NCBI GenBank assembly: GCA_910573755.1
Contig: CAJTBO010000003.1
Location: forward strand, 186,001-250,000
Length of the DNA stretch: 64,000 nt
Source of the DNA: Lachnospiraceae bacterium
Lineage (GTDB): Bacteria > Bacillota > Clostridia > Lachnospirales > Lachnospiraceae
Direction of reading: 5' to 3'
Shown: positions 1-64,000 of the stretch, one piece after another
Layout of the letters: each line of letters starts with the position of its first letter
How positions within the stretch are numbered: the first letter of the stretch is position 1
The notes under the pieces: generated by a model
The model's database searches: none
What the model saw: only the letters and a program-made list of their open reading frames with translations
Told to the model about the DNA's origin: nothing
Program-made: the position numbers and the translations under genes

Positions 1-171
1 TTGTGGTATTGGTGATATGTTAAAATAAGGATGCTATAAGGAGATGAGCTCGGCTTATGGAAAAATTTGAAACAGTTTTTAACGAATCCAGATTACTGCA
101 TGATAATGAATGATTTGTTAAATACTAGATATTGTGTCTGAGTGATGATGAATATGAATATGTTATATTAA

Positions 172-205
172 AAAGCAGAATGTTTCACGTGAAACATTCT
201 GCTTT
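172..205. promoter_or_regulatory. parS: parS centromere-like site 1 inside a perfect 34-bp palindrome
   Basis: Bases 181-196 read TGTTTCACGTGAAACA, an exact match to the 16-bp Firmicutes parS consensus bound by ParB/Spo0J. The symmetry runs well past parS: 172-188 is perfectly complementary to 189-205, so the whole element is an uninterrupted inverted repeat. It has A residues on its left and T residues on its right, so it could also fold as a terminator-like hairpin in RNA. parA and parB lie about 35 kb away at 35625-37329, which is compatible with origin-domain parS sites. The parS identity is seen directly; ParB loading is inferred. Confidence 0.93.
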
Positions 206-227
206 AATGTTATTATAACCACTAGAT

Positions 228-247
228 AATGTTTCACGTGAAACATT
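228..247. promoter_or_regulatory. parS: parS centromere-like site 2
   Basis: Bases 230-245 are a second exact copy of TGTTTCACGTGAAACA, 49 bp from the first copy. Here the palindrome extends only two bases to each side (228-247). Two perfect sites this close would give a strong ParB loading point. Confidence 0.93.
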
Positions 248-252
248 TTAAC

Positions 253-315
253 CACAATATATTGAAAAATATATTGTGAAACATATTTTTGTAGACATAT
301 TATATTGTGAAACAT
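253..315. repeat. parS half-sites and a 10-bp inverted repeat
   Basis: Two parS right half-sites, GTGAAACAT, lie at 276-284 and 307-315, exactly 31 bp (about three helical turns) apart and both preceded by TATATT. The first overlaps an inverted repeat with arms CACAATATAT (253-262) and ATATATTGTG (269-278). They look like degenerate or derived copies of the two full sites just upstream. Whether ParB binds them is unknown. The rest of 1-476 is AT-rich; apart from an unconvincing 18-codon frame at 57-113 I see no gene in it. Confidence 0.5.
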
Positions 316-476
316 TGTATAAAAGATTAACTTATATAAAGTAATCAGATTTTACAATACAAGATATAGTAAATTGCTTAGACAGTTATGATAATTCAGA
401 AATCAGGTTTCTTTGTTAAAAAATCTGCTCATTGTGAGCAACTTAGGACAAAACACAGATTTTCTATCGGATTAAT

Positions 477-1007
477 TTATATGTTCTTACAAACTTTGCT
501 GTAAATACAAAGTCCCGAACTGAATTGATAAAGATAATTATCTGCTTCTTTTCTTGATTTAAAAATAATAATATCCTTGCTATTTCGATACTTCTCTATT
601 GTCTTATATATTTGTGGTAATTGCTTTTCGGAAAAATCAATGATCCATTGTTTGAATTCTTTATCAAATTCAGATTCTATCCAGGGTAAATCTTCCCGTT
701 TTTTTCCGATACGGGACTCCGCACCCGAGATACAAACATCTAAAGGAAAGTCCATGAGAAAAACAGTATCACATTCTTTAATACGGGCTTCAAGAGTGCG
801 TTGATAATTTCCGTCAATGATCCAGCTGTTTTGTTTTAATATTTTATTTAACTTGGCATCAAACTCTTCTCTGGATATAGTAGTCTGATCCGGCTTATGC
901 CACAGCATATCCAGATAATATAGAGGAATACCGGTTGTATCTCTCAGCTTTCGTGCAAATGTACTTTTTCCGGCTCCGGGACTGCCGATAATAATTATTT
1001 TTAACAT
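477..1007 (-). CDS. P-loop nucleotide kinase-like protein (topology modulation / adenylate kinase family)
   Basis: The 176-aa product opens with a beta strand and a Walker A loop, GSPGAGKS, at residues 8-15, followed by YYLDMLWHKPD and IIDGNYQRTL. These segments are typical of small adenylate-kinase-like P-loop proteins annotated as FlaR or DNA topology modulation proteins. Such proteins probably phosphorylate a small substrate, but the substrate is unknown. I start at the ATG at 1007 because Walker A then sits where the family has it; the frame is open upstream to 1124, but that part reads through a remnant of another gene. The upstream SD is weak. The gene stands alone, and no terminator is obvious after it. 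Confidence 0.75.
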   Translation of the reverse strand: MLKIIIIGSPGAGKSTFARKLRDTTGIPLYYLDMLWHKPDQTTISREEFDAKLNKILKQNSWIIDGNYQRTLEARIKECDTVFLMDFPLDVCISGAESRIGKKREDLPWIESEFDKEFKQWIIDFSEKQLPQIYKTIEKYRNSKDIIIFKSRKEADNYLYQFSSGLCIYSKVCKNI

Positions 1008-1184
1008 AGTCTGCCTGCCACATTTCTCCTGCATCATTTTGAAAAAAATTAACAGCGGCATATTTACCGTTGATACAGATAGCAATACAGGGATACTGTT
1101 GTCCTCCGCTGATCCATAAATCATTGGTTTTCTGCGGAATTGTTTGTATAAATTCTATTACATTATCTGCTGATTGAAAAGTAA
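1008..1184 (-). pseudogene. Remnant of an Imm1-like immunity protein
   Basis: On the minus strand one frame reads DFTFQSADNVIEF, then LWISGGQQYPCIAICING, then AAVNFFQNDAGEMW. This resembles the core of the Imm1 family of polymorphic-toxin immunity proteins (a GG-x-YP-x-x-AI-x-I-x-G strand followed by an NFF/YF strand). There is no start: a stop codon lies directly before the segment, and the frame runs out of phase into the kinase gene. It is therefore a short internal fragment of a lost gene. The family assignment rests on motif resemblance only. Confidence 0.35.
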
Positions 1185-1364
1185 AATCTCATTTGTTTGT
1201 GCTGATTATTCTTATTCCCATACTTTTCTCTGTACCTCTTGATTTATCAGTGTAATTATAATCTATTTTTGAAGAGCACACAATATCAGAAAAGAAAATT
1301 GACTGATCATTGATATAAAGAAAATAAATATGTCATAATTAGAAAATAATTAAAAAAATCATAG

Positions 1365-1393
1365 TTGACAAAAGATATAATAGGGACTATATT
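1365..1393 (+). promoter_or_regulatory. Strong sigma-A promoter of the ABC-F leader
   Basis: A perfect -35 box TTGACA (1365-1370) is followed after 17 bp by TATATT (1388-1393). Transcription would begin near 1400, giving a leader of about 530 nt before the ABC-F start codon at 1927. So long a leader behind so good a promoter suggests control after initiation. Confidence 0.8.
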
Positions 1394-1482
1394 AAAGAAG
1401 GTTGCAAGCTTTACAGCATTAACTAAAGAATAGTACAGTTTGTAAACAGTAGTTTTTTAAATAGGAAAAGAGAGGTGTACGT

Positions 1483-1503
1483 GTGATTATTATTACCTGC
1501 TAA
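1483..1503 (+). CDS. Putative leader peptide (MIIITC) of the ABC-F gene
   Basis: A GTG codon at 1483 follows the ribosome binding site AGAGGTG (1471-1477) with a 5-nt spacer. It opens a six-codon frame, M-I-I-I-T-C, stop. Short leader peptides with good SDs in front of ABC-F, erm or cat genes act as sensors: an antibiotic-stalled ribosome on the leader changes downstream RNA folding. The frame and SD are seen; the sensing role is inferred from analogy with attenuated ABC-F genes. Confidence 0.5.
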   Translation: MIIITC

Positions 1504-1520
1504 TCAACAAATTGAAAAAA

Positions 1521-1584
1521 GCATGACAGAAAGAACAAAGCAGTAATCCAACAGCAGTTTATTTATCGTAGTTTATTGTCATGC
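1521..1584 (+). promoter_or_regulatory. Leader stem after the short reading frame
   Basis: GCATGACA (1521-1528) is complementary to TGTCATGC (1577-1584), closing a stem 18 nt after the leader peptide stop codon. No T-run follows, so it is not a terminator. It may be the ribosome-sensitive part of the attenuator whose terminator lies at 1727-1759. Confidence 0.4.
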
Positions 1585-1726
1585 ATGCAGGAATATTTTC
1601 ACATAAATCCTTTTTGATATCAGCATAGTTGTAATAGATAAAAACTTTCAGACAGAAGTAAAAACAGATAATTAAATTATATAATATGTCCTGATCGGTT
1701 TTGGTTTGTTACTTTCTTAAAAATGG

Positions 1727-1759
1727 AGATGCAGAAAATATTTCTGCGTCTTTTATTTT
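1727..1759 (+). terminator. Intrinsic terminator (attenuator) inside the ABC-F leader
   Basis: An 11-bp stem, AGATGCAGAAA (1727-1737) with TTTCTGCGTCT (1741-1751), contains one G-U pair and a 3-nt loop, and is followed by TTTTATTTT. It lies between the promoter at 1365 and the ABC-F gene at 1927, so full-length mRNA requires read-through. This is the arrangement of transcription attenuation known for antibiotic-responsive ABC-F genes. A TTG-started frame of 62 codons (1701-1889) overlaps it without a convincing SD. Confidence 0.75.
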
Positions 1760-1926
1760 GAGCAGATTCATAGTGTGCTGCCAGTTGCTTATAATTGCTT
1801 ACGATTACTTATTAATGGAAAAACAGGCGGCTGAATATTGTATCGATTTATGGAATTGGAATCTGCACAGTAAAAAACGGAGTAGTTGATTTAATTAATG
1901 TCCGTTTAAGAGAAAGGAGAACTTAA

Positions 1927-3501
1927 ATGTCATTGATCAGTGTAAATAATCTGACTTTTCATTATGAAGGAAGTTCAGACAATATTTTTGAAGATGTATC
2001 TTTCCAGATAGATACCAACTGGAAACTGGGATTTGTTGCAAGAAACGGAAGAGGAAAAACAACTTTTCTGAAGCTTTTAATGGGAGAGTATGAGTACAAA
2101 GGAAATATCAGCTGTGAGGAAAGTTTTGATTATTTTCCTTTTATGATAAAAGACAGGGATAAAACTTTTCTGGAAAATATAGATGAGATATATCCGGATT
2201 ATGAACTGTGGAAAGTCAGTAAGGAATTGTCTCTGCTTCATGTGGAAGAAGATGTGCTGTATCGCCCTTTCCGTACTTTAAGTAACGGGGAACAGACGAA
2301 AGCTATGCTGGCAGTTTTATTTTCTCAGGAAAATAAATTTTTGCTGATAGATGAACCAACCAACCATCTTGATGTAAAAGGAAGAGAAAATATCAGAGAA
2401 TATTTAAAGCAAAAGAAAGGATTTATTATGGTTTCACATGACAGAGATATTCTGGATCAGTGCATAAATCATATTCTTGTGATCAATAAAACAAATATAG
2501 AAATATATAAAGGAAATTTTTCTACATGGTGGGAAGAGAAAAAGAAAAAGGACAACTGGGAACTGCAGGAAAATGAAAAACTAAAAAAGAACATTAAAAG
2601 ACTGGAACAGTCTGCCCGGATAAAAGAAGAATGGGCAGATAATATTGAATCCAGAAAAATCGGAAAAAAGGCGGCGGAAGAAGTAAAAAGGAAAGGTATT
2701 TCTCCAAAAGGAAGAAGAGCCTATATCGGAGAAAAAACAAAAAGAATGCAGAAACGCCGTAAAAATCTGGAACACAGAGAGGAGAAGGCAATCGAAGAAA
2801 AATCAGGGCTTCTAAAGAATCTGGAAACAGTGGAGGATTTAAAACTTTTTCCGCTAAAACATTATAAGGATGTACTTGTACATTTATCCGATGTGTGTAT
2901 TTATTATGAGAATGCTGACAGAAGCCGGAAAGATATTGCTATGACAGGATTTAAAATATACAACGGAGAGTGTGTGGTTCTCCACGGAAAAAACGGCTGC
3001 GGAAAATCCAGTATTTTAAAAGCGGTCATTCAGGCTGCAGAAGAAAAAGCCGAGAGGATAAATGAACAAAGTATGTCTTTGGCTGATCCAATCTGTTATA
3101 TAGGAACGATTACTACCGCCGGGGGCCTTAAAATTTCCTATGTACCGCAGGATACTTCTCATTTAAAAGGAAGCCTTACGGATTATGCGGAAAAATATGA
3201 ACTAAATCTCACAAGTTTTTTAATGCTGCTTCGGAAGCTGGATCTGGGAAGGGAACAGTTTGAAAAGAATATGGAAGACTATAGCAGCGGGCAGAAGAAA
3301 AAAGTTCTGATCGCAAGAAGTTTATGTGAGCAGGCACATCTGTATATCTGGGATGAATCTTTAAATTTTGTTGATGTTTTTTCCAAGATGCAGATAGAGG
3401 AACTTCTGATAAAGTATCGCCCCACAATGCTGCTGGTAGAACATGATGCGGCTTTTGTGGAGAAGGTCGGGACAAAGATCATAGAAATAGAAAGTAACTG
3501 A
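1927..3501 (+). CDS. Lsa-type ABC-F ribosomal protection protein
   Basis: The 524-aa soluble protein has two ABC ATPase domains joined by a long charged linker (about residues 200-310) and no membrane segment, which is the ABC-F layout. The start MSLISVNNLTF and the block DTNWKLGF are typical of the Lsa family, whose members displace lincosamides, pleuromutilins and streptogramin A from the ribosome. Domain 1 has signature LSNGEQ and Walker B LLIDEPTNHLD; domain 2 has GKNGCGKS, signature YSSGQ and LYIWDES. Oddly, the first Walker A reads ARNGRGKT, with Ala38 in place of the usual first Gly, and Walker B 2 has DES instead of DEP. The start follows AGAAAGGAGAAC. Expression is probably set by the leader attenuator. 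Resistance spectrum cannot be read from sequence. Confidence 0.85.
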   Translation: MSLISVNNLTFHYEGSSDNIFEDVSFQIDTNWKLGFVARNGRGKTTFLKLLMGEYEYKGNISCEESFDYFPFMIKDRDKTFLENIDEIYPDYELWKVSKELSLLHVEEDVLYRPFRTLSNGEQTKAMLAVLFSQENKFLLIDEPTNHLDVKGRENIREYLKQKKGFIMVSHDRDILDQCINHILVINKTNIEIYKGNFSTWWEEKKKKDNWELQENEKLKKNIKRLEQSARIKEEWADNIESRKIGKKAAEEVKRKGISPKGRRAYIGEKTKRMQKRRKNLEHREEKAIEEKSGLLKNLETVEDLKLFPLKHYKDVLVHLSDVCIYYENADRSRKDIAMTGFKIYNGECVVLHGKNGCGKSSILKAVIQAAEEKAERINEQSMSLADPICYIGTITTAGGLKISYVPQDTSHLKGSLTDYAEKYELNLTSFLMLLRKLDLGREQFEKNMEDYSSGQKKKVLIARSLCEQAHLYIWDESLNFVDVFSKMQIEELLIKYRPTMLLVEHDAAFVEKVGTKIIEIESN

Positions 3502-3605
3502 ATATAAAAAATGTTGTTTTTACAGGATTGGAAACTTTACGGAAAAGAGGAGAAGTGATATGATATTTTTTGACAGCAGTTTTTTATAGAAGGAGGAAAA
3601 AACAG

Positions 3606-4139
3606 ATGGGATTATTTTCAAAAAAACCGAAAGAATTAGAATATGACGCTGAAGATTGTCAAAGAAAAAAAGAAATCATGAGGAAGATGTGGAATGAGGC
3701 AGTCGAGGACGGAGAGAGTTATGAAATTCTTCACGCAAGCCAGACATCTTCTAAATTTGAGAGAGGACTGATTTTTGATACGAATACGACAACATATTAT
3801 CATTATATTGTCGGGTATCGAAAGAGTGACAGTAAGATTGGCATGGTGCAGGTGGACAGAGAACTGACACAGCATACGGAACCGTTCTTTGTAGATATGA
3901 GTGCGGTAGTCAAAGTATCTTATGAAGCAAAGTATCAGCAGGCGTGGCTTATTTATCGTAAAAATTACGGTGATTACGGCGAGCAGTTCAATATCGATGA
4001 TTCAGGAAGCAAAACTATAGCAGGTATCGCCAATATGGTTCAGAAAGAAGAGAGAGAAAGATTTCTTGACTTTTTAGAGGAATTAAGAAGCCGTTTGGAA
4101 AAAGAAGGACATAAACAGGAGAAGTGGAAAAGAGCATGA
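3606..4139 (+). CDS. Hypothetical soluble protein (177 aa)
   Basis: I do not recognise this family. The protein has no signal peptide or membrane segment, a charged start (MGLFSKKPKELEYDAED), a beta-rich middle (YYHYIVGYRKSDSK, IGMVQVDRELT, WLIYRKNYGDYGEQF) and a charged helical end. The ATG at 3606 follows a near-perfect AGGAGG. Its last four bases, ATGA, overlap the start of the next membrane protein gene, so the two are translationally coupled and probably form one functional unit. A nine-codon frame with its own SD (3560-3589, MIFFDSSFL) precedes it and may be a translational lead-in. The pair could be co-transcribed with the ABC-F gene 100 bp upstream, as no terminator separates them. 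Confidence 0.7.
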   Translation: MGLFSKKPKELEYDAEDCQRKKEIMRKMWNEAVEDGESYEILHASQTSSKFERGLIFDTNTTTYYHYIVGYRKSDSKIGMVQVDRELTQHTEPFFVDMSAVVKVSYEAKYQQAWLIYRKNYGDYGEQFNIDDSGSKTIAGIANMVQKEERERFLDFLEELRSRLEKEGHKQEKWKRA

Positions 4140-4894
4140 TTGGAAGATTATTAAGAAGTATATCGGGATTTTCATTAACACTCCTTATTTTTGGGTGTAT
4201 TTGGCTTGGTGCATTAATAAAGGTAGGAAATTTTCCGCAGATTATAATGCCGTCTCATAGTTATGAAGAAGTGTTGGAAAACGGGTTGAAAAATGGACAG
4301 CATATCAAAGGAGAAATAGTTTACAGCTTGGGAAGTTTTGCATCTGAGGAAAGTTATACTCAATATGAAGATTATAGAACAGCGTCCAAGACTACCGGTT
4401 ATTACTATATGATTCCGGTGGGAGAAGGCGGAATGGCTGCGGTTTTTGTCCGTAAGGACGATCTGGATGCCATGGATGCTTTGACAAATGAAACATATGA
4501 ATATCTGATGGGCGGGGATGCTCCGCAGACAGAAATTCATTTTGAAGGCGTGGCGGTAAAAATGGATAAAGAGTTGGCAGGTCTGGAAGGAGCGTTCAGG
4601 GAGCAGTTGGAATATATGGGTTATACGGAAAGTGATATACAGGAAATGCTTTCCTCTTATTCAGACGGAGAGTGTCTTGTCCTCACAGGACCTGCAGACA
4701 TGACTACGGCGTATGTCATGATCGCCATTGCATTTATTGTTCTTCTGCTGGCAATTTTTCTGCTTGTGCGCAACTATAGAAAAGAAGTTGCGTATGATGA
4801 GATGAAAGCAAGCGGAATGACAAAGCCTGAAGGAATGACAAAGAGAGATATGTCAACAATGACTTCCCAGACAACTTATTATGTGAATAAATAG
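4136..4894 (+). CDS. Membrane protein with N- and C-terminal TM helices (252 aa)
   Basis: The family is not recognised with certainty. The protein has a hydrophobic segment near residues 12-27 (SLTLLIFGCIWLGALI), a roughly 175-residue extracytoplasmic domain, and a second TM segment (YVMIAIAFIVLLLAIFLLV) followed by a basic cytoplasmic tail. It overlaps the preceding gene by four bases (ATGA), so its synthesis depends on that gene. The coupled cytosolic/membrane pair suggests a two-part complex at the membrane. No catalytic motif is visible. A bidirectional terminator lies downstream at 5045-5100. Confidence 0.7.
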   Translation: MIGRLLRSISGFSLTLLIFGCIWLGALIKVGNFPQIIMPSHSYEEVLENGLKNGQHIKGEIVYSLGSFASEESYTQYEDYRTASKTTGYYYMIPVGEGGMAAVFVRKDDLDAMDALTNETYEYLMGGDAPQTEIHFEGVAVKMDKELAGLEGAFREQLEYMGYTESDIQEMLSSYSDGECLVLTGPADMTTAYVMIAIAFIVLLLAIFLLVRNYRKEVAYDEMKASGMTKPEGMTKRDMSTMTSQTTYYVNK

Positions 4895-5044
4895 AAAAGT
4901 AAATAATAAATATATAAGGGTATATTTTGTCAGGCATGTTCCCGGAAGGAATACAGGCAGGATTAAACTGATTCAATGAGGATATGATAGTTCGGCTTTC
5001 GTCTGAATGTCTGTCACAGTATTATAACGGAATATCATTTTATC

Positions 5045-5100
5045 AAGGGTTGCTGCATGAAGGTTTTCAGATTTTTCAAACTTTCCATGTAACAACCCTT
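5045..5100. terminator. Terminator between convergent genes
   Basis: AAGGGTTG (5045-5052) pairs with CAACCCTT (5093-5100), and inner bases TGCATG/CATGTA extend the stem. It lies between the membrane protein gene (plus) and the DUF4132 gene (minus) and could serve both strands. Confidence 0.6.
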
Positions 5101-5133
5101 TGTTCAATATAGAAACCGTTTATAGTTCAGATT

Positions 5134-8100
5134 TTATTTACTGTCTTTCCAGAATTCATTTCTTTCCTGACTGGAAGAGACAGCTCTTGCAGTCTGCATT
5201 ACGATCTCGCTGAAATATCTCTCCGGAATTTCTTTGATCTTTTTATTAAAGGTGACATCATACACAGTGATATCCTCATTTTCCCCGGCGACATAAGTAC
5301 CGGAAAAATTGAGTTCTGCCATTAAGCCCTGTTCTTTATCCTCCCGGTAAAAATAGTAGAAGATGCCCGCGTCCTCCGCCTGTCCGCGGTACCAGCCCAT
5401 GTTCTGCATCTTTCCGATCAGGGAAAGATCGTTTAAAATATATCCGCCGAAACGCTCCATTGATTTGGAATCCGCCTCTTCCTCTGTCCTGTGGTAGACA
5501 GGGCGGGAGAGCTGTTCGATGGGCTGGGTGATTTCGTAATCTTCCAGCTGTGTTTTCCATGCGGTAATGGAATCCCCGGATAATTCCACGGGATGGACCA
5601 GACCGATCTTTCCCTGTTTTCCGGACACGGAATTGTTCTGCAGTGAGGCATCCTGTTGCCCGGTGTTATTTTCGGCGTTTTGTGCAACGTTCTGTCCGGA
5701 ATCTGCGGTCTTCTCCGTGGAACCGCAGTTACTTTCCGGAAGAATGAATTCCTCTTCCTCCTCCGTATTGAAACTGCCGTCCTCCATATAGCGGAACGTC
5801 TGTGTCAGTTTATTGTCTTCATAGATCCCCCAGATCAGCCCGATCGCAAACTGGTGCATAATGGGGTTTTCCACAAAGAGTTTTTTCCACGCATCGCAGG
5901 TCCATTTCCGTTCCGTGGAGAGTGCCATTTCCAGACGCATTTTCTGGCTGCTCACAGTGGTTTTCATCTGTTTTTTCATTTCTTTAAAGGCAGCATAACT
6001 TTCCGCGGATTTTTCCGGGTCGTCCTTCTTGCCGGGGGCGGGGAGGTTTTTCAGTTTCTTTCCGTTTTCGTCGAAGACTTCTATTTCCAGAGCCGGCGTG
6101 ATGGTCACGGTAAAGGTTCTTTCGCCGTAATCAAAATGCCTCTCCATTTTTTCATCAAAACCGAGGTCCGGTACAATGCGGTCCGCCAGTTCTTCCGTCG
6201 TGATGCCGAGCTGCTCTGCGGCGAACTTCAGGGCTTCGGCGGCAGCAGCCTTTACCTGCCGGAACTTAAACTTTCTGGAGATGCCGTCCACGATAAGGAG
6301 GGCTTCAGGTTTCGGGTTTAAAGCAAGCGCCTGTACGGCATCTGCGGCAATGGCGCCTCTCGAGTGCTGCGGCCAGTCATTGATCTGGTGCTGGAGTTTT
6401 TTGATGATATCCGTTCCGCCGTGGATGGATGCGGCATAGAGCACCCAGCGCTTCTTTGCCTCCGCGCCGAGGGCGAGCCATTTGTCAAACAGTTCGTTAA
6501 CATAGACCGCAAGCTCCGCTTCATTTAGTTCTGCTGCAAGAGCCGCCGCGTCTTTATTGACGCCGCAGGTTGGCATGGAAGAATAACAGAGCAGGATCGC
6601 CTGCAGATATTCTTCATCCGCCAATATCGGTTCGGAGATAATTTGTTTGCTGCCGGAAACATTACCATCAGGAGCATTACCACCGGAAACATTGCTATCG
6701 GAAACAGCACCGCCCGCCGCCCTTTTGTGCACTTCGGAAAAAGGCGTCTCATAAGCCCACGCCAGAGAACGTTTCTTCCCGCCCTTATGTATCTGCTTTA
6801 CAAGATCCTGCAGAGTCAGAACACCGCCTGCCTGAGAAGCACCCGCATTGAAAAGATCCTGCAGCAAAGTCCTCACTTTACTGTTTTTTTCATTTTCCAA
6901 CAAAGCCGTAAGCTCCGGCTGATATTTTTCTGCATCCCATTTTGCCAGTATGCGGACGGCAAGTTCTCTTTCCACAGCTTTTCTGGAAGAGAGGAAAGCC
7001 AGAATTTCCTCCTCCCAGTTTTTCTGCAGGCAGAGTGCATCATAGAGGGCTTCCTTCACAAGTTTTGAACTGTCCTGAGAAAAAGCCAGTATTTCCGTTT
7101 TATATTCTTCCGGATTTTTCTGCAGGACCGCTATGGCAAAAACTCTGCAGACAGCGTCGGATTCTTTAAATGCCGAAAGAATTTCCTCCCGCTTTACGGT
7201 AAGATATTTACAGAAGATTTCAATTACCGTATTTTTTAACAGTTCCTTGTGTTTTTCATTGCAAAAATACTGGTACATCATGGAGTAAAACTTTAACTGG
7301 TGCAGCGCGTCCAGATGCCCTTCTTCCAGAGATAAAAATACCTGTCGGACATATTGTGTGTAAAGCGTACCGTTGACGATCATTCCGCAATAGAAAAAGT
7401 AAGCGGTGCCGCTCAGGGAATAATAGATCATTGCACGACTGTAAAAATCGTGGTCACGGTAGGTTTCCGCATAGGACTGCAGTAAATGGCTCAGTTTTAA
7501 GATATCGCTCCCGTATCCGTATTTTGAATAGATCCGGTCTTCATAAGTAAGAAAATCGGATAATTCCATCTCACCCCGCAGATATCTTTTCGCTTCGTTA
7601 GGTTGAGGGCATCTCTCCGTGATCAGATTGATCAGCTTTTCCCGTTGTTTTGTGCCGTTTTTGCGCCTCTCAAGGAAGAGGGATTTATCCTCCTGTTCAA
7701 GAATTTTCATCATAACGGAAGAGTCATGAGCATTTGCGTGATCCAGAATCTGCAGAAAGAGCGTTTTATTTTTACGGAACTGTTTTTTCAGAACAAAGTC
7801 CAGTTCTCTGGCGGCAGCCTGCAGGATCAAAGCTTTCTGATCGACATCAAAAAACTCGTCATAGTCACCGCCTGTATACCGGATATCCATCCAGAACCCG
7901 TTGCTGATCGTAGAGGCAATGGTGAACATATCCGGAACGCTTATGGCAAAACAGATTTTTACAACATTTCTTAAAATATCAGACAGGCAGAAATTAAGAA
8001 GCGCTGTCCCGCCGAGAAGATTCATCGTATAAGCAGAAATTTTGCATTTTCTGTTGGAAAGCTTTAATATATTGTCCGTAACCTGATTTTGCCTGATCGC

Positions 8101-8877
8101 CTGTTTAATATTCTGCATAATGGTAGCAGGCATGGTATGGGCATCATATATGTTGATCAGGTTATTGATGAGGATATCTTCATATTGCTGCATCAGAGGA
8201 AGATCCTCTGTGTCCACCTGGCGGCATGTTTCCGGCGTTTTTCCGAAAAATTTATTTACGCCGGCGAGAATGCCGTTTTGTCTTTCTTCTCTATGAAGCA
8301 GTTTTTGGGCATTCGGATATTTGATCAGAAAATAGGCGGCAAGTAAGATCAGCTTTGCGGGGCCGCAGGAATGCATATCTATATTAGATATATTTTTTAT
8401 ATTTTGCGGGTAATCTGCAAGCAGATAGGCTCTTTTGACAGCCTCCGCATCATGATCTGTCAGTTTTATGATCTGTTGGATTCCCGTAGAAATACGGTAC
8501 TGATAAACACCGGCATCCGCTGCATAAACGGCAAGGGCTTTATCCGGGTCAATGGAAAGTTTCCATAGATACATAAGGCCGTTGCCGCCGCCTATACCGC
8601 GGGGAAGCAGGGAAATGCAGCTTGTGCCGCCGATGGCAAAAAGAATCCGGAACAGTTCTCCTGCCTCCTCCATTTTTCCGTATTTAAACAGATTAGTAAA
8701 AGTATTGTCTGTCATTTTCATGGAATTCAGATTCTGATAAGGGAGATCCATCAAAACTTCTTCTCCCTTATCACCGGCTAAATAATTTTCCAGAAGATTC
8801 AGGTGTTCCGGTGACAGTTTCAGTTTTTCCAATAATTTCATTATACTTTCGGTATGTGTCTCTCTTGAAATTCTCAT
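5134..8877 (-). CDS. DUF4132 (MolR/YehI-like) protein, distal copy
   Basis: The 1247-aa soluble protein carries a C-terminal DUF4132 domain (about residues 930-1240). It is recognisable from RKWTCDAWKKLF, HQFAIGLIWGIYED, GLVHPVELSGDSITAWK, and DYEITQPIEQLSRPVY. Escherichia coli YehI and MolR share this domain; its biochemistry is unknown. A HEAT-like helical region (about 560-680) and an Asn/Ser/Gly/Val-rich linker (about 715-745) precede it. The ATG at 8877 has GGAGG 12 bases upstream. It is the last gene of the minus-strand MoxR operon and a tandem paralogue of the gene at 8926-12639. The N-terminal halves have diverged strongly, but about 1.33 kb encoding the C-terminal half is nearly identical in DNA, which points to gene conversion. 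It may be a substrate or effector of the MoxR/VWA pair. Confidence 0.85.
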   Translation of the reverse strand: MRISRETHTESIMKLLEKLKLSPEHLNLLENYLAGDKGEEVLMDLPYQNLNSMKMTDNTFTNLFKYGKMEEAGELFRILFAIGGTSCISLLPRGIGGGNGLMYLWKLSIDPDKALAVYAADAGVYQYRISTGIQQIIKLTDHDAEAVKRAYLLADYPQNIKNISNIDMHSCGPAKLILLAAYFLIKYPNAQKLLHREERQNGILAGVNKFFGKTPETCRQVDTEDLPLMQQYEDILINNLINIYDAHTMPATIMQNIKQAIRQNQVTDNILKLSNRKCKISAYTMNLLGGTALLNFCLSDILRNVVKICFAISVPDMFTIASTISNGFWMDIRYTGGDYDEFFDVDQKALILQAAARELDFVLKKQFRKNKTLFLQILDHANAHDSSVMMKILEQEDKSLFLERRKNGTKQREKLINLITERCPQPNEAKRYLRGEMELSDFLTYEDRIYSKYGYGSDILKLSHLLQSYAETYRDHDFYSRAMIYYSLSGTAYFFYCGMIVNGTLYTQYVRQVFLSLEEGHLDALHQLKFYSMMYQYFCNEKHKELLKNTVIEIFCKYLTVKREEILSAFKESDAVCRVFAIAVLQKNPEEYKTEILAFSQDSSKLVKEALYDALCLQKNWEEEILAFLSSRKAVERELAVRILAKWDAEKYQPELTALLENEKNSKVRTLLQDLFNAGASQAGGVLTLQDLVKQIHKGGKKRSLAWAYETPFSEVHKRAAGGAVSDSNVSGGNAPDGNVSGSKQIISEPILADEEYLQAILLCYSSMPTCGVNKDAAALAAELNEAELAVYVNELFDKWLALGAEAKKRWVLYAASIHGGTDIIKKLQHQINDWPQHSRGAIAADAVQALALNPKPEALLIVDGISRKFKFRQVKAAAAEALKFAAEQLGITTEELADRIVPDLGFDEKMERHFDYGERTFTVTITPALEIEVFDENGKKLKNLPAPGKKDDPEKSAESYAAFKEMKKQMKTTVSSQKMRLEMALSTERKWTCDAWKKLFVENPIMHQFAIGLIWGIYEDNKLTQTFRYMEDGSFNTEEEEEFILPESNCGSTEKTADSGQNVAQNAENNTGQQDASLQNNSVSGKQGKIGLVHPVELSGDSITAWKTQLEDYEITQPIEQLSRPVYHRTEEEADSKSMERFGGYILNDLSLIGKMQNMGWYRGQAEDAGIFYYFYREDKEQGLMAELNFSGTYVAGENEDITVYDVTFNKKIKEIPERYFSEIVMQTARAVSSSQERNEFWKDSK
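5276..6610 (-). repeat. Near-identical tract shared by the two DUF4132 genes (copy 1)
   Basis: This stretch aligns without any gap to 9062-10396 at a constant offset of 3786 bp, with only scattered single-base differences. Divergence rises sharply at both ends: at about 5275 on the gene's 3' side, and just past 6610 towards the repeated linker. The sharp edges inside coding sequence fit recent gene conversion better than a recent whole-gene duplication. Confidence 0.85.
6655..6710 (-). repeat. 15-bp coding repeat, short array (linker of distal DUF4132 gene)
   Basis: About three to four imperfect 15-bp units encode a linker of the form SDSNVSGGNAPDGNVSG. The same array is longer in the upstream paralogue (10440-10548). 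Copy-number difference between otherwise near-identical flanks suggests replication slippage. Confidence 0.7.
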
Positions 8878-8925
8878 GGTTGTTTTGATCCTCCGCTTTG
8901 ATTTTCCTGTAATTTATTTATTATT

Positions 8926-11900
8926 TTATTTTTTCCAGTGTTCATTTCTCTCCTGGCTGGAAGAAACAGCTTTTGCGGTCTGCATCACGATCTCACTGAA
9001 ATACCGATCGGAGAGTTCGCTGATTTTTTTATTAAACTTTACATCAAGAACGGTAACATCTTCATTTTCCCCGGCGACATAAGTGCCGGAAAAATTGAGT
9101 TCTGCCATTAAGCCCTGTTCTTTATCCTCTCGGTAAAAATAGTAGAAGATGCCCGCGTCCTCCGCCTGTCCGCGGTACCAGCCCATGTTCTGCATCTTTC
9201 CGATCAGGGAAAGATCGTTTAAAATATATCCGCCGAAACGCTCCATTGATTTGGAATCCGCCTCATCCTCTGTCCTGTGGTAGACAGGGCGGGAGAGCTG
9301 TTCAATGGGCTGGGTGATCTCGTAATCTTCCAGCTGTGTTTTCCATGCGGTAATGGAATCCCCGGATAATTCCACGGGATGGACCAGACCGATCTTTCCC
9401 TGTTTTCCGGACACGGAATTGTTCTGCGGTGAAGCATTCTGCTGCCCGGTGTTATTTTCGGCGTTTTGTGCAACGTTCTGTCCGGAATCCGCGGTCTTCT
9501 CCGTGGAACCGCAGTTACTTTCCGGAAGAATGAATTCTTCCTCCTCCTCCGTATTGAAACTGCCGTCCTCCATATAGCGGAACGTCTTTGTCAGTTTATT
9601 GTCTTCATAGATCCCCCAGATCAGCCCGATCGCAAACTGGTGCATGATGGAGTTTTCCACAAAGAGTTTTTTCCACGCATCGCAGGTCCATTTCCGTTCC
9701 GTGGAGAGTGCCATTTCCAAACGCATTTTCTGGCTGCTCACAGTGGTTTTCATCTGTTTTTTCATTTCTTTAAAGGCAGCATAACTTTCCGCGGATTTTT
9801 CCGGGTCGTCCTTCTTGCCGGGGGCGGGGAGGTTTTTCAGTTTCTTTCCGTTTTCGTCGAAGACTTCTATTTCCAGAGCCGGCGTGATGGTCACGGTAAA
9901 GGTTCTTTCGCCGTAATCAAAATGCCTCTCCATTTTTTCATCAAAACCGAGGTCCGGTACAATGCGGTCCGCCAGTTCTTCCGTCGTGATGCCGAGCTGC
10001 TCTGCGGCGAACTTCAGGGCTTCGGCGGCGGCAGCCTTTACCTGCCGGAACTTAAACTTTCTGGAGATGCCGTCCACGATAAGGAGGGCTTCGGGTTTCG
10101 GGTTTAAAGCAAGCGCCTGTACGGCATCTGCGGCAATGGCGCCTCTCGAGTGCTGCGGCCAGTCATTGATCTGGTGCTGGAGTTTTTTGATGATATCCGT
10201 TCCGCCGTGGATGGATGCGGCATAGAGCACCCAGCGCTTCTTTGCCTCTGCGCCGAGGGCGAGCCATTTGTCGAACAGTTCGTTAACATAGACCGCAAGC
10301 TCCGCTTCATTTAGTTCTGCTGCAAGAGCCGCCGCGTCTTTATTGACGCCGCAGGTTGGCATGGAAGAATAACAGAGCAGGATCGCCTGCAGATATTTTT
10401 CATCCGCCAGTAATGGCTCAGAGATGATTTGTTTGCTGCCGGCATCATTATCAGAGACATTACTATTATAGCTGTCAGGAACATTACTGCCGGAAATATT
10501 ACCATCAGAAACATTACCACCGGAAACATTACTATCGGAAACCGCACCGTCCGCAGTTTTTTTATGTACTTCGGAAAAAGGTGTCTCATAAGCCCACGCC
10601 AGAGAACGTTTCTTTCCGCCTTTATGCAGTTCCTTTACAAGATCCTGTAACGTTAATACGTTGCCTGCCGACGTGGAATCTTCGTTTAAGAGTTCTGACA
10701 AAAGCGTCCGGATCTTGGCGTTTTTCTCTTTTTCCAGCGCCCCGGTAAGCTTTTCCCTGTATTTTTCAAAGTTTCGTTTTGTTGCCAGCGTGCGGACAGC
10801 CAGATCCCTATCGGCGGCTTTTTTAGAGGAAAGAAGCGCTAAGATTTCTTCCTCCCAGCCGGTCTGTTCATAAAGGACGTTCAAAAGTTCTTCCCTTACG
10901 GCTTTGGAACTGTCCTGTGTGTAGGCAAGCAGTGCTTCCTTATTTTCATCAGGGTTTCTCCGCAGGACCTTTATGGCAAAAACCCTGATAGCGGAATCTG
11001 ATTTCCGGAAAACGGAGAGAAGTTCTTCGCGGTATTTTTCAAGATATGCGGCAAATACTTCTATTGTATCAGTCTCCAGACTGTTTTTGTTTGGTCCGTA
11101 AAAGTGATACTCATACATCTTTACTATAAACGTCAACTGGTGCGCCATATCGAGATGCTCCGATTCAAAAGCAGCAAAGAGCTGCTTTACGGAAATATGG
11201 GAGTTTTGTATTTCATTGTAGAAAAAGGAGATGCTGCCGCGCAGAAGCTGATAGGATACAACCCTGTTATAAAATGCCTCATCATGATAAGTGCCCACAT
11301 AAGAGTGCAGTAAAGGCCTTGCCTGCATAATACTGGGACTGTAGCCATATTGATTGTAAATCTGGTTCTGATAAGGATAGAGTGAGGAAATATCCGCTTC
11401 GCCCCGCAGATATGTTTTCACTGTGTTGATGGCAGGAGTTTTATCCGCAATCAGGTTGATCAGTTTATCCCGTTCTTTGCTGCCGCCGTGTTTTTGTATC
11501 TTTAAGAAAAGCAGTTTATCTTCCTGTTTCAGAACATCCATCATGGCAAAAGAGTCATGGGCATTCGCATCATCCAAAACCTGCAGAAACAGGTCTTTGT
11601 TTTTGTGGTATTGGGTTTTCAGGGCAGCATCCAGTTCTCTGGAAGCTGCCTGCAATATCAGATCTCTGCTGTCTATATCAAAAAAAGTATCATAATCCCC
11701 GCCCATTATCTTTGCATCCATCCAGAAGGAGTCGCTGAGAGCCACCGCATTCGTAAACATAGTGTGAAGGCTTGCCGCGAAACAAACCTTCGCAAAATTT
11801 TTCAGAATGTCAGAAAGTCCGAAATTCAAAAACGCCGCTCCGCCGAAAAGATTCAGAAAATAAGGTATCATCCTGTAGTTTTTTCCCGCAAGCTTTAAAA

Positions 11901-12639
11901 TCCGGTCCGTCACCTGGTTTCTTCTGATCGCCTGGCTTAATTCCTGAAGCGCGGATATGGCGATGGTATTTGTGTCATAAATATTTCCGAGATTATCCGT
12001 CAGAGTGTCTTCATAATATTTCATAAGGGGAAGATCCTCTTTGGCAAGAGGACCCTTTCCGTCAGGGTATTTTGTCAGAAAATAAGCAGTGAGCAAATAT
12101 ACCTGGCCGGCACCGAAGGAATGTATCAGTGAATACGATATATTTTTTTCTGTTAAAGGATAATTTGAAACAAGGTAAGCGTTTTTAATAAGTTCGGAAT
12201 CATTCTTTAGTATTCTGATAAACCAGTGCAGCGTATTGCCCCGGAAAAAATGGGCCTGGGAAGAAAGCTGTTCGGCGGCGACAGCAACGACCTTTGCCGG
12301 ATCGATATCAGGCAGCGTCAGCAGCCGGTTCAGAATTTCCGGGCTGTTCAGATTGGGAACAAGACAATGGCAGCTTGTGCCGCCGATGGCAAAGAGGATA
12401 TGGAAGAGTCTGCCTGACTGTTTGGGATTATCGTACCCGTAAGATACGAGGCAGGTAAGGGCGGGAAGATAAGATTTCGGCGATACGCCCAGATTCTGAT
12501 AGGGAAGTTGGTCTAAAACTTCCGTGTCTTTTTTGCCGGACAGATAAGCTTCCAGATCGTCAAGCTGTTCCTGTGTCAGTTTTAACTGCCCAAGCAGCTC
12601 CATACATTTGTCGAGATAGGTTTCCTTTTGCGTTCGCAT
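8926..12639 (-). CDS. DUF4132 (MolR/YehI-like) protein, proximal copy
   Basis: The 1237-aa product is the tandem paralogue of the gene at 5134-8877 and has the same plan: a divergent helical N-terminal half, HEAT-like repeats (DSAIRVFAIKVLRRNPDENK; DLAVRTLATKRNFEKY), an Asn/Ser/Val-rich linker, and a C-terminal DUF4132 domain. The linker is longer here, with more NVS/NIS units and a SYNSNVSDND segment. It starts at the ATG at 12639, with GGAGG 12 bases upstream and the same spacing as its sister, and the two genes are 48 bp apart. Two variable N-termini on one conserved C-terminus look like diversification of a recognition part over a shared interaction part; that reading is inference. Confidence 0.85.
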   Translation of the reverse strand: MRTQKETYLDKCMELLGQLKLTQEQLDDLEAYLSGKKDTEVLDQLPYQNLGVSPKSYLPALTCLVSYGYDNPKQSGRLFHILFAIGGTSCHCLVPNLNSPEILNRLLTLPDIDPAKVVAVAAEQLSSQAHFFRGNTLHWFIRILKNDSELIKNAYLVSNYPLTEKNISYSLIHSFGAGQVYLLTAYFLTKYPDGKGPLAKEDLPLMKYYEDTLTDNLGNIYDTNTIAISALQELSQAIRRNQVTDRILKLAGKNYRMIPYFLNLFGGAAFLNFGLSDILKNFAKVCFAASLHTMFTNAVALSDSFWMDAKIMGGDYDTFFDIDSRDLILQAASRELDAALKTQYHKNKDLFLQVLDDANAHDSFAMMDVLKQEDKLLFLKIQKHGGSKERDKLINLIADKTPAINTVKTYLRGEADISSLYPYQNQIYNQYGYSPSIMQARPLLHSYVGTYHDEAFYNRVVSYQLLRGSISFFYNEIQNSHISVKQLFAAFESEHLDMAHQLTFIVKMYEYHFYGPNKNSLETDTIEVFAAYLEKYREELLSVFRKSDSAIRVFAIKVLRRNPDENKEALLAYTQDSSKAVREELLNVLYEQTGWEEEILALLSSKKAADRDLAVRTLATKRNFEKYREKLTGALEKEKNAKIRTLLSELLNEDSTSAGNVLTLQDLVKELHKGGKKRSLAWAYETPFSEVHKKTADGAVSDSNVSGGNVSDGNISGSNVPDSYNSNVSDNDAGSKQIISEPLLADEKYLQAILLCYSSMPTCGVNKDAAALAAELNEAELAVYVNELFDKWLALGAEAKKRWVLYAASIHGGTDIIKKLQHQINDWPQHSRGAIAADAVQALALNPKPEALLIVDGISRKFKFRQVKAAAAEALKFAAEQLGITTEELADRIVPDLGFDEKMERHFDYGERTFTVTITPALEIEVFDENGKKLKNLPAPGKKDDPEKSAESYAAFKEMKKQMKTTVSSQKMRLEMALSTERKWTCDAWKKLFVENSIMHQFAIGLIWGIYEDNKLTKTFRYMEDGSFNTEEEEEFILPESNCGSTEKTADSGQNVAQNAENNTGQQNASPQNNSVSGKQGKIGLVHPVELSGDSITAWKTQLEDYEITQPIEQLSRPVYHRTEDEADSKSMERFGGYILNDLSLIGKMQNMGWYRGQAEDAGIFYYFYREDKEQGLMAELNFSGTYVAGENEDVTVLDVKFNKKISELSDRYFSEIVMQTAKAVSSSQERNEHWKK
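9062..10396 (-). repeat. Near-identical tract shared by the two DUF4132 genes (copy 2)
   Basis: This is the partner of 5276-6610 and is gap-free along its whole length. The few differences include Asn/Asp and Pro/Leu changes in the Gln/Asn-rich spacer and a Pro/Ser change near HQFAIG. Confidence 0.85.
10440..10548 (-). repeat. 15-bp coding repeat, long array (linker of proximal DUF4132 gene)
   Basis: Six or seven imperfect 15-bp units encode a pentapeptide-like pattern (SNVSG, GNVSD, GNISG, SNVPD and so on). The array sits just upstream of the near-identical tract and is longer than in the sister gene. It is coding, with no spacer-like unique sequence, and so is not a CRISPR array. Confidence 0.7.
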
Positions 12640-12681
12640 ATTGGGTATTGATCCTCCTTTTTATGATTTAAATATCTGAAG

Positions 12682-13050
12682 TTAAGCTTCTCCAACCGGG
12701 ATTTTTTCCTGCTTCGTCAAATAATAATTTTTTCCTTTGTCGAAGGCGGTTTTTTCTCTGCCGGCTTCTATATATTTTATCAGTTCCGTGTAGTATTTTG
12801 CCGAAAGAGAATCCGCGTCTTTGTCTTTAGAGAGTTGATGTCTGTTTCGGGACAGTTTTTCCTGCAGGGCAAGGAGCAATCCGGAGAGATGCTGCATGCC
12901 GTACTGCGCCGCATGCTCTCCCTTTTCTTTTAGCTCCTGCAGAGTGCTGTCATGAACAGTATGAAATCCGCTCTGACAAAGATCCTCAAGAATGGAGCCG
13001 ATATCTGCAAAAAATTCCTCAAAGTAAGCTTCTTTATTATCTGAATACAT
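12682..13050 (-). CDS. Small helical protein of the MoxR operon (122 aa, unknown)
   Basis: I do not recognise this family. The protein is acidic and appears almost wholly alpha-helical (FEEFFADIGSILEDLCQS, LSGLLLALQEKLSRNRHQL, AKYYTELIKYIEAGREK). It has no signal peptide, TM segment or metal motif. It starts at the ATG at 13050 after a GGATC-type SD and lies between the SWIM gene and the first DUF4132 gene, with 42 bp to the latter. A 177-bp gap separates it from the SWIM gene and could hold an internal promoter. A role as an adaptor or bridging subunit is guesswork from size and position. Confidence 0.65.
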   Translation of the reverse strand: MYSDNKEAYFEEFFADIGSILEDLCQSGFHTVHDSTLQELKEKGEHAAQYGMQHLSGLLLALQEKLSRNRHQLSKDKDADSLSAKYYTELIKYIEAGREKTAFDKGKNYYLTKQEKIPVGEA

Positions 13051-13227
13051 GATGGTCTGTGATCCTTTTTTGTAATATCATAATTTAATATTAATATCCT
13101 GCAGTTGTTGTGTTTGGCAGTGTGTATTTCTATTCCTGTATTCACAGCCTCAACATTTGGTTGATCAGCATGGATCAAACCGGAATCATTGGCTTAATGC
13201 TGCCGGATGCCGGGACAGAAGTGGAAT

Positions 13228-15114
13228 TCAATCGGAACAACGCCATGTGTCCACCGGTATCAGGCGGATGCGTCCGTCTCTTAAATAAATTTTGCCGATA
13301 AAACAGGGCGGACTGTCTTCTTTGATCTTTTCCAGATAACGGATATTTTTCGCCTCCTCTTTGGAATAGGCGAGTTCCAGTATGATTTCCCGTTTTTCCC
13401 TGTCATATAATGACATTAAAAGCATCTGATCCGTCTCGGAAAAGACAGCCTTTTCACAGAAGGCGGGTTGGATCAATACCAGATCCCGTCCCCAGACGCT
13501 TTGTTCTGTTTCGGGCAGTTCGTCTACTGCGGGCTGCATGGCGGATTCCGGAACAGGGGCGGCAGATATATGCATCTGCTTTGTGATCTGTTCCGAAAAT
13601 AATTTCCCGAAATCTTCATAATACCAGCCCGGGACGGCTTCCGGATCAGGCTGGAAATTTCCGAGGATCTCACCTTTTGTTTCTTTGCTGGAAGAGAGAC
13701 GCCTTCGCTCATCGCATTTTGCATTGTTGAGATGAATCCGCAGCATGATCAGATTTTCCAGAGAGCAGGCGAGCCCCCAGGGAGCTTCCGACTTCTGCGG
13801 CTTTCCCCATTTTTTCCGCTGGTCATAAAAAACAGGACGCGCCACGGTATAGGTATACCACCGGTTTGAATCTGTTTCCAGAAAATAGACCGTCTCGCCT
13901 TCATAACCTGCGGCATCTTTGAAATGTTCCATTGTAATACCGATCAGATTCAGATTACCAGCAGAAAGGTAATCCGCGTGGAAGGTTCCGGCTTCCTTCG
14001 CAAGCAGAGTGATATCCTCTGTTTCCAAAAGAATATTTACTCCGGAATATAGTCCGGTGAGCTTTTTCATCAGATCGGCAGTCAGAAAAGATGCCTGTCT
14101 GCTTAAATAGGACTGGTATAAAGTTCCAAGTCCCCTGAAAGCTCTCTCAAGATCAGCAAGTCCGGCATTATGGCTGATAATCGCAAAGCGTTCCAGAGAG
14201 TCCGTCACATCGGGGGAAACTCTCGAAAGTCCCGTTGCCATCAGTTCTTTCAGATAATCTTTCATCTGGGAGGCGGCGTCTTTGACCTGCTTTGGGTCAA
14301 CTGGAATTTCCTTTTTCCGCGCTTCATCCAGATCCTTCAGGGAAAGTGCGCCGGCTTTCAGTTTGCACCATAGGATCGCTTCCGCTTTGTGGATGCAGAG
14401 CTCTTTTTTGTGGCAGGTACAGGATGAATATTCCAGAGGCGAGAGCAATTTTACCGTGGTGTTCTGACCCGGAAGCCGTATGGTGAAGACAGAGGATTCC
14501 TCCATTTCCGGACGGATATTGCTGTCCGCCTTATTTAAAAAGGAAGCAAGATGGCGTGCCCCCATAGTCCTACATAACGCTTTTTCCGGGTAGGAGAGTA
14601 TCTCCTTCCAGAGCTGTTCCTGCATGGAAGAGCCGGCGGCACCGGCTGTATCTGATGTTTTCATTTTTGTTTCGGAAGAATCTTCGGGGGACTCGGCAGC
14701 CTTATCTTGTTCAGGCGAAGTATTATCGGAAAATTCAGCAGCAGCATTCTTTTCATCGGAATCGGGGGATCGTTCTTCTTCATAAAGAACTTCAGCGTTG
14801 TCGCTCAGAGATTCCTTTAACACCAGAATGCCGAGAATAATATGCCTGCAGATACTTCTTGAGGGGCAGGTACATTTACTCTCACCCAGCGGAATACGCA
14901 ATGTGACGGTTTCCCCGTCCACCTGCAAAACGGCTTCTTCTGCTGTCTCCATAATTTTTACACAGGCGGATTCCTTATCCTTGTACGCCCGCTTTACGGT
15001 TCCTTTATTTGTGAGCCCGATTAAATATTCGTCTCCTGTTTCGGCAAGCTGTGTTTTCCAGTTCACGATAATGCTCCTTTTTATCTGATTTTCTGCGCCG
15101 AAGATCCGAATCAT
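13228..15114 (-). CDS. Tandem SWIM zinc-finger protein (YehQ-like)
   Basis: The 628-aa protein has two SWIM-type zinc-binding motifs: CTCPSRSICRH (Cys81, Cys83, Cys89, His91) and CTCHKKELCIH (Cys232, Cys234, Cys240, His242), joined by an acidic Ser/Asp/Glu-rich linker (about residues 108-165). SWIM domains bind nucleic acid or protein. Escherichia coli YehQ has the same domain and sits in the same kind of gene cluster. The C-terminal 350 residues are a mixed alpha/beta region without a motif I can name. The ATG at 15114 has GGAGA eight bases upstream and follows the VWA gene by 30 bp. In the complex it may supply the target-binding part. Confidence 0.85.
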   Translation of the reverse strand: MIRIFGAENQIKRSIIVNWKTQLAETGDEYLIGLTNKGTVKRAYKDKESACVKIMETAEEAVLQVDGETVTLRIPLGESKCTCPSRSICRHIILGILVLKESLSDNAEVLYEEERSPDSDEKNAAAEFSDNTSPEQDKAAESPEDSSETKMKTSDTAGAAGSSMQEQLWKEILSYPEKALCRTMGARHLASFLNKADSNIRPEMEESSVFTIRLPGQNTTVKLLSPLEYSSCTCHKKELCIHKAEAILWCKLKAGALSLKDLDEARKKEIPVDPKQVKDAASQMKDYLKELMATGLSRVSPDVTDSLERFAIISHNAGLADLERAFRGLGTLYQSYLSRQASFLTADLMKKLTGLYSGVNILLETEDITLLAKEAGTFHADYLSAGNLNLIGITMEHFKDAAGYEGETVYFLETDSNRWYTYTVARPVFYDQRKKWGKPQKSEAPWGLACSLENLIMLRIHLNNAKCDERRRLSSSKETKGEILGNFQPDPEAVPGWYYEDFGKLFSEQITKQMHISAAPVPESAMQPAVDELPETEQSVWGRDLVLIQPAFCEKAVFSETDQMLLMSLYDREKREIILELAYSKEEAKNIRYLEKIKEDSPPCFIGKIYLRDGRIRLIPVDTWRCSD

Positions 15115-15144
15115 AAAACATTCTCCGGTCGTCGGCTGTATCGG

Positions 15145-16272
15145 TCAGATGATCTTCCCGATCCACTCAGCCAGCTCTTCCGGCGTCATTGCCCCGACGT
15201 GGGCGCCGAGCCCTGCCAGCGATGCGGCGGCATGCCTGTCATAACAGGGATTGGCATCCATATCCAGAGCGGTCAGCGCGATTAGCTTCGCGCCGCTCTC
15301 GATAATGCCTTTGCTGACACTGTAAAGATTCCGATAACCGTAACCTTCATAGAGATCGGAGATCAGAATGACCATGGTCCGGTAGGGAAAATCGATCAGT
15401 GTCTCGCAGTAGGAGAGGGCGCCGGCGATATTTGTACCGCCGCCGAGCTGAATACTCATAAGGGTTTCCACCGGATCTTCCACATAACCGCTCAGATCCA
15501 CCACTTTCGTATCAAAAATAACAAGTTTTACATCAAGCATCGGAAGCTTCGCGAAGATACCCGCCATAACGGCGCTGTGAATAACGGAATCCAGCATCGA
15601 GCCGCTTTCGTCCACACAGAGGATCACCCGCCAGCTGTTATAGCGTTTCATACGGGAGTTAAAGTAAACCTGTTTTAAGACAAGCTGCTGCTGTTTTGTA
15701 TCATAATTTTTCAGATTCTGCCGTATAGTTTTTTTAATATCCAGATTCCGGGCGGATTTTACAGGGCTTGAGGAAGTCCGGTCCAGTTTGCCGAAAATGG
15801 ATCTTTTTAATTCCTGCTCCATCTTTTTTGTGAGTTCTTCCGCAACTTTGCGCACGATCTCCTTCGCCATATTCAGCACTTCGCCCTTCATCATGTGCTT
15901 TAAGGTAAGGATCGTTTTTAGCAGTTCCCGGTTGGGTTCTAATTTCTGCAAAACTTCCGGGTCTGTCAGCAGTTCGGCCATATTATATTTTTCCAGTGCA
16001 TGGCGTTCCATGACTTCCACGGTCTGCTTTGGAAACAGCTTTTTTACCCGCTGCAGCCATGAAGGTACTGTAAGTTTGCTGTTTTCCCTGCCGCCTGCGC
16101 GGTCTTCCTGCCGGATGCCCTGTTCTTCGCTGTATTCTCTGGAATATAAAAAATCAAGTGCTTCTTCCATATCCATATAGTGCAGGGCATCGCCCGAGAA
16201 CGGAAGTTCCTGCGCCGCATATTTTCCGAGTACAAGCCGCCATCTGTTTAAAAGTTCCTGTTCGTCAATCAT
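15145..16272 (-). CDS. VWA-domain protein, CoxE/YehP-like
   Basis: The 375-aa protein has a helical N-terminal region, including a long charged helix about 125-165, and a C-terminal von Willebrand A domain from about residue 214. The metal-ion-dependent adhesion site is complete: Asp221-x-Ser223-x-Ser225 in VDESGSM, Thr280 in GGGTNI, and Asp306 in ISDLYEG. VWA proteins next to MoxR ATPases act as substrate adaptors for the AAA ring. It follows the DUF5682 gene by 70 bp and precedes the SWIM gene by 30 bp. The absence of a signal peptide or TM indicates a cytosolic location. Confidence 0.88.
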   Translation of the reverse strand: MIDEQELLNRWRLVLGKYAAQELPFSGDALHYMDMEEALDFLYSREYSEEQGIRQEDRAGGRENSKLTVPSWLQRVKKLFPKQTVEVMERHALEKYNMAELLTDPEVLQKLEPNRELLKTILTLKHMMKGEVLNMAKEIVRKVAEELTKKMEQELKRSIFGKLDRTSSSPVKSARNLDIKKTIRQNLKNYDTKQQQLVLKQVYFNSRMKRYNSWRVILCVDESGSMLDSVIHSAVMAGIFAKLPMLDVKLVIFDTKVVDLSGYVEDPVETLMSIQLGGGTNIAGALSYCETLIDFPYRTMVILISDLYEGYGYRNLYSVSKGIIESGAKLIALTALDMDANPCYDRHAAASLAGLGAHVGAMTPEELAEWIGKII

Positions 16273-16342
16273 GAGATATCTCCGCGATCATACATTTTTT
16301 CCGTGTTGTTCCATTTCTTTTTTCATAAACATTTTTTTATTC

Positions 16343-18865
16343 TTAAACTGTTACATGGGATATCCTCTGCCCTATATAAGTATCCAGTTCCTTCCCGTAA
16401 GCATACCAGTCCGGCGGTATTTCCTTCAGCTTTGTGATGTCCCTGCCGCTTCTGCCGTGGAGAGCAGCCGCTTTCTCCGCAATCTTGTCGATTTCTCTCG
16501 GCGTAAAGTAGGTGAAAGCCATGCGGAGTTCCGGAAGCAGTTCCATAAACGCATCTGTCTCTGTCTGCTGCAGAAAGGCATCCAGCATATTCAGGATCTG
16601 TCCGCCGATAAAAATAAGATCCCTTGCGGAGAAGAACAGTCCGCGGAAGAAAAGAGCGGTCTTTTTCATCTGTTCCTTCGTTCCCTGCACATAGCCGAGG
16701 GCCGCCTGTTCAACCAAAGCGCTATCTTCCCAGCCGCCGCCGTAAAGAATGCCGTGGATACAGCCGTCTAAGCCGGCGTGTATCTGTGCATCTTTCTGCA
16801 TCCGGATCAGAATTTCAAAGAACTCTTCCCGTATTTCGCCTTTCGTAAGCTGGTAGAGCAGTTTTACGGCATCCATGCATCTGCCGAGATCCTCATCTTT
16901 CACGGCAGCCATAGACGGCAGCAGGGAGATCAGCTTCCGGATCGTCAGTTCCATGAGCAGATCGAAATTCAGTTTTGACTGATAGAGAGAGCTGAGTTCC
17001 CGCATCATCTTAAAGTGGGAGAGGGCGTCCGCAAGGGAATAAAAGTCCGTATCCTGCCTGATCAGTTCCTGAGCCCTGTCATAAACATTCTGAAGATGCT
17101 CCTTCAGGCCCATTTCAAAGACTTTGGTAAGGAGAATGGCGCATGCGCCGGCGCCGATCTCCTTTTTCAGCTCTTCTTTTACGAGGCTGCCTGCCGCTTC
17201 CTCTATTGTGGCGCCGTAGACAGAGACATCTATCAGAGCGGCGTTTACCTGTGTATTCCATTTATACCGCCAGATCTCCCGGATCAGATTGCGGTCTTTC
17301 TGTTGCTGAAGGTTCGGGCCTTTGACTCTTCTTGCGTAAAAAGTTTTTAAAAAGAGCATGCGGTGAAAAAAGCAGCTTTCTTTTCGATGCTTCTCAGAGG
17401 AAAACAAAGATAATGTTACTTCCGTCTCCAGAGTGGAACCCGTTTTCAGGCTGAACCGGCGGCACTGTGCCTCAAAATCCTGTACAATAGGCGGCACATG
17501 AGCCTGACTGCAGAGTTTTCCGACGGCATTGCCGGTCATATGCTTTCTGAGGATCAGCATCGGCGTGTTCGTGGCGATCGTATATTCGCCTTTTACATAG
17601 GAAGACAGTACCGCGTCAAAAAGTTCATAGGCGCCGGGCTGGCTTTTTCCGCGAAGCGCGGAAAGACCGTCTGCCATCTGAACCGCACAGATCTCGTCGT
17701 AGGTGGACAGATTGCCCTCTTTTCTTCTGACTTCCTTTCCGCAGGATACCAGAAGATCAAGGACTGTCTGCCTGTAACAGTCATCGGGAATTTCTGAAGA
17801 TTTCCCCCATACCTTCTGATAAAAGGCGGGGTAGGGCATACCGCTCGCATAGCCGTTGAGAGCGTCCGCGGCTTCCATGGAATAGGGCATAAGATAGACA
17901 TTCTGTTCACGGCTGTTTACTTTTTTCGCGCTCTTTTTGCGGCCCGGGGTGGAAGGCGCGGCAGGAGAAGATACCTGAAAAGAAGTATCTTCTGAGAGAG
18001 ATGTCCGGGATAGAGCGTTTTCCGGAGAGGATTCCTGCAGAAGCGCGGAAAGAGCAGGCGTGTGAAAACCGCCTGTGACCGCTAAGATCCGCAGAGGGAG
18101 AGAGGATGTATTGCCTTTATCGGAAGACTGTGTCTGCCTCTTTGTAACGGAGAGAGTCCCGGAGCCTGCAGTTGTTTTGGGAAAATTTCCCGCCGCTGCC
18201 TGCAGGATCATATCCGCCATATGTGCTTCCCTTGCCAGGGAACCTTCGTCCTGAAGTACTTCTTCGGGCGTACTTTCCCTTGCCTGTCTGCAGTAGAGCA
18301 GCAGGTCCAGAAACCAGGCGTGGCTGTCCTTGGAGAGTCCGTCTATTTCAAAATACTTTTCCCAGAATTCATCGAAGCTTCTAAGGTTTGCTTTTTCGCA
18401 CAGCTTTTTTACATAAGCGTTCCGGGAAAGCAGATAATCGTCATTGTAATTATTTTTTTCTTCTTTTTTCCGAAGTCCCGCCCCCTGCTTCGATGCGGCA
18501 AGAATATCCCCGTAGGAAAGATCCATAAAGGCTGCGGGAATTCCCAGCTCCCCGGCTGTTTTCAGGGCAACAAGTTCCGGGGAATAGTCTAGAAATGGAT
18601 AATAACATTTATAATGCTCTTTTTCTTCCGAAAGCTGTCCCGCTTTGTCGTAGTAAGAATAGTAAATGGCAAAGGGGGGCTGCGTATCCCGGTGCACCAT
18701 AACAGGTATCAGTTCGTTGGCATTTTCCGGCCCTTCTATTAAAATGACGGAAGGATGATACTCCTCGATCATTTTTCTGACATGAAAGGAACAGGCGGGA
18801 CTATGATGTCTGACAGGAAGCAGTACTATTTCAGCCATTTCCTTGCTTCGTAATATTTTTTCCAT
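16343..18865 (-). CDS. DUF5682 (YehM-like) protein
   Basis: The 840-aa protein begins with a conserved block: VLLPVRHHSPACS (His20, His21) and ILIEGP (Glu44). This paired His/Glu pattern is the hallmark of DUF5682 and recalls EreA/ChaN-type hydrolase folds, so enzymatic activity is possible but unproven. A Ser/Thr-rich linker lies near 245-320; the C-terminal half is helical. The first 40 bases overlap the MoxR gene. I keep the ATG at 18865 because AAGGTGGG precedes it, whereas the alternative ATG at 18838 has a poorly spaced SD. Fixed association with MoxR, VWA and SWIM partners makes it a core subunit of the module. Confidence 0.85.
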   Translation of the reverse strand: MEKILRSKEMAEIVLLPVRHHSPACSFHVRKMIEEYHPSVILIEGPENANELIPVMVHRDTQPPFAIYYSYYDKAGQLSEEKEHYKCYYPFLDYSPELVALKTAGELGIPAAFMDLSYGDILAASKQGAGLRKKEEKNNYNDDYLLSRNAYVKKLCEKANLRSFDEFWEKYFEIDGLSKDSHAWFLDLLLYCRQARESTPEEVLQDEGSLAREAHMADMILQAAAGNFPKTTAGSGTLSVTKRQTQSSDKGNTSSLPLRILAVTGGFHTPALSALLQESSPENALSRTSLSEDTSFQVSSPAAPSTPGRKKSAKKVNSREQNVYLMPYSMEAADALNGYASGMPYPAFYQKVWGKSSEIPDDCYRQTVLDLLVSCGKEVRRKEGNLSTYDEICAVQMADGLSALRGKSQPGAYELFDAVLSSYVKGEYTIATNTPMLILRKHMTGNAVGKLCSQAHVPPIVQDFEAQCRRFSLKTGSTLETEVTLSLFSSEKHRKESCFFHRMLFLKTFYARRVKGPNLQQQKDRNLIREIWRYKWNTQVNAALIDVSVYGATIEEAAGSLVKEELKKEIGAGACAILLTKVFEMGLKEHLQNVYDRAQELIRQDTDFYSLADALSHFKMMRELSSLYQSKLNFDLLMELTIRKLISLLPSMAAVKDEDLGRCMDAVKLLYQLTKGEIREEFFEILIRMQKDAQIHAGLDGCIHGILYGGGWEDSALVEQAALGYVQGTKEQMKKTALFFRGLFFSARDLIFIGGQILNMLDAFLQQTETDAFMELLPELRMAFTYFTPREIDKIAEKAAALHGRSGRDITKLKEIPPDWYAYGKELDTYIGQRISHVTV

Positions 18866-19935
18866 AACCCACCTTCTTTGCTGCTCTTATCCTTGATGAC
18901 GGTAGAAAAGTATTCTTTTACTTTACCTAGATCATCCTTGTTTTCTTTGGAGACCGCGCCCACCAGATTCTGTACAAGGCAGTCCATGTCGATGGATGAA
19001 TCGCCGTAATAATAGCCGGAGATCATCGTCTGATAATAAACGGAAACGGCTTCCGCGGTACTCATAACGGCGCCGGGTTTATCGATCCTGTGACCGTAGG
19101 CGGAGACGCCTTCCCGCAGTTCATGGTAAGTGGAAGCAAGAAGCTTGGCAGCCTCTTCGTCCGGCGTCATGTCGATGCCGTTTTCTCTGGCGAGTTCGCC
19201 CACTTCATTTAATATGATCTGTTTTTCGAGAGCAACTTCCCTGACCGGCATAACGGTCTCAAAATTAAAACGGCGTTTCAAGGCGCTGCTCATTTCATTG
19301 ACGCCCTTATCTCTGGTATTTGCCGTACCGATCACATTAAATCCGGGCTTTGCGAATAAAAAGCCGTCGTCCCCGAGCTCCGGTATATTTAAAACTTTAT
19401 CACTTAAAACGCTGATCAGGGAGTCCTGAATTTCGGCGGGCGTTCTGGTGATCTCCTCAAAACGGGTCAGAATGCCCCGCTCCATTCCCACGTAAAGGGG
19501 AGCCGGAACAAGGGATTCCCGGCTGGGGCCTTTTGCCAGCAGAAGGGCGTAGTTCCAGGAATATTTGATCATATCTTCGGTAGTGCCCGCGGTGCCCTGT
19601 ATGGTGTTGGTACTGACGCCGCTGATGGAAGCGGATAGAAGTTCGGAGAGCATGGTCTTGGCGGTTCCCGGTTCTCCCACCAGCATCAGTCCTCTGTTTC
19701 CGGCGAGGGTGATGATACAGCGTTCGACCAGCGCGTCGTTTCCGAAGTATTTTTTCCGGATGGAAATACTTTCCCCCTGATATGTAACGGGTTTTTGGCT
19801 TCCCAGGATAAAGGTGCGGACCGCCTGCGGCGAGAGCCGCCAGTTCTGCGGTTTTCTTGCGGTATCGGCAGCTTCAAGGGCCGCCAGTTCTTTTTGATAG
19901 CGTATCTCTACGGGTGGTTTAATGCTTTCTCTCAA
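18826..19935 (-). CDS. MoxR-family AAA ATPase (YehL-like)
   Basis: The 369-aa protein has Walker A GEPGTAKT (residues 87-94), a Walker B-like RFEEITRTP (Glu160-Glu161 in place of Asp-Glu), sensor 1 GTANTRD (Asn206), and arginine-finger candidates in ALKRRFNFE. MoxR ATPases form rings that remodel client proteins with VWA partners. I place the start at TTG 19935, since GGAGGA lies eight bases upstream; an ATG at 19974 would fall upstream of the likely transcription start. It is the first gene of the operon, and its 3' end overlaps the DUF5682 gene by 40 bp, which suggests coupled synthesis. Confidence 0.87.
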   Translation of the reverse strand: MRESIKPPVEIRYQKELAALEAADTARKPQNWRLSPQAVRTFILGSQKPVTYQGESISIRKKYFGNDALVERCIITLAGNRGLMLVGEPGTAKTMLSELLSASISGVSTNTIQGTAGTTEDMIKYSWNYALLLAKGPSRESLVPAPLYVGMERGILTRFEEITRTPAEIQDSLISVLSDKVLNIPELGDDGFLFAKPGFNVIGTANTRDKGVNEMSSALKRRFNFETVMPVREVALEKQIILNEVGELARENGIDMTPDEEAAKLLASTYHELREGVSAYGHRIDKPGAVMSTAEAVSVYYQTMISGYYYGDSSIDMDCLVQNLVGAVSKENKDDLGKVKEYFSTVIKDKSSKEGGLWKKYYEARKWLK

Positions 19936-19965
19936 GGGATTATTCCTCCATTTATATTTAATATA

Positions 19966-19994
19966 AGTATACACAGAAATCGGGAAGATTTGAA
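19966..19994 (-). promoter_or_regulatory. Promoter of the MoxR operon
   Basis: Read on the minus strand, TTCAAA (19994-19989) is followed after 17 bp by TATACT (19971-19966), so transcription would start near 19959. The -10 box is good and the -35 weak. The -35 overlaps that of the divergent nucleoside phosphorylase promoter, so the two may compete. Confidence 0.5.
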
Positions 19995-20018
19995 TAGTAA
20001 AGGGAAAATATTTATGTT
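19990..20018 (+). promoter_or_regulatory. Divergent promoter of the nucleoside phosphorylase gene
   Basis: TTGAAT (19990-19995), a 17-bp spacer and TATGTT (20013-20018) face away from the MoxR operon. The -35 box shares five bases with the opposite promoter's -35. Confidence 0.45.
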
Positions 20019-20174
20019 ATATTAAAAATAGCGGATCACTGTTTGAGGGCTCATCAGGGCGGCAGTCCGGCGTGCAGAAACTGCAGTGATCCCCGGGAAC
20101 ACAAAACAGCGGAGATACGGAAGTATATGAAGGAAGATCCGGGAATTCCGCGAAATGAGAATGGAGGAAATGAT

Positions 20175-20891
20175 ATGGAAAAAACTTACACACCGACACC
20201 GCACAACGAGGCAAAATACGGGGATATCGCGAAGACGGTACTGATGCCGGGAGATCCGCTGAGAGCAAAGTACATTGCGGAGACATGGCTTGAGAATCCG
20301 GTCTGCTTCAATCAGGTGAGAAATATGCTCGGATATACCGGGACTTATAAAGGAAAAGAGGTTTCGGTTATGGGAAGCGGTATGGGTATACCGTCCATAG
20401 CGCTGTATTCTTATGAACTGTATCATTTCTATGGTGTGGAAAGCATTATAAGAGTCGGCAGCGCGGGGGCTCTGCAGGAGGGTATGAAACTGAAAGATCT
20501 GGTGGTAGCCATGGGAGCGTCCACAGATTCCTCTTATGCCGGGCAGCTTAACGTACCGGGGAATTTTGCGCCGATCGCTGACTATGGCCTGCTGGAAAAG
20601 GCTGTTCTTGCGGCAAGAGAGAAAAATATCAGTGTGAAAGTCGGAAATGTACTTTCGGCGGACGCGTTCTATAATTTTGATACCGGGCGCACAAAGAGAT
20701 GGGCGGATGCAGGCATTCTTGCGGTGGAGATGGAATCGGCGGCGCTCTATGTAAATGCGGCGCAGGCGAAGAAAAAGGCGTTGAGCCTTCTGAGTATTTC
20801 CGACCATGTTTTCACAGGCGAGGAATTGACGGCTCAGGAGAGACAGCTTGAATTTAAGAATATGATCGAAGTGGCGCTGGAAATCGCATAG
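20175..20891 (+). CDS. deoD: Purine nucleoside phosphorylase, DeoD type
   Basis: The 238-aa protein has the full hexameric PNP signature: MPGDPLRAKYIAE, GSGMGIPS, RVGSAGA, VEMESAALY (ribose and base contact) and SISDHVFTGE with the catalytic Asp. It splits purine (deoxy)ribonucleosides with phosphate into free base and pentose-1-phosphate in salvage. Length matches the family. I start at the ATG at 20175, with GGAGG upstream; the frame is open for 44 more codons upstream, but that part lacks family similarity. It is transcribed away from the MoxR operon. Confidence 0.95.
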   Translation: MEKTYTPTPHNEAKYGDIAKTVLMPGDPLRAKYIAETWLENPVCFNQVRNMLGYTGTYKGKEVSVMGSGMGIPSIALYSYELYHFYGVESIIRVGSAGALQEGMKLKDLVVAMGASTDSSYAGQLNVPGNFAPIADYGLLEKAVLAAREKNISVKVGNVLSADAFYNFDTGRTKRWADAGILAVEMESAALYVNAAQAKKKALSLLSISDHVFTGEELTAQERQLEFKNMIEVALEIA

Positions 20892-20993
20892 AGCCGGAAA
20901 AAGATCACGATTAGATTTTCAGATAAATTGTGGTAAAAACAGGTAAGAGAAGCTTTTATAAAATATACGTCGATTGAAAAAGGAAACACGAGT

Positions 20994-21626
20994 ATGGCAG
21001 CAGGCGGCTTGCGGGGAAGTATTATTTTATTTGTGACAGCGGTATTGGTACTGGCGTTGTGCCTGGTATTCTGGAAACCGGGAAAAAATACAAGATTTCG
21101 TTTTATCCGTCTCTCTGCGGGAAACCTGCTGATCCATCTGATGGACGGTCTGGTGACGTATGTCAATACGCCGGATTTAGAGCGGGAATGGAATCCGCTC
21201 GTCAGAGTATTGGGATTTGGCTGGGAGGCGCTTTTTATTGCCAATGCGGCGGGATTTGTCCTGGTCGTGTTTGCGACCTGGTATTTCGGGAGGTATGAGC
21301 ATGTCAGCCTTCCTTCAAAGAATATGTTTGATTATTATATGAAACTGTTTTACGGTGAAGATTACAAGCCCGTCTGGGCTTTATATAAGCATTCCAGAAA
21401 CCGGCGTTCCCAGCTTGCACTGATCGGATATGCCTGCTACTGGGGGCTGACCGTGGGGGCTGTGATCCCCGTGGTCGGATGGTTCTGGTATATGCTGGAT
21501 ATCCGTATTTTCTGGTGGCACAGTGCGTATCTGGGAGCAGGGGTGAGCCTTGCCGTCACATATTTGGCGCTGTATCTCTGGGTGAAGGAAGGATATCAGA
21601 AGCAGGAGAAGGTTTCATGTAAATGA
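20994..21626 (+). CDS. Polytopic membrane protein (210 aa, unknown)
   Basis: I do not recognise the family. About five hydrophobic segments are visible: IILFVTAVLVLALCLVFW near the N-terminus; AGNLLIHLMDGLVTYV; ALFIANAAGFVLVVFATWYF; a segment around YWGLTVGAVIPVVGWFWYML; and GAGVSLAVTYLALYLW before a basic tail. No transport or catalytic motif is evident. The ATG follows AAGGAAA. It lies 102 bp behind deoD without a terminator between them, so co-transcription is possible, and is convergent with the histidine kinase gene 39 bp away. Confidence 0.65.
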   Translation: MAAGGLRGSIILFVTAVLVLALCLVFWKPGKNTRFRFIRLSAGNLLIHLMDGLVTYVNTPDLEREWNPLVRVLGFGWEALFIANAAGFVLVVFATWYFGRYEHVSLPSKNMFDYYMKLFYGEDYKPVWALYKHSRNRRSQLALIGYACYWGLTVGAVIPVVGWFWYMLDIRIFWWHSAYLGAGVSLAVTYLALYLWVKEGYQKQEKVSCK

Positions 21627-21665
21627 AATGGATATACTGCAGGCAGAAGGCATCAGCGGATCTGT

Positions 21666-22907
21666 TTAAACGGAATGCGTCCGTATCGGCTCCGGCAGGT
21701 ACAAAAACAGTTCAAATACCCCGTTCTCAGAACGAATTTCAAGGTTCCCCTGATAATGTTTCACAATTTCATCGATACTGCGCAGCCCGTAGCCGTGGCG
21801 TCCTGCATCTGCTTTTGTGGTGGAGGGTAAACGATTCCCCGCTTCCAATGTGACGGAGGCGGGATTTTTTACGGAAAGCGCCAGCATCCCCTTCCGGTGG
21901 CGGGCGGTTATTTCAACAATGCGCTGTTCTTTGGGAAAACTGCGGCAGCTTTCTATGGCGTTGTCTAAAGCGTTGGCAAATAAAACGCAGATATCGGCGT
22001 TTGCAAAAGGAAGTTCTTCCGGGATATCCAGTTGCAGGCGCAGGAGAATCTCCTGCTGGCGCATAGATTGTTCTTTGACCGACAACACGGCGTTCACGGT
22101 CTGGTCACCGCAGTAATCCGTCTTCTGTACCATGCCGGGGCTTTCCAAGAGATGAGTGATATAATCCTTTTTTTCCGCATCCGAAAGAAACAGGAGTGTC
22201 TGCAGATGGTTGGAGAGGTCATGCCTCAGACGCCTGATCTCGAAATGCTGCTGCTTCATGGATTCATAGTATTGCAGGTTCATTTCCGTGTGGAGGTTTT
22301 TCTGCTCCAGTTTCCGCTGCTTTGCCAGAACGGTAATTGCCCGGAGAAGCCCTATAAAGGAAAACAGGGAGAGAAAAAGCAGGGTTGTATATAGACGGGG
22401 AAGCCACAGGGGATTCGGTGAATTCTCTATGGGAATCAGCACAATACTGAAAACGATCCCCTCCGGGGCGAGGATCAGAAGCAGCATAAGATGCCATAAG
22501 GGGTTTCCCAGTTCCGTTTCCCTCTCAGGGCCATAGAAACGCACGAGCAGATACAGCAGGGCAGAAAAAAGAATTCGCGCCCACACCAAAAAGTTAAAAT
22601 CCGCATACGTCTTCAGAATATTATCAAGAAATACATTCCATGCAAATACCGTGCTGGCGAGCATCAGGGCAAGGGTGAATTTTTTTGCCCGGCTGTCTGT
22701 GCAGGCATATTGGATCCCCGCAAGGTAAAGCAGAAAAGTAGGGGGAAGGTTGCTCCAGTCCCCGATATAAATGATCATTCCTGCCATCAGAAGGCTGATA
22801 AACAGCAGGATGAGATGGGCAAAGAATGATTTTTTTACTGTTAAGAGCCTTCTGATCGTCAGATAATGAAAAAGATAGGCGGGGATTTCAAAAATAAGAA
22901 CCAGCAT
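21666..22907 (-). CDS. GHKL sensor histidine kinase (AgrC/LytS-like)
   Basis: The 413-aa protein has about six N-terminal TM helices (residues 1-200). The cytosolic part has the histidine box RRLRHDLSNHL, the N box NALDNAIESC and the G box GRHGYGLRSI of GHKL ATPases. This is the kinase class that pairs with LytTR regulators and commonly senses peptides through its membrane domain. The response regulator gene lies 48 bp upstream on the same strand, and the likely output is the divergent ABC transporter at 23968-26828. Confidence 0.9.
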   Translation of the reverse strand: MLVLIFEIPAYLFHYLTIRRLLTVKKSFFAHLILLFISLLMAGMIIYIGDWSNLPPTFLLYLAGIQYACTDSRAKKFTLALMLASTVFAWNVFLDNILKTYADFNFLVWARILFSALLYLLVRFYGPERETELGNPLWHLMLLLILAPEGIVFSIVLIPIENSPNPLWLPRLYTTLLFLSLFSFIGLLRAITVLAKQRKLEQKNLHTEMNLQYYESMKQQHFEIRRLRHDLSNHLQTLLFLSDAEKKDYITHLLESPGMVQKTDYCGDQTVNAVLSVKEQSMRQQEILLRLQLDIPEELPFANADICVLFANALDNAIESCRSFPKEQRIVEITARHRKGMLALSVKNPASVTLEAGNRLPSTTKADAGRHGYGLRSIDEIVKHYQGNLEIRSENGVFELFLYLPEPIRTHSV

Positions 22908-22955
22908 GCAGATTCTCCTGTCGTTGTATATTAGCTTTTGCGGGCAATGAAAAAA

Positions 22956-23687
22956 TCAGTTTTTTTCCGGGACGCCGGTTAAGAGCGCTTTTGCCAGTTT
23001 TTCTACCGCGTCTTTTTTACAGGCTCTGCTGACAGGAAGCTTTTCACAGGCGGGATTATCTACCGTCACAAAATCGCTGCCGAGAAAAGTTACCCTGTCA
23101 CTGTTTACGAGATAGCGCTGATGGATGCGGATAAAATTTTTCTGCATCTGTTTTTCAATGTCGTTCAATCTGCCGTAAAAAGTGTAGGTTTTTACATTGG
23201 TGACAAGATGAATATATCTGCGGTCGCTGTAAAAATACAGAATATCGCTGCAGGGCAGGCGGTAAATGCCTTCCGTGTTTTTCAGCACAAAAAATCGATC
23301 CGTCTGTGATAAAAGCGCTTTTTTTACCCGCAGCAGCACTTCCTTCAGCTTTTCCGGGGAAGGGGGCTTGATCAGATAATCCAGCGCATCTACCTGATAA
23401 CCGTCAAATACATAGTCGGTATACCCGGTGACAAAAACGATCTGAAGGCTGCAGCCCGAGCGCCTTATCTTTCTGGCGGTATCCATACCGTTTTCCGTCC
23501 CCATCTCCACATCCAGAAAAAGCAGATCCACTTCCCCGGGATGTGCGGTGATCCAGTTTACGCAGGTACGCCCGTTTGAAAATTCATAGACGATCTCATC
23601 CTCCGTTTCGTCCATGATCTTTTCCAGTTGTATCCTGAGTATATCCCTTGCGTTTTCTTCATCGTCACAGATTGCGATCCGCAGCAT
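22956..23687 (-). CDS. LytTR-family response regulator
   Basis: The 243-aa protein has an N-terminal receiver domain: acidic pocket CDDEE near the start, phospho-acceptor Asp in LLFLDVEMG, and the KPPSPEKL loop. A C-terminal LytTR DNA-binding domain follows (LYFYSDRRYIHLV; FIRIHQRYLVN). LytTR proteins bind pairs of 9-bp direct repeats spaced by two helix turns. Such a pair lies in front of the divergent ABC operon (23820-23853). It is transcribed just before its kinase. Confidence 0.92.
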   Translation of the reverse strand: MLRIAICDDEENARDILRIQLEKIMDETEDEIVYEFSNGRTCVNWITAHPGEVDLLFLDVEMGTENGMDTARKIRRSGCSLQIVFVTGYTDYVFDGYQVDALDYLIKPPSPEKLKEVLLRVKKALLSQTDRFFVLKNTEGIYRLPCSDILYFYSDRRYIHLVTNVKTYTFYGRLNDIEKQMQKNFIRIHQRYLVNSDRVTFLGSDFVTVDNPACEKLPVSRACKKDAVEKLAKALLTGVPEKN

Positions 23688-23819
23688 AAAGATAGTTTCC
23701 TTTCCGGTTTTTACAGTTTTTTTACAAAGCGGCAGGCAGATCCGCAGGCAAGGCGGCTCTGTCCTTTATTATGCTATATTTTCTGCAGATTTAGCAAGTG
23801 TCTCTTCCTGTTTCTGATC

Positions 23820-23853
23820 CCAAACTTTACATGAAAACTGCCAAACTTTACAT
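23820..23853. promoter_or_regulatory. Direct repeat, likely LytTR binding sites
   Basis: CCAAACTTTACAT occurs at 23820-23832 and again at 23841-23853, exactly 21 bp apart. Read on the other strand, each contains TAAAGTTTGG, close to the LytTR consensus WMMGTTNRY. A third, partial copy (TTTTACATGAAAA, 23875-23887) matches the segment after repeat 1. The ABC operon's likely -10 is TAAAAT at 23932-23937 with no good -35, as expected for an activated promoter. Confidence 0.65.
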
Positions 23854-23967
23854 TTTGCGCAGAGAAGTACCGGGTTTTACATGAAAAGAGCAAAATTTGA
23901 CAGGGCAAAATCTGCCCGTTGAGAAATCTGATAAAATAACCATCAGAATTCAGAGAGGAGACATATT

Positions 23968-24729
23968 ATGCTGCAGGTAAAAAATCTATACAAATCATAT
24001 GAAACAACGAAAACCCGGTATCCGGTGTTGAAAGGAATCAGCTTTCAGGTGGAACCGGGAGAATTTGTGGCGGTCATGGGATCGTCCGGCTCCGGCAAGA
24101 GTACGCTTTTGAATTGTATCTCCTGCTATATTCCCTATGAAAAGGGAAATATCCTGCTGGGAGAACAGGACCTGGGCGTACTGGATAAAGAAGGGCTGGC
24201 AAAGGTCAGGAATGAAAAACTGGGATTTGTGTTTCAGGATTTTATGCTGCTTGACGGGCTTTCTGTCAAGGAGAATATCCTGATTCCCAGAATCATCAGG
24301 GAAAGTGCGGATCAGCAGGCGCAGGACTATGCGGATCATTTGATGGAACTGTTCGGGATCATCCATGTCAGGGATAAATATCCTGCGGAAATCTCCGGCG
24401 GGGAGAGACAGAGGACTGCGGTGGCAAGAAGCCTGATCAATGATCCGCTGCTTATTTTAGCCGACGAGCCCACCGGAAATCTGGACAGTAAATCGAGCCG
24501 GGCAGTGATAGAGGCGTTTGAAAAAGCGAAGGCGGAAATGAATTCCACGATCCTGATGGTGACGCATGACAGCTTTTCCGCATCCTTCTGCGACAGGGTT
24601 ATTTTATTAAGGGACGGCGTGATCTATAAGCAGCTTGACAGGATCGGAAGCCAGAGCAGTTTTCAGGGTTATCTTCTGGACACGATCAAAGAGATGAGCG
24701 AAGCGGAAAGCGAGAGGGATATAAGATGA
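23968..24729 (+). CDS. ABC transporter ATPase (BceA/MacB type)
   Basis: The 253-aa ATPase has Walker A GSSGSGKST, signature SGGERQRTAVARSL, Walker [14 protein letters not shown] and the switch His in VTHD. The SGGERQR and GNLD forms are typical of the MacB/LolD/BceA group that works with FtsX-type permeases. The ATG follows AGAGAGGAG. Its stop overlaps the permease start by four bases (ATGA). BceAB pairs protect against cell-wall peptide antibiotics; the clients here are unknown. Confidence 0.92.
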   Translation: MLQVKNLYKSYETTKTRYPVLKGISFQVEPGEFVAVMGSSGSGKSTLLNCISCYIPYEKGNILLGEQDLGVLDKEGLAKVRNEKLGFVFQDFMLLDGLSVKENILIPRIIRESADQQAQDYADHLMELFGIIHVRDKYPAEISGGERQRTAVARSLINDPLLILADEPTGNLDSKSSRAVIEAFEKAKAEMNSTILMVTHDSFSASFCDRVILLRDGVIYKQLDRIGSQSSFQGYLLDTIKEMSEAESERDIR

Positions 24730-26828
24730 CAATGAAAGAATTGGAAAAAAAACTGAGAAGGCAGGATTATCATCAGGCGAAGCTTTATCTGTTCTGCAAT
24801 TTTATATCCCTGATGCTGATCACGGCATATTCTATTATGATGATGGCGCCTACGGTGCTGGAGGTACTGCCGGAGGGCGGGGACTCCAGAAAACAGATGG
24901 TGGCGATCTTTGTTCTGGCGGCAGTGGGCTGCGTGGCTTTTACTGTATATGCCACTGCATTGTTTTTCCGTAAAAAATCTAGACAGGTGGGAATTTTAAT
25001 GGCGCTTGGCGCTTCTAAAAGGCAGCTTGCGCCGATGCTCTACCGGGAAGTTCTTGTGCTGGGGTTTGCCTCTTCCGTCTGCGGCATGGCAGCAGGGTTT
25101 CCTTTTGTGGTGCTGATCTGGAACGGTTTCCGCCTGCTGATCGTGGACAGTAAGGAGATGGTTCTGAATATCCGGATGGAATGTCTGGGGATTCCGTTTG
25201 TTTTTCTTGTTCTGGTTATGGTTCTTGCCTGTGTGACGGCGAAGCGTTATCTGAAAAGAACGGATATTCTTGATACGATTCAGGAGGAACATAAAAACGA
25301 GCCGATCAAAGAACTGGGAAAATGGTGCGGACCGGCAGGGATCGTTATTTTACTGGCGGGTGCTGTTATCGCATACTACGCGCCGGAAGTATATATGAAG
25401 CTTACGTATTCATATGGGGGCGCGTGGCTGAACCTGCTCTATATACCGGTGTTTATCGGCTTATACATGATGCTGCTTCATACGGTGGTGTATGGCTGGC
25501 ATTTCAAAAAAAGAGTCTCTTATAAAAATCTGGTCTCCCGCAGTATGATGAAATTTCAGGGTAAACAGACCGTGAATAACCTGCTGGTGTCCACCGTGCT
25601 GCTGGCGGGGGCATGTTTTGCCGTATTCTATGTACCTTCGATGGCATCCGGAAATTTTCTGAATGTCAGAAACCGTACCTATGATTATCTGTATGATTAC
25701 AGGGCGGACCAGAAGGTGCCGGGCAGGGAGGAGACGGAAAACCTGGCGGCAGAGTACGGCGTATCCCTGAAGGACTGGCATGAGGTGCCCTATATCTCTC
25801 TGGGGATGGACGGTATGGCTTATAAGGAAGACGGAAATAAATTTTACTATGAATACGAAGAGCTTGAAACGGAGGGAAACTTTTTTTCGGAGGAAGATTT
25901 TCGGGAACTGACCGGACTGTCCGTAACCGTGGAGCCGGGCACTTACCTTGCCGTTAGTGATAACGGGGACAGTATCTATTCGCGCCAGCTTACCACGGAC
26001 AGTACACTTTTTACAAATATGGTGACGGAAAAGACCCTGGAGGTTCGTTTCGCAGACTATGTATGTTGCGATTTTCTGGCGGGTGGGACCGGATACTATA
26101 TATTGAATGATGCGGACTATAAAAAGATAGCGGAAGGAATCACGGGAGAGTGGAGCGGAAGGATGACAATATTTAATGCGGACGGAAAAGATGACTACCG
26201 GTTTGCCGAGCGGCTTTTCCATACGCTGGTTTCTTCCTTTGACAAAAGCTGTGAGATACCGTACTATTATGACAGGGTACAGAAAATATCTGATAATAAA
26301 AAAGGAGACACATACTGGGGAGATATGGATATGGCAGGGGTCAATTTTGAGGAGCCCGACAGTTCGGCGTTCAGAACATTATGGAGGTATATGCCGAAAT
26401 TCCGTATCATGGACAAAAATGATTTTATATGCACCTATGGGGTATTTTTGATGGTGTTTATCTTTATCTTCCTGATCTGTATTACGGCGGCATGCGTGAT
26501 CTGCTATACAAGATGCCAGACTATCGCGGTAAACAACCGGTATGTATTCGATGATCTGAAAAAACTGGGGGCGCCGCCCGCTTTTCTGAAACAGGAGATA
26601 AAAAGGCAGTGCTGTACGGTGATCCGTACACCGGCGATCATCGGAATTCTTATGATGACGCTGCTGTATATGATGATCATGTATGGCAATGACGGGAAGA
26701 TAACGGTGAGTGAGATACTTGCGCTGGGCATCTGCGGCGTTGTGATCTTGTTGATTATCCTGTTATTGTATGCGGTATATTGTCTGACGGTAAAGGCGCT
26801 GGCAAAGGAACTGGAGATAGAGGGCTGA
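24726..26828 (+). CDS. FtsX-domain ABC permease (BceB type)
   Basis: The 700-aa permease fits the BceB plan: about ten TM helices in groups, FtsX-like segments (VAIFVLAAVGCVAFTVYATALF; QVGILMALGASKRQL) and a large extracytoplasmic loop (about residues 310-565) between TM7 and TM8, which in BceB contacts the peptide antibiotic or sensor. It overlaps the ATPase gene by four bases. Classical BceAB loci use OmpR-type BceRS; here the adjacent system is GHKL/LytTR, which is less usual. The operon ends at the terminator at 26863-26904. Confidence 0.88.
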   Translation: MTMKELEKKLRRQDYHQAKLYLFCNFISLMLITAYSIMMMAPTVLEVLPEGGDSRKQMVAIFVLAAVGCVAFTVYATALFFRKKSRQVGILMALGASKRQLAPMLYREVLVLGFASSVCGMAAGFPFVVLIWNGFRLLIVDSKEMVLNIRMECLGIPFVFLVLVMVLACVTAKRYLKRTDILDTIQEEHKNEPIKELGKWCGPAGIVILLAGAVIAYYAPEVYMKLTYSYGGAWLNLLYIPVFIGLYMMLLHTVVYGWHFKKRVSYKNLVSRSMMKFQGKQTVNNLLVSTVLLAGACFAVFYVPSMASGNFLNVRNRTYDYLYDYRADQKVPGREETENLAAEYGVSLKDWHEVPYISLGMDGMAYKEDGNKFYYEYEELETEGNFFSEEDFRELTGLSVTVEPGTYLAVSDNGDSIYSRQLTTDSTLFTNMVTEKTLEVRFADYVCCDFLAGGTGYYILNDADYKKIAEGITGEWSGRMTIFNADGKDDYRFAERLFHTLVSSFDKSCEIPYYYDRVQKISDNKKGDTYWGDMDMAGVNFEEPDSSAFRTLWRYMPKFRIMDKNDFICTYGVFLMVFIFIFLICITAACVICYTRCQTIAVNNRYVFDDLKKLGAPPAFLKQEIKRQCCTVIRTPAIIGILMMTLLYMMIMYGNDGKITVSEILALGICGVVILLIILLLYAVYCLTVKALAKELEIEG

Positions 26829-26862
26829 GGGATCAAAGAAGCACAGCGTTCCGATATAAAAA

Positions 26863-26904
26863 GAAAACGTGCCATATTCAGGGGATATGGTACGTTTTCC
26901 TTTT
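26863..26904. terminator. Bidirectional terminator
   Basis: A 15-bp stem, GAAAACGTGCCATAT (26863-26877) with its complement at 26885-26899 (one G-U), has T-rich tails on both sides. It serves the permease gene (plus) and probably the convergent chemoreceptor gene (minus). Confidence 0.85.
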
Positions 26905-26981
26905 ATACAGAACATTATGACATCTTTCATTTTGCGCCTTCATGGTATAGGCTTATGTTGAGATCATTCCATGGATATTCA

Positions 26982-28568
26982 TTACAGATTATCAAATACC
27001 ACAGTTTCCTTCTCAAGTTCGGTTACGACCTTCTGGTTGGTGCCCATACGCTGTGTGATGTCTTCCATGTCATTGACAAGGCTTCTGGTGCTGTCGGCGA
27101 CGCCGGCAATACCGTCTGCCCCTTCATCGATGGCATTTGTGATGGTTCCGATGGAGTCTGCAATCTCGGACATGGAACCTTTCAGGTTTTCGGTCTCTTC
27201 CTGAAATTCATCCATGGCATGACGGATATAGGCGGCGTCTTCCTTATACTGGCTGCCGGACTGAATAAATACCTGAAATTCCGTTAGGACGGACTGGTTC
27301 ATATAGTCGATCAGGTGCTGCGCGTTTTCCGCAAGATTGTATACGGCAGCCGTCACGTCACTGTTGATCGCCTGAATCCGGCTGGCGGTCTCCCTGCTGG
27401 AATCGGCAAGGGCGCTCACCTTTTCTGCGACAATGGAAAAACCTCTGCCGGCAGCGCCTGCATTGGCGGCTTCAATGGAAGCATTCAGGGAAATCAGCCG
27501 GGTCTCCCGGGCGATGGAGAGTATCTCGCCGGTAAGCGTTTCGATCTGATCCACACTTTTGCTCTTTTCAATGGCATTGTTGAGGGAGAGCAAGATTTCA
27601 CTTGCTTTGGCGCCGGCGGTCTCCGCGCTGTTTTGTGCCGACTGCTGCATGGCGTCTGCGCGTCCGTTCATATGGATGGTATAATCGGTAATCGCACTGC
27701 ATTTTTCCGCTATATTCTGTACATCCAACGCAATATTTCGGGCATTGTCATTGATGCTCGATACATTGCCTGCCACTTCCTGAATGGTTGCGGAAAGCTG
27801 CTGGGCAAGGCCGGAGAGGGTTTCCGCGCTCCCTCTGGAAGTCTGGGTACTTTTTAAAACATCGCCGGTCATGTTGTTGATATGGCCGGAACTTTCCCGG
27901 ATGGTATTCAAGATACTCTTGATCGGGATCACAACATTGTTGGTGATAAGCTTCATATCCGTAAAAACCAGAGCGATGCAGGCGATAACCGCGGCGGCGG
28001 CGACCACCAGGGATATAATGTATACAATGGTAAGTCGTGTTCTTGCTCTGGAAGTCTGATCGCTGATGGAAGTGTTCAGGGCATTGATATCGTTTTCCAT
28101 GGCTTCCGCATAAGAAGCCACATCCCCGTTGGCAAGCGCGTAGGCATCCTGTGTCTTATGGCTTGCACTGGCACAGACCAGATGGACCAGCGCGTGCTTG
28201 AAGGAAGCGTAATCCGATAAAAGCGCTTCATACTGTACCTGATCTTCCGGTATTATATGATATTCATATTCCGCCAGCATGTCGTCCAGAAGGGCCTCCT
28301 CCTCTTTGATCTGCTGGACAAGGCTTATCATGGTATCATAATCTGTCGCCACAATGTGGCTCAGTGCCATTTTATGGATGGTCATGGAGGACTGGCTGAT
28401 CTGTGCCAGTCGGCTTTTGCCGTCCATGTAATTGTCGGCGATATTGGCAGCGCTCGAATTGACGTTGTGTATATTGATAATGGAAAGGATGTTTGACAAA
28501 AGCGCCACAATGCCCAAAAGGGCGATCGGTATGATCAAACGCTGTTTTAAGCTGATATCTTTCATCAT
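26982..28568 (-). CDS. Methyl-accepting chemotaxis protein
   Basis: The 528-aa receptor has an N-terminal TM helix (IPIALLGIVALLSNILSII), a four-helix-bundle type sensing region (about 35-185), a second TM helix (IVYIISLVVAAAAVIACIALVF), and a long cytoplasmic coiled coil. The kinase-contact hairpin is intact: TRLISLNASIEAANAGAAGRGFSIV spans about residues 362-386. A clear HAMP domain is not evident. It lies 39 bp behind a solute-binding lipoprotein gene on the same strand, which suggests that the binding protein presents the ligand. No che or flagellar genes are in the window. Confidence 0.92.
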   Translation of the reverse strand: MMKDISLKQRLIIPIALLGIVALLSNILSIINIHNVNSSAANIADNYMDGKSRLAQISQSSMTIHKMALSHIVATDYDTMISLVQQIKEEEALLDDMLAEYEYHIIPEDQVQYEALLSDYASFKHALVHLVCASASHKTQDAYALANGDVASYAEAMENDINALNTSISDQTSRARTRLTIVYIISLVVAAAAVIACIALVFTDMKLITNNVVIPIKSILNTIRESSGHINNMTGDVLKSTQTSRGSAETLSGLAQQLSATIQEVAGNVSSINDNARNIALDVQNIAEKCSAITDYTIHMNGRADAMQQSAQNSAETAGAKASEILLSLNNAIEKSKSVDQIETLTGEILSIARETRLISLNASIEAANAGAAGRGFSIVAEKVSALADSSRETASRIQAINSDVTAAVYNLAENAQHLIDYMNQSVLTEFQVFIQSGSQYKEDAAYIRHAMDEFQEETENLKGSMSEIADSIGTITNAIDEGADGIAGVADSTRSLVNDMEDITQRMGTNQKVVTELEKETVVFDNL

Positions 28569-28607
28569 CTGATACTCCTTTAATATCTGATATAAATATC
28601 CGGGAGG

Positions 28608-29849
28608 TTAAGGCGCAGTGATTCCCTCGACCATGGTGTCAAGCCGGTCCTGAAGGCTTTTGCCGGAGGGGTTTCCGGAGAGGGTATCTGCGGTGAAGGT
28701 ACTGACGGGGTCCCAGAAATTACCGCCGATACGCTGCAGGCAGGAATACTCCGACTGTTCTAAAAGAGCGACAATGGCGGGGGAACTTTGCACTTCCTCG
28801 GATGCCGCGGCTTTTGTGTTGGCAGGACCCTGGCCGCGGAGCTGAAAACGAAGCTTCTGATTTTCTTCGTTTGTGATCCATTCCGCCAGCTTTGCAGCCC
28901 ACTCCCTGTTCTCGGAGTAGGCGTTGACACCGATCAGTTTATAACCGGAAAAGGAAGCCATCTGAACCTGTCTGCCGGCGCAGGTATAGGAAGGCAGCTT
29001 TGCGGCGCCGAAGTTTTTGCCCCATGCCTGTTCTACGGCAACGGCGTTCCAGACACCGTTGACGCCCGCGATAATCGTATTGTTTTTAACGCCTTCTACA
29101 AATCCTGCATCATCCACGCTGACAAACCCCGGATGGACAGCTATATTCTGCATTGCCCTCGCTACGTCGGTTCCTTTGATGTCCCCTTCCGTGCTGTTCC
29201 AGGTGCAGTAGTTGGTGATCCCGTCGTCGTTTAATCCAAGCGTCAGCCCGGTATTGCCGAAGAGGGAGTAAACATACCAGCCGGAAGACCATTCCATGGA
29301 AATTTTTTTCTCCTGTCCGGCGGCGATCTCCAGCATCCGGTCAAAAGATGCGATATCCTGTTCCGAAAAATACTGTTTATTGTAATAAAGGAAATATCCG
29401 TTGTCCGCCGTCAGCGGCAGGGCATACAGCGTATCGTTTACAGACGCTGCAAGGACGGCTTCGGGCAGGTTTGAATTTCTGACGGTATCCGCGTTTTCGA
29501 TCGGTTCCAGCGCGCCGGCGGCAACCAGAGTGTTTAACTGATCGTCCGCGAAGGCAAATACATCCGCGCCGTTTTCCAGATCTGCCATTAGCGCGTCGGT
29601 ACAGTGGCTTTCACTCTGGGGTTCATATGTAATCTGAAAATCGGCCTGTCCCTGATACTCGGTTTCGAATCCGTCTATGATCTGACGGAGCAATTCCTCA
29701 TCTTCTTCGGCGCCCCAGACAGTCAGATTGACCGTATCAGAACCAGAAGTCTGTTCTTCGCCGGAAGGATCCAGACTGTTTTGCTGACATCCGGTTAAAA
29801 ATACGGCCAACAGAAGTGCCGGGAGCCATATACTGCTCTTTTTTTTCAT
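28608..29849 (-). CDS. Orphan extracellular solute-binding lipoprotein (MalE-like, family 1)
   Basis: The 413-aa protein begins with a lipoprotein signal peptide and lipobox LTGCQQ. A family 1 sugar-binding fold follows: VNLTVWGAEEDEELLRQI at the N-terminus, an internal YALPLTADNGYFLYYNKQYF, and C-terminal helices (WAAKLAEWITNEENQKLRF). It should sit on the outer membrane face and bind a carbohydrate. No permease or ATPase gene is adjacent; its only partner is the chemoreceptor gene 39 bp downstream. A sensory rather than a transport role is therefore likely, though a permease elsewhere is possible. Confidence 0.88.
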   Translation of the reverse strand: MKKKSSIWLPALLLAVFLTGCQQNSLDPSGEEQTSGSDTVNLTVWGAEEDEELLRQIIDGFETEYQGQADFQITYEPQSESHCTDALMADLENGADVFAFADDQLNTLVAAGALEPIENADTVRNSNLPEAVLAASVNDTLYALPLTADNGYFLYYNKQYFSEQDIASFDRMLEIAAGQEKKISMEWSSGWYVYSLFGNTGLTLGLNDDGITNYCTWNSTEGDIKGTDVARAMQNIAVHPGFVSVDDAGFVEGVKNNTIIAGVNGVWNAVAVEQAWGKNFGAAKLPSYTCAGRQVQMASFSGYKLIGVNAYSENREWAAKLAEWITNEENQKLRFQLRGQGPANTKAAASEEVQSSPAIVALLEQSEYSCLQRIGGNFWDPVSTFTADTLSGNPSGKSLQDRLDTMVEGITAP

Positions 29850-29969
29850 AACACTCTCCGCACATAATGAATTTTTGTAATTATATTATCATTTTTTTCC
29901 TCATTTTACAATCGGTTTTCTGCTGTTCATCTGATTTGCCGTAATGGTATAACCTTCTTTTGTTTAGTT

Positions 29970-30096
29970 CTGGCATATTGTCTGTTGCGGAATGGCATAG
30001 GGATCAGAAGCTGGTATCTGAAAAAGACGGAAACCTCCATAAACAGGAAAGAAAATATATTCAACATGGAATTTTATCTGTTGCCGAAGGAAATAC
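29970..30096 (+). repeat. Two imperfect copies of a short repeat in an intergenic region
   Basis: The segment around 29971-29996 (TCTGTTGCGGAATGG core) and that around 30067-30093 (TCTGTTGCCGAAGG core) match at about 19 of 27 positions. In one plus frame both read GILSVAE. The interval 29850-30123 holds no convincing gene; I see only this repeat and AT-rich sequence upstream of the lipoprotein gene. Confidence 0.3.
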
Positions 30097-30123
30097 TGAA
30101 TCCGGTGGACGGAAGAAAAGCGC

Positions 30124-30166
30124 GCCATATTATTCGGAAAATATATGCGGAATAGTATGGCAGCAT
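30124..30166 (-). terminator. Terminator of the cobalamin-regulated operon
   Basis: A 14-bp stem (30124-30137 with 30148-30161, one mismatch or wobble) is followed on the minus strand by GCGCTTTTCTT. It lies 10 bp past the ECF gene stop. Confidence 0.6.
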
Positions 30167-30175
30167 TTTAAACAT

Positions 30176-30685
30176 TCAGTTATGTACTGAGAATTTTTTC
30201 AGGACAGGCAGCAGCGGCTTATATAAAATAAGAGTCAGAACAAAGTTTCCGCAGCAGTGCAGGATATCATAGGGAATACCGTTTGTCCAATAGGCAAAGG
30301 CTGCGCCGAAGCCGCCGGATATTAAATAGGGTATGGCAGTGAGGGCGCCGAAGGATAAGCCGAAGGCGCCGGAGATCACTGCCCAGATAAGGGCGGAATC
30401 TATCTTCTGCAGGGCAAGCACGATCAGGGCGAGAATGCTCCAGATATACAGATAGCTTACCCACCAGATGCCGAAACCGTAGAGGATGCCTTCCAGCAGA
30501 ACAAAAACATAGATGATATAAAAAGTATATTTTTTATGCGTTAAAGTATATAATATGATCAGAGTGCTGACCGGCTCTATATTAGGCAGAAAAGCCATGC
30601 CGACCTGTCCGATCAGCAAAATGGCGGCAAGCAGCCCCATCACAACGATATGGATTATTTTATCTGAGGAGTCAGTCCGTTTCAT
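30176..30685 (-). CDS. ECF transporter S component, probably for cobalamin
   Basis: The 169-aa hydrophobic protein has about six TM helices, as in S components of energy-coupling factor transporters (for example IVVMGLLAAILLIGQVGMAFL and YIWSILALIVLALQK). The first helix carries the small-residue pattern used to contact the T subunit. Specificity for cobalamin is inferred from the upstream cobalamin riboswitch and the neighbouring DUF4430 protein, an arrangement seen in other Firmicutes. The A and T subunits must come from elsewhere. It starts 4 bp after the DUF4430 gene's stop. Confidence 0.8.
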   Translation of the reverse strand: MKRTDSSDKIIHIVVMGLLAAILLIGQVGMAFLPNIEPVSTLIILYTLTHKKYTFYIIYVFVLLEGILYGFGIWWVSYLYIWSILALIVLALQKIDSALIWAVISGAFGLSFGALTAIPYLISGGFGAAFAYWTNGIPYDILHCCGNFVLTLILYKPLLPVLKKFSVHN

Positions 30686-30689
30686 TGAT

Positions 30690-31097
30690 CTAATATCCGA
30701 TCGTAAGAGTCAGTTCGTATTTTTCGCCGTCAGCGATCGGCGTCTGATCCGCGGAGGTGTTCAGCTTTTCCTTATCCTTTGTGATGCACCACCATTCCTG
30801 ATTCGTGTCGTCGGCAGTTTCGCCGTCCACGGTAGTGATAAACATGCCGTAAGCGCCTTCTTCTCCTGAAACGAGCCCTTCTTCTGTAAGGAGTTCTCCG
30901 AGGTATTCCAGATCCGTTTGATACTCAAAAGTTTTCTGGGAGGCATCTTTGTGGATGACATCGATCGTGACGGTCTTTTCGCCCTGCACCGCAGCCGGCC
31001 TTGTAAAGCGGTATATGCCAAAAAGCGCAGCGATAACAATGACCAGAGCGATCAGGGAAATAAGAATTTTCTTTGTGTTTTTCTGTTCTGTTTTCAT
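30690..31097 (-). CDS. Membrane-anchored DUF4430 protein (cobalamin-binding-like)
   Basis: The 135-aa protein has one N-terminal TM anchor (ILISLIALVIVIAALFGIYRF) and an extracytoplasmic DUF4430 domain (about 45-135; TVTIDVIHKDASQKTFEY, EWWCITKDKEKLNTSADQ). DUF4430 resembles the C-terminal domain of animal transcobalamin and intrinsic factor, so it may capture cobalamin for the S component. I place the start at the ATG at 31097, since GGAG lies six bases upstream; the frame is open to 31145, but that part belongs to the leader. Confidence 0.82.
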   Translation of the reverse strand: MKTEQKNTKKILISLIALVIVIAALFGIYRFTRPAAVQGEKTVTIDVIHKDASQKTFEYQTDLEYLGELLTEEGLVSGEEGAYGMFITTVDGETADDTNQEWWCITKDKEKLNTSADQTPIADGEKYELTLTIGY

Positions 31098-31242
31098 AAG
31101 TTTCTCCATTCTACTTTGATTTATAAATCTGAAATCGATACCCATACGTTTTGCAAGTGAATTCAGGCAGGGCAGCCGTCATATGTCTGCGGATGGGCAT
31201 ATGTTAAGCGTCTTTCACGCTTCGCGGGTAAATGCAGGCAGA

Positions 31243-31274
31243 TAAAAAGGCTGCCGGGAAAATCCGGGCAGCCT
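31243..31274 (-). terminator. Expression-platform terminator of the cobalamin riboswitch
   Basis: On the minus strand AGGCTGCC pairs with GGCAGCCT (31274-31248), a GG/CC pair extends the stem internally, and TTTTTATC follows. It lies between the riboswitch and the DUF4430 gene, so cobalamin binding probably stops transcription here. Confidence 0.8.
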
Positions 31275-31321
31275 GAATAAACCTTGCATCATGACGTCAT
31301 CCCTCGTAACGCATGATATTA

Positions 31322-31475
31322 CCCAAACAGGCAGGTCTTCTGACTAAGGCATCTTTATACAGATCCGCCTTCCCGGATGACCGGCGGCATATGAACCTGT
31401 ACTCCACCTGTACAGCGGCGTGACCGTGAAGCGCAACTTTCTTCCCTATTCTCCCTGACGGGCACCTGTTTTTGT
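31322..31475 (-). ncRNA. Cobalamin riboswitch
   Basis: Read on the minus strand, the element contains ACAGGTGCCCGTCAGGGAG and AATAGGGAA near its 5' end, GCCGCTGTACAGG in the core, and the conserved 3' segment AGTCAGAAGACCTGCC (B12 box, near 31330-31345). Order and spacing fit the AdoCbl riboswitch. It controls the DUF4430 and ECF S genes through the downstream terminator. Confidence 0.9.
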
Positions 31476-31577
31476 GAAGTATGTGAAATTTCTTATGCAA
31501 CTACAATACATTATTTTTTTATAAAATACAAGCGGGTTTCCATTTTGGCTCATTAAAAAAGATCTTTAAAATACTTG

Positions 31578-31606
31578 TTGACAATATGATATCAAAATGA
31601 TATCAT
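31578..31606 (+). promoter_or_regulatory. Promoter with a duplicated TGATATCA operator-like palindrome
   Basis: TTGACA (31578-31583), a 17-bp spacer and TATCAT (31601-31606) form a strong promoter for the SPFH gene. The spacer and -10 hold two copies of the palindrome TGATATCA separated by AAA (31587-31605). This placement would let a dimeric repressor block RNA polymerase; the ribbon-helix-helix protein at 32677-32880 is the obvious candidate. Confidence 0.7.
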
Positions 31607-31647
31607 GTAAATATCAAACAGAAATTGCACAGACGGAGGAATTGATC

Positions 31648-32673
31648 ATGGAAGAAAAAGTGTTACAGAAAAAGAAAAACGGAATGGTAATGATGATATT
31701 GTTTATACTGCTTTATATTGTTGCTGCAACGGTGATCGTTCTCGGCGCCAATACGGCCGGCGGAGCCGGTAAAGTATTGATAGCGGCAGGAGTTATCTAC
31801 ATGGCGCTGGGATGGATACCTTTCTGTGGATTGGCAGTATTAAAGCCTCAGGAAGCGGTGGTGCTGACTTTATTCGGTAAATATATCGGCAGCCTTAAGG
31901 GAGAGGGATTCTATTTTGTCAATCCCTTCTGCTCCGCAGTCAATCCGGCGGCGGACACCAAACTGAACCAGAGCGGTGATGTAAAAGCGCCGGCAGGAAA
32001 GCTGACGCAGCTTAATTCGCTGGCAGGCATAAACACGGGTATGAAGGAGAGCGGCGGAAATAAAAAGATCTCATTAAAGATCATGACGCTGAACAATAAC
32101 CGCCAGAAGATCAATGACTGTCTCGGAAATCCTGTGGAAATCGGGATTGCGGTCATGTGGAAGGTGACGGACACGGCGAAAGCGGTATTTAATGTGGATA
32201 ATTATAAGGAATACCTCTCCCTGCAGTGCGACAGTGCCCTGCGGAATATTGTCAGAATGTATCCTTATGATGTGGCTGAGAATGTGGATACCACAGGGGA
32301 CGGCGTTGCCGATGACGGGAGCCTGAGAGGTTCCAGTGAAGTGGTGGCGGAGAGGATCAGACAGGAGATCCAGAACAAGGTAAGCGAAGCGGGGCTGGAG
32401 ATCATAGAGGCAAGGATCACCTATCTTGCCTATGCGCCGGAAATTGCGGCGGCGATGCTGCAGCGGCAGCAGGCGGCGGCAGTCATTGATGCCAGAAAAC
32501 TGATCGTGGACGGCGCTGTGGGCATGGTGGAAATGGCGCTTTCCCGTCTGATGGAAAAAGGAGTGGTGGAACTTGACGAGGAGAGAAAAGCGGCGATGGT
32601 ATCAAATCTTTTAGTAGTGCTTTGCGGAAACAAGGATGCCCAGCCTGTCGTGAATTCGGGAAGCCTGTACTGA
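31648..32673 (+). CDS. SPFH/Band 7 domain membrane protein
   Basis: The 341-aa protein has two closely spaced N-terminal TM helices ([45 protein letters not shown]). An SPFH domain follows from about residue 70 ([32 protein letters not shown]-like [16 protein letters not shown]). The C-terminal helical part includes [20 protein letters not shown] and [16 protein letters not shown] proteins oligomerise at membranes and scaffold other proteins. I start at the ATG at 31648, with GGAGG upstream; the frame is open to 31597, but that part overlaps the promoter. The small RHH gene follows after 3 bp. Confidence 0.87.
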
Positions 32674-32676
32674 TAC

Positions 32677-32880
32677 ATGGCGGATAACGGTAAAAAACAG
32701 GTACCGCTTCGATTGTCGGCAAAGTTATATGACGCCATTGCAGGCTGGGCAGAGGATGATTTTCGATCTGTAAATGGCCAGATAGAATATTTGCTGACGG
32801 AATGTGTACGGCAGCGGAAGAAAAACGGCAGGCCCGTTCCTCATGAACTGGATGTGCCGCCGGAACTGGATATCGAGTAA
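32677..32880 (+). CDS. Ribbon-helix-helix (Arc-type) small protein
   Basis: The 67-aa protein begins with a beta strand ([16 protein letters not shown]) followed by two helices ([28 protein letters not shown]), the Arc/MetJ ribbon-helix-helix pattern. It starts three bases after the SPFH stop with no SD of its own, so it is translationally coupled. It may autoregulate the operon through TGATATCA repeats in the promoter; alternatively it acts as a partner of the SPFH protein. The short Pro/Glu-rich tail is unusual for Arc proteins. Confidence 0.8.
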
Positions 32881-32885
32881 CTTTA

Positions 32886-32916
32886 AGGGGCGGAGCTTAG
32901 GCTGCCGCTCCTTTTT
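32886..32916 (+). terminator. Terminator of the SPFH-RHH operon
   Basis: AGGGGCGG (32886-32893) pairs with CCGCTCCT (32905-32912), with one G-U, followed by five T. Confidence 0.85.
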
Positions 32917-33014
32917 GCTTGCTTTTTCACTATCAAAATGACCGGAAGGTGCGATGCCGGATATATGCTGAACAGTGGGTCGATATAGGAATGGGTAAAA
33001 TATGAAGCAGGGCA

Positions 33015-33043
33015 TTGATACAAAAAGCCGACTTTGTTATGAT
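33015..33043 (+). promoter_or_regulatory. Promoter of the AmmeMemoRadiSam genes
   Basis: TTGATA (33015-33020), a 17-bp spacer and TATGAT (33038-33043) lie 59 bp upstream of the first start codon. Confidence 0.7.
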
Positions 33044-33101
33044 AGAAAAAAGTCCAGCTAAGAAATGCTATCGCGCAGCGATTTAAATAGGAGGAAAGAT
33101 C

Positions 33102-34511
33102 ATGGGGATAACAGCAGGATTCATGGTGCCTCATCCGCCGCTCATCGTGCAGGAAATCGGCAGAGGGGAAGAGAAAAAAATTCAGAAAACAACAGACGCA
33201 TACAGGGAAGCGGCAAGGCGGGCCGGAGAGTATAAGCCGGATACAATCGTTGTGCTCTCACCCCACCAGATCATGTATGCCGACTATTTCCATATTTCTC
33301 CGGGCAGGGGCACAAAAGGGGATTTCGGAAATTTCCGGGCGAAAGATACAGTATTTGAAGTTTCCTATGATACGGAATTTGTGGAGGAGTTATGCCTGCT
33401 GGCGAAAGAGCGGAATCTGCCTGCGGGCACAATGGGAGAGCGCGACAAAAAACTGGATCACGGAACGATGGTGCCGCTATATTTTATCGACCGGTTTTTG
33501 AAGGATTATAAGATCGTGCGGATCGGTCTGTCAGGGCTGCCTCTTGTGAAACATTATGAACTGGGAGAGTGTATTAAGGAAGCGGCAAAACGGCTGAACA
33601 GGAAAACAGTGGTGGTTGCCAGCGGAGATCTCTCCCATAGGCTGAAAGAGGACGGGCCATACGGCTATCAGGCGGAAGGACCCCGATACGATAAACGGAT
33701 CATGGAGGTTATGGGAAGCGGGAATTTTGCGGAATTATTTGAATTTTCAGAGAAGTTCTGTGAAAAAGCAGGAGAATGCGGACATCGTTCCTTTACGATC
33801 ATGGCGGGCACCTTTGACAGGACGGAGGTGGCAGCAGAACAGCTTTCCTACGAAGGACCTTTCGGCGTGGGATACGGCATCTGCAGTTATGAAGTGCAGG
33901 GAGAAAATGTAAAAAGAAATTTCAGAGAACAGTTTGAGGAAAAGGAAAGGCGACGGCTGTCCGAATTGCGGGACAGAGAAGATATTTATGTAAAGCTTGC
34001 CCGCCGGACAATAGAAAAATATATTATTTCGGGGAGAAAGCTGAAAATACCGGAGGAACTTCCGGAGAAGATGCGGAAAGAAATGCCGGAAGAAATGTTT
34101 GGACGCATGGCAGGCATCTTTGTCTCCATCAAAAAGGACGGACAGCTTCGTGGCTGTATCGGAACCATTCAGGCGGTCCGGAACTGTATAGCGGAAGAAA
34201 TCGTGGAAAATGCCGTCAGTGCCGCAGTGCGGGACCCGAGATTTTCGCCGGTCGAGCCGGAGGAGCTGGAATATCTGGTGATCAGTGTGGATGTACTCGG
34301 GGAGCCGGAAAAAATTTCTTCACCCGAAGAACTGGATACAGAGCGGTATGGGGTGATCGTGACAAGAGGACATAAGCGGGGATTATTGCTGCCGAATCTG
34401 GAAGGGATCGATACGGTGGAGGAGCAGATCGCAATCGCAAAGCAGAAAGCAGGGATCAGGGAAAATGAGGAAGTCGGACTGGAGCGGTTTGAAGTGATAA
34501 GACATGTTTAA
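33102..34511 (+). CDS. AmmeMemoRadiSam A: LigB-like (Memo-related) domain fused to AMMECR1
   Basis: The 469-aa protein joins two modules. Residues 1-270 are an extradiol-dioxygenase (LigB)-like fold related to Memo, with metal-ligand candidates in MVPHPPLIV, VLSPHQ, KLDHGTMVPLYF and ASGDLSHR. Residues about 300-469 are an AMMECR1 domain with the hallmark GIFVSIKKDGQLRGCIGTI and SAAVRDPRFSPVEPEEL. The two parts act with the radical SAM enzyme encoded next, in a system whose chemistry is not established. The ATG follows AGGAGG. Spacing to the radical SAM gene is 106 bp. Confidence 0.9.
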   Translation: MGITAGFMVPHPPLIVQEIGRGEEKKIQKTTDAYREAARRAGEYKPDTIVVLSPHQIMYADYFHISPGRGTKGDFGNFRAKDTVFEVSYDTEFVEELCLLAKERNLPAGTMGERDKKLDHGTMVPLYFIDRFLKDYKIVRIGLSGLPLVKHYELGECIKEAAKRLNRKTVVVASGDLSHRLKEDGPYGYQAEGPRYDKRIMEVMGSGNFAELFEFSEKFCEKAGECGHRSFTIMAGTFDRTEVAAEQLSYEGPFGVGYGICSYEVQGENVKRNFREQFEEKERRRLSELRDREDIYVKLARRTIEKYIISGRKLKIPEELPEKMRKEMPEEMFGRMAGIFVSIKKDGQLRGCIGTIQAVRNCIAEEIVENAVSAAVRDPRFSPVEPEELEYLVISVDVLGEPEKISSPEELDTERYGVIVTRGHKRGLLLPNLEGIDTVEEQIAIAKQKAGIRENEEVGLERFEVIRHV

Positions 34512-34617
34512 AAATGTCTGAGTAAAAGGCTGTGGCAAAATGAAAAGAAAACGGGATATCATAACAGCCGGGTTTATGGAAACGAATATAATGATGAGAG
34601 ATAAAGGGAAATAAAAA

Positions 34618-35445
34618 GTGGAAAAAATCTGTCAGGTATGTATGCGTCAGTGCAGGTTAAAGCCCGGGCAATGGGGTGTCTGCAGAGCGAGAAAAAATGA
34701 AAACGGGGAACTTGTCTGTAAAAATTACGGACAGGTTTCTTCTCTTGCATTGGACCCGATCGAGAAAAAGCCGTTAAGGCGTTTCTACCCGGGAAGTAAG
34801 ATATTGTCTGTCGGGAGTTACGGCTGTAACCTGCGCTGTCCGTTTTGTCAGAATCATGAAATTTCGATGGTAAAGCCGGAAATGGCGGAGGATCATTATC
34901 TGTCTCCAAAGGAACTTGCGGATATTGCAAAGGAGTGTCGGGAAAAAGGAAATATAGGTGTGGCTTTTACTTATAATGAGCCGCTTGTGGGATGGGAGTA
35001 TGTATTGGATACGGCAAAGTCCGTAAAAGAATCCGGCATGAAAAATGTGCTGGTCACCAACGGGACGGCTTCGCCGGAAATTCTGGAGCGGCTTTTGCCG
35101 TATATCGATGCGATGAATATCGATCTGAAAGGCTTTCGTGAAGAGTATTATCAGAAATTGGGCGGAAGCCTTTCTGCCGTAAAAGAATTTATCAGCAGGG
35201 CGGCAAAAACGTGCCATGTGGAACTGACCACGCTGATCGTACCCGGAGAAAATGACAGTGTACAGGAAATGGAGGAGGAAGCCCGCTGGATTGCTTCTTT
35301 GAATGAAGAAATCCCTCTTCATATCAGCCGCTTTTTTCCCCGTTACCGGATGTCAGATGCTGCGGCAACAAAGGTGGAACATATTTACAGTCTTGCAGAT
35401 ACGGCAGGGAAATATCTGAGATATGTTTATACAGGGAATTGTTAA
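34618..35445 (+). CDS. amrS: AmmeMemoRadiSam radical SAM enzyme
   Basis: The 275-aa enzyme has the radical SAM motif CxxxCxxC in GYGCNLRCPFCQNHE. It also has an N-terminal Cys-rich segment (CQVCMRQCRLKPGQWGVC) typical of PflA-like AmrS proteins, and downstream TYNEPLVGWEY, VTNGTASPE and NIDLKGF. It should bind a 4Fe-4S cluster and split SAM to start radical chemistry on an unknown substrate. The start is GTG at 34618, with AAAGGG nine bases upstream. Its place directly before parAB is a local oddity, since this spot often holds rsmG or mnmG genes. Confidence 0.9.
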   Translation: MEKICQVCMRQCRLKPGQWGVCRARKNENGELVCKNYGQVSSLALDPIEKKPLRRFYPGSKILSVGSYGCNLRCPFCQNHEISMVKPEMAEDHYLSPKELADIAKECREKGNIGVAFTYNEPLVGWEYVLDTAKSVKESGMKNVLVTNGTASPEILERLLPYIDAMNIDLKGFREEYYQKLGGSLSAVKEFISRAAKTCHVELTTLIVPGENDSVQEMEEEARWIASLNEEIPLHISRFFPRYRMSDAAATKVEHIYSLADTAGKYLRYVYTGNC

Positions 35446-35624
35446 ACTGTCTGCCAAGTGCTTTTTCTTTGTATAATCTACATAGAAAAACCGCAAAAAA
35501 GGAATAAAAATAGAATTATTTGTTATGGAATATAGAAAAAAAGAATGATATACTCTATGGTAGACACTTAAACATAAGATAAGGAAAAGATAAAAAGCCG
35601 CTTATGCGGCGGGTGAGGAGAAGA

Positions 35625-36386
35625 ATGGCGAAAGTAATTGCAGTTGCGAATCAGAAGGGCGGCGTGGGAAAGACAACGACTTCCATTAATTTAACGGCGG
35701 CTCTTGCTGAACAGGGAAAAAAGGTTTTACTGATCGATGCCGATCCGCAGGGAAATGCTACCAGCGGATATGGTGTGAATAAAAATGAACTGGAAAATAC
35801 GATATATGAACTGATGCTGGGGGAATGCTCGGTCGGAGAATGCCTGCTGCAGGATGTGGTTCCGAATGTATCGCTGATTCCGGCAAATGTAAATCTGGCG
35901 GCAGTCGAAATTGAGCTGATCGATGCGGAAAAGAAAGAATTTATTTTACGAAATGAGATTGACTATATCCGGGAGGAGTATGATTATATTATGATAGACT
36001 GTCCTCCGTCCTTAAGTATTCTCACGGTAAACGCGATGGTAACGGCGGATACGGTACTTGTGCCGATTCAGTGTGAGTATTATGCGCTGGAAGGACTCAG
36101 TCAGTTGATCTATACGGTAAACCTTGTAAGGGAGAGGCTGAATCCGGTGCTGGATATCGAGGGCGTGGTATTTACCATGTACGACTCCAGAACAAATCTC
36201 TCCATGCAGGTTGTGGAGAACGTAAAGAGTAATCTGACACAGCATATTTTTGAGACGGCTATTCCGAGAAATATCCGGCTGGCAGAGGCGCCGAGCCACG
36301 GAGTCCCGATCAATAAATATGATGAAAAGTCCGCGGGAGCAGAAGCCTACGCAAAACTGGCAAAGGAAATCGTAAAGAAAAGCTGA
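35625..36386 (+). CDS. parA: ParA/Soj chromosome partitioning ATPase
   Basis: The 253-aa ATPase has the deviant Walker A KGGVGKTT at residues 11-18, [12 protein letters not shown], and [10 protein letters not shown], all standard for ParA/Soj. It drives origin segregation and, in Firmicutes, interacts with DnaA. I take the ATG at 35625, preceded by GAGGAG; an in-frame ATG at 35604 lacks a site. It is followed by parB after 31 bp. Cognate parS sites are at 181-196 and 230-245. Confidence 0.97.
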
Positions 36387-36417
36387 GAATATTAAAAAAA
36401 ATAAGAACGGGGGCATT

Positions 36418-37329
36418 ATGGCAGCAAAGTCGGCAAGAGGATTAGGAAAAGGACTGGATGCGCTGATACCGAGCGCGCAGATACCAAAGAGGGCAGCAGA
36501 AGGCACAACAGAAGTTTCTGAAGATAAAGGACAGGAAAAACTTGTCAAGATCACGAAGGTGGAACCGAACAGGGAACAGCCGAGAAAGAATTTTGATGAG
36601 GACGCCCTGCAGGAACTTGCGGATTCCATTAAACAGTTTGGTTTGCTGCAGCCGATTCTTGTGCAGGACAGACAGAATTATTATGAAATCATAGCAGGCG
36701 AAAGAAGATGGCGCGCCGCAAAGCTTGCCGGCCTCAAGGAAGTGCCGGTGATCATCAAAAGCTTTTCGGAACAGGAGATTGTTGAGATATCCCTGATCGA
36801 AAATATCCAGCGAGAAGACCTGAATCCGATTGAGGAGGCCCTTGCCTATAAACGTCTTTTGACAGAGTTTGGACTGACACAGGATGAGGTGGCGGAGCGT
36901 GTTTCCAAGAGCAGAACAACGGTTACAAACTCCATGCGCCTTTTGAAGCTGGATGAGCGGGTTCAGCAGATGATCATCGATGATATGATTACCACCGGAC
37001 ATGCCCGGGCGCTGATCAGTATTGAGGATCAGAACCTGCAGTATGAACTGGCGCAGAAGATTTTTGACGAAAAACTGAATGTGCGCGAGGTGGAAAAGCT
37101 GGTAAAGAGTATCCAGAGCCCGAAGCCGAAAAAGGAACCAAAGAAAGTAAACGAAAGTCTTGAGCTTGTATACAGGGATATTGAGGAAAGGCTGAAACAA
37201 TCTCTCGGAACAAAGGTTTCCATCCAATCCAGGGAAAACGGAGCGGGAAAAATGGAGATTGAGTTTTTCAGCCATGAGGAGCTTGAGAGGATCACGGAAT
37301 TTTTTATGAAGATCAGGCAGGGAAACTGA
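36418..37329 (+). CDS. parB: ParB/Spo0J centromere-binding CTPase
   Basis: The 303-aa protein has the N-terminal CTP-binding box GERRWRA (residues 94-100), the NPIEEALAYKRLL segment, a helix-turn-helix (LTQDEVAERVSKSRTTVTNSMRLL), and a C-terminal dimerisation domain ending in ITEFFMKIRQ. It loads at parS (two perfect copies at the left end) and spreads as a clamp. The start RGLGKGLDALIP at residues 7-18 is typical of chromosomal ParB. Confidence 0.97.
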   Translation: MAAKSARGLGKGLDALIPSAQIPKRAAEGTTEVSEDKGQEKLVKITKVEPNREQPRKNFDEDALQELADSIKQFGLLQPILVQDRQNYYEIIAGERRWRAAKLAGLKEVPVIIKSFSEQEIVEISLIENIQREDLNPIEEALAYKRLLTEFGLTQDEVAERVSKSRTTVTNSMRLLKLDERVQQMIIDDMITTGHARALISIEDQNLQYELAQKIFDEKLNVREVEKLVKSIQSPKPKKEPKKVNESLELVYRDIEERLKQSLGTKVSIQSRENGAGKMEIEFFSHEELERITEFFMKIRQGN

Positions 37330-37415
37330 CCGGCGTGCAGGGAGGTAAGTATATCCCGGCTGCAGAACGGCGGCTGTCTGGCTTATGGCAGAGATAAGGA
37401 ACAAAGGAGAAGCGG

Positions 37416-37925
37416 ATGAACAGTGATTTTTTAACAATGATCGGTTTAGGCGGCGTGGATATCGGTTATATTTTGGTCGGCATTGCAGGAATGCTGTTGA
37501 TTTTTATGATCATACTGATCGTACTGATCGCAAAATATAATAAACTGAAAAAACGCTATGACAGGTTTATGAAAGGAAAAAATGCCGCCAGTCTGGAAGA
37601 AAATGTACATGGCGTCTTTGAAGATATGAAGCTTCTGAAAACCTATGTGGATAAAAATAAAAAGGATATCCGCATATTATATAAAAATATGGAGAGAACC
37701 TTCCAGAAGCTTGGCATTGTAAAATATGATGCGTTTAATCATATGGGCGGACAGCTTTCGTTTTCCCTGGCGCTGCTGGATGAGAATAATGACGGATTTA
37801 TCATCAATTCCGTTCACAGCAGTGAGGGCTGTTATTCTTATACAAAGGAAATAAAAGGCGGTACAAGCGGAATTTCCCTCGGAAAAGAAGAACAACAGGC
37901 GCTGAATATCGCGATGGACAGCTGA
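37416..37925 (+). CDS. DUF4446 membrane protein
   Basis: The 169-aa protein has one N-terminal TM helix (ILVGIAGMLLIFMIILIVLIA), then a basic coiled region, and a globular DUF4446 domain with RTFQKLGIVKYDAFNHMGGQLSFSLALLDE (about 91-120) and a Ser/Thr-rich strand. DUF4446 lies between parB and serS in many Clostridia; its function is unknown, but constant linkage to parAB suggests a role in origin or envelope biology. Confidence 0.92.
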   Translation: MNSDFLTMIGLGGVDIGYILVGIAGMLLIFMIILIVLIAKYNKLKKRYDRFMKGKNAASLEENVHGVFEDMKLLKTYVDKNKKDIRILYKNMERTFQKLGIVKYDAFNHMGGQLSFSLALLDENNDGFIINSVHSSEGCYSYTKEIKGGTSGISLGKEEQQALNIAMDS

Positions 37926-38039
37926 TGGTCCGGAAATGTTCCCGTTATCAGGCGGGGCGTTGAAAGAGTATGAAAAAACGGGAAACGTTTATAATGATAT
38001 AATGCATGATCCGCAAAAAGGATCAGAAAAGAGGAGTGT

Positions 38040-39320
38040 ATGATAGATATCAAGTTTTTAAGAGAAAATCCTGAAGTGGTTAAAGAGAATATCAGAAAGA
38101 AGTTTCAGGACAGCAAACTGTCTTTGGTGGATGAGGTGATCGCCCTTGATGCCGACAGAAGAAAAGTACAACAGGAAGCCGATGAACTGAAGGCGGCAAA
38201 AAACAAAATAGCCAAGCAGATCGGCATGCTGATGGGACAGGGCAAAAAGGAAGAAGCGGAAGAAAAGAAAAAAGAAGTTGCCGTAAATGCGCAGCGCCTT
38301 TCGGAACTTGAGAAAAAGCAGGCGGAACTGGAAGAAAAAGTAATGAATATCATGATGGTGATTCCCAATATCATCGACCCTTCCGTACCGATCGGTAAAG
38401 ATGATTCCGAAAATGTCGAGGTTCAGAAATACGGTGAACCCGTCGTACCTGAATTTGAGATCCCTTATCATACCGAGATAATGGAACGGGTAAAGGGCAT
38501 CGATTTGGACGCCGCAAGAAAAGTCGCAGGAAACGGTTTCTATTACCTGATGGGCGATATCGCAAGACTTCACTCCGCAGTACTTTCCTACGCCAGAGAC
38601 TTTATGATAGGAAGAGGATTTACTTATTGTATCCCGCCTTATATGATCCACGGCAACGTTGTTTCGGGTGTAATGAGTTTTCCGGAAATGGATGCCATGA
38701 TGTATAAGATAGAGGGCGAGGATTTATACCTGATCGGAACTTCCGAACATTCCATGATCGGAAAGTTCATCGATACAATGATACCGGAAGGGGAACTGCC
38801 TCAGACACTGACCAGCTATTCCCCCTGCTTCCGGAAAGAAAAAGGCGCGCACGGTCTGGAAGAGCGCGGCGTTTACAGGATCCACCAGTTTGAAAAACAA
38901 GAGATGATCGTAGTCTGCAGGCCGGAGGAATCCCCGATGTGGTTTGAAAAACTCTGGCAGAATACCGTGGATCTGTTCCGTTCCATGGATATCCCGGTGC
39001 GGACGATCGAATGCTGTTCCGGCGATCTGGCGGACTTAAAGGTGAAATCTTTTGACGTGGAAGCGTGGTCCCCGAGACAGAAAAAATATTTTGAAGTGGG
39101 AAGCTGTTCCAATTTGGGCGACGCGCAGGCAAGAAGGCTGAAGATCCGCGTAAAAGGCAGTGACGGAAACAAGTATTTTGCACATACATTAAATAATACG
39201 GTGGCAGCACCTCCCAGAATGCTGATCGCCTTCCTCGAAAACAACCTTCAGGCGGACGGCAGTATAAGGATACCGGACGTATTAAGGCCTTATATGGGAG
39301 GGAAGGAAAAAATTTCCTGA
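38040..39320 (+). CDS. serS: Seryl-tRNA synthetase
   Basis: The 426-aa enzyme has the N-terminal antiparallel coiled-coil arm (about 30-105, rich in Lys/Glu) that grips the long variable arm of tRNA-Ser. The class II core follows with motif 2 (SPCFRKEKGAHG), the ITEC-like RTIECCSGDLA, SCSNLGDAQARRL and motif 3 NTVAAPPRMLIAFLENN. It charges tRNA-Ser in the cytosol. The ATG follows GAGGAG. The 114-bp gap upstream is too short for a full T-box, and I see none. Confidence 0.97.
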   Translation: MIDIKFLRENPEVVKENIRKKFQDSKLSLVDEVIALDADRRKVQQEADELKAAKNKIAKQIGMLMGQGKKEEAEEKKKEVAVNAQRLSELEKKQAELEEKVMNIMMVIPNIIDPSVPIGKDDSENVEVQKYGEPVVPEFEIPYHTEIMERVKGIDLDAARKVAGNGFYYLMGDIARLHSAVLSYARDFMIGRGFTYCIPPYMIHGNVVSGVMSFPEMDAMMYKIEGEDLYLIGTSEHSMIGKFIDTMIPEGELPQTLTSYSPCFRKEKGAHGLEERGVYRIHQFEKQEMIVVCRPEESPMWFEKLWQNTVDLFRSMDIPVRTIECCSGDLADLKVKSFDVEAWSPRQKKYFEVGSCSNLGDAQARRLKIRVKGSDGNKYFAHTLNNTVAAPPRMLIAFLENNLQADGSIRIPDVLRPYMGGKEKIS

Positions 39321-39432
39321 AACAGATCCGCAGGGCTGTTGGCCGCCGCAGCCTGCGGCAGCAAGATCCGGTCGGGGATATCTCTTCCTGACCGGACGGA
39401 CTTTCGTACAAATTAAGAAGGAGGTGAAATCT

Positions 39433-40329
39433 TTGCATAAATATTTACGCGCAGTCGGCTTCAGCAGGATCGAAACGCCGAAACAAATGCACGATCTGGT
39501 CATGGATGTGATCCAGAACGCAGATAAAAGAAACTATACATCAAATTCCGAAAATACAATGCTGGCGGAATTCAGCAAGGATTTCGCTGACCGTATCGGC
39601 GTTACCGTCTGCGGGGAGTTCGACGAAAAAGACGAATTTTCCTATGAGTACAGTTTTCCCTATTTCCGCGGCGACGGCATTTCCACAGAGGAGGATATTT
39701 CCGTGGAACGCCATGCCGAGAAGGAATCCTATGCAGGTGTCTGCAATGATATGCGGATAGGGGTTTCTTTGATCTTTTATCTGCAGAATATGATGGATTA
39801 TGCCAAAATAAAATACGGGAACCGCCTTCCGGTGCGCGGGACCAGCCTGACGCTGAGCGCACTTTCCACCAGCGGAAAGATTCTTCTGCCGATCTGCAAA
39901 AACGAGGCGGATATGGCAAAGATCGAGAAGGAGACAACAAACCGCAACAGGCTGATTGCGCAGGCAAGACAGGGGGATGAAGAAGCGATTGAGACGCTTA
40001 CTCTTGAGGATATGGATACCTACAACGCCATTTCCAAAAAGATCCGGAAAGAGGATATTTTAAGCCTGGTGGATACTTATTTTATGCCTTACGGTGTGGA
40101 ATGCGACCAGTATTCCGTACTGGGCGAGATACTCGAATGCAGCAGCACAAAAAATAAAATAACAGGAGAAGAACTCTGCATTATGGCCCTCTCCTGTAAC
40201 GATCTGGTATTTGACGTATGCATCAATAAAAAGGATCTGTATGGTGAACCCCTGCAGGGACGCCGGTTTAAAGGGACGATCTGGATGCAGGGCATCATCA
40301 ATTTTCCGGAGACTTACGGGGTTTCCTGA
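39433..40329 (+). CDS. DUF3881 family protein
   Basis: The 298-aa soluble protein begins HKYLRAVGFS, the signature of DUF3881, a family largely restricted to Lachnospiraceae and relatives. Blocks such as RIGVSLIFYLQNMMDYAK and LPVRGTSLTLSALSTSGKI are visible; no catalytic motif is known. I use the TTG at 39433 because AGGAGG ends eight bases before it; the GTG at 39424 lies inside the SD. Its 3' end overlaps the convergent exonuclease gene by 32 bp. Confidence 0.88.
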   Translation: MHKYLRAVGFSRIETPKQMHDLVMDVIQNADKRNYTSNSENTMLAEFSKDFADRIGVTVCGEFDEKDEFSYEYSFPYFRGDGISTEEDISVERHAEKESYAGVCNDMRIGVSLIFYLQNMMDYAKIKYGNRLPVRGTSLTLSALSTSGKILLPICKNEADMAKIEKETTNRNRLIAQARQGDEEAIETLTLEDMDTYNAISKKIRKEDILSLVDTYFMPYGVECDQYSVLGEILECSSTKNKITGEELCIMALSCNDLVFDVCINKKDLYGEPLQGRRFKGTIWMQGIINFPETYGVS

Positions 40330-41278
40330 TTTTCTTCTTTTTATGGTGCCTGCGTATTTCTTTCGCATGCTGCAGACGGCTTTTAATGGATTCCATTTCT
40401 TCCGGGGAGATAAACTTTTCCGTTTTAACGACATAAACGGTGTTCTCATCGGTTTTACGGACGCGGATCTTCCCCTTCATATAGCCGTGCTTATCACAGT
40501 AGGATACCGCGAAATAATGCTTTCCGTTGGGAGTGAACCACTTGATCTTCCGACGGATATTTTTATGGCAGATATAACAGCGGCAGCTTGTGACTTCCCT
40601 GTCGGCTAACGCATCCGATTTTGTCGGAAATTCTCTGGAGATATATTTCGCGTAGTTGTCAAAGATGATCTTGATCTCTTCTTTCCGGTTTTTGGGCTTG
40701 ATAAAGGTATCGAAGGAAAAATGCTCGAGAGCGCTTCGATCCGTGATCCTTGCCAGTACCCGGGCGGTATAATAGGCATCGCTGAAGGCCCTGTGAAAAG
40801 GAATATCCTTTTCAAGCTGCAGAAAATCCACAGCATATTCCAGAGAACGCCTTGTTTTTTTATCCTCAAAAGCGATGCTGAAAAGTTTCTGTACATCATA
40901 AAATTTCACGGGCCTGTCGGAGAGCGGTCCCAGATTATAGTATTTCATATTTTTCTGAAGCTCTTCCAGATCCAGCGGTCCCCAGGTACAGAACAGAACA
41001 TCCTCTCCGCACCACTCCATAAAGTTTTCAAAGACTTTCGGAAAGGGTTTACCGTGTTCGAGCTGTGCCATCTGCAGATGGATCAGTTTTCTGGTGATAT
41101 GGTTTAATTCATGATAAAGCTGGGGCTTTATCAGCTGGTTGAATTCGCCGATCATTTCTTTATCTTCATTCAATTTTATGGCGCCGATCTCCACGATCTC
41201 AAAAGGAACGCCGTATACTTCCGGTTCCCGCTGCGGATTGCCCTGATTCCACTCTAAATCGAATACAATATAGTTCAT
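40298..41278 (-). CDS. DnaQ-like 3'-5' exonuclease
   Basis: The 326-aa protein has an exonuclease domain in residues 1-185: ExoI FDLEWNQ (catalytic Asp and Glu), ExoII around FCTWGPLDLEEL, and ExoIII HRAFSDAYYTARVL (His and Asp), so all four carboxylates are present. The C-terminal part is basic (KNIRRKIKWFT; HHKKKKIRKPRK) and has a CRCYICHKN Cys cluster that may bind zinc or nucleic acid. A role in DNA or RNA end processing is likely; the substrate is unknown. Confidence 0.88.
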   Translation of the reverse strand: MNYIVFDLEWNQGNPQREPEVYGVPFEIVEIGAIKLNEDKEMIGEFNQLIKPQLYHELNHITRKLIHLQMAQLEHGKPFPKVFENFMEWCGEDVLFCTWGPLDLEELQKNMKYYNLGPLSDRPVKFYDVQKLFSIAFEDKKTRRSLEYAVDFLQLEKDIPFHRAFSDAYYTARVLARITDRSALEHFSFDTFIKPKNRKEEIKIIFDNYAKYISREFPTKSDALADREVTSCRCYICHKNIRRKIKWFTPNGKHYFAVSYCDKHGYMKGKIRVRKTDENTVYVVKTEKFISPEEMESIKSRLQHAKEIRRHHKKKKIRKPRKSPEN

Positions 41279-41412
41279 GTATCTCCCTTCTGATTGAGAA
41301 AGAGGTATTTGTCCAGATTATCGTACCACAGTCCGGCGCATTTTACAATGAATGCGGAAAACACAGGATCATTTTATATAGCAGTTCAGCGCAGAATTTT
41401 GCATATGCCGTT

Positions 41413-41721
41413 TTATTTTGTGGATTCTCCGTCCAAAAGGATCTTGCAGGAAAAGCCGTCCAGAGAAAGCTTATCGCGATAGATACTGCCGGTTTCCGCA
41501 TCTTTCCAGATTCCGCGGCCGGCGATCTCACAGGGCGCAGAAGAAAAGTTCATGACAAATATCACGGGCCGTATGCCCTCTCTTTTTGTAACGGTCACAC
41601 CATAGGGCAGAGATGCCCCTAAAGGGTTGGAGAGGCTGGCTTTTTTGAAAACGGTCCTGTAAAAAGCCCGCAGAAAATCAGGACCGGTTTTTGCGGCAAG
41701 GTAATAACAAAGCCCCTGCCA
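41413..41721 (-). pseudogene. C-terminal remnant of a GH42 beta-galactosidase
   Basis: The minus strand reads WQGLCYYLAAKTGPDFLRAF, then LGASLPYGVTVTKREG, FVMNFSSAPCEI and GFSCKILL before a TAG. This matches the end of GH42 beta-galactosidases: the YY-x-AA-x-TG-x-DFL helix and the small C-terminal beta domain. A TGA precedes the fragment, and the roughly 550-residue catalytic part is absent. It is a decayed gene end beside the PTS sugar operon. Confidence 0.7.
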
Positions 41722-41848
41722 TCAACGGCGCTATCGCATATATCAGCAACATACCGTCCGTTGCCCAACCGTACGTACTTCCGGAATCCGGAGGTATGGA
41801 CAAAGCTTGTTTATAGAACGGACAGAATAATAAAGGTAAAAATACCAG

Positions 41849-41885
41849 ACCGCTGCAGGTTAAAATTCTGCAGCGGTTTTGTATT
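41849..41885 (+). terminator. Orphan terminator
   Basis: ACCGCTGCAG (41849-41858) pairs perfectly with CTGCAGCGGT (41868-41877), followed by TTTGTATTT. No plus-strand gene precedes it; the stretch 41722-41848 shows no gene. It may be the leftover end of a lost gene or of a short RNA. Confidence 0.75.
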
Positions 41886-41980
41886 TATCGTTTATTTTTT
41901 TGAAACAAAAAAAATAAACGGAAAAAACCCTGTAACATAAAGGTAAAAATGCCCGCTTTGCTCAAACACAGAAACGGTTC

Positions 41981-42009
41981 TTGATTTTAAAAAACAGGTT
42001 TTATAGAAT
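41981..42009 (+). promoter_or_regulatory. Promoter of the PTS operon
   Basis: TTGATT (41981-41986), a 17-bp spacer and TAGAAT (42004-42009) lie 38 bp upstream of the first gene. No obvious DeoR operator repeat was seen. Confidence 0.6.
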
Positions 42010-42047
42010 TAAATTATACAAAATACACAAAAAGGAGTCGCAAATTT

Positions 42048-42563
42048 ATGCTGGAAAATGTAAATTTTCTGAAACCGCATGTATTTAGAGAGCGAAACAA
42101 AAAATATGGGTATTATGATTATAAAAAAAATACTCTGTATTATCTGAATACGGATAACCGAATGCAGTATCAGGTGCTCTCTCTCCGGTATATGACCGGA
42201 CTTATTTTAGGGTTTGCCGTTTATATTTTATTTCATCACTTTTTCAGCGCGCTGGTGGTGGCGGCGGCCGTGAGTGTGGTTATGGAACTTATTTTCCGGC
42301 TGAAGTTTCTTCCATCCTGCAGGACAAAGACAGATGTTCGTCTGGAAACGTTAAAGCCATGTATGGCAAATGGAGAGGACGGCATTCAGCCTAAAAAGCA
42401 GAAAAAGCAGGGTATACTGCTGATCGCTCTGGGAGTCCTGCTGGTGATGAATGCGTATGACCTGAACCTTCAGGATATGGAACTGATTTTGTCCTGGGCA
42501 GGCGGCGGCATCTGTATTTTGTCAGGCGGAGTGCAGTTTCTGAAAGGGGTACTTGTACATTAG
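42048..42563 (+). CDS. Hypothetical membrane protein at the head of the PTS operon
   Basis: I do not recognise this 171-aa protein. A polar N-terminus with a Tyr/Asn-rich segment (KKYGYYDYKKNTLYYLNT) is followed by two TM helices (MTGLILGFAVYILFHHFF; LVVAAAVSVVMELIF), a polar stretch, and two more TM helices (ILLIALGVLLVMNA; LSWAGGGICILSGGVQFL). The ATG follows AAGGAG. It is 20 bp from the IIA gene, so it is probably part of the sugar operon. Confidence 0.65.
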   Translation: MLENVNFLKPHVFRERNKKYGYYDYKKNTLYYLNTDNRMQYQVLSLRYMTGLILGFAVYILFHHFFSALVVAAAVSVVMELIFRLKFLPSCRTKTDVRLETLKPCMANGEDGIQPKKQKKQGILLIALGVLLVMNAYDLNLQDMELILSWAGGGICILSGGVQFLKGVLVH

Positions 42564-42583
42564 ACATGGCAAAAGGAGGGTTT

Positions 42584-42979
42584 ATGGTAAAAATTATTCT
42601 TGTAGCGCACGGAGATCTGGCAGTCAGTTTTCGAAACACGGTAGCTATGATAGCAGGTCCGGAAACAGCGGAGCAGATTAACTGCCTGTGCATGACGCCG
42701 GAAAAAGACCCGGAACAATTTGAAGAAGAGGCAAGAGTGCTTCTTATGAAGGAGCCGGAGGCAGATTATCTGATCTTTGCGGACTTGTTTGGAGCGAGTC
42801 CATGTAATACATGTATTTCTGTATTTCGAAGTGCATCTTATCGTATGATAACTGGAATGAATCTTGGCGTAATTCTGGATGTTATGTTCCGAAAGGATGA
42901 GGTTTCCCTGGAAGAGTTGTACGAAAGTGCTCAACTGACAGCAAAAGAAGGAATTAAAGGGGTATATCTTCATGCTTGA
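42584..42979 (+). CDS. PTS mannose/fructose/sorbose-family IIA component
   Basis: The 131-aa protein has the IIA(Man) active site near the N-terminus, LVAHGD with phospho-acceptor His9, and the conserved YLIFADLFGASPCNTC. It accepts phosphate from HPr and passes it to IIB (46224-46724). The ATG at 42584 has AGGAGGG upstream; a TTG or ATG 18 bases earlier is less well placed. Confidence 0.88.
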   Translation: MVKIILVAHGDLAVSFRNTVAMIAGPETAEQINCLCMTPEKDPEQFEEEARVLLMKEPEADYLIFADLFGASPCNTCISVFRSASYRMITGMNLGVILDVMFRKDEVSLEELYESAQLTAKEGIKGVYLHA

Positions 42980-43035
42980 GGGTTTAAAGGCAAAGAATGA
43001 AGGAAAAATAAATTTTTAATGAAGGAGGAGAGACA

Positions 43036-44679
43036 ATGACAATTATTCAAGCGGCAATACTTGGCGTTTTGTATTTGCTTTATTGTGGGGAAATATTTGT
43101 TCCCTGGACCTATTGTTTTATTGATCTGATGTTCGTTTCCCTGTTGACAGGGCTAGTTCTGGGTGATGTCAGGACAGGGGTTATTGTGGGCGGTACGATA
43201 CAGCCTATGTATCTGGCTTTGACTGCTGTAGGAGGAGCTAAACCGGTTGATAAATGTGCGGCAGGTATAGTTTCTACGGCCATGGTGATCACACAGGGTA
43301 TCAGTCTGGAGGAAGCGCTGGTAGTAGCTGCCGCCGCTTCTCTGGTCATGGCACAGTTAAATACATTAAACCGTGTGCTTCAGGTTTGGTCTGTCCATCG
43401 CTGTGATAGATGTGTGGAAAAAGGCGATGTGAAAGGGCTTCGCAGAACAATCTTTATTTATGGCGAACTGATCCGTGTGGCATGCTTCATGATTCCAATG
43501 ACTCTTGTGCTGAAATTCGGTACACAGGGACTCGGTATATTAATGAACGGGCTTCCGGAGTGGGCATCAAATATGTTTACTGTAGCGGGCGGCATGATGC
43601 CGGCGCTTGGATTTGCGATGGTTATTATGGTGATCGGCAAGGGAGCTCTGATTCCTTTCTTTGCAGCAGGATTTTTCTTTGCTCAATATACAGGGCTTGG
43701 CAGCGTGGTCGGCGCTCTGTTGGGAGCATTCCTCGGCTGGTTTTATATGATGGCTACGAAGGATAAAGAGGATACAGGCGGGCTCTTTGGAGATTTAGGT
43801 TCCATTATGAAAGAAACCCGGAAAGGCGAAGATTTCTGGAAGGACAGGCTTATCAGCCAGAAGACGTTTAAGAAGGTATGGTTTAACTGGCGTATGGCGA
43901 TCTGTCATGTGGATAATGTGGAGCGTCTGCAGGCCTCAGGTATGGCTTATACAATGGTTCCGGCTCTGAAAGAACTTTATCCGGACAATAAGGAGGAGCA
44001 GATTGCAGGGCTGAAACGTCATATGGAGTTTTTTATCACGGAAAATATGATCGGCGGTATTATCCCCGGTATCGTACTCTCCATGGAGGAAGAACGCGCC
44101 AAAGCGTATCGAAACGGCATGGATCCCGACGAAGTGGTTAGTTCCGAACTTATCAATTCGGTTAAATCCGGTATGATGGGTCCCTTTGCAGGGATCGGCG
44201 ATACGCTGAATTATTCAACGATCAAACCGGTTCTCACTGCTTTCTTTATGGGTTTTGCCCAGCGGGGATACATCTGGGCACCTGTCGTGTATGTAGTACT
44301 TCTGTATGTCATTTTGATTTTGGAGGGTTGGTTTATGTACAATACCGGCTATAAGCTGGGAAGTAAATCTGCGGCTTCTATTCTGCGGAATAATGCCGTG
44401 CAGAAAGTAATAACTTTTTTCAGCATTCTGGGCCTGTTTGTGATGGGTGTGATGACTGCTGAGAACGTATCTGTGGCCCTCGGGATTAATCTTCCTTATG
44501 CTACGGAGACCATAAGCCTGCAAGAAACGCTGATCGATGCTATTGTACCCGGCCTTCTGCCTTTGGCAACGGTATTCGGTATATATGCTTATCTGAAGAA
44601 AGGCGGAAATATTCTGAAAGCAACACTGTGGATTCTGGCGATCGCCATTATACTGGGCGGATTGGGGATTTTGATATAG
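43036..44679 (+). CDS. PTS mannose-family IIC-IID fusion
   Basis: The 547-aa protein is a fusion. Residues 1-250 are IIC (TGLVLGDVRTGVIVGGTIQPMYLAL; GGMMPALGFAM). Residues about 270-547 are IID (FNWRMAICHVDNVERLQASGMAYTMVPALKELYP in 287-320, FFITENMIGGIIPGIVLSMEEERA, GPFAGIGDTLN, and a hydrophobic C-terminus). In mannose-type PTS these are normally two genes, and together they form the sugar channel. The joint region GDLGSIMKETRKGEDFWKDRLISQ links them without a stop codon. The start has AGGAGG. Confidence 0.9.
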   Translation: MTIIQAAILGVLYLLYCGEIFVPWTYCFIDLMFVSLLTGLVLGDVRTGVIVGGTIQPMYLALTAVGGAKPVDKCAAGIVSTAMVITQGISLEEALVVAAAASLVMAQLNTLNRVLQVWSVHRCDRCVEKGDVKGLRRTIFIYGELIRVACFMIPMTLVLKFGTQGLGILMNGLPEWASNMFTVAGGMMPALGFAMVIMVIGKGALIPFFAAGFFFAQYTGLGSVVGALLGAFLGWFYMMATKDKEDTGGLFGDLGSIMKETRKGEDFWKDRLISQKTFKKVWFNWRMAICHVDNVERLQASGMAYTMVPALKELYPDNKEEQIAGLKRHMEFFITENMIGGIIPGIVLSMEEERAKAYRNGMDPDEVVSSELINSVKSGMMGPFAGIGDTLNYSTIKPVLTAFFMGFAQRGYIWAPVVYVVLLYVILILEGWFMYNTGYKLGSKSAASILRNNAVQKVITFFSILGLFVMGVMTAENVSVALGINLPYATETISLQETLIDAIVPGLLPLATVFGIYAYLKKGGNILKATLWILAIAIILGGLGILI

Positions 44680-44694
44680 AAGGAGATGAAAGGT

Positions 44695-44976
44695 ATGCTG
44701 CGTAAATTTTGCTGCTCAAAAACAGGAAGGGTAATAGGCGGGTTGATTCTGACTTTTTCAATTTATTATTCCATGACAGATGGGTTTACGCAGACGATCG
44801 GTGAAGCGGCACGGGTAGGCGCAGACGCGGCTGTGTCCGAGAGTGCGCCAAAAGGCCCGGCTGCAGAGTGGGTCGTTATAAGCCTTCTGACGGCATGGAT
44901 ACTGTTTGTACTTGGAAAAGATCTGTGGAGAAAGTATAGAAGAAAACCTAAAAATGACGTAAATGTCAGATGTTAA
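44695..44976 (+). CDS. Small two-TM membrane protein of the PTS operon (93 aa)
   Basis: Not recognised. It has an N-terminal hydrophobic segment (RVIGGLILTFSIYYSM), a short polar loop, a TM helix (WVVISLLTAWILFVLGKDLW) and a basic tail. It starts 15 bp after the IIC-IID stop, with GGAG about nine bases before the ATG at 44695. It may be an accessory subunit of the permease. Confidence 0.6.
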   Translation: MLRKFCCSKTGRVIGGLILTFSIYYSMTDGFTQTIGEAARVGADAAVSESAPKGPAAEWVVISLLTAWILFVLGKDLWRKYRRKPKNDVNVRC

Positions 44977-44991
44977 TTGGGGTTGAACTGC

Positions 44992-45303
44992 ATGGCGGTC
45001 AGAGAGAAAAAGTATCAGTTTTTGAGCACAAACGGCAGGGATATGATAAGCGGGGTTTTGCGGTTCCCTGTGGGAAGATTTCGCGGCATGGTGTAATTTG
45101 TGCATGACCGTGGAGGATACATAGGACGTTACGGTCAAATAATGCGCAGGCTGGCAAATGCCGGCTATGCAGTTTTCGGACATGATCAAATGGGCCACGG
45201 ACTAACGGCGGAGAAATTTTTTGATGTGGAAGCTGAACAAGTATTTCAGGATATGATGCGCTTTTTAAATATGATATGTTGTCAGTGCATGCAGAAAAAA
45301 TAA
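44992..45303 (+). pseudogene. Truncated alpha/beta hydrolase (lysophospholipase-like)
   Basis: The frame begins MAVREKKYQFLSTNG, meets an in-frame TAA at 45094-45096, and continues FVHDRGGYIGRYGQIMRRLANAGYAVFGHDQMGHG. These are the oxyanion and cap-entry motifs of serine aminopeptidase/monoacylglycerol lipase proteins. It ends about 100 codons in, before the GxSxG nucleophile elbow, so it cannot be active. The aldolase gene starts 30 bp downstream, so the remnant sits inside the PTS operon without obviously breaking it. Confidence 0.75.
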
Positions 45304-45333
45304 TATTTTTATATTCAGGGAGGAAAACTAATC

Positions 45334-46197
45334 ATGTTAGTACCAATGTTGGAAATTTTAGAGAAAGCGAAGAAAGGAGGTTATGGCGTATTAGCGCCCA
45401 ATGTGTTTAATGAAGATTCTGTAAGGGTTTGTCTGGAAGCGGCGGTGGAACTGGATTCCCCCATAATTATCGACGTGCTGCAGAGTAATCATAAAGACCT
45501 GGTATCTTTCGGACATATCATCAGACAGATGGCAAATGAAGTGCGTATTCCGGTTGCGCTGAATCTGGATCACGGGGATACCTTTGAAGCCTGTGTGCAG
45601 GCAATTTATGGAGGGTTTACGGGAATTATGGTAGACCGCGCGGCTTTATCCTTTGAGGAGAATGCGAAGGAGGTGGCGTATTTTAAAAAGATATGCAAAC
45701 CTTTGGGTATCACGATAGAAGCTGAATTCGGACAGATAGCGGATGGTTGTGATTACGCGGAAAAAAGAGAAGAATATCTGACAGATCCGGACAGAGCAGC
45801 AGAATTTGTAAAACTTTCCGGCTGTGACTGTCTGGCGGTTTCCATAGGCGAGGCCCATGGAGAATATACAAATGGAAGCCCGGATATTGATTTTGAACGG
45901 TTAGAGGAATTGAAGAAAAAAGTGGATGTGCCGTTAGTATTTCACGGTGGTTCCTTTTCCGGCTATGACAATATTGCAAAATGCTGCCGGATTGGTTGTC
46001 AAAAAGTAAATATGGGGACAGATGCCTACAATTATGGACTTCAGAAGCTGTTTGAAGATGGAAGGTATCAGGCAGGCGAAAATATAGGAGCACGTATGGC
46101 GGGTAACATAATGTGGGCAGGTTATAAAGAGCGCACAATGGATTATATGAAAGTAACCGGTTCCGTCGGAAAAAACTGGATTAAGATTGAAGATTAG
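45334..46197 (+). CDS. Class II fructose/tagatose-bisphosphate aldolase family protein
   Basis: The 287-aa enzyme has the zinc ligands and catalytic residues of the family: LDHGDT (Asp79, His80), HGEY (His175), FHGGSFSG (His204) and the phosphate-site segment VNMGTD. It splits or forms a ketose phosphate with dihydroxyacetone phosphate. In this operon it probably cleaves the bisphosphate made from the imported sugar by the DhaKL-like kinase. The true substrate cannot be fixed; the sequence is nearer GatY/KbaY-type aldolases than glycolytic Fba. Confidence 0.88.
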   Translation: MLVPMLEILEKAKKGGYGVLAPNVFNEDSVRVCLEAAVELDSPIIIDVLQSNHKDLVSFGHIIRQMANEVRIPVALNLDHGDTFEACVQAIYGGFTGIMVDRAALSFEENAKEVAYFKKICKPLGITIEAEFGQIADGCDYAEKREEYLTDPDRAAEFVKLSGCDCLAVSIGEAHGEYTNGSPDIDFERLEELKKKVDVPLVFHGGSFSGYDNIAKCCRIGCQKVNMGTDAYNYGLQKLFEDGRYQAGENIGARMAGNIMWAGYKERTMDYMKVTGSVGKNWIKIED

Positions 46198-46223
46198 ATA
46201 ATGTAAACGGAAAGGAGAGATTT

Positions 46224-46724
46224 ATGGGACAGTTGGCGTTGGTGAGAATTGATGCACGTCTGATTCATGGTCAGGTATGTACACAATGGTTGTATCGAAC
46301 AGGTGCAAAGAAAATTTATATTATTGATGACACCATTGCGCGAGATGAATTCCTTGCAGAGATTTTTTACATGGCTACGCCGGTGGGCACGAAGCTTGAA
46401 GTGATTACGGCTGAGGAAGCAGGAAAGCGCTGGGTGGAAAATGGTCTGGGAGACACAGAACCGATCTTTATTTTGTTTAAGGGAATGAAGATGGCTCATA
46501 AAGCATATTATGCGGGATTCAGGTATCCGTCTCTTCAGGTAGGCAGCATTGGCGGTGGTGCCGGACGCAAAAATGTGCTGGGCCCGATCTCTTTCAGCGA
46601 TGAAGATGCCCGGATGTTTGAGGAAATGGTAAAAGATGGGCTGGATGGCTATTTTCAGCCCGTTCCGGAGGATAAGAAAACACCGTGGGCTGATGTAAAA
46701 GCAAAACATTATCCGGATATGTAA
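46224..46724 (+). CDS. PTS mannose-family IIB component
   Basis: The 166-aa protein has the IIB(Man/Sor) active site RIDARLIHGQV with phospho-His15, followed by IYIIDDTIARDEF and VGSIGGGAGRKN. It takes phosphate from IIA and phosphorylates the sugar as it passes through IIC-IID. Its separation from IIA and IIC-IID by the aldolase and a pseudogene is unusual for the operon type. The start has AAAGGAGAG. Confidence 0.9.
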   Translation: MGQLALVRIDARLIHGQVCTQWLYRTGAKKIYIIDDTIARDEFLAEIFYMATPVGTKLEVITAEEAGKRWVENGLGDTEPIFILFKGMKMAHKAYYAGFRYPSLQVGSIGGGAGRKNVLGPISFSDEDARMFEEMVKDGLDGYFQPVPEDKKTPWADVKAKHYPDM

Positions 46725-46738
46725 GGAGGAAATAATTA

Positions 46739-47029
46739 ATGGTACCTGTATTGATAAGAAAGCCTGATGAAAGGGAGGAAGCGCTTCTGAAAGCACAGCC
46801 AACCTGGGAGCATGAACCTGAGAAATGGAAGACCAATTATGATGAAAGAGAGGAAACCTGTCTTGTGGTAGAGGGCAATGCTTATGTAGAGACTATGGAT
46901 GGCGAACGCTATTATTTTTCAAAAGGGGATCTGGTAACGTTTCAGCCCCATCTGGAATGCTGGTGGTGTGTGGAGAAACCTATTAAAAAGCATTATATTT
47001 TTGATCTTGGATATATGAAGCAGGATTAA
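46739..47029 (+). CDS. Cupin-domain protein
   Basis: The 96-aa protein is a single cupin: EETCLVVEGNAYVETMDGERYYFSKGDLVTFQPHLECWW spans about residues 39-77, in the arrangement of DUF861/ureidoglycolate-hydrolase-like cupins. The first motif lacks the usual His pair, so a metal site is doubtful. It starts after AGGAGG, 14 bp behind IIB, and may isomerise or sense the sugar. Confidence 0.82.
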   Translation: MVPVLIRKPDEREEALLKAQPTWEHEPEKWKTNYDEREETCLVVEGNAYVETMDGERYYFSKGDLVTFQPHLECWWCVEKPIKKHYIFDLGYMKQD

Positions 47030-47128
47030 AAGGCAGATGCGGGCGAACCGGAAAGGTTTCGGCCGCATTGTGCTTTTTGGAAAAGCTGGGTATAATTTTT
47101 TCAATCGCGATACTTAGGGAGAGTGGCT

Positions 47129-47914
47129 ATGAAGAAAAAAGTAGAGAGACGACAAGAAGAAATTACACAGCTGGTTTTGCAGAATAAACAGATAAGTGTG
47201 GATAAACTGGCGGGGCTGCTGCATGTGACACAAGAAACTATCCGCAGGGATCTGACAACTCTGGAAGACAAGGGAATCCTTTACCGGACTCATGGCGGTG
47301 CCGTTGTGCGGGAAACCTATATGGATATTCCTATGGAATATCGTATTCAAGAGAATCACGATGTGAAAAAAGATATCTGTCAGGAAATACTTCGCTATAT
47401 CCGGAATGGCAGCAGTATTTTTGTGGACCCCAGCAGTACCGTACTTCCGTTGGGGAAGCTTCTAAGTTACCGAAAAAATGTGCTGATCGTAACAAATTGT
47501 CTGGAGTTTGCAGAGGCGGCTCATGCCAGTAAAAACAAGATTATTCTTCTGGGTGGAACGTATTCTCATTCCGGAAGGCGGACAGAGGGACATTTTGCCT
47601 ATGATATGCTGCAGAAGTTTATGTTTGATGTGGCACTTCTCGGAATGGACGGGTGTTTTGGAATGGATGGCCCCGGTACATTGACGGAAGATGCCATTGC
47701 ATTGAACAGGCATGTCATTGAGCGTTCGGAAAAGAAGATTCTTATGGGGACGGCAGAAAAATTTGATCGCAAGACAAAATTCCAATATGCAAAATTTGGT
47801 GAGTTTGATCAGATTATTGCAGAGTGTTTTCCGGAATATCTGCGGGAGATGGTTTCATCGGAAAAATTGACAGAAATATACGAAAAAGATAACAACAGAA
47901 AAACAGGAGGTTAA
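47129..47914 (+). CDS. DeoR-family transcriptional regulator
   Basis: The 261-aa protein has an N-terminal winged helix (RRQEEITQLVLQNKQISVDKLA; TQETIRRDLTTLEDKGILYRTHGGAV, including the DeoR helix-turn-helix) and a C-terminal sugar-phosphate sensor domain (IFVDPSSTVLPLG; LLGGTYSHSGRRTEG). It should repress the operon and be released by a phosphosugar. I use ATG 47129, with GGGAG upstream, rather than GTG 47123. The dhaK-like gene begins 4 bp after its stop. Confidence 0.93.
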   Translation: MKKKVERRQEEITQLVLQNKQISVDKLAGLLHVTQETIRRDLTTLEDKGILYRTHGGAVVRETYMDIPMEYRIQENHDVKKDICQEILRYIRNGSSIFVDPSSTVLPLGKLLSYRKNVLIVTNCLEFAEAAHASKNKIILLGGTYSHSGRRTEGHFAYDMLQKFMFDVALLGMDGCFGMDGPGTLTEDAIALNRHVIERSEKKILMGTAEKFDRKTKFQYAKFGEFDQIIAECFPEYLREMVSSEKLTEIYEKDNNRKTGG

Positions 47915-47918
47915 ACCA

Positions 47919-48911
47919 ATGAAGAAAATAATGAATGCACCGGAAGCATACACAGATGACATGTTAAGAGGGATTTACGGAGCCCATGCCGGTTTGGTAA
48001 AATGTGCAGAAAATGATCTGCGCTGTTACTGTACAGCTAAAAAGGCAGATCGGAAGGTGGCTATTATTACCGGTGGAGGAACAGGGCATCTGCCGTTGTT
48101 TCTGGGGTATGTGGGAGAAGGAATGCTGGACGGCTGCGCAGTGGGAAATGTGTTCCAGAGCCCGTCTTCTGAGCAGATTTACAAAGTAAGCAGGGAGGTG
48201 GAGGCAGGTGCGGGAATCCTGTACTTATATGGTAATTATACAGGAGATATTATGAATTTTGATATGGCGGCTGAGATGTGTGAGCTGGACGATATAGAGA
48301 CCAGAAGTATTGTAGGGGCGGACGATGTGAACAGCAGTGCGGATCAGGAAAGCCGAAGAGGTGTTGCAGGAATCTTTTTTATGTATAAATGCGCAGGAGC
48401 AAAGGCGGTGGAAATGGGAACACTGGATGAAGTTCTGGCAGCGGCACAGAAAGCCAAAGACAACACACGTACAGTGGGATTCGCCCTGACACCCTGTATT
48501 ATTCCTGAGGTGGGACATTCTAATTTTACGCTGAAAGAAAACGAGATGGCTATGGGTATGGGTATTCACGGGGAACCGGGAATCTGGAACGGACCTGTTA
48601 AGACGGCGGATGAACTGGCAAAGGAGAGCCTGAATACTCTTCTTGGGGATATGAAAGTGGCTGAAGGTGAAGAAGTATGCGTACTGATCAATGGTCTTGG
48701 GGCCAGTAGCATTGAGGAACTTTATATTCTTTCCGGAAGCGTGAAAAAATACCTGGATGAGAAAAAAGTAGGGATTTATCGTACCTTTGTAGGAGAGTAT
48801 GCTACCAGCATGGAGATGGCAGGGGCTTCTGTTTCTATCTGTAAAGTAGATGAAGAGATGAAAAAATGGATTGATCTCCCGGTGAAAACGCCATTTTATG
48901 TACAGGTATAA
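47919..48911 (+). CDS. DhaK-like kinase subunit (dihydroxyacetone kinase family)
   Basis: The 330-aa protein keeps the DhaK catalytic parts: GGGTGHLPLF (general-base His), NYTGDIMNFD (Asp) and GIHGEPG with the His that binds the substrate covalently. The usual GGGSGHEP is changed to GHLP, which places it among DhaK homologues likely to use other ketoses or aldoses. With DhaL-like protein at 48939-49577 and no DhaM nearby, it is probably ATP-driven. A role in phosphorylating the PTS product before aldol cleavage is inference. Confidence 0.88.
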   Translation: MKKIMNAPEAYTDDMLRGIYGAHAGLVKCAENDLRCYCTAKKADRKVAIITGGGTGHLPLFLGYVGEGMLDGCAVGNVFQSPSSEQIYKVSREVEAGAGILYLYGNYTGDIMNFDMAAEMCELDDIETRSIVGADDVNSSADQESRRGVAGIFFMYKCAGAKAVEMGTLDEVLAAAQKAKDNTRTVGFALTPCIIPEVGHSNFTLKENEMAMGMGIHGEPGIWNGPVKTADELAKESLNTLLGDMKVAEGEEVCVLINGLGASSIEELYILSGSVKKYLDEKKVGIYRTFVGEYATSMEMAGASVSICKVDEEMKKWIDLPVKTPFYVQV

Positions 48912-48938
48912 GCAAAACCGGGACTGGAGGAAGTGGCG

Positions 48939-49577
48939 ATGAAAAAATACAATGTGGAACAGCTGCCAAAACTCTTTGAGGGAGCAGCGGCTGTGTTTGC
49001 AGAAAAAAAAGAAGAGTTGTGTTCGATGGATGCCAATATGGGGGATGGGGATCTGGGGCTTACAATGAGTAAGGGTTTTGAAGCGTTACCGGATTTTATC
49101 CGTCAGAATATGGAGGAGAAAGATGCAGGAAAAACATTGATGAAAGCGGCGATGAAAATGGCCGGGCTTGTGCCAAGTACTATGGGTACATTGATGAGCA
49201 GCGGCATTTTGGAAGGGGGAAAGGCATTAAAAGGAACTGCAGAATTCGGGGCATTGGAGATGGTAATATTTTTACAGGCCTTTGCAGCCGGTATTCAGAA
49301 ACGCGGAAAGTGTCAGCCGGGAGATTGCACTATATTGGATGCCATGCTTCCGGCGGCGGAAAAAGCGGCGGCGGCGGAAGAGGAGGGCGGAGATTTGTGT
49401 AAAGTGATTACAATGGCTCTTGAAGGTGCCAGAGAAGGTGTAGAGTCTACAAAGAACATGGTTCCCAAATTCGGTAAGGCGGCAGTTTTTTCTGCCAGAG
49501 CGGTTGGGACTGCTGATCAGGGGGCAACCGCAGGTATGTATTTTTTGGAAGGATTGAAAAACGGTATTTGTAGTTAA
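48939..49577 (+). CDS. DhaL-like ATP-binding kinase subunit
   Basis: The 212-aa protein has the DhaL nucleotide site MDANMGDGDLGLTM (metal-binding Asp residues) and LVPSTMGTLMSSG, followed by GDCTILDAMLPA and SARAVGTADQGAT. The usual GDGDHG reads GDGDLG. It forms the second half of the kinase encoded by the previous gene, 27 bp away. The ATG at 48939 follows GGAGG with eight bases between. It ends the sugar operon. Confidence 0.9.
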   Translation: MKKYNVEQLPKLFEGAAAVFAEKKEELCSMDANMGDGDLGLTMSKGFEALPDFIRQNMEEKDAGKTLMKAAMKMAGLVPSTMGTLMSSGILEGGKALKGTAEFGALEMVIFLQAFAAGIQKRGKCQPGDCTILDAMLPAAEKAAAAEEEGGDLCKVITMALEGAREGVESTKNMVPKFGKAAVFSARAVGTADQGATAGMYFLEGLKNGICS

Positions 49578-49635
49578 TAGTGAATGGAGATGCCGCTTTA
49601 GTGGTTAAGAAGGATATGCTTCCTTTTCTGCACTG

Positions 49636-49690
49636 TTCCGCCGGTTTTTCTGAGTGGACGGCCTCTGTTGCCCGGTCTGCCTCCGCAAAA
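49636..49690. repeat. Dispersed intergenic repeat, copy 1
   Basis: The block around GTTTTTCTGAGTGGACGGCC, continuing through the TTGCCCGG stretch, matches 53993-54035 over about 30 bases. In a minus-strand frame both encode PG-x-x-GRP-x-RKTG. The interval 49578-49871 has no other gene I can support. Confidence 0.4.
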
Positions 49691-49871
49691 CGGCAATGTC
49701 GTTTCCCGCATAAATTCAAGAAGCTTTTGTTCTGAATACATCTGGTTTCCTTTATGGAATTTAAAGAAAAAAGACAGGAAAAAGGTTTCTTTTTGTAGTA
49801 GAATATATTTATTGTAAGAATCGGGCATAAACAGGCTGCTGCCTGTGCCTGCGCGAAAGGATGAGATTTAT

Positions 49872-51302
49872 ATGCAAGAAGAAACAAAAGAACCTGTATC
49901 CGGAACGCCGGATCTTTCCGCAGAAAATACTGTGAAAAAAGGACAAAACCCTCTCGGGACAGAGCCCGTAAAGAAACTGCTGGTGCAGTTTGCAATCCCC
50001 AGCATTATCGCCATGCTGGTCAGTTCCCTGTACAATATCGTGGATCAGTTCTTTATCGGCAGAAGCGTCGGGGAACTGGGGAATGCGGCGACGAACATCT
50101 CTTTTCCGCTCTCCATTTCCTGTGTGGCGATCGCGCTTTTATTCGGTATCGGCGGGGCTTCCGCGTTCAATATCTCCATGGGGGAGGGAAATGCGAAGAA
50201 GGCAGTCTATTATCTCGGAAACGCGGCGGTGATGCTGTTTGGCTGCGGCGTGGTTTTGTGTGCAGTTACACTTTTATTTCTGGAGCCCCTGCTGCGGTTT
50301 TTCGGTTCGCCGGATGATGTGCTTGCCTATGCAAAGACTTATACGGGAATCGTGGCGTTCGGTTTTCCGTTTCTGATACTGACGACGGGCGGCGGACATT
50401 TGATCCGGGCGGACGGCAGGCCGAAGATCAGTATGCTCTGCAATATAACCGGGGCGGTGATCAATGTATTTCTGGATGCTCTTTTTGTATTCGGTTTTCA
50501 TATGGAGATGGCGGGCGCGGCGCTTGCCACGATCATAGGGCAGATCATCTCCGGTATGATGGCGGTCTGGTTTTTAAGCCACTGCCAGAGCGTGAAGATT
50601 ACCGGAGAACACTTAAAACCGCAAAAGAATGTGGTAGTGCGGGCGATGAGCCTCGGGATGGCACCCTGCAGCAACCAGCTTGCCATGATGTTCGTACAGA
50701 TCGTCATGAACAAATCATTGAAATATTATGGTTCCATTTCGGACTACGGCGAAGCGATACCGATCGCCTGCGCAGGCATCATCACGAAAGTAAATCAGGT
50801 ATTTTTATCTTTTATCATCGGTATTTCGCAGGGGCTGCAGCCGATCACCAGTTTCAATTACGGTGCGAAGAAATATCAGAGGGTGAGATCCGCTTATCTT
50901 TTCGCGATCACCTGCGGTTTTGGTCTGGCGCTTGTTGCGTTTTTGCTGTTCCAGTTTGCGCCGAGACAGATCATTTCGATATTCGGGAACGGATCGGAGG
51001 AATATTACAGGTTTGCGGTGAATTACTTTCATATATATCTATTTTGTACTTTTATCAATTTTATGCAGCCCATCAGTTCCAATCTGTTTACTTCTATCGG
51101 AAAGCCGAAGAGGGGTACTTTTTTATCTCTCACAAGACAGATTATATTCCTGCTGCCGCTGCTTTTGATCATTCCTTTGTTTGTGGGGATTGACGGCATT
51201 ATGTACGCAGGGCCGGTGGCGGACTTTCTGGCGGGGGCGGTGACGATATTTATGGTGTACCGCGAATTCCGGCGGGAGGAATATGCAGCCGGAAAAGTGT
51301 GA
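49872..51302 (+). CDS. MATE-family multidrug efflux transporter
   Basis: The 476-aa protein has about twelve TM helices in two homologous halves. The MATE N-terminal pattern PSIIAMLVSSLYNIVDQFFIG is in about 44-64, and the matching second-half segment is ITKVNQVFLSFIIGISQGLQPI. It probably exports cationic compounds with Na+ or H+. I use the ATG at 49872 (AAGGA about 12 bases upstream); a GTG at 49845 is in frame. The 3' end overlaps the next small gene by 20 bp. Confidence 0.93.
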   Translation: MQEETKEPVSGTPDLSAENTVKKGQNPLGTEPVKKLLVQFAIPSIIAMLVSSLYNIVDQFFIGRSVGELGNAATNISFPLSISCVAIALLFGIGGASAFNISMGEGNAKKAVYYLGNAAVMLFGCGVVLCAVTLLFLEPLLRFFGSPDDVLAYAKTYTGIVAFGFPFLILTTGGGHLIRADGRPKISMLCNITGAVINVFLDALFVFGFHMEMAGAALATIIGQIISGMMAVWFLSHCQSVKITGEHLKPQKNVVVRAMSLGMAPCSNQLAMMFVQIVMNKSLKYYGSISDYGEAIPIACAGIITKVNQVFLSFIIGISQGLQPITSFNYGAKKYQRVRSAYLFAITCGFGLALVAFLLFQFAPRQIISIFGNGSEEYYRFAVNYFHIYLFCTFINFMQPISSNLFTSIGKPKRGTFLSLTRQIIFLLPLLLIIPLFVGIDGIMYAGPVADFLAGAVTIFMVYREFRREEYAAGKV

Positions 51303-51606
51303 TACGATTGATAAGGAAAGGGCGGTTATGGAGCAGATGGCGGATCAGGCTAGGGCGACGGCGATGGGACAGGATACCGGAGACGTTCAGGGAAAAGATT
51401 ACTGGGCGCTGCGCAAGCTGGATCTGGGAATTGAAAAAAGTGCTGCGCTGTGCAGAGAATGTACGGATATGCCCTGTATTTCGATGTGTCCGAGAAGAAT
51501 CAGGATTCCGGACGGGATGGAAAAGGCGGCAGAGCTTGTGAGGACTTTTTATCATGTTTATCAGCCGGGGCAGCAGTGGGAACAGCGGTGCGGAAAATCA
51601 GATTAA
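51283..51606 (+). CDS. Small protein with a 4Fe-4S-like cysteine motif
   Basis: The 107-aa protein contains CRECTDMPCISMCPRRIRI, a pattern of Cys spacings (CxxC, then C-x3-CP) like the C-terminal 4Fe-4S domain of predicted aldo/keto reductases. The reductase part is absent. Either it is a stand-alone electron-transfer or sensor protein, or a surviving fragment. Its ATG at 51283 lies inside the MATE gene with GGGAGG directly upstream, so synthesis is coupled to MATE translation. Confidence 0.6.
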   Translation: MQPEKCDTIDKERAVMEQMADQARATAMGQDTGDVQGKDYWALRKLDLGIEKSAALCRECTDMPCISMCPRRIRIPDGMEKAAELVRTFYHVYQPGQQWEQRCGKSD

Positions 51607-51735
51607 AAGCCGGTTTTATCACAGGGTTGCTGGCTGTCTGAACTCGGGTGCTATATAAAAATCCGGGATCCGTGTTATACTGTCAGGAAACACATCTCAA
51701 AACAGAAATGAAAAAGAAAGGAATGCACGATTATT

Positions 51736-53886
51736 ATGGCTATATATCAGCTTTCTGAAAAAACGATAGAACAAATATACGCCGGATGGCTGGGGAAGAT
51801 CATAGGTATTCGTCTGGGAGCGCCGGTGGAGAACTGGACAGCGGAAAAGATCGCGGAGGTCTATGGGGAAATATGGGATTATCCCGTAGATTACAATATC
51901 TTTGCAGCTGACGATGACAGCAACGGGCCGGTTTTCTTTGTCCGGTCGCTGAAGGACAGCGGACACGGCGCAGAGCTTACCGCACAGGATGTGGCGGATG
52001 CGCTGTTGAATTATGCGCCCTGTGAGCATGGATTTTTCTGGTGGGGCGGTTACGGTGTCTCTACGGAACATACGGCCTATCTGAATCTTCAAAAGGGGAT
52101 TCCGGCGCCGCTCAGCGGGAGCATATTAAAAAACGGCTCTACGATGGCAGAACAGATCGGCGGACAGATTTTTATTGATGCATGGGGGCTTGTGGCTCCG
52201 GGAAATCCGGACCTTGCGGCAAAACTTGCGAAGCAGGCGGCATCGGTAACCCACGACCGCAACGGGATTTACGGAGGCATCTTTATAGCGGTCTGCATCA
52301 GCGCCGCCTTTACCGGATGCACGATCCGGGAAATGCTGGATGCCGCGCTTTCCTATATCCCGGAGGATTCGGAATATGCGCGCACGGTCCGGGAGGTGAG
52401 AGCGTTTTATGAGAAAGAGGTGTCCAAAGACTGGAGAGCGGCATTCCGATATGTGAAAGAGCATTTCGGCTATGACCGTTATCCGGGCTGGTGTCATATT
52501 ATTCCCAACGCAGCGGTGATCATACTGGCTCTGCTTTATGGAGAGGATGATTTTACAAAGACTCTTTGCATCGGAAATATGTGCGGCTGGGATACGGACT
52601 GCAATGTCGGAAATCTCGGCACGATCATGGGAATCCGCAAGGGGCTTGAAGGGATTGACTATGACCGCTGGCGGAAGCCGGTAAATGATCTGCTTTTATG
52701 TTCCGGAGCGGTCGGAAGCCTCAATATCATGGACGTACCTTACGGGGCAGTGTATATGGCGGAGCGCGCGTTTGAACTGGCGGGGAAGGAACTGCTGGAA
52801 TCCTGGAGAGGGCTTGTTACAGACCGGACAGAAAAAAGCCATTTTGAGTTTCCCGGTTCCACCCATGCGATGAGGGTGCGATGTGAAACAAATCCTGATG
52901 CGCCTCATCCGGAATATCACCTTCGCAATACGGAGGAAACGGCTGCCGGCGGGAAGAGGAGTCTTCGCATGCATGCGTTTCCGCTTCAATGCGGGCAGAA
53001 GGTGTATTTATATCAGAAGACCTGGTTTGAGCACACGGAGCTTCATGATGACAGATACCAGCCGGCATTTTCGCCGAAGATTTATCCAGGACAGCAGTTG
53101 AGCGCGCAGGTAAGAATTCCGGAGGAAAGAGCGGCTGTACAGGCATGTATGTATGTGTTCGATCATAATGGGAAGCAGGTATATACAGGCGAAACAATAC
53201 TGCTGAATCCGGGGGTATGGACAAAGCTTGTGTTTCGGATCCCGCCGATGGAAGGTGCTTTGCTGAGCGAAGCCGGAGTGCAGTTTACCGTTCCCGGAAA
53301 TAGCGCAGGGCAGCAGGACTTTGCGGCATATATCGATGATCTGGAATATGGCGGCAGTCCGGATTATACAATAGATTTTGCAAAAGAGCGGGAGTTGATG
53401 CTTCCGATGGGACATTGCGAGATCACGCAATTTACGAGACTGAAGGGATACTCTTTTCTGGAAAAAAACGCGCTGCATCTTACCGCGGATGACTGCGGAG
53501 AAATTTATACAGGCAGCCATTTGTTTAGAAACTATACTGTGACAGCCGTGCTGGAACCGGTCTGCGGAGGCGGCCATTATATCAATGTGCGTGTGCAGGG
53601 CGGTCTTCGCTCCTATGCGGCGGGATTTGATGAAAGAGGGCGGCTGGGACTCTGGAAAAAGGAGTGTGATTACAGGGAGCTTATCTCCATACCATATGAA
53701 TGGAAGTATGGAGAGCGTTATACCTTGACTGTTGCGGTCATGGATAACAGGATTTCCGTGCGGGATGAGGACGGAAGGGAATTGATCTGTTATGTGGACA
53801 AAGAGCGTCCGTACCTTGCGGGAGCAGTCGGGTTTTCTGTGAGGAAGGCGGGGCATCTGGCGGTGCATAGACTACGAATAGGATAA
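51736..53886 (+). CDS. ADP-ribosylglycohydrolase family protein with long C-terminal extension
   Basis: Of the 716 residues, about 1-335 form an ADP-ribosylglycohydrolase (DraG/ARH) domain. The metal pair AADDDSNG (Asp59-61) and CGWDTDCNVG (Asp286, Asp288) are intact, with EHTAY between. Residues about 370-540 and 560-716 are two beta-rich modules; the last (GGHYINVRVQGGLRSYAAGFD, GRLGLW, FSVRKAGHLAVHRLRIG) looks like a laminin-G/concanavalin-type fold. ARH-like proteins of this length in gut Firmicutes sit near carbohydrate genes, so a glycan-related hydrolase is as likely as ADP-ribose removal. There is no signal peptide, so a cytosolic location is expected. Confidence 0.85.
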   Translation: MAIYQLSEKTIEQIYAGWLGKIIGIRLGAPVENWTAEKIAEVYGEIWDYPVDYNIFAADDDSNGPVFFVRSLKDSGHGAELTAQDVADALLNYAPCEHGFFWWGGYGVSTEHTAYLNLQKGIPAPLSGSILKNGSTMAEQIGGQIFIDAWGLVAPGNPDLAAKLAKQAASVTHDRNGIYGGIFIAVCISAAFTGCTIREMLDAALSYIPEDSEYARTVREVRAFYEKEVSKDWRAAFRYVKEHFGYDRYPGWCHIIPNAAVIILALLYGEDDFTKTLCIGNMCGWDTDCNVGNLGTIMGIRKGLEGIDYDRWRKPVNDLLLCSGAVGSLNIMDVPYGAVYMAERAFELAGKELLESWRGLVTDRTEKSHFEFPGSTHAMRVRCETNPDAPHPEYHLRNTEETAAGGKRSLRMHAFPLQCGQKVYLYQKTWFEHTELHDDRYQPAFSPKIYPGQQLSAQVRIPEERAAVQACMYVFDHNGKQVYTGETILLNPGVWTKLVFRIPPMEGALLSEAGVQFTVPGNSAGQQDFAAYIDDLEYGGSPDYTIDFAKERELMLPMGHCEITQFTRLKGYSFLEKNALHLTADDCGEIYTGSHLFRNYTVTAVLEPVCGGGHYINVRVQGGLRSYAAGFDERGRLGLWKKECDYRELISIPYEWKYGERYTLTVAVMDNRISVRDEDGRELICYVDKERPYLAGAVGFSVRKAGHLAVHRLRIG

Positions 53887-53992
53887 ATTTGTGGAAAGAC
53901 GGGCTCTTAAGAAGGCGGGAGGTTATGAAGAATTTTATATCTGTATTGGAATACGGCATCAGTTGCTGAAATAAATCCCGGCTTTTCAGGTT

Positions 53993-54035
53993 TTCCCGTT
54001 TTTCTATATGGACGGCCTTCGCTGCCGGGATAGGT
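53993..54035. repeat. Dispersed intergenic repeat, copy 2
   Basis: Contains CGTTTTTCTATATGGACGGC and the following CTGCCGGG, the partner of 49636-49690. A 74-codon minus-strand frame (53907-54131) covers it but has no recognisable family. The interval 53887-54303 holds no other supported gene. Confidence 0.4.
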
Positions 54036-54303
54036 CCATATCCTGTGTTTCCCATACCGCATTTTCAGGTAGGCATACGGGCGGCATACATGGTCATACT
54101 CAATGATGATGGTATCTGTTCTCTGAGGCAAGGTATAGAATTTCCCGGCTTGCGGCGAATAAAGCGTTAGAGCAATCTCGAAAGAGGCAGATCACAGTTG
54201 ATTCATTTAAAGTAGTTTATCACTCTGCAAAATAATGTAAGTTTCAATTTGGTCATTATATTTTGTATAGTCTAAATTCATCATGTCATATAAATCCTAT
54301 AGA

Positions 54304-54344
54304 AAATCCTGAAATTTGATGTTGACAAATTTCAGGATTTCAGT
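54304..54344 (-). terminator. Long hairpin, likely terminator of the minus-strand ABC operon
   Basis: AAATCCTGAAATTTG (54304-54318) is perfectly complementary to 54326-54340, a 15-bp stem with a 7-nt loop. On the minus strand TTTTC follows. It lies past the permease gene at 54577 and the fragment at 54376-54540. Confidence 0.65.
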
Positions 54345-54375
54345 GCTTTAAGTTTCAGTTAAGCGGTACCGGTAT

Positions 54376-54540
54376 TTATAATTCCCTTTTGTTGCCTGTT
54401 TTCAGGCTAACTTGATAGCTAATCATATTAGAATCCATAATTCTGCTTGATGAATCCGTATTTCTCACAATGTCCGGGACAGTATTCTTACATTCTGGAT
54501 CATTTTTCATTCTTTCAAAACATTTTTCTGTGATTGTCAA
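54376..54540 (-). pseudogene. Small reading frame, probable gene fragment
   Basis: A minus-strand frame opens at TTG 54540 and encodes 54 residues including ITEKCFERMKNDPECKN and ending in KTGNKREL. The segment TEKCFERMKNDPE recalls a recurring motif in larger Lachnospiraceae proteins (possibly DUF6033). GGAGGGG lies too close to the TTG for good initiation, and the length is far below such proteins. A truncated gene end is the best guess. Confidence 0.35.
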
Positions 54541-54576
54541 TGCCCCTCCGGCACAACTCCGTTATTCAAAGAAGAT

Positions 54577-57147
54577 TCAGTTTTGCCGCAGCCGTTCTGT
54601 AATGCTGACTTTAGCAATCTGCCGGTATAAAAGCGCCGGTATTGCCACGGTCAGAAGTATAAGAAACGGATAGATCACCAGCATGGGCCATATGACAAAC
54701 CGATAGGTGAAAAACCAAATTCCGCTGGAAATTCCCTTTACAACTGCCACAGAAAACAGAACACCAAGGACAGTCGATGTGATAATCGTTCCCACCGCAT
54801 AATACAGTCCTTCAAAAGAGAGCATACTCTTTAATTGCCTGCCGGTCATACCAATGCTTTGCAGCATGGCAAACTCCTTTTTGCGGGTGATAATGCTTGT
54901 CAGAACGGAGTTGACAAAGTTTGCGATACCGATAATGCCGATAATGATGCTCAGCGCCCCGCCGATTGTGATAATCAGGGAGGTCAGGTCATCAAAGGAA
55001 CTGACATAGGTTGCTTTGGATTCAAAATCCATATCCGGCTCCACGCTGTCGATATAGTCATTCAAAAATTCCGCCATTTCAGCTTCTGTTCCCTCTTTCA
55101 CATCAAAGGGGAAATTGACCAGATGGGGGTTATCGCACAGCGGCAGGAAAATATCTGTCGGGAGATAGAACCGGGTTTCGCCCGTGTTGCGGGTGGTGGC
55201 TGTGTTCTCGTTGGCCCGGACTTTTGCCAGGATGATAAAGTCATAGCTGTCCGTAATGGTGGTGGAAAGTTCCTCCGCCTTCAGATGGTTGATCCGCACT
55301 GTGTCCCCCACACTGATATTCGGGTTATCTATGACGGTTCCGTCATCATTGCAATCCACACTCAGCAGGATATACTTCCCTGATTTCAGCTTTTCCGGAT
55401 CGATCGTCCCCTCTATGACCTCCATGTTATTCAGCAGAAAATCATCCGCACCATACAGACTTATATAGGGATTGCCGTTCTGATCCTTATTATAGCTGAA
55501 AAAAGCATTGTGTTCTGTGGAAAACGGTTCCTCCAGCATCCAAGAGGAATAAAGCCTGCCGCCGTCCTCAAAGCAGTTATTCTGTTTGACGGCCTCGATA
55601 AAACTACCGGACAGGTCATTTTCGCTTTTTTCAACCTGGTACTGAAAGTAGTCTGCGTTAGAGATCACAAAGTCTGTATCCATAAATTTTGCAATGTACT
55701 TGTCAATGTCAAACCCGCCAGACAGAGTGAACACTGTGTTGAACAGCACCAGGCTCAGCGTCATGGACACAATCACTAATACCGTGCGTTTGCGGTTCCG
55801 CCCCAGGTTCGCCAGAGCCATGAAGTGGAGCTTCGCGCCGTGGATCGATCTTTTGTCTTTGACCCTGCACTTTCCAAACGTTGCTGTATCGTTTTCGGTG
55901 TAGCGGATAGCCTCGATTGCGGAAACGGTACCGGCGATTTTCGCGGGCTTGCGGACGCTGACAAAGACTGTAAAAAGGGCAAACGCGGTGGAGCCGATAA
56001 AAATCAGCGGATTTACCGTCACCTTGATACCGGCATCCGCAGTATAACTCGTTCCGTTCATCAGGAAAGGAACCAGGGCCCGGCCAATAAAGAAGCCTGT
56101 CAGCAGACCGATGGGAATACCGGTCAGGGAAAGCCGAAGCGCCTGCCGTCTGATCAGCCGTCTGATCTGCCACTTTGTCGTGCCCAGCGTTTTTAACTGT
56201 CCATAGGACTGAATGTCCTGGATGATGGAAATTTGGAAAATATTGTATATAATCAAGTACCCTGTTACGATAATCAGCAGGGTGCCAATGATGCCGGAAA
56301 CCAGCATGGCAGGATTGTCTGTCAATGCGCCGTTCCGGTAAGCCGGGCTGACGCGGGCAATCACATAATTGCTGTCCCCCTTGCTGCCGCCCATTGTATC
56401 GCAGGTATAGCCGGTTTCGGAAAGAAGCTGATGGAGCCGGGCTTCTATATCACCCCGTCCTCTGAACATCACATAGGCACAGACAACACCGGAATAGTCA
56501 TTATCCACAGGATAGGTATAAGTTAAAATATCCGAACGGGCCTCCACAAAGGCTTTCGACGCAATCAACCGTCCGATATTGCTCAGGCTGTCTGTTTCCC
56601 AAAAGCCGCAGAGGGTAAAATCTGTGGTGTATGTCTTTCCTTTTACTTCATAGGTCAGAGAAACGGTTTCCCCGATCCGTGCCGGCACGCCCAGAGCATC
56701 CAGCGTTTTTGTATCCGCGATGATTTCGTTTTCCGATTCGGGCCGGCGTCCTGTTGTGGGCGTGTAGCGGGCAAATTCCAGAGCAGTATCATCCATGTAC
56801 CATAAGTCAGACCGCCAACGCTCCAGACCCGGATTTTTCAGCCGGTAGGCAATCGCTTTCGCATAGGCAATACGGTCAATCAGGGGATTTCCTGCCACAT
56901 CGTTATAAACTTCATCGCTGATATAACTTAGTACCGCCTGTCCATCGCCGCCTGCCTTGCGGATGTTCTGGTCGTGAACAGTGTCAATCAGACCGGATCC
57001 AAGGGTAAAGATCGTGGTAAAGAGTATGGTTGTCAGAACGATTGCGATAACCGCAATGATATTTCTGCTTTTGTTTGATTTGAAATAGCGGTCTGACAGC
57101 TTTTTAATCACTGCACCGTTGTTGTTACCGAATAAAATGTCATTCAT
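54577..57147 (-). CDS. FtsX-domain ABC permease (large MacB-like)
   Basis: The 856-aa permease has an N-terminal TM helix (IIAVIAIVLTTILFTTIFTL) and a large extracytoplasmic domain. A first FtsX block (ILLIIVTGYLIIYNIF-type; QSYGQLKTLGTTKWQIRRLI) follows, then a second TM plus outside domain (ISNADYFQYQ onwards) and a second FtsX block (NSVLTSIITRKKEFAMLQSIG; final TMs VIWPMLVIYPFLILLTVAI). The ATG at 57147 has AGGAGG; the frame is open to 57207, inside the ATPase gene. It pairs with the ATPase 13 bp upstream. The clients are unknown; export or protection against peptides is usual for this type. Confidence 0.88.
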   Translation of the reverse strand: MNDILFGNNNGAVIKKLSDRYFKSNKSRNIIAVIAIVLTTILFTTIFTLGSGLIDTVHDQNIRKAGGDGQAVLSYISDEVYNDVAGNPLIDRIAYAKAIAYRLKNPGLERWRSDLWYMDDTALEFARYTPTTGRRPESENEIIADTKTLDALGVPARIGETVSLTYEVKGKTYTTDFTLCGFWETDSLSNIGRLIASKAFVEARSDILTYTYPVDNDYSGVVCAYVMFRGRGDIEARLHQLLSETGYTCDTMGGSKGDSNYVIARVSPAYRNGALTDNPAMLVSGIIGTLLIIVTGYLIIYNIFQISIIQDIQSYGQLKTLGTTKWQIRRLIRRQALRLSLTGIPIGLLTGFFIGRALVPFLMNGTSYTADAGIKVTVNPLIFIGSTAFALFTVFVSVRKPAKIAGTVSAIEAIRYTENDTATFGKCRVKDKRSIHGAKLHFMALANLGRNRKRTVLVIVSMTLSLVLFNTVFTLSGGFDIDKYIAKFMDTDFVISNADYFQYQVEKSENDLSGSFIEAVKQNNCFEDGGRLYSSWMLEEPFSTEHNAFFSYNKDQNGNPYISLYGADDFLLNNMEVIEGTIDPEKLKSGKYILLSVDCNDDGTVIDNPNISVGDTVRINHLKAEELSTTITDSYDFIILAKVRANENTATTRNTGETRFYLPTDIFLPLCDNPHLVNFPFDVKEGTEAEMAEFLNDYIDSVEPDMDFESKATYVSSFDDLTSLIITIGGALSIIIGIIGIANFVNSVLTSIITRKKEFAMLQSIGMTGRQLKSMLSFEGLYYAVGTIITSTVLGVLFSVAVVKGISSGIWFFTYRFVIWPMLVIYPFLILLTVAIPALLYRQIAKVSITERLRQN

Positions 57148-57160
57148 CGTCAGCACCTCC

Positions 57161-57826
57161 TTACTCGAAAATCCTGCCATCCTCAATGCGGATAATGCGG
57201 TCGGCAAGCTGGGCTATCTCGTTGTTATGTGTGATCATCACCAGGGTTTGATGAAATTTGTTGCTGGTGACTTTCAAAAGCCCCAGCACATCGTTGCTGG
57301 TCCGGCTGTCCAGATTGCCTGTGGGTTCATCTGCCAAAACAATAGCAGGCTTGGAAACGAGGGCGCGGGCAATGGCGACACGCTGCTGCTGGCCGCCGGA
57401 CAGGTTGTTTGGCATATGATTCAGTTTGTCCTCCAGGGTCAGAAGATGCATTACTTCATCCATGAATTTCCGGTCTACGGTATCTCCGTCCAGCTCCACG
57501 GGCAGGACGATATTTTCATAGACATTCAGAACAGGGACAAGATTGTAATTCTGGAAGATAAAGCCGATGTTGCGTCTGCGGAAAAGGGTAAGCTGTTCGT
57601 CATTCAGTCTGGCCAGCTCATTACCTTTCACTTTGACGCTGCCAAAGGTCGGTACGTCCAAACCGCCCATCATGTTCAGCAGGGTTGATTTGCCGCTGCC
57701 GGATGTTCCAACGATAGCGACAAATTCCCCCTGTTCAATGGAGAGTGTCACGCCGTCCAGTGCCTTTGTGATGTTTGGCTCCGCACCGTAGTATTTTTTG
57801 AGGTCAGTTGTTTGCAAAATGCTCAT
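57161..57826 (-). CDS. ABC transporter ATPase (MacB/LolD type), partner of the large permease
   Basis: The 221-aa ATPase has Walker [11 protein letters not shown]-loop [13 protein letters not shown], signature [15 protein letters not shown], Walker [13 protein letters not shown] and H-loop THN. It starts at the ATG at 57826, with AAGGATG about ten bases before; an ATG four codons earlier is possible. Its gene precedes the large permease gene by 13 bp. Confidence 0.93.
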
Positions 57827-57847
57827 AGTAAGCACCATCCTTTCTGT

Positions 57848-57916
57848 GATGCCGTCATTCTAACAGCCAATTCTCACAGAAATGTCACCGGACGCTGTTT
57901 TTTCACCCTTGAAGTG
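57848..57916 (-). pseudogene. Fragment of the DISV-CYDS sequence family, copy A
   Basis: One minus-strand frame reads HFKGEKTASGDISVRIGC, then a TAG, then NDGI. It is the most decayed of three related pieces (others at 57973-58194 and 62812-62937). It lies directly upstream of the ATPase gene, so parts may now act as promoter DNA. Confidence 0.45.
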
Positions 57917-57972
57917 TTACAATTTTGTGACATTTCAAAAAAACTTACTTATTCTGCTCTAACATTTTAATT

Positions 57973-58194
57973 TCAGGATTTGCCCGCCATACCACTGTCA
58001 TAACAACCGGTTCTCACAGAAATGTCATAATCTTGTGGCCCATGTACTTCCGTCTCCGCTTTCGATTTCTTCTCTTGCCGGCCCACGCCCGCAGTATAGG
58101 TCAGTATATCATCACCGTTTTTGTCATACACATGGACAACGGAGCCCGTACTTCTGGCTGGAACTTTGCTTTGTGTATTATTCAGAGTAAAAAT
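57973..58194 (-). pseudogene. Fragment of the DISV-CYDS sequence family, copy B
   Basis: Directly after the TAG of the ATPase gene at 58195, the same frame continues open for 73 codons: GSVVHVYDKNGDDILTYTAG, KKSKAETEVHGPQDYDISV, then RTGCYDSGMAGKS and TGA. The residue pattern and codon use look like real coding sequence, but no start or SD is present. It is either the tail of a lost gene or an extension that read-through could add to the ATPase. Confidence 0.5.
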
Positions 58195-58824
58195 CTATGC
58201 AGTATAAAGGCTGCCACGCTTTAAGTTCAAAACAACATCCGCCTGTGCCGCCAGTTTATTTGAATGTGTTGCAACTATCACGCATTTATTCAGTTCATGT
58301 GCGCTTTCCTTCAATATGTCCGTAATTTCTCCCGCCGTGTCCTCGTCAAGGTTCCCTGTCGGTTCATCCGCTAAAATAACAGGGGTATCAGAAGCCAGGG
58401 CACGGGCGATTGCCACTCTCTGCTGCTGTCCGCCTGACAGCTTCATTACATTGCGCTTTGCCTCCCCGGCTGTCAGTCCAAGCCGCAGCAGTATGGGCAG
58501 GACATCCTTTTTCGCTGTCAAAGCCACATTTTCAATCGGTGTCATATAATCAATGAGGTTGTAGCTTTGAAATATCAGTGAGACATGATCTTTCCTGTGA
58601 GCGGCAAGCCCGCACTGTGAAATATTCCGGCCCTCAAAGAAGACTTCACCTTTTTGCGGAGTATCCAGTCCGCCGATCAGTGACAACAGAGTTGTCTTGC
58701 CGGAACCGGACGGCCCAAGGATGGCGTACATTTTTCCTGCATCAAATTGAGTATTTACGTTTGACAATACCGGCCTGTCTTTCTCATAGGCATAGAATAT
58801 CTTTTTCATTTCCAACACAGCCAT
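58195..58824 (-). CDS. ABC transporter ATPase (MacB/LolD type), partner of the 479-aa permease
   Basis: The 209-aa ATPase has Walker A GPSGSGKTT, LIFQSYNLIDYMTPIEN, signature [15 protein letters not shown], Walker [13 protein letters not shown] and H-loop THS. It follows the permease gene (58844-60283) by 19 bp with an AGGAGG-type SD. It is slightly short at the C-terminus for the family, and the reading frame stays open beyond its TAG. Confidence 0.92.
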   Translation of the reverse strand: MAVLEMKKIFYAYEKDRPVLSNVNTQFDAGKMYAILGPSGSGKTTLLSLIGGLDTPQKGEVFFEGRNISQCGLAAHRKDHVSLIFQSYNLIDYMTPIENVALTAKKDVLPILLRLGLTAGEAKRNVMKLSGGQQQRVAIARALASDTPVILADEPTGNLDEDTAGEITDILKESAHELNKCVIVATHSNKLAAQADVVLNLKRGSLYTA

Positions 58825-58843
58825 TTTATAGTCCTCCTTTTCC

Positions 58844-60283
58844 TTAACTCATTTTCGATAAGATTTCACGGGGTTTCAAACGCATTACCGACAGTGAGGA
58901 AACACCCACTGAAAGAATGATAACGGTAATGCCTATAAAGTAGAGCTGCAGCATATTGTAAGGCTCAATCGTAACACGGATCTGTTCCGTATCTGCCTTT
59001 GTCCCGTCTGTCAAAACTTCCGCTTCCGGGGCGGCATCCTGACCGGAAGGCAAAACGGAATCATCTTTTATGCTGACTACCACATCATCACCATATCCGT
59101 CTTTTCTGGTAATATCCACTCCCGCTGCCTGTTCTTCACCGGCCGGAATATTCTGCTGCAGCAATCCATTTGCAAACTGTCCTGCAAACGCACTGCTTGT
59201 AAAATAAGAGCATCCAAGGGCAATCACCGCAACCATCAAGACCTCAGCAAGATACTGCCCGATAATCTTTATCTTTCCAATGCCAAGGGATAGCAATATA
59301 CCTGTTTCATAGATGCGGCTTCTTCCCCACATGGTAAGTATCAATGAGAGGATAACCGCACTCACCAGTGCTATCCCCCATATTATGGATGACATCAAAG
59401 ACTGCAGTTTCTGCAATGGCGCAGCGGCATCCAGATAAGTCTGGTCATTGGTTGTGAGCGTAAAGGCACGCCAGTCAACAGAAGACAGGCTATTCACTTC
59501 TGAAATAATGCTGTCAAGCTGCGCCGGGTCATATACGGTAAATGCCGCACTGTCAAAGCCAACCGGTTTATCCCCGAATAAGTCCTGCAAAGTATTCATG
59601 TCAGTAAAAATCTGGTTTTCCGCTTTTTCATAAGTAACAATATTGGCAAGCGGCGAATCGGGAGTCAAAATCTCATAAATACCGATGACCTTGACATCCA
59701 CAGTCCTGTCAGCCTGCAGGGAAACAAAACTTCCTAATCCCAGACTATTCGCATCAGCCAGGTCTTTGCTGATCACGGCAACATTACTTTCATTTCCCGT
59801 GATATGGTTTCCTTCAATCAATTTTGCAATTCCCGATTGGAAGAAACTGCTGTTTTCAGTATCTGCCACAGTCCTGGCATATACCAGATTGTTAAATTCC
59901 GCTTTCATAGGGACATTTCCCGGAAATACATCAAGGTCTGTAGAAACAAAAGTCTTTGTTTCAGCATCATAGCTCTTAATGCCGTCCGTGGACATGACAG
60001 CATTAATCACATCCTGTGTAATGGGAAATTCTGTCCCAAGTTCCACATTTCCCTCCCCGTCATCCGTTTCCCTGAAATATGGATTGCTTTCTGATAATTC
60101 AACCGTAATGTGGAATTCACCGCCTAAAGCCTCCCTCAGATTTTTTTGCTCCGCCTGTGACACCTTTTCAATCGAAAGCCCGGTCAATACAAAAGTTGCC
60201 ATAATGAGGAGAATGAAAAACAGCAGGATGCTTTTTCCCTTTTTTCGTGTGACGTAGAGATACGCCCGTTTGATTGTTCCCAT
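58844..60283 (-). CDS. FtsX-domain ABC permease (479 aa)
   Basis: The protein has the MacB-type plan: N-terminal TM helix (GKSILLFFILLIMATFVLTGLS), a large extracytoplasmic domain (about 40-285), and three C-terminal TM helices (IIWGIALVSAVILSLILTM; QYLAEVLMVAVIALGCSYF; LQLYFIGITVIILSVGVSSL). The FtsX motif RSRIYETGILLSLGIGKIKI lies in about 333-352. An acidic insert (about 395-450) before the last helix is unusual. The ATG at 60283 follows GGAGG; the frame is open to 60385 but lies in the gap to the kinase gene. Confidence 0.88.
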   Translation of the reverse strand: MGTIKRAYLYVTRKKGKSILLFFILLIMATFVLTGLSIEKVSQAEQKNLREALGGEFHITVELSESNPYFRETDDGEGNVELGTEFPITQDVINAVMSTDGIKSYDAETKTFVSTDLDVFPGNVPMKAEFNNLVYARTVADTENSSFFQSGIAKLIEGNHITGNESNVAVISKDLADANSLGLGSFVSLQADRTVDVKVIGIYEILTPDSPLANIVTYEKAENQIFTDMNTLQDLFGDKPVGFDSAAFTVYDPAQLDSIISEVNSLSSVDWRAFTLTTNDQTYLDAAAPLQKLQSLMSSIIWGIALVSAVILSLILTMWGRSRIYETGILLSLGIGKIKIIGQYLAEVLMVAVIALGCSYFTSSAFAGQFANGLLQQNIPAGEEQAAGVDITRKDGYGDDVVVSIKDDSVLPSGQDAAPEAEVLTDGTKADTEQIRVTIEPYNMLQLYFIGITVIILSVGVSSLSVMRLKPREILSKMS

Positions 60284-60439
60284 TTTGATACCTCCGTTTT
60301 CTTTGTTTAATCTTTCTGACGTTGGTATCTTATGCTCCCTATGTGGAACCGGTATGAAACATATGTGGAATAGAAAAGAAATCAAAAAAATTTCCGGTCT
60401 GTCGGAGATCTTTTTCCATTCATGGTTTTCATAGAATTA

Positions 60440-61555
60440 TTATAAGTGGATAACAAATCTCATTCCCTGTGGTTCTTCCATCGGACGGAATGAGTAAGAA
60501 ATGTTCATCGTTTTTAATAATGTGTCTACAATATACAGGCCAAGCCCGTTCCCTCCCTTGTCCCGGTTTCTGGCAAAGTCAGGACGGTAAAACGGCTCAA
60601 ATATATGCCGCAGTGCTTCTTCAGGTATGGGGACACATTCATTTTCTATAATGATATCGCACCCGTCGAAATATACGGAAACTGTTCTTCCCGGTTCCGT
60701 GTATGCCACGGCATTGGCAAGGATATTTGCCGCCGCTTTCCCGAACATCTGCGGCGGCAGCACCGCTTCAAAACTGTCCGGCAATTCCAGACAGAAGCTG
60801 ATTCCCCTTGCCCCGGCAATCAGCATATACGGCTCACACAATGAGGAAAGCATTTCAGACAGATTAGTTTCCACGGCTTCCTCATTTTCTGCCGACATCC
60901 CTGCTTTCGATGTTTCAAGGATATCATGTATCATGTCCGAGAGGCGTCCCGTCATCTCCCTGCACTCCGGCAGGTAAGTGTTATAATCCTTATATTTCCC
61001 GACACCGAGTATCATATTTTCCAGCGTGGCGTTCAGTGCCGTGACCGGCGTTTTCAATTCATGGGAGGCAGCCCTCAGGAAATCAGCCTTTGACCTCTCG
61101 CTCTCACTTACACGCCACTTCTCGATCTCAAGGCTCTCAATAACCGACAGCAGGCTTTGATATAGATGGTTGATATTATCTGCCAGTACGCCTATTTCAT
61201 CCTTTGAGCTGATTTTACAGGCGGCATCCTTTTCCATACGTGCCATCTGCTCCGTCACCGCCCCGATCTGTTTTATGGGAACCGTGATCCTGCGTGAAAA
61301 TACAAAGGAACAGGCTATGGAAATAACCACACAGCAAAGCAGGGATAGCGGCAAGGCTTTCAGAACAGTCTGCGTAACATAGTCTGCCACATTCAAACTT
61401 GTGTTGAGAGACAATTCATCGTTCGGGCTGACTGAGATGACAAGCCATTCCGGTTTCGTAAATACATAGAGCAATAAGTGGGCAATTCCGACGATGAAGA
61501 GCATCAGCCCCGATGTGTAAAAAAAAGTTTTCGGGAATATCTTCATCTTCTTCAT
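60440..61555 (-). CDS. Sensor histidine kinase (OmpR-system type)
   Basis: The 371-aa kinase has two TM helices (about 12-31 and 68-90) flanking a short outside domain, HAMP (about 90-140), H box ASHELKTPVTALN, N box NILANAVAYT and G box GGNGLGLYIV. The short sensor part and position beside two FtsX-type transporters fit an envelope-stress or peptide-sensing role. It overlaps the response regulator by four bases. Confidence 0.93.
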   Translation of the reverse strand: MKKMKIFPKTFFYTSGLMLFIVGIAHLLLYVFTKPEWLVISVSPNDELSLNTSLNVADYVTQTVLKALPLSLLCCVVISIACSFVFSRRITVPIKQIGAVTEQMARMEKDAACKISSKDEIGVLADNINHLYQSLLSVIESLEIEKWRVSESERSKADFLRAASHELKTPVTALNATLENMILGVGKYKDYNTYLPECREMTGRLSDMIHDILETSKAGMSAENEEAVETNLSEMLSSLCEPYMLIAGARGISFCLELPDSFEAVLPPQMFGKAAANILANAVAYTEPGRTVSVYFDGCDIIIENECVPIPEEALRHIFEPFYRPDFARNRDKGGNGLGLYIVDTLLKTMNISYSFRPMEEPQGMRFVIHL

Positions 61556-62217
61556 TGCTCCACCTCATATTTGTAGCCTATGCCTTTAACGGTAACAATG
61601 CAGTCAAGCCTCAGCTTCTTCCGCAGATTTTTAATATAGGTATCAACCGTCCGGTCAATGATCGGGCAGCTGTCGCCCCACAGGTCATCCAGTATCTGCG
61701 AGCGGGTAAGCACCAGCCCTTTATGCTCCACAAGCAGCTTTAGCAGGCCTATCTCCTTCGGAGTAATGTCAATCCTGCCGTTTTTGTCCTTTGCCGTATA
61801 GCCGGAAAAATTTACCGTTACATCCCCGAAAGTCATGACATCGGATATTGCACCTTTCCCGCTCCGCCGTAAAAGGGCTGTGATGCGCCTGCCCAACAGG
61901 ATCATGGAAAAAGGTTTTGTGATGTAATCATCCGCCTGTCCGTCGAAACTCGCCACCTGTGTATATTCATCTTCGACTGCAGTAAGTATGAGGATGGGTA
62001 CTGCGCTTTTCTGCCGTATCTCGTGCAGGACGGAAAGCCCCGATATTTTGGGGAGCATGATATCCAGTACAACAAGATCAACAGTATCCCTGTCAAATAT
62101 CTGCAAGCCTTCCGCACCATCATAAGCGGGAACGATTTCATGTCCTGCCGATCTCAAATATTCACATATTGCCTCATTTGTTTTTCTGTCATCTTCCACA
62201 ATAAGCAATGTCGCCAT
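61552..62217 (-). CDS. OmpR-family response regulator
   Basis: The 221-aa regulator has a receiver domain (VEDDRKTNEAI; phospho-Asp in VDLVVLDIMLPKISG; ILTAVEDEYTQ; ITKPFS) and a C-terminal winged helix (ITPKEIGLLKLLVEHKGLVLTRSQILDDLWG; VDTYIKNLRKKL). It probably controls the adjacent transporters. The start follows GGGAGGTG. The kinase gene overlaps its stop. Confidence 0.95.
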   Translation of the reverse strand: MATLLIVEDDRKTNEAICEYLRSAGHEIVPAYDGAEGLQIFDRDTVDLVVLDIMLPKISGLSVLHEIRQKSAVPILILTAVEDEYTQVASFDGQADDYITKPFSMILLGRRITALLRRSGKGAISDVMTFGDVTVNFSGYTAKDKNGRIDITPKEIGLLKLLVEHKGLVLTRSQILDDLWGDSCPIIDRTVDTYIKNLRKKLRLDCIVTVKGIGYKYEVEQ

Positions 62218-62292
62218 ATAAGCACCTCCCGGTATTTTGAGTTTACCATATCAGTGTGGAAGATATGTGAAATCATTTGAATAGGCGGGAGT

Positions 62293-62815
62293 TTATCTAT
62301 TCATTAATTCAAGCGTTTTTTCAAATGAAATACATTCGGCGTATCTTCCATTCCGCATGAACTCATTATAATATCTATAAGATTTTTCCGCTGTCATATA
62401 CGCATTATCAAACGTACTGTTTGTATTTGCTGGAACAATCATTTTAAGTCCATGTTCAAAACCACATTTCACTGTTGCATCTATGCAGTAATCTGTTTGC
62501 AGCCCTACAATAATAATTGTATCTTCGTCTTTTTCATGCAGGTACTCCAACAACCCTGTATCTCGAAAAGCACTGTTTACATTTTTATCAAAAACACGCT
62601 CATTTGGCATTGGCTGAAATTCTTCGTATATTTCATAGCCTAATGCGCCTTTCGTTAATTTCTGTTTAACACCATCATCATGCCTAACATAAATAACTTC
62701 TATATTATTATTGCGCGCCTCTTTGATCAGTGTTTTAATACGATATACAAAAGTCTCAAATTCATATAAGTCATTATTCATAATTAAATTTTGAGTATCA
62801 ACAAAACAATATCAT
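62293..62815 (-). pseudogene. Isochorismatase-family cysteine hydrolase with an N-terminal frameshift
   Basis: The intact part (from ATG 62781, 162 codons) has the Lys in VFDKNVNSAF and the nucleophile Cys in GLQTDYCIDAT, but lacks the catalytic Asp. Upstream, an ATG at 62815 with GGGAG reads MILFC then TGA. Removing one base from the TTTT at 62806-62803 restores MILFVDTQNLIMNNDLYEFE, the family's N-terminus with Asp and Gln in VDTQ. The gene therefore carries a one-base insertion in a homopolymer, either real decay or a read error. Translation from ATG 62781 would give an inactive protein. Relatives hydrolyse nicotinamide, isochorismate or similar small molecules. Confidence 0.8.
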
Positions 62816-62937
62816 TCTATAATCTCCCAAACTCGGAATTTATCCGTGATGTCGCTATCATAGCAGTCAATCGTCACCGAAATGTCACAGGCCGCCGTTT
62901 TATACTCAGGCTCCTTTGCCTTCTTGGAAAAAAACAT
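62812..62937 (-). CDS. Small protein of the DISV-CYDS family, copy C (41 aa)
   Basis: The frame starts at ATG 62937 behind AAGGAAG and encodes MFFSKKAKEPEYKTAACDIS, then VTIDCYDSDITDKFRVWEII, Glu and stop. Its TGA overlaps the restored start of the isochorismatase gene as ATGA, the usual sign of translational coupling. Copies A and B near the ATPase genes share KK-x-K, DISV and CYDS. Differences from copy B fall often at third codon positions, as expected for coding sequence. Function unknown; it could also be a fragment with an accidental start. Confidence 0.45.
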   Translation of the reverse strand: MFFSKKAKEPEYKTAACDISVTIDCYDSDITDKFRVWEIIE

Positions 62938-62973
62938 ACTGTTTTCTTCCTTAATCTACAAACCGGAAGTTGT

Positions 62974-63753
62974 CTATTCTTCCTCGTCTGGTTTGAATAC
63001 CTTCAAATATGCGGGGCGGTTCTCTGCCGGCTCCCCATAGACATACAGCGTATTGGCCTCCGTGTCCAGGCAGGTATGGCAGAAACGCCCGCCGGGGAAG
63101 GGGTATGGCTCCTGGAGGCGCTGGAAGTCCACGCCACCCTCGGACAAAACCGTTTGAATCTCGGCGGGATCCTCAATCTCGTCCGGCTGGGCCCGTGGCT
63201 CCAGATTTACAAGCAGGATGTCCAGAAGGAAGGACTGAACCGAATCGGAGAAGGGCGCCCAGCTGTATACATCGTCCTGGTCGTTGTAGTACACCACCGG
63301 GTTGGGCTGATCCAAATCCTCCGCTTTGATGCCCGCATACCAGCAGCCCTGATTTTCGCACCAGAACAGCAGATAGTTGCCGGTTACCTCGCCCCATCGC
63401 TCTCGCGGCAGGGCGCGCAGCTTCGCCAGCTCCTCATAGTCTTCTTCTCCCGGTTTGCTGAAAGACTCCAAGTCCTCATCAATATGATCGTAAGAAAAGG
63501 TCAGACGCTTCTTAAAGAGTTTGGCCTTTTTGTCCGGGATGAATATCTCATGCAACGCGCAGTTCAGGCTGGCCTTGCCGCAGGCAAGATAGTATTCCCG
63601 CAGGGCAGCGGGAAGGCGTATCCCTGCCGCCGTTTCATAGGCGGCGACTGTCTTCTCGGAAAATCCTGTTGCTTTCCCCTCTCCAAAGCCGAACAGCGGC
63701 TCGGCCCACCGAACCAGCTCTATGGGGGAAATCTGATACTTTTTTTCACTCAT
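62974..63753 (-). CDS. SMI1/KNR4 (SUKH) family protein
   Basis: The 259-aa protein has the SUKH core in its first 150 residues: VAAYETAAGIRLPAALREYYLACG, then YLLFWCENQGCWYAGIK. SUKH proteins are often immunity proteins of contact-dependent or polymorphic toxins. No toxin gene is nearby, so it may be an orphan immunity gene. Its base composition is clearly GC-richer than the flanking DNA, a sign of transfer. The ATG at 63753 follows AGGAGA. Confidence 0.8.
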   Translation of the reverse strand: MSEKKYQISPIELVRWAEPLFGFGEGKATGFSEKTVAAYETAAGIRLPAALREYYLACGKASLNCALHEIFIPDKKAKLFKKRLTFSYDHIDEDLESFSKPGEEDYEELAKLRALPRERWGEVTGNYLLFWCENQGCWYAGIKAEDLDQPNPVVYYNDQDDVYSWAPFSDSVQSFLLDILLVNLEPRAQPDEIEDPAEIQTVLSEGGVDFQRLQEPYPFPGGRFCHTCLDTEANTLYVYGEPAENRPAYLKVFKPDEEE

Positions 63754-63791
63754 TATAACATTCTCCTTTCTGCTATCTGCACTCAGTTTTC

Positions 63792-63897
63792 TTAGTCATT
63801 CAGATTATCGGCAAAAGAGTCCGATCCTGAACAAGCTGTGCAGGAAAATATAATCCCGACTGCAATTATGACGCCCAATTTTTTTCAATATTTTCAT
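63792..63897 (-). pseudogene. Broken small lipoprotein gene
   Basis: An ATG at 63897 behind GGAGGG reads MKILKKIGRH. Deleting one A from the A7 run changes it to MKILKKLGVIIAVGIIFSCT followed by ACSGSDSFADNLND and stop, a lipoprotein signal peptide with a plausible lipobox. As it stands the frame is shifted, and even when restored it ends soon after the signal. A decayed or truncated lipoprotein is likely. The remaining sequence to 64000 shows no gene. Confidence 0.4.
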
Positions 63898-64000
63898 GCA
63901 CCCTCCGTATAAGTAACGCAGTTTTAAAATTTAGTCAAGCTTTAATTCATCAAAAATAGTGATAAGCCATTGGGTCATGTGCTTATTTATCTCAAAAATA

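Follow-up and report, generated by a model that had tools for sequence, protein, structure and literature searches.

We found that one operon of a Lachnospiraceae bacterium carries two tandem DUF4132 genes whose products are nearly constant in the C-terminal half and diverged in the N-terminal half, beside four core genes (MoxR, DUF5682, VWA and SWIM) that keep their order across genomes. The number of DUF4132 copies changes from genome to genome, and in Escherichia coli one DUF4132 gene, molR, occurs with alternative front halves. Our preferred explanation, which we regard as evenly poised between right and wrong, is that the DUF4132 proteins are interchangeable receptors, each with a constant docking or output half, served by a shared ATP-driven MoxR core.

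Organization of the operon

The operon is on the minus strand of the window (the whole 64,000-nucleotide stretch analysed) and, by Pfam matches and inspection of open reading frames, consists of seven genes encoding MoxR, DUF5682, VWA, two-SWIM, 122-aa and two DUF4132 proteins (Table 1), with successive spacings of -40, 70, 30, 177, 42 and 48 nt. A preliminary description, made from the letters alone, had proposed this seven-gene arrangement with a MIDAS-bearing VWA protein and tandem SWIM motifs, and gene positions, Pfam and motifs bear it out. In the VWA protein (375 aa), DESGS at 221 is accompanied by GGGT and SDL, and the sole Pfam matches are to VWA families, with no fused effector domain. 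The CxC..CxH motif occurs twice in the SWIM protein, at residues 81 and 232. A relative of the 122-aa protein was placed between the SWIM and DUF4132 genes in 35 of the 80 loci described below; a sub-threshold match of the 122-aa protein to Csm6 (16 bits, for a cut-off of 150) was disregarded.

Table 1. Features of the operon in the window.
Feature	Position	Strand	Basis and remarks
Promoter-like TTCAAA-17-TATACT ahead of operon	19966..19994	-	consensus match alone, 9/12
MoxR AAA+ ATPase (YehL-like)	18826..19935	-	AAA_5 E 2.9e-31 (Pfam)
DUF5682 protein	16343..18865	-	Pfam E 1.6e-99; 40 nt shared with MoxR frame
DUF5682 domains			probable TIKI/TraB-like N-terminal part (about 7-294), then C-terminal helical repeats
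VWA protein (CoxE/YehP type), MIDAS intact	15145..16272	-	VWA_CoxE E 4.8e-44; alignment
YehQ-type protein, two SWIM zinc motifs	13228..15114	-	SWIM E 6.4e-4, exactly on the family cut-off
122-aa protein	12682..13050	-	no Pfam match
DUF4132 protein, N-terminal class B	8926..12639	-	E 1.7e-47; class from identity and trees
Variable N-terminal part, copy B (predicted HEAT-like solenoid)	10616..12639	-	50% identity to copy A
Constant homogenised C-terminal tract, copy B	9064..10615	-	limits approximate; variable linker near start
DUF4132 protein, N-terminal class A	5134..8877	-	E 8.6e-49; class from identity and trees
Variable N-terminal part, copy A (predicted HEAT-like solenoid)	6779..8877	-	50% identity to copy B
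Constant homogenised C-terminal tract, copy A	5278..6778	-	limits approximate

The MoxR gene probably starts at TTG 19935, which would give a protein of 369 aa. We prefer this codon because MoxR is 369 aa long in 5/5 genus relatives and GGAGG lies upstream; GTG 19974, the start in the mechanical ORF call, was set aside. Promoter-like sites at the 9/12 match level numbered 22, compared with 19.5 in shuffled sequence.

The N-terminal His/Glu pattern pointed out earlier in the DUF5682 protein proved to be conserved, with H20, E44, R212-E213 and G265..H268 present in 59/59 aligned relatives. A 2His/2Glu set is described for the TIKI/TraB/EreA superfamily in passages of PMC6254334, with which H20, E44, E213 and H268 are equated by type and order only, and the N-terminal domain probably has a TIKI/TraB-like fold. 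Weak Pfam matches to ChaN were obtained in 7/59 relatives (best 0.021) and to TraB in 4/59 (best 0.017); the window's own protein matched neither family in Pfam, and searching PDB sequences with a DUF5682 profile turned up no useful match.

Variable and constant halves of the DUF4132 proteins

The N-termini of the two DUF4132 proteins have indeed diverged, as previously noticed, the first ~690 residues being about 50% identical. The next ~500 residues are encoded by DNA of 97-100% identity, with a longest identical run of 309 nt, and divergence flanks this tract on either side. Since the tract stops short of the gene end, unequal crossing-over alone is excluded, and conversion or a double exchange is needed. 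Among the invariant columns of DUF4132, 69/70 lie beyond residue 600.

For both window copies, the fold of the front half was deduced from the AF2 model of a relative (L049:14486-17974; mean pLDDT 90.5), which is all-helical from 4 to 650 and has a separate alpha+beta part from 664 to 1162. By this prediction, the front half would be a HEAT-like alpha-solenoid and the back half a separate conserved region, to which no fold was assigned, its match lists being filled by solenoid matches. The variable/constant architecture would also suit a polymorphic-effector system with the variable part as weapon and not as sensor, but that part is a predicted helical solenoid with no match to an enzyme family, and we consider such a system very improbable. 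The near-identical DNA of the C-terminal halves was absent from the preliminary description.

Concerted evolution within the genus

The locus occupies the same fixed site in 6/6 carriers within the genus, a tally that takes in the window's own genome; its absence from 3/9 genus genomes is unsure, these being 85-87% complete. A fixed locus with constant DUF4132 copy number had been named beforehand as evidence against exchangeable subunits: the site is fixed, and the copy number varies between 1 and 2. Identity and trees divide the front halves into two classes, A and B, older than the species of the genus, and N-part trees that force the copies of each genome together were rejected (p-AU 5e-49 and 7e-66). 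The back halves, in contrast, group by genome in 3/4 two-copy genomes (the G000, G150 and G157 pairs), and a C-part tree with an all-class-A clade was rejected (p-AU 5e-11). The trees thus reject a simple recent duplication, and the back halves undergo concerted evolution in the genus. The class order is A-B in G150 and G154 and B-A in G000 and G157, a swap that suggests some rearrangement.

Identity of the C-terminal parts of up to 100% across 309 nt might also be produced by a young tandem duplication or by an assembly error within the repeat. We find this scarcely credible, given the age of the two N-terminal classes, the divergence that bounds the homogenised tract on both flanks, and the recurrence of the pattern in two further genus genomes (and weakly in a third), each with its own C sequence.

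Distribution of loci and comparison of array pairs

The core order MoxR-DUF5682-VWA-SWIM was unbroken in 80/80 loci over the stretch covered for each (the best 80 of 287, including genomes already in other samples), and DUF4132 was visible within the fetched stretch in 61/80; many of the other 19 stretches end early, and L113, L125 and L145 have room and show none. DUF4132 genes were present in 49/49 genomes searched (chosen from the 80 loci for a VWA match, L091 being left out), often in tandem and numbering 1-7 per genome, with a single match in 23/49.

In adjacent array pairs, C identity exceeded N identity in 33/33 cases (median 75 vs 40%), three of them from a near-duplicate genome. DUF4132 pairs from different genomes gave 62% for C vs 25% for N; the C-part is therefore slower than the N-part in general, and C above N proves little by itself. 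At a C identity of at least 90%, array neighbours had N identities of 44-58% (5 pairs), and orthologue-like pairs from different genomes with C at 90-95% had 73-82% in 4/5, the fifth being a class A/B pair with 48%. At 95-100% C identity, the only different-genome pairs come from the near-duplicates G192 and G198, so that this range is no control.

The Escherichia coli yeh locus

The resemblance to E. coli yehLMPQ plus yehI claimed in the preliminary description is correct, the same families being annotated there: MoxR yehL, DUF5682 yehM, VWA yehP, SWIM yehQ and DUF4132 yehI, genes with no settled function. Five families and the core order MoxR-DUF5682-VWA-SWIM are common to both loci. In the strains read, the E. 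coli locus has two or three tandem DUF4132 genes, including molR-type genes and yehI, and also yehK. Its array stands before the core, whereas in the window the array follows it, and the 122-aa protein is a further difference, belonging to the window locus. A WGR domain starts E. coli DUF4132 copies 1 and 2 (one strain), but no WGR match was obtained in the window's DUF4132 proteins or in YehI.

This WGR domain bears on an older view of MolR, which takes the DUF4132 proteins for regulators linked to nucleic acids or for factors of the damage response, with WGR or SWIM parts binding DNA or RNA and MoxR/VWA acting as the reset. MolR is named a regulator in papers (passages of PMC4245954 among them), and passages of PMC8533742 report increases of a DUF4132 gene and of a WGR gene in Deinococcus when DdrO is depleted. 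We nevertheless hold this view to be quite unlikely, considering the proteins that lack a WGR match, and because a regulator has no obvious need of front-half alleles or tandem arrays.

A variable front and a constant back were seen in E. coli molR as in the window's DUF4132 proteins. The E. coli variation, however, consists of alleles of one DUF4132 copy, and the within-genome homogenisation that is strong in the window's genus was not seen between E. coli copies, whose C identity is 41-63%. Any match to the array region was found in 5371/5426 E. coli genomes and the molR back half in 5275/5426, while three types of front-half allele (I, II and III) were found in 3375, 667 and 146 genomes, counts that may overlap, the same genome possibly being counted twice. 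Across nine strains (the query's own strain, L158, plus the 8 intact of 10 strains taken at even steps down the back-half ranking, 2 with a broken molR being dropped), molR identity was 58-100% in N and 94-100% in C; in another strain set, yehL, yehM, yehP and yehQ were 95-100% identical. In several E. coli strains, the annotation marks core or receptor genes as broken.

In a strain set chosen for divergence, the median dS, leaving out undefined pairs, was 0.78 for the molR front half and 0.13-0.18 for yehLMPQ; divergent strains are over-represented in this set because it came from rows spread by similarity. Pooled pN/pS along the variable part of molR (copy 1 and yehI being compared by identity only) was at most 0.63, so that no segment had an excess of amino-acid change. 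We accordingly do not claim a dN/dS above 1 for molR, the very low dS in sliding windows being an artefact of dropping saturated pairs.

Relationship to known systems

PADLOC models matched 0/7 operon proteins. Ten neighbour proteins in four genomes of other genera were mostly metabolic or signalling, with no defence genes found among them, and their matches to defence models were weak, to LmuB and ZorA only, both from one carbohydrate-active protein. In viral contigs, 2/55 pattern stretches carry the gene of a remote VWA relative (34%); phage records yielded a 43% MoxR match in one unannotated 14-kb record, and in plasmids nothing more than short MoxR-type fragments turned up, spread over 13 records. 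Carriage by phages or plasmids as a mobile system is unsupported by these searches. The "defence or stress machine" of the preliminary description thus drew no support from PADLOC, the flanks or the viral contigs; a defence role of the operon is plausible. The fixed genus site and the species-wide presence in E. coli differ from the behaviour of many defence genes and count against a receptor or defence model.

To our knowledge, RavA-ViaA has no DUF4132, DUF5682 or SWIM partner. Like the window, it pairs a MoxR ATPase with a VWA partner, and E. coli YehL, to which we likened the window MoxR by family HMMs and blast, is placed in a separate YehL subfamily of MoxR in passages of PMC3893208. The same passages describe known MoxR proteins as maturation chaperones, which raises the alternative of a housekeeping role: the core would mature complexes of the cell, and the DUF4132 proteins would be client adaptors whose solenoids drift, no target being recognised in any conflict. 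The fixed site, the match to the array region throughout E. coli and a molR pN/pS below 1 throughout favour it, as do a growth link of molR with lepA, reported in passages of PMC4245954, and the tolerance of HEAT repeats to change, which would allow fast drift. On the other hand, the dS of the molR front half is above the expectation for drift at a single locus, core or receptor genes are marked as broken in several strains, and DUF4132 copies range from 1 to 7. We regard the housekeeping alternative as unlikely, albeit one to be taken seriously.

The main text of Kaur et al. 2020 (PMC7159879) describes MoxR-vWA ternary conflict systems of the VMAP, iSTAND and FtsH types and proposes that MoxR/VWA acts as a switch linking sensing with output. 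The window shares with them MoxR, a CoxE-like VWA and further components, but its diversity lies in the putative solenoid receptors and not in effectors; the words MolR, YehP, YehL, SWIM, DUF5682 and DUF4132 are absent from that main text. Sequence profiles of Pfam detected no VMAP, iSTAND, FtsH or beta-propeller third component among the seven proteins, and MoxR scored 21.6 bits with the bpMoxR profile, under the cut-off of 27. VMAP systems carry sensors diversified by DGR, according to passages of PMC10907252, and the window likewise has a variable putative sensor tied to a MoxR system. Its variation, unlike theirs, resembles allele exchange, paralogy and gene conversion, and no reverse transcriptase was found among 17 window ORFs scanned with Pfam.

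A proposed model of receptors on a common core

In the receptor reading, an ATP-driven core common to all receptors would be formed by MoxR with VWA, the probably TIKI/TraB-like DUF5682 and the SWIM protein. The variable HEAT-like solenoid of each DUF4132 receptor would bind a target and the constant C-terminal region would dock to the core or give the output; upon target binding, MoxR/VWA would remodel the receptor and the core would be released or activated, DUF5682 being the likeliest hydrolase. Ligand binding, docking, remodelling and hydrolysis are steps that we infer, and it is a guess that phages, mobile DNA or rivals supply the targets. New specificities might arise as front halves diverge or are imported, and gene conversion between tandem copies would hold the back halves in a form compatible with the core. 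The "exchangeable recognition subunits" proposed earlier find genuine support in the split halves, the copies numbering 1-7, the order swaps and the E. coli front alleles; the variability may yet serve no recognition role.

More tentatively, and with considerable doubt, nearly all E. coli and many gut Lachnospiraceae may possess a multi-receptor innate immune machine whose MoxR/VWA/TIKI-like/SWIM core reads an array of HEAT solenoids. The sensing halves would diversify by allele import and paralogy and gene conversion would keep the docking halves alike, making it a bacterial counterpart, in layout, of variable/constant immune receptors. The DUF4132 split, the clostridial concerted evolution and the E. 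coli allele classes lead to a testable idea, that of receptor specificity. If it is true, nearly every E. coli has an unrecognised receptor-based system, partly decayed in some strains, and MoxR-vWA systems gain a diversified sensor independent of retroelements. There is also a second locus type, in which SWIM, MoxR, DUF5682 and VWA genes stand next to that of a 606-665-aa protein, with weak HEAT matches in 2/3.

Variable and constant parts of the DUF4132 proteins

The genes of the operon summarized in the table below are separated by short gaps (-40 to 177 nt). In 67 of the 68 relatives measured, the reading frame of MoxR shares exactly 40 nt with that of DUF5682, and the two may be translationally coupled. 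Since the TTG codon at the head of the MoxR gene is preceded by GGAGG, and the protein has 369 aa in all five genus relatives, this codon is most likely the start. At the left window edge (1-2000), GC content falls to 0.30.

Features of the operon and its surroundings in the window
Feature	Position	Strand	Content
Seven-gene operon	5134-19974	minus	MoxR, DUF5682, VWA, SWIM, 122-aa protein, two DUF4132 proteins (1237 and 1247 aa)
DUF4132 gene A	5134-8877	minus	class A front half
DUF4132 gene B	8926-12639	minus	class B front half
MoxR/DUF5682 overlap	18826-18865	minus	40 nt
Most likely MoxR start	19935	minus	TTG
One flank			phosphorylase-superfamily gene, GHKL kinase/LytTR pair, ABC/FtsX pair
Other flank			DUF6709 gene, ABC-type ATPase gene
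ABC-type ATPase gene near left window edge	1927-3501		

Over their first ~690 residues the two DUF4132 proteins shared 50% identity, against 99% over residues 750-1060. At the DNA level, identity stayed at ~60% up to nt ~2100 of gene A, changed abruptly there, and was 97-100% for the greater part of the way to nt ~3600, the exception being a variable linker near the start of this tract; beyond it, identity was ~75-90%. In adjacent array pairs, the constant back part was more similar than the variable front part in 33 of 33 cases (median 75 vs 40%), and pairs from different genomes behaved likewise (62 vs 25%). As the back part evolves more slowly in general, the informative test is a comparison at equal back-part identity. 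At 90-95%, five different-genome pairs had front identities of 82, 73, 79, 82 and 48% (the 48% pair combining class A with class B), and the five array pairs with back-part identity of at least 90% had 44-58%. The 95-100% range offered no control, its different-genome pairs coming only from the near-duplicate genomes G192 and G198. At 80-90%, front medians were 48% (n=8) for array neighbours and 54% (n=72) for different genomes, and below 80% the front part was more, not less, similar in array neighbours. Judged from these identities, recent homogenisation is clear for a handful of pairs (the window genus and genomes G195 and G182), not for all arrays.

The genus allowed both parts to be placed on trees. 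DUF4132 was found in six of nine genomes, the window's own included, and DUF5682 in the same six; the remaining three are 85-87% complete. All six carry the operon between the same neighbours, two of which are missing in G151. Four have two DUF4132 copies, in the order B-A (G000, the window's genome, and G157) or A-B (G150 and G154), and two have one (class A in G153, class B in G151). The front and back trees conflict. For residues 1-690, the copies sorted by class across species and not by genome, and a same-genome clade was rejected for G150 (p-AU 5e-49) and G000 (p-AU 7e-66). Support was 92/99 for class B and weak for class A as a whole (59/68), four of whose five members, next to the long outgroup branch, reached 86/98. 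In the tree of residues 760-1200, starred support joined the two copies within each of G000, G150 and G157, and a clade of all class A copies was rejected (p-AU 5e-11); the G154 pair, with 88% back-part identity, was not displayed as a clade in this tree. The front halves therefore diverged before these species split, and the back halves were later re-homogenised in at least three lineages, a case of concerted evolution.

Distribution of the locus

A scan of species genomes with a VWA alignment yielded 287 relatives. Among the best 80, the order MoxR, DUF5682, VWA, SWIM, (small protein), DUF4132 was intact in every locus as far as each stretch reached, with the small protein visible in 35, DUF4132 in 61, and a set of two or three whole or partial DUF4132 genes in 12; many of the 19 loci lacking DUF4132 stop early, some do not. 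Whole-genome searches found DUF4132 in 49 of 49 genomes, mostly Lachnospiraceae, with a single match in 23 and more than one in 26 (up to seven genes, in G185), a few matches being halves of one gene or members of a longer class. Three- and four-gene arrays exist, spaced by ~3.6 kb. The distribution is patchy: counting the own genome, DUF4132 occurred in 15 and DUF5682 in 17 of 150 genomes drawn from the family, and DUF4132 in 9 of 398 from the phylum. Genome G013 (loci L065, L066 and L067) has the core operon with no adjoining DUF4132 and carries DUF4132 genes on other contigs, so array and core are separable. The longer DUF4132 class, with frames of ~1,490-1,790 aa (G019, G048, G051, G054, G111 and others), was seen mostly in genomes without DUF5682.

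Variation at the E. coli yeh locus

The yeh locus of E. coli MG1655, where yehH is a pseudogene, encodes the same families, and annotated strains have two or three tandem DUF4132 genes ahead of yehLMPQ. These fall into three paralogue classes (an optional first gene, molR and yehI), and the first two carried a WGR domain in the one strain tested. In 5426 E. coli genomes, a yehF-to-yehK query found some match in 5371, with at least 80% of the query in only 4019, and the molR back-part query was covered to at least 80% in 5275. By the same measure, the molR front-half alleles I, II and III occurred in 3375, 667 and 146 genomes. In ten strains taken in even steps down the molR back-half ranking, molR lay immediately after metG in nine, and one had a further copy. 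In nine strains (L158 plus the eight intact ones of these ten), molR identity was 58-100% (median 80) in the front and 94-100% (median 97) in the back part, variation peaking at residues 541-660 (median identity 37-46%). In strains picked for divergence, median dS was 0.78 for the molR front, 0.23 for its back and 0.13-0.18 for yehLMPQ, an excess that points to old or imported front-half alleles. The pN/pS of molR never exceeded 0.63, and yehI and the optional first gene were less variable.

The system apparently undergoes occasional decay. In strains L158, L188, L189, L190, L191, L196 and L197, annotations report frameshifts, interruptions or splits in yehL, yehM, yehP or molR, and the even-step sample had annotated damage in molR (2/10) and yehI (1/10). 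The front-half allele replacement and this damage, present in divergent and even-step strains alike, speak against a plain housekeeping role. In L187, a truncated DUF4132 gene adjoins IS26 and a CTX-M-15 gene.

Possible function

We favour the view that the DUF4132 proteins are receptors read out by one core, which would fit the variable/constant split near a domain joint, the homogenisation, the variation in copy number and alleles, and the conservation of the core. The predicted DUF4132 solenoid would bind a target and the C-region would dock, MoxR/VWA would remodel, DUF5682 might cut or hydrolyse something, and the SWIM protein might bind protein or nucleic acid. From the variation pattern, one may guess at molecules of phages or rivals as the targets. 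Against a defence role stand the fixed chromosomal site in the genus carriers, the absence of a PADLOC match, the mostly metabolic or signalling nature of the ten flank proteins examined, and the finding that viral contigs are almost devoid of the system. An unannotated 14-kb 'Bacteriophage sp.' record (MT835988.1, 12861-13925), which may be bacterial DNA, encodes a MoxR with 43% identity to that of the window.

Among the matches listed in full-text literature searches on the locus, MoxR systems, defence and TIKI/TraB, we found no description of the DUF4132 split or the arrays, and three papers contain the word DUF4132 but none DUF5682; judged from those matches, absence of an earlier description is not proven. 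Four papers touch on the locus in passing, as an insertion site of a transposon close to metG (PMC9334617), in a Deinococcus regulon (PMC8533742), in the activation of the molR promoter by BglJ-RcsB (PMC5025477) and in a growth effect of lepA-molR (PMC4245954). The general MoxR-vWA conflict framework was already known (PMC7159879).

A second locus type

Distant versions of MoxR, DUF5682 and VWA (21-45% identity) occur in other Lachnospiraceae, mostly in genomes without DUF4132. In this second type (L204, L206, L208 and L209), the order is SWIM, a 606-742-aa protein, MoxR, DUF5682 and VWA, with no DUF4132 nearby, and the SWIM gene lay ahead of MoxR in all four loci tested. The protein between SWIM and MoxR, 606-665 aa long in the loci tested, gave weak, below-cut-off HEAT matches in two of three tested. 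On this evidence, a HEAT-type partner may be part of the core idea, and what sets the first type apart may be fusion to the DUF4132 C-region together with multiplication.
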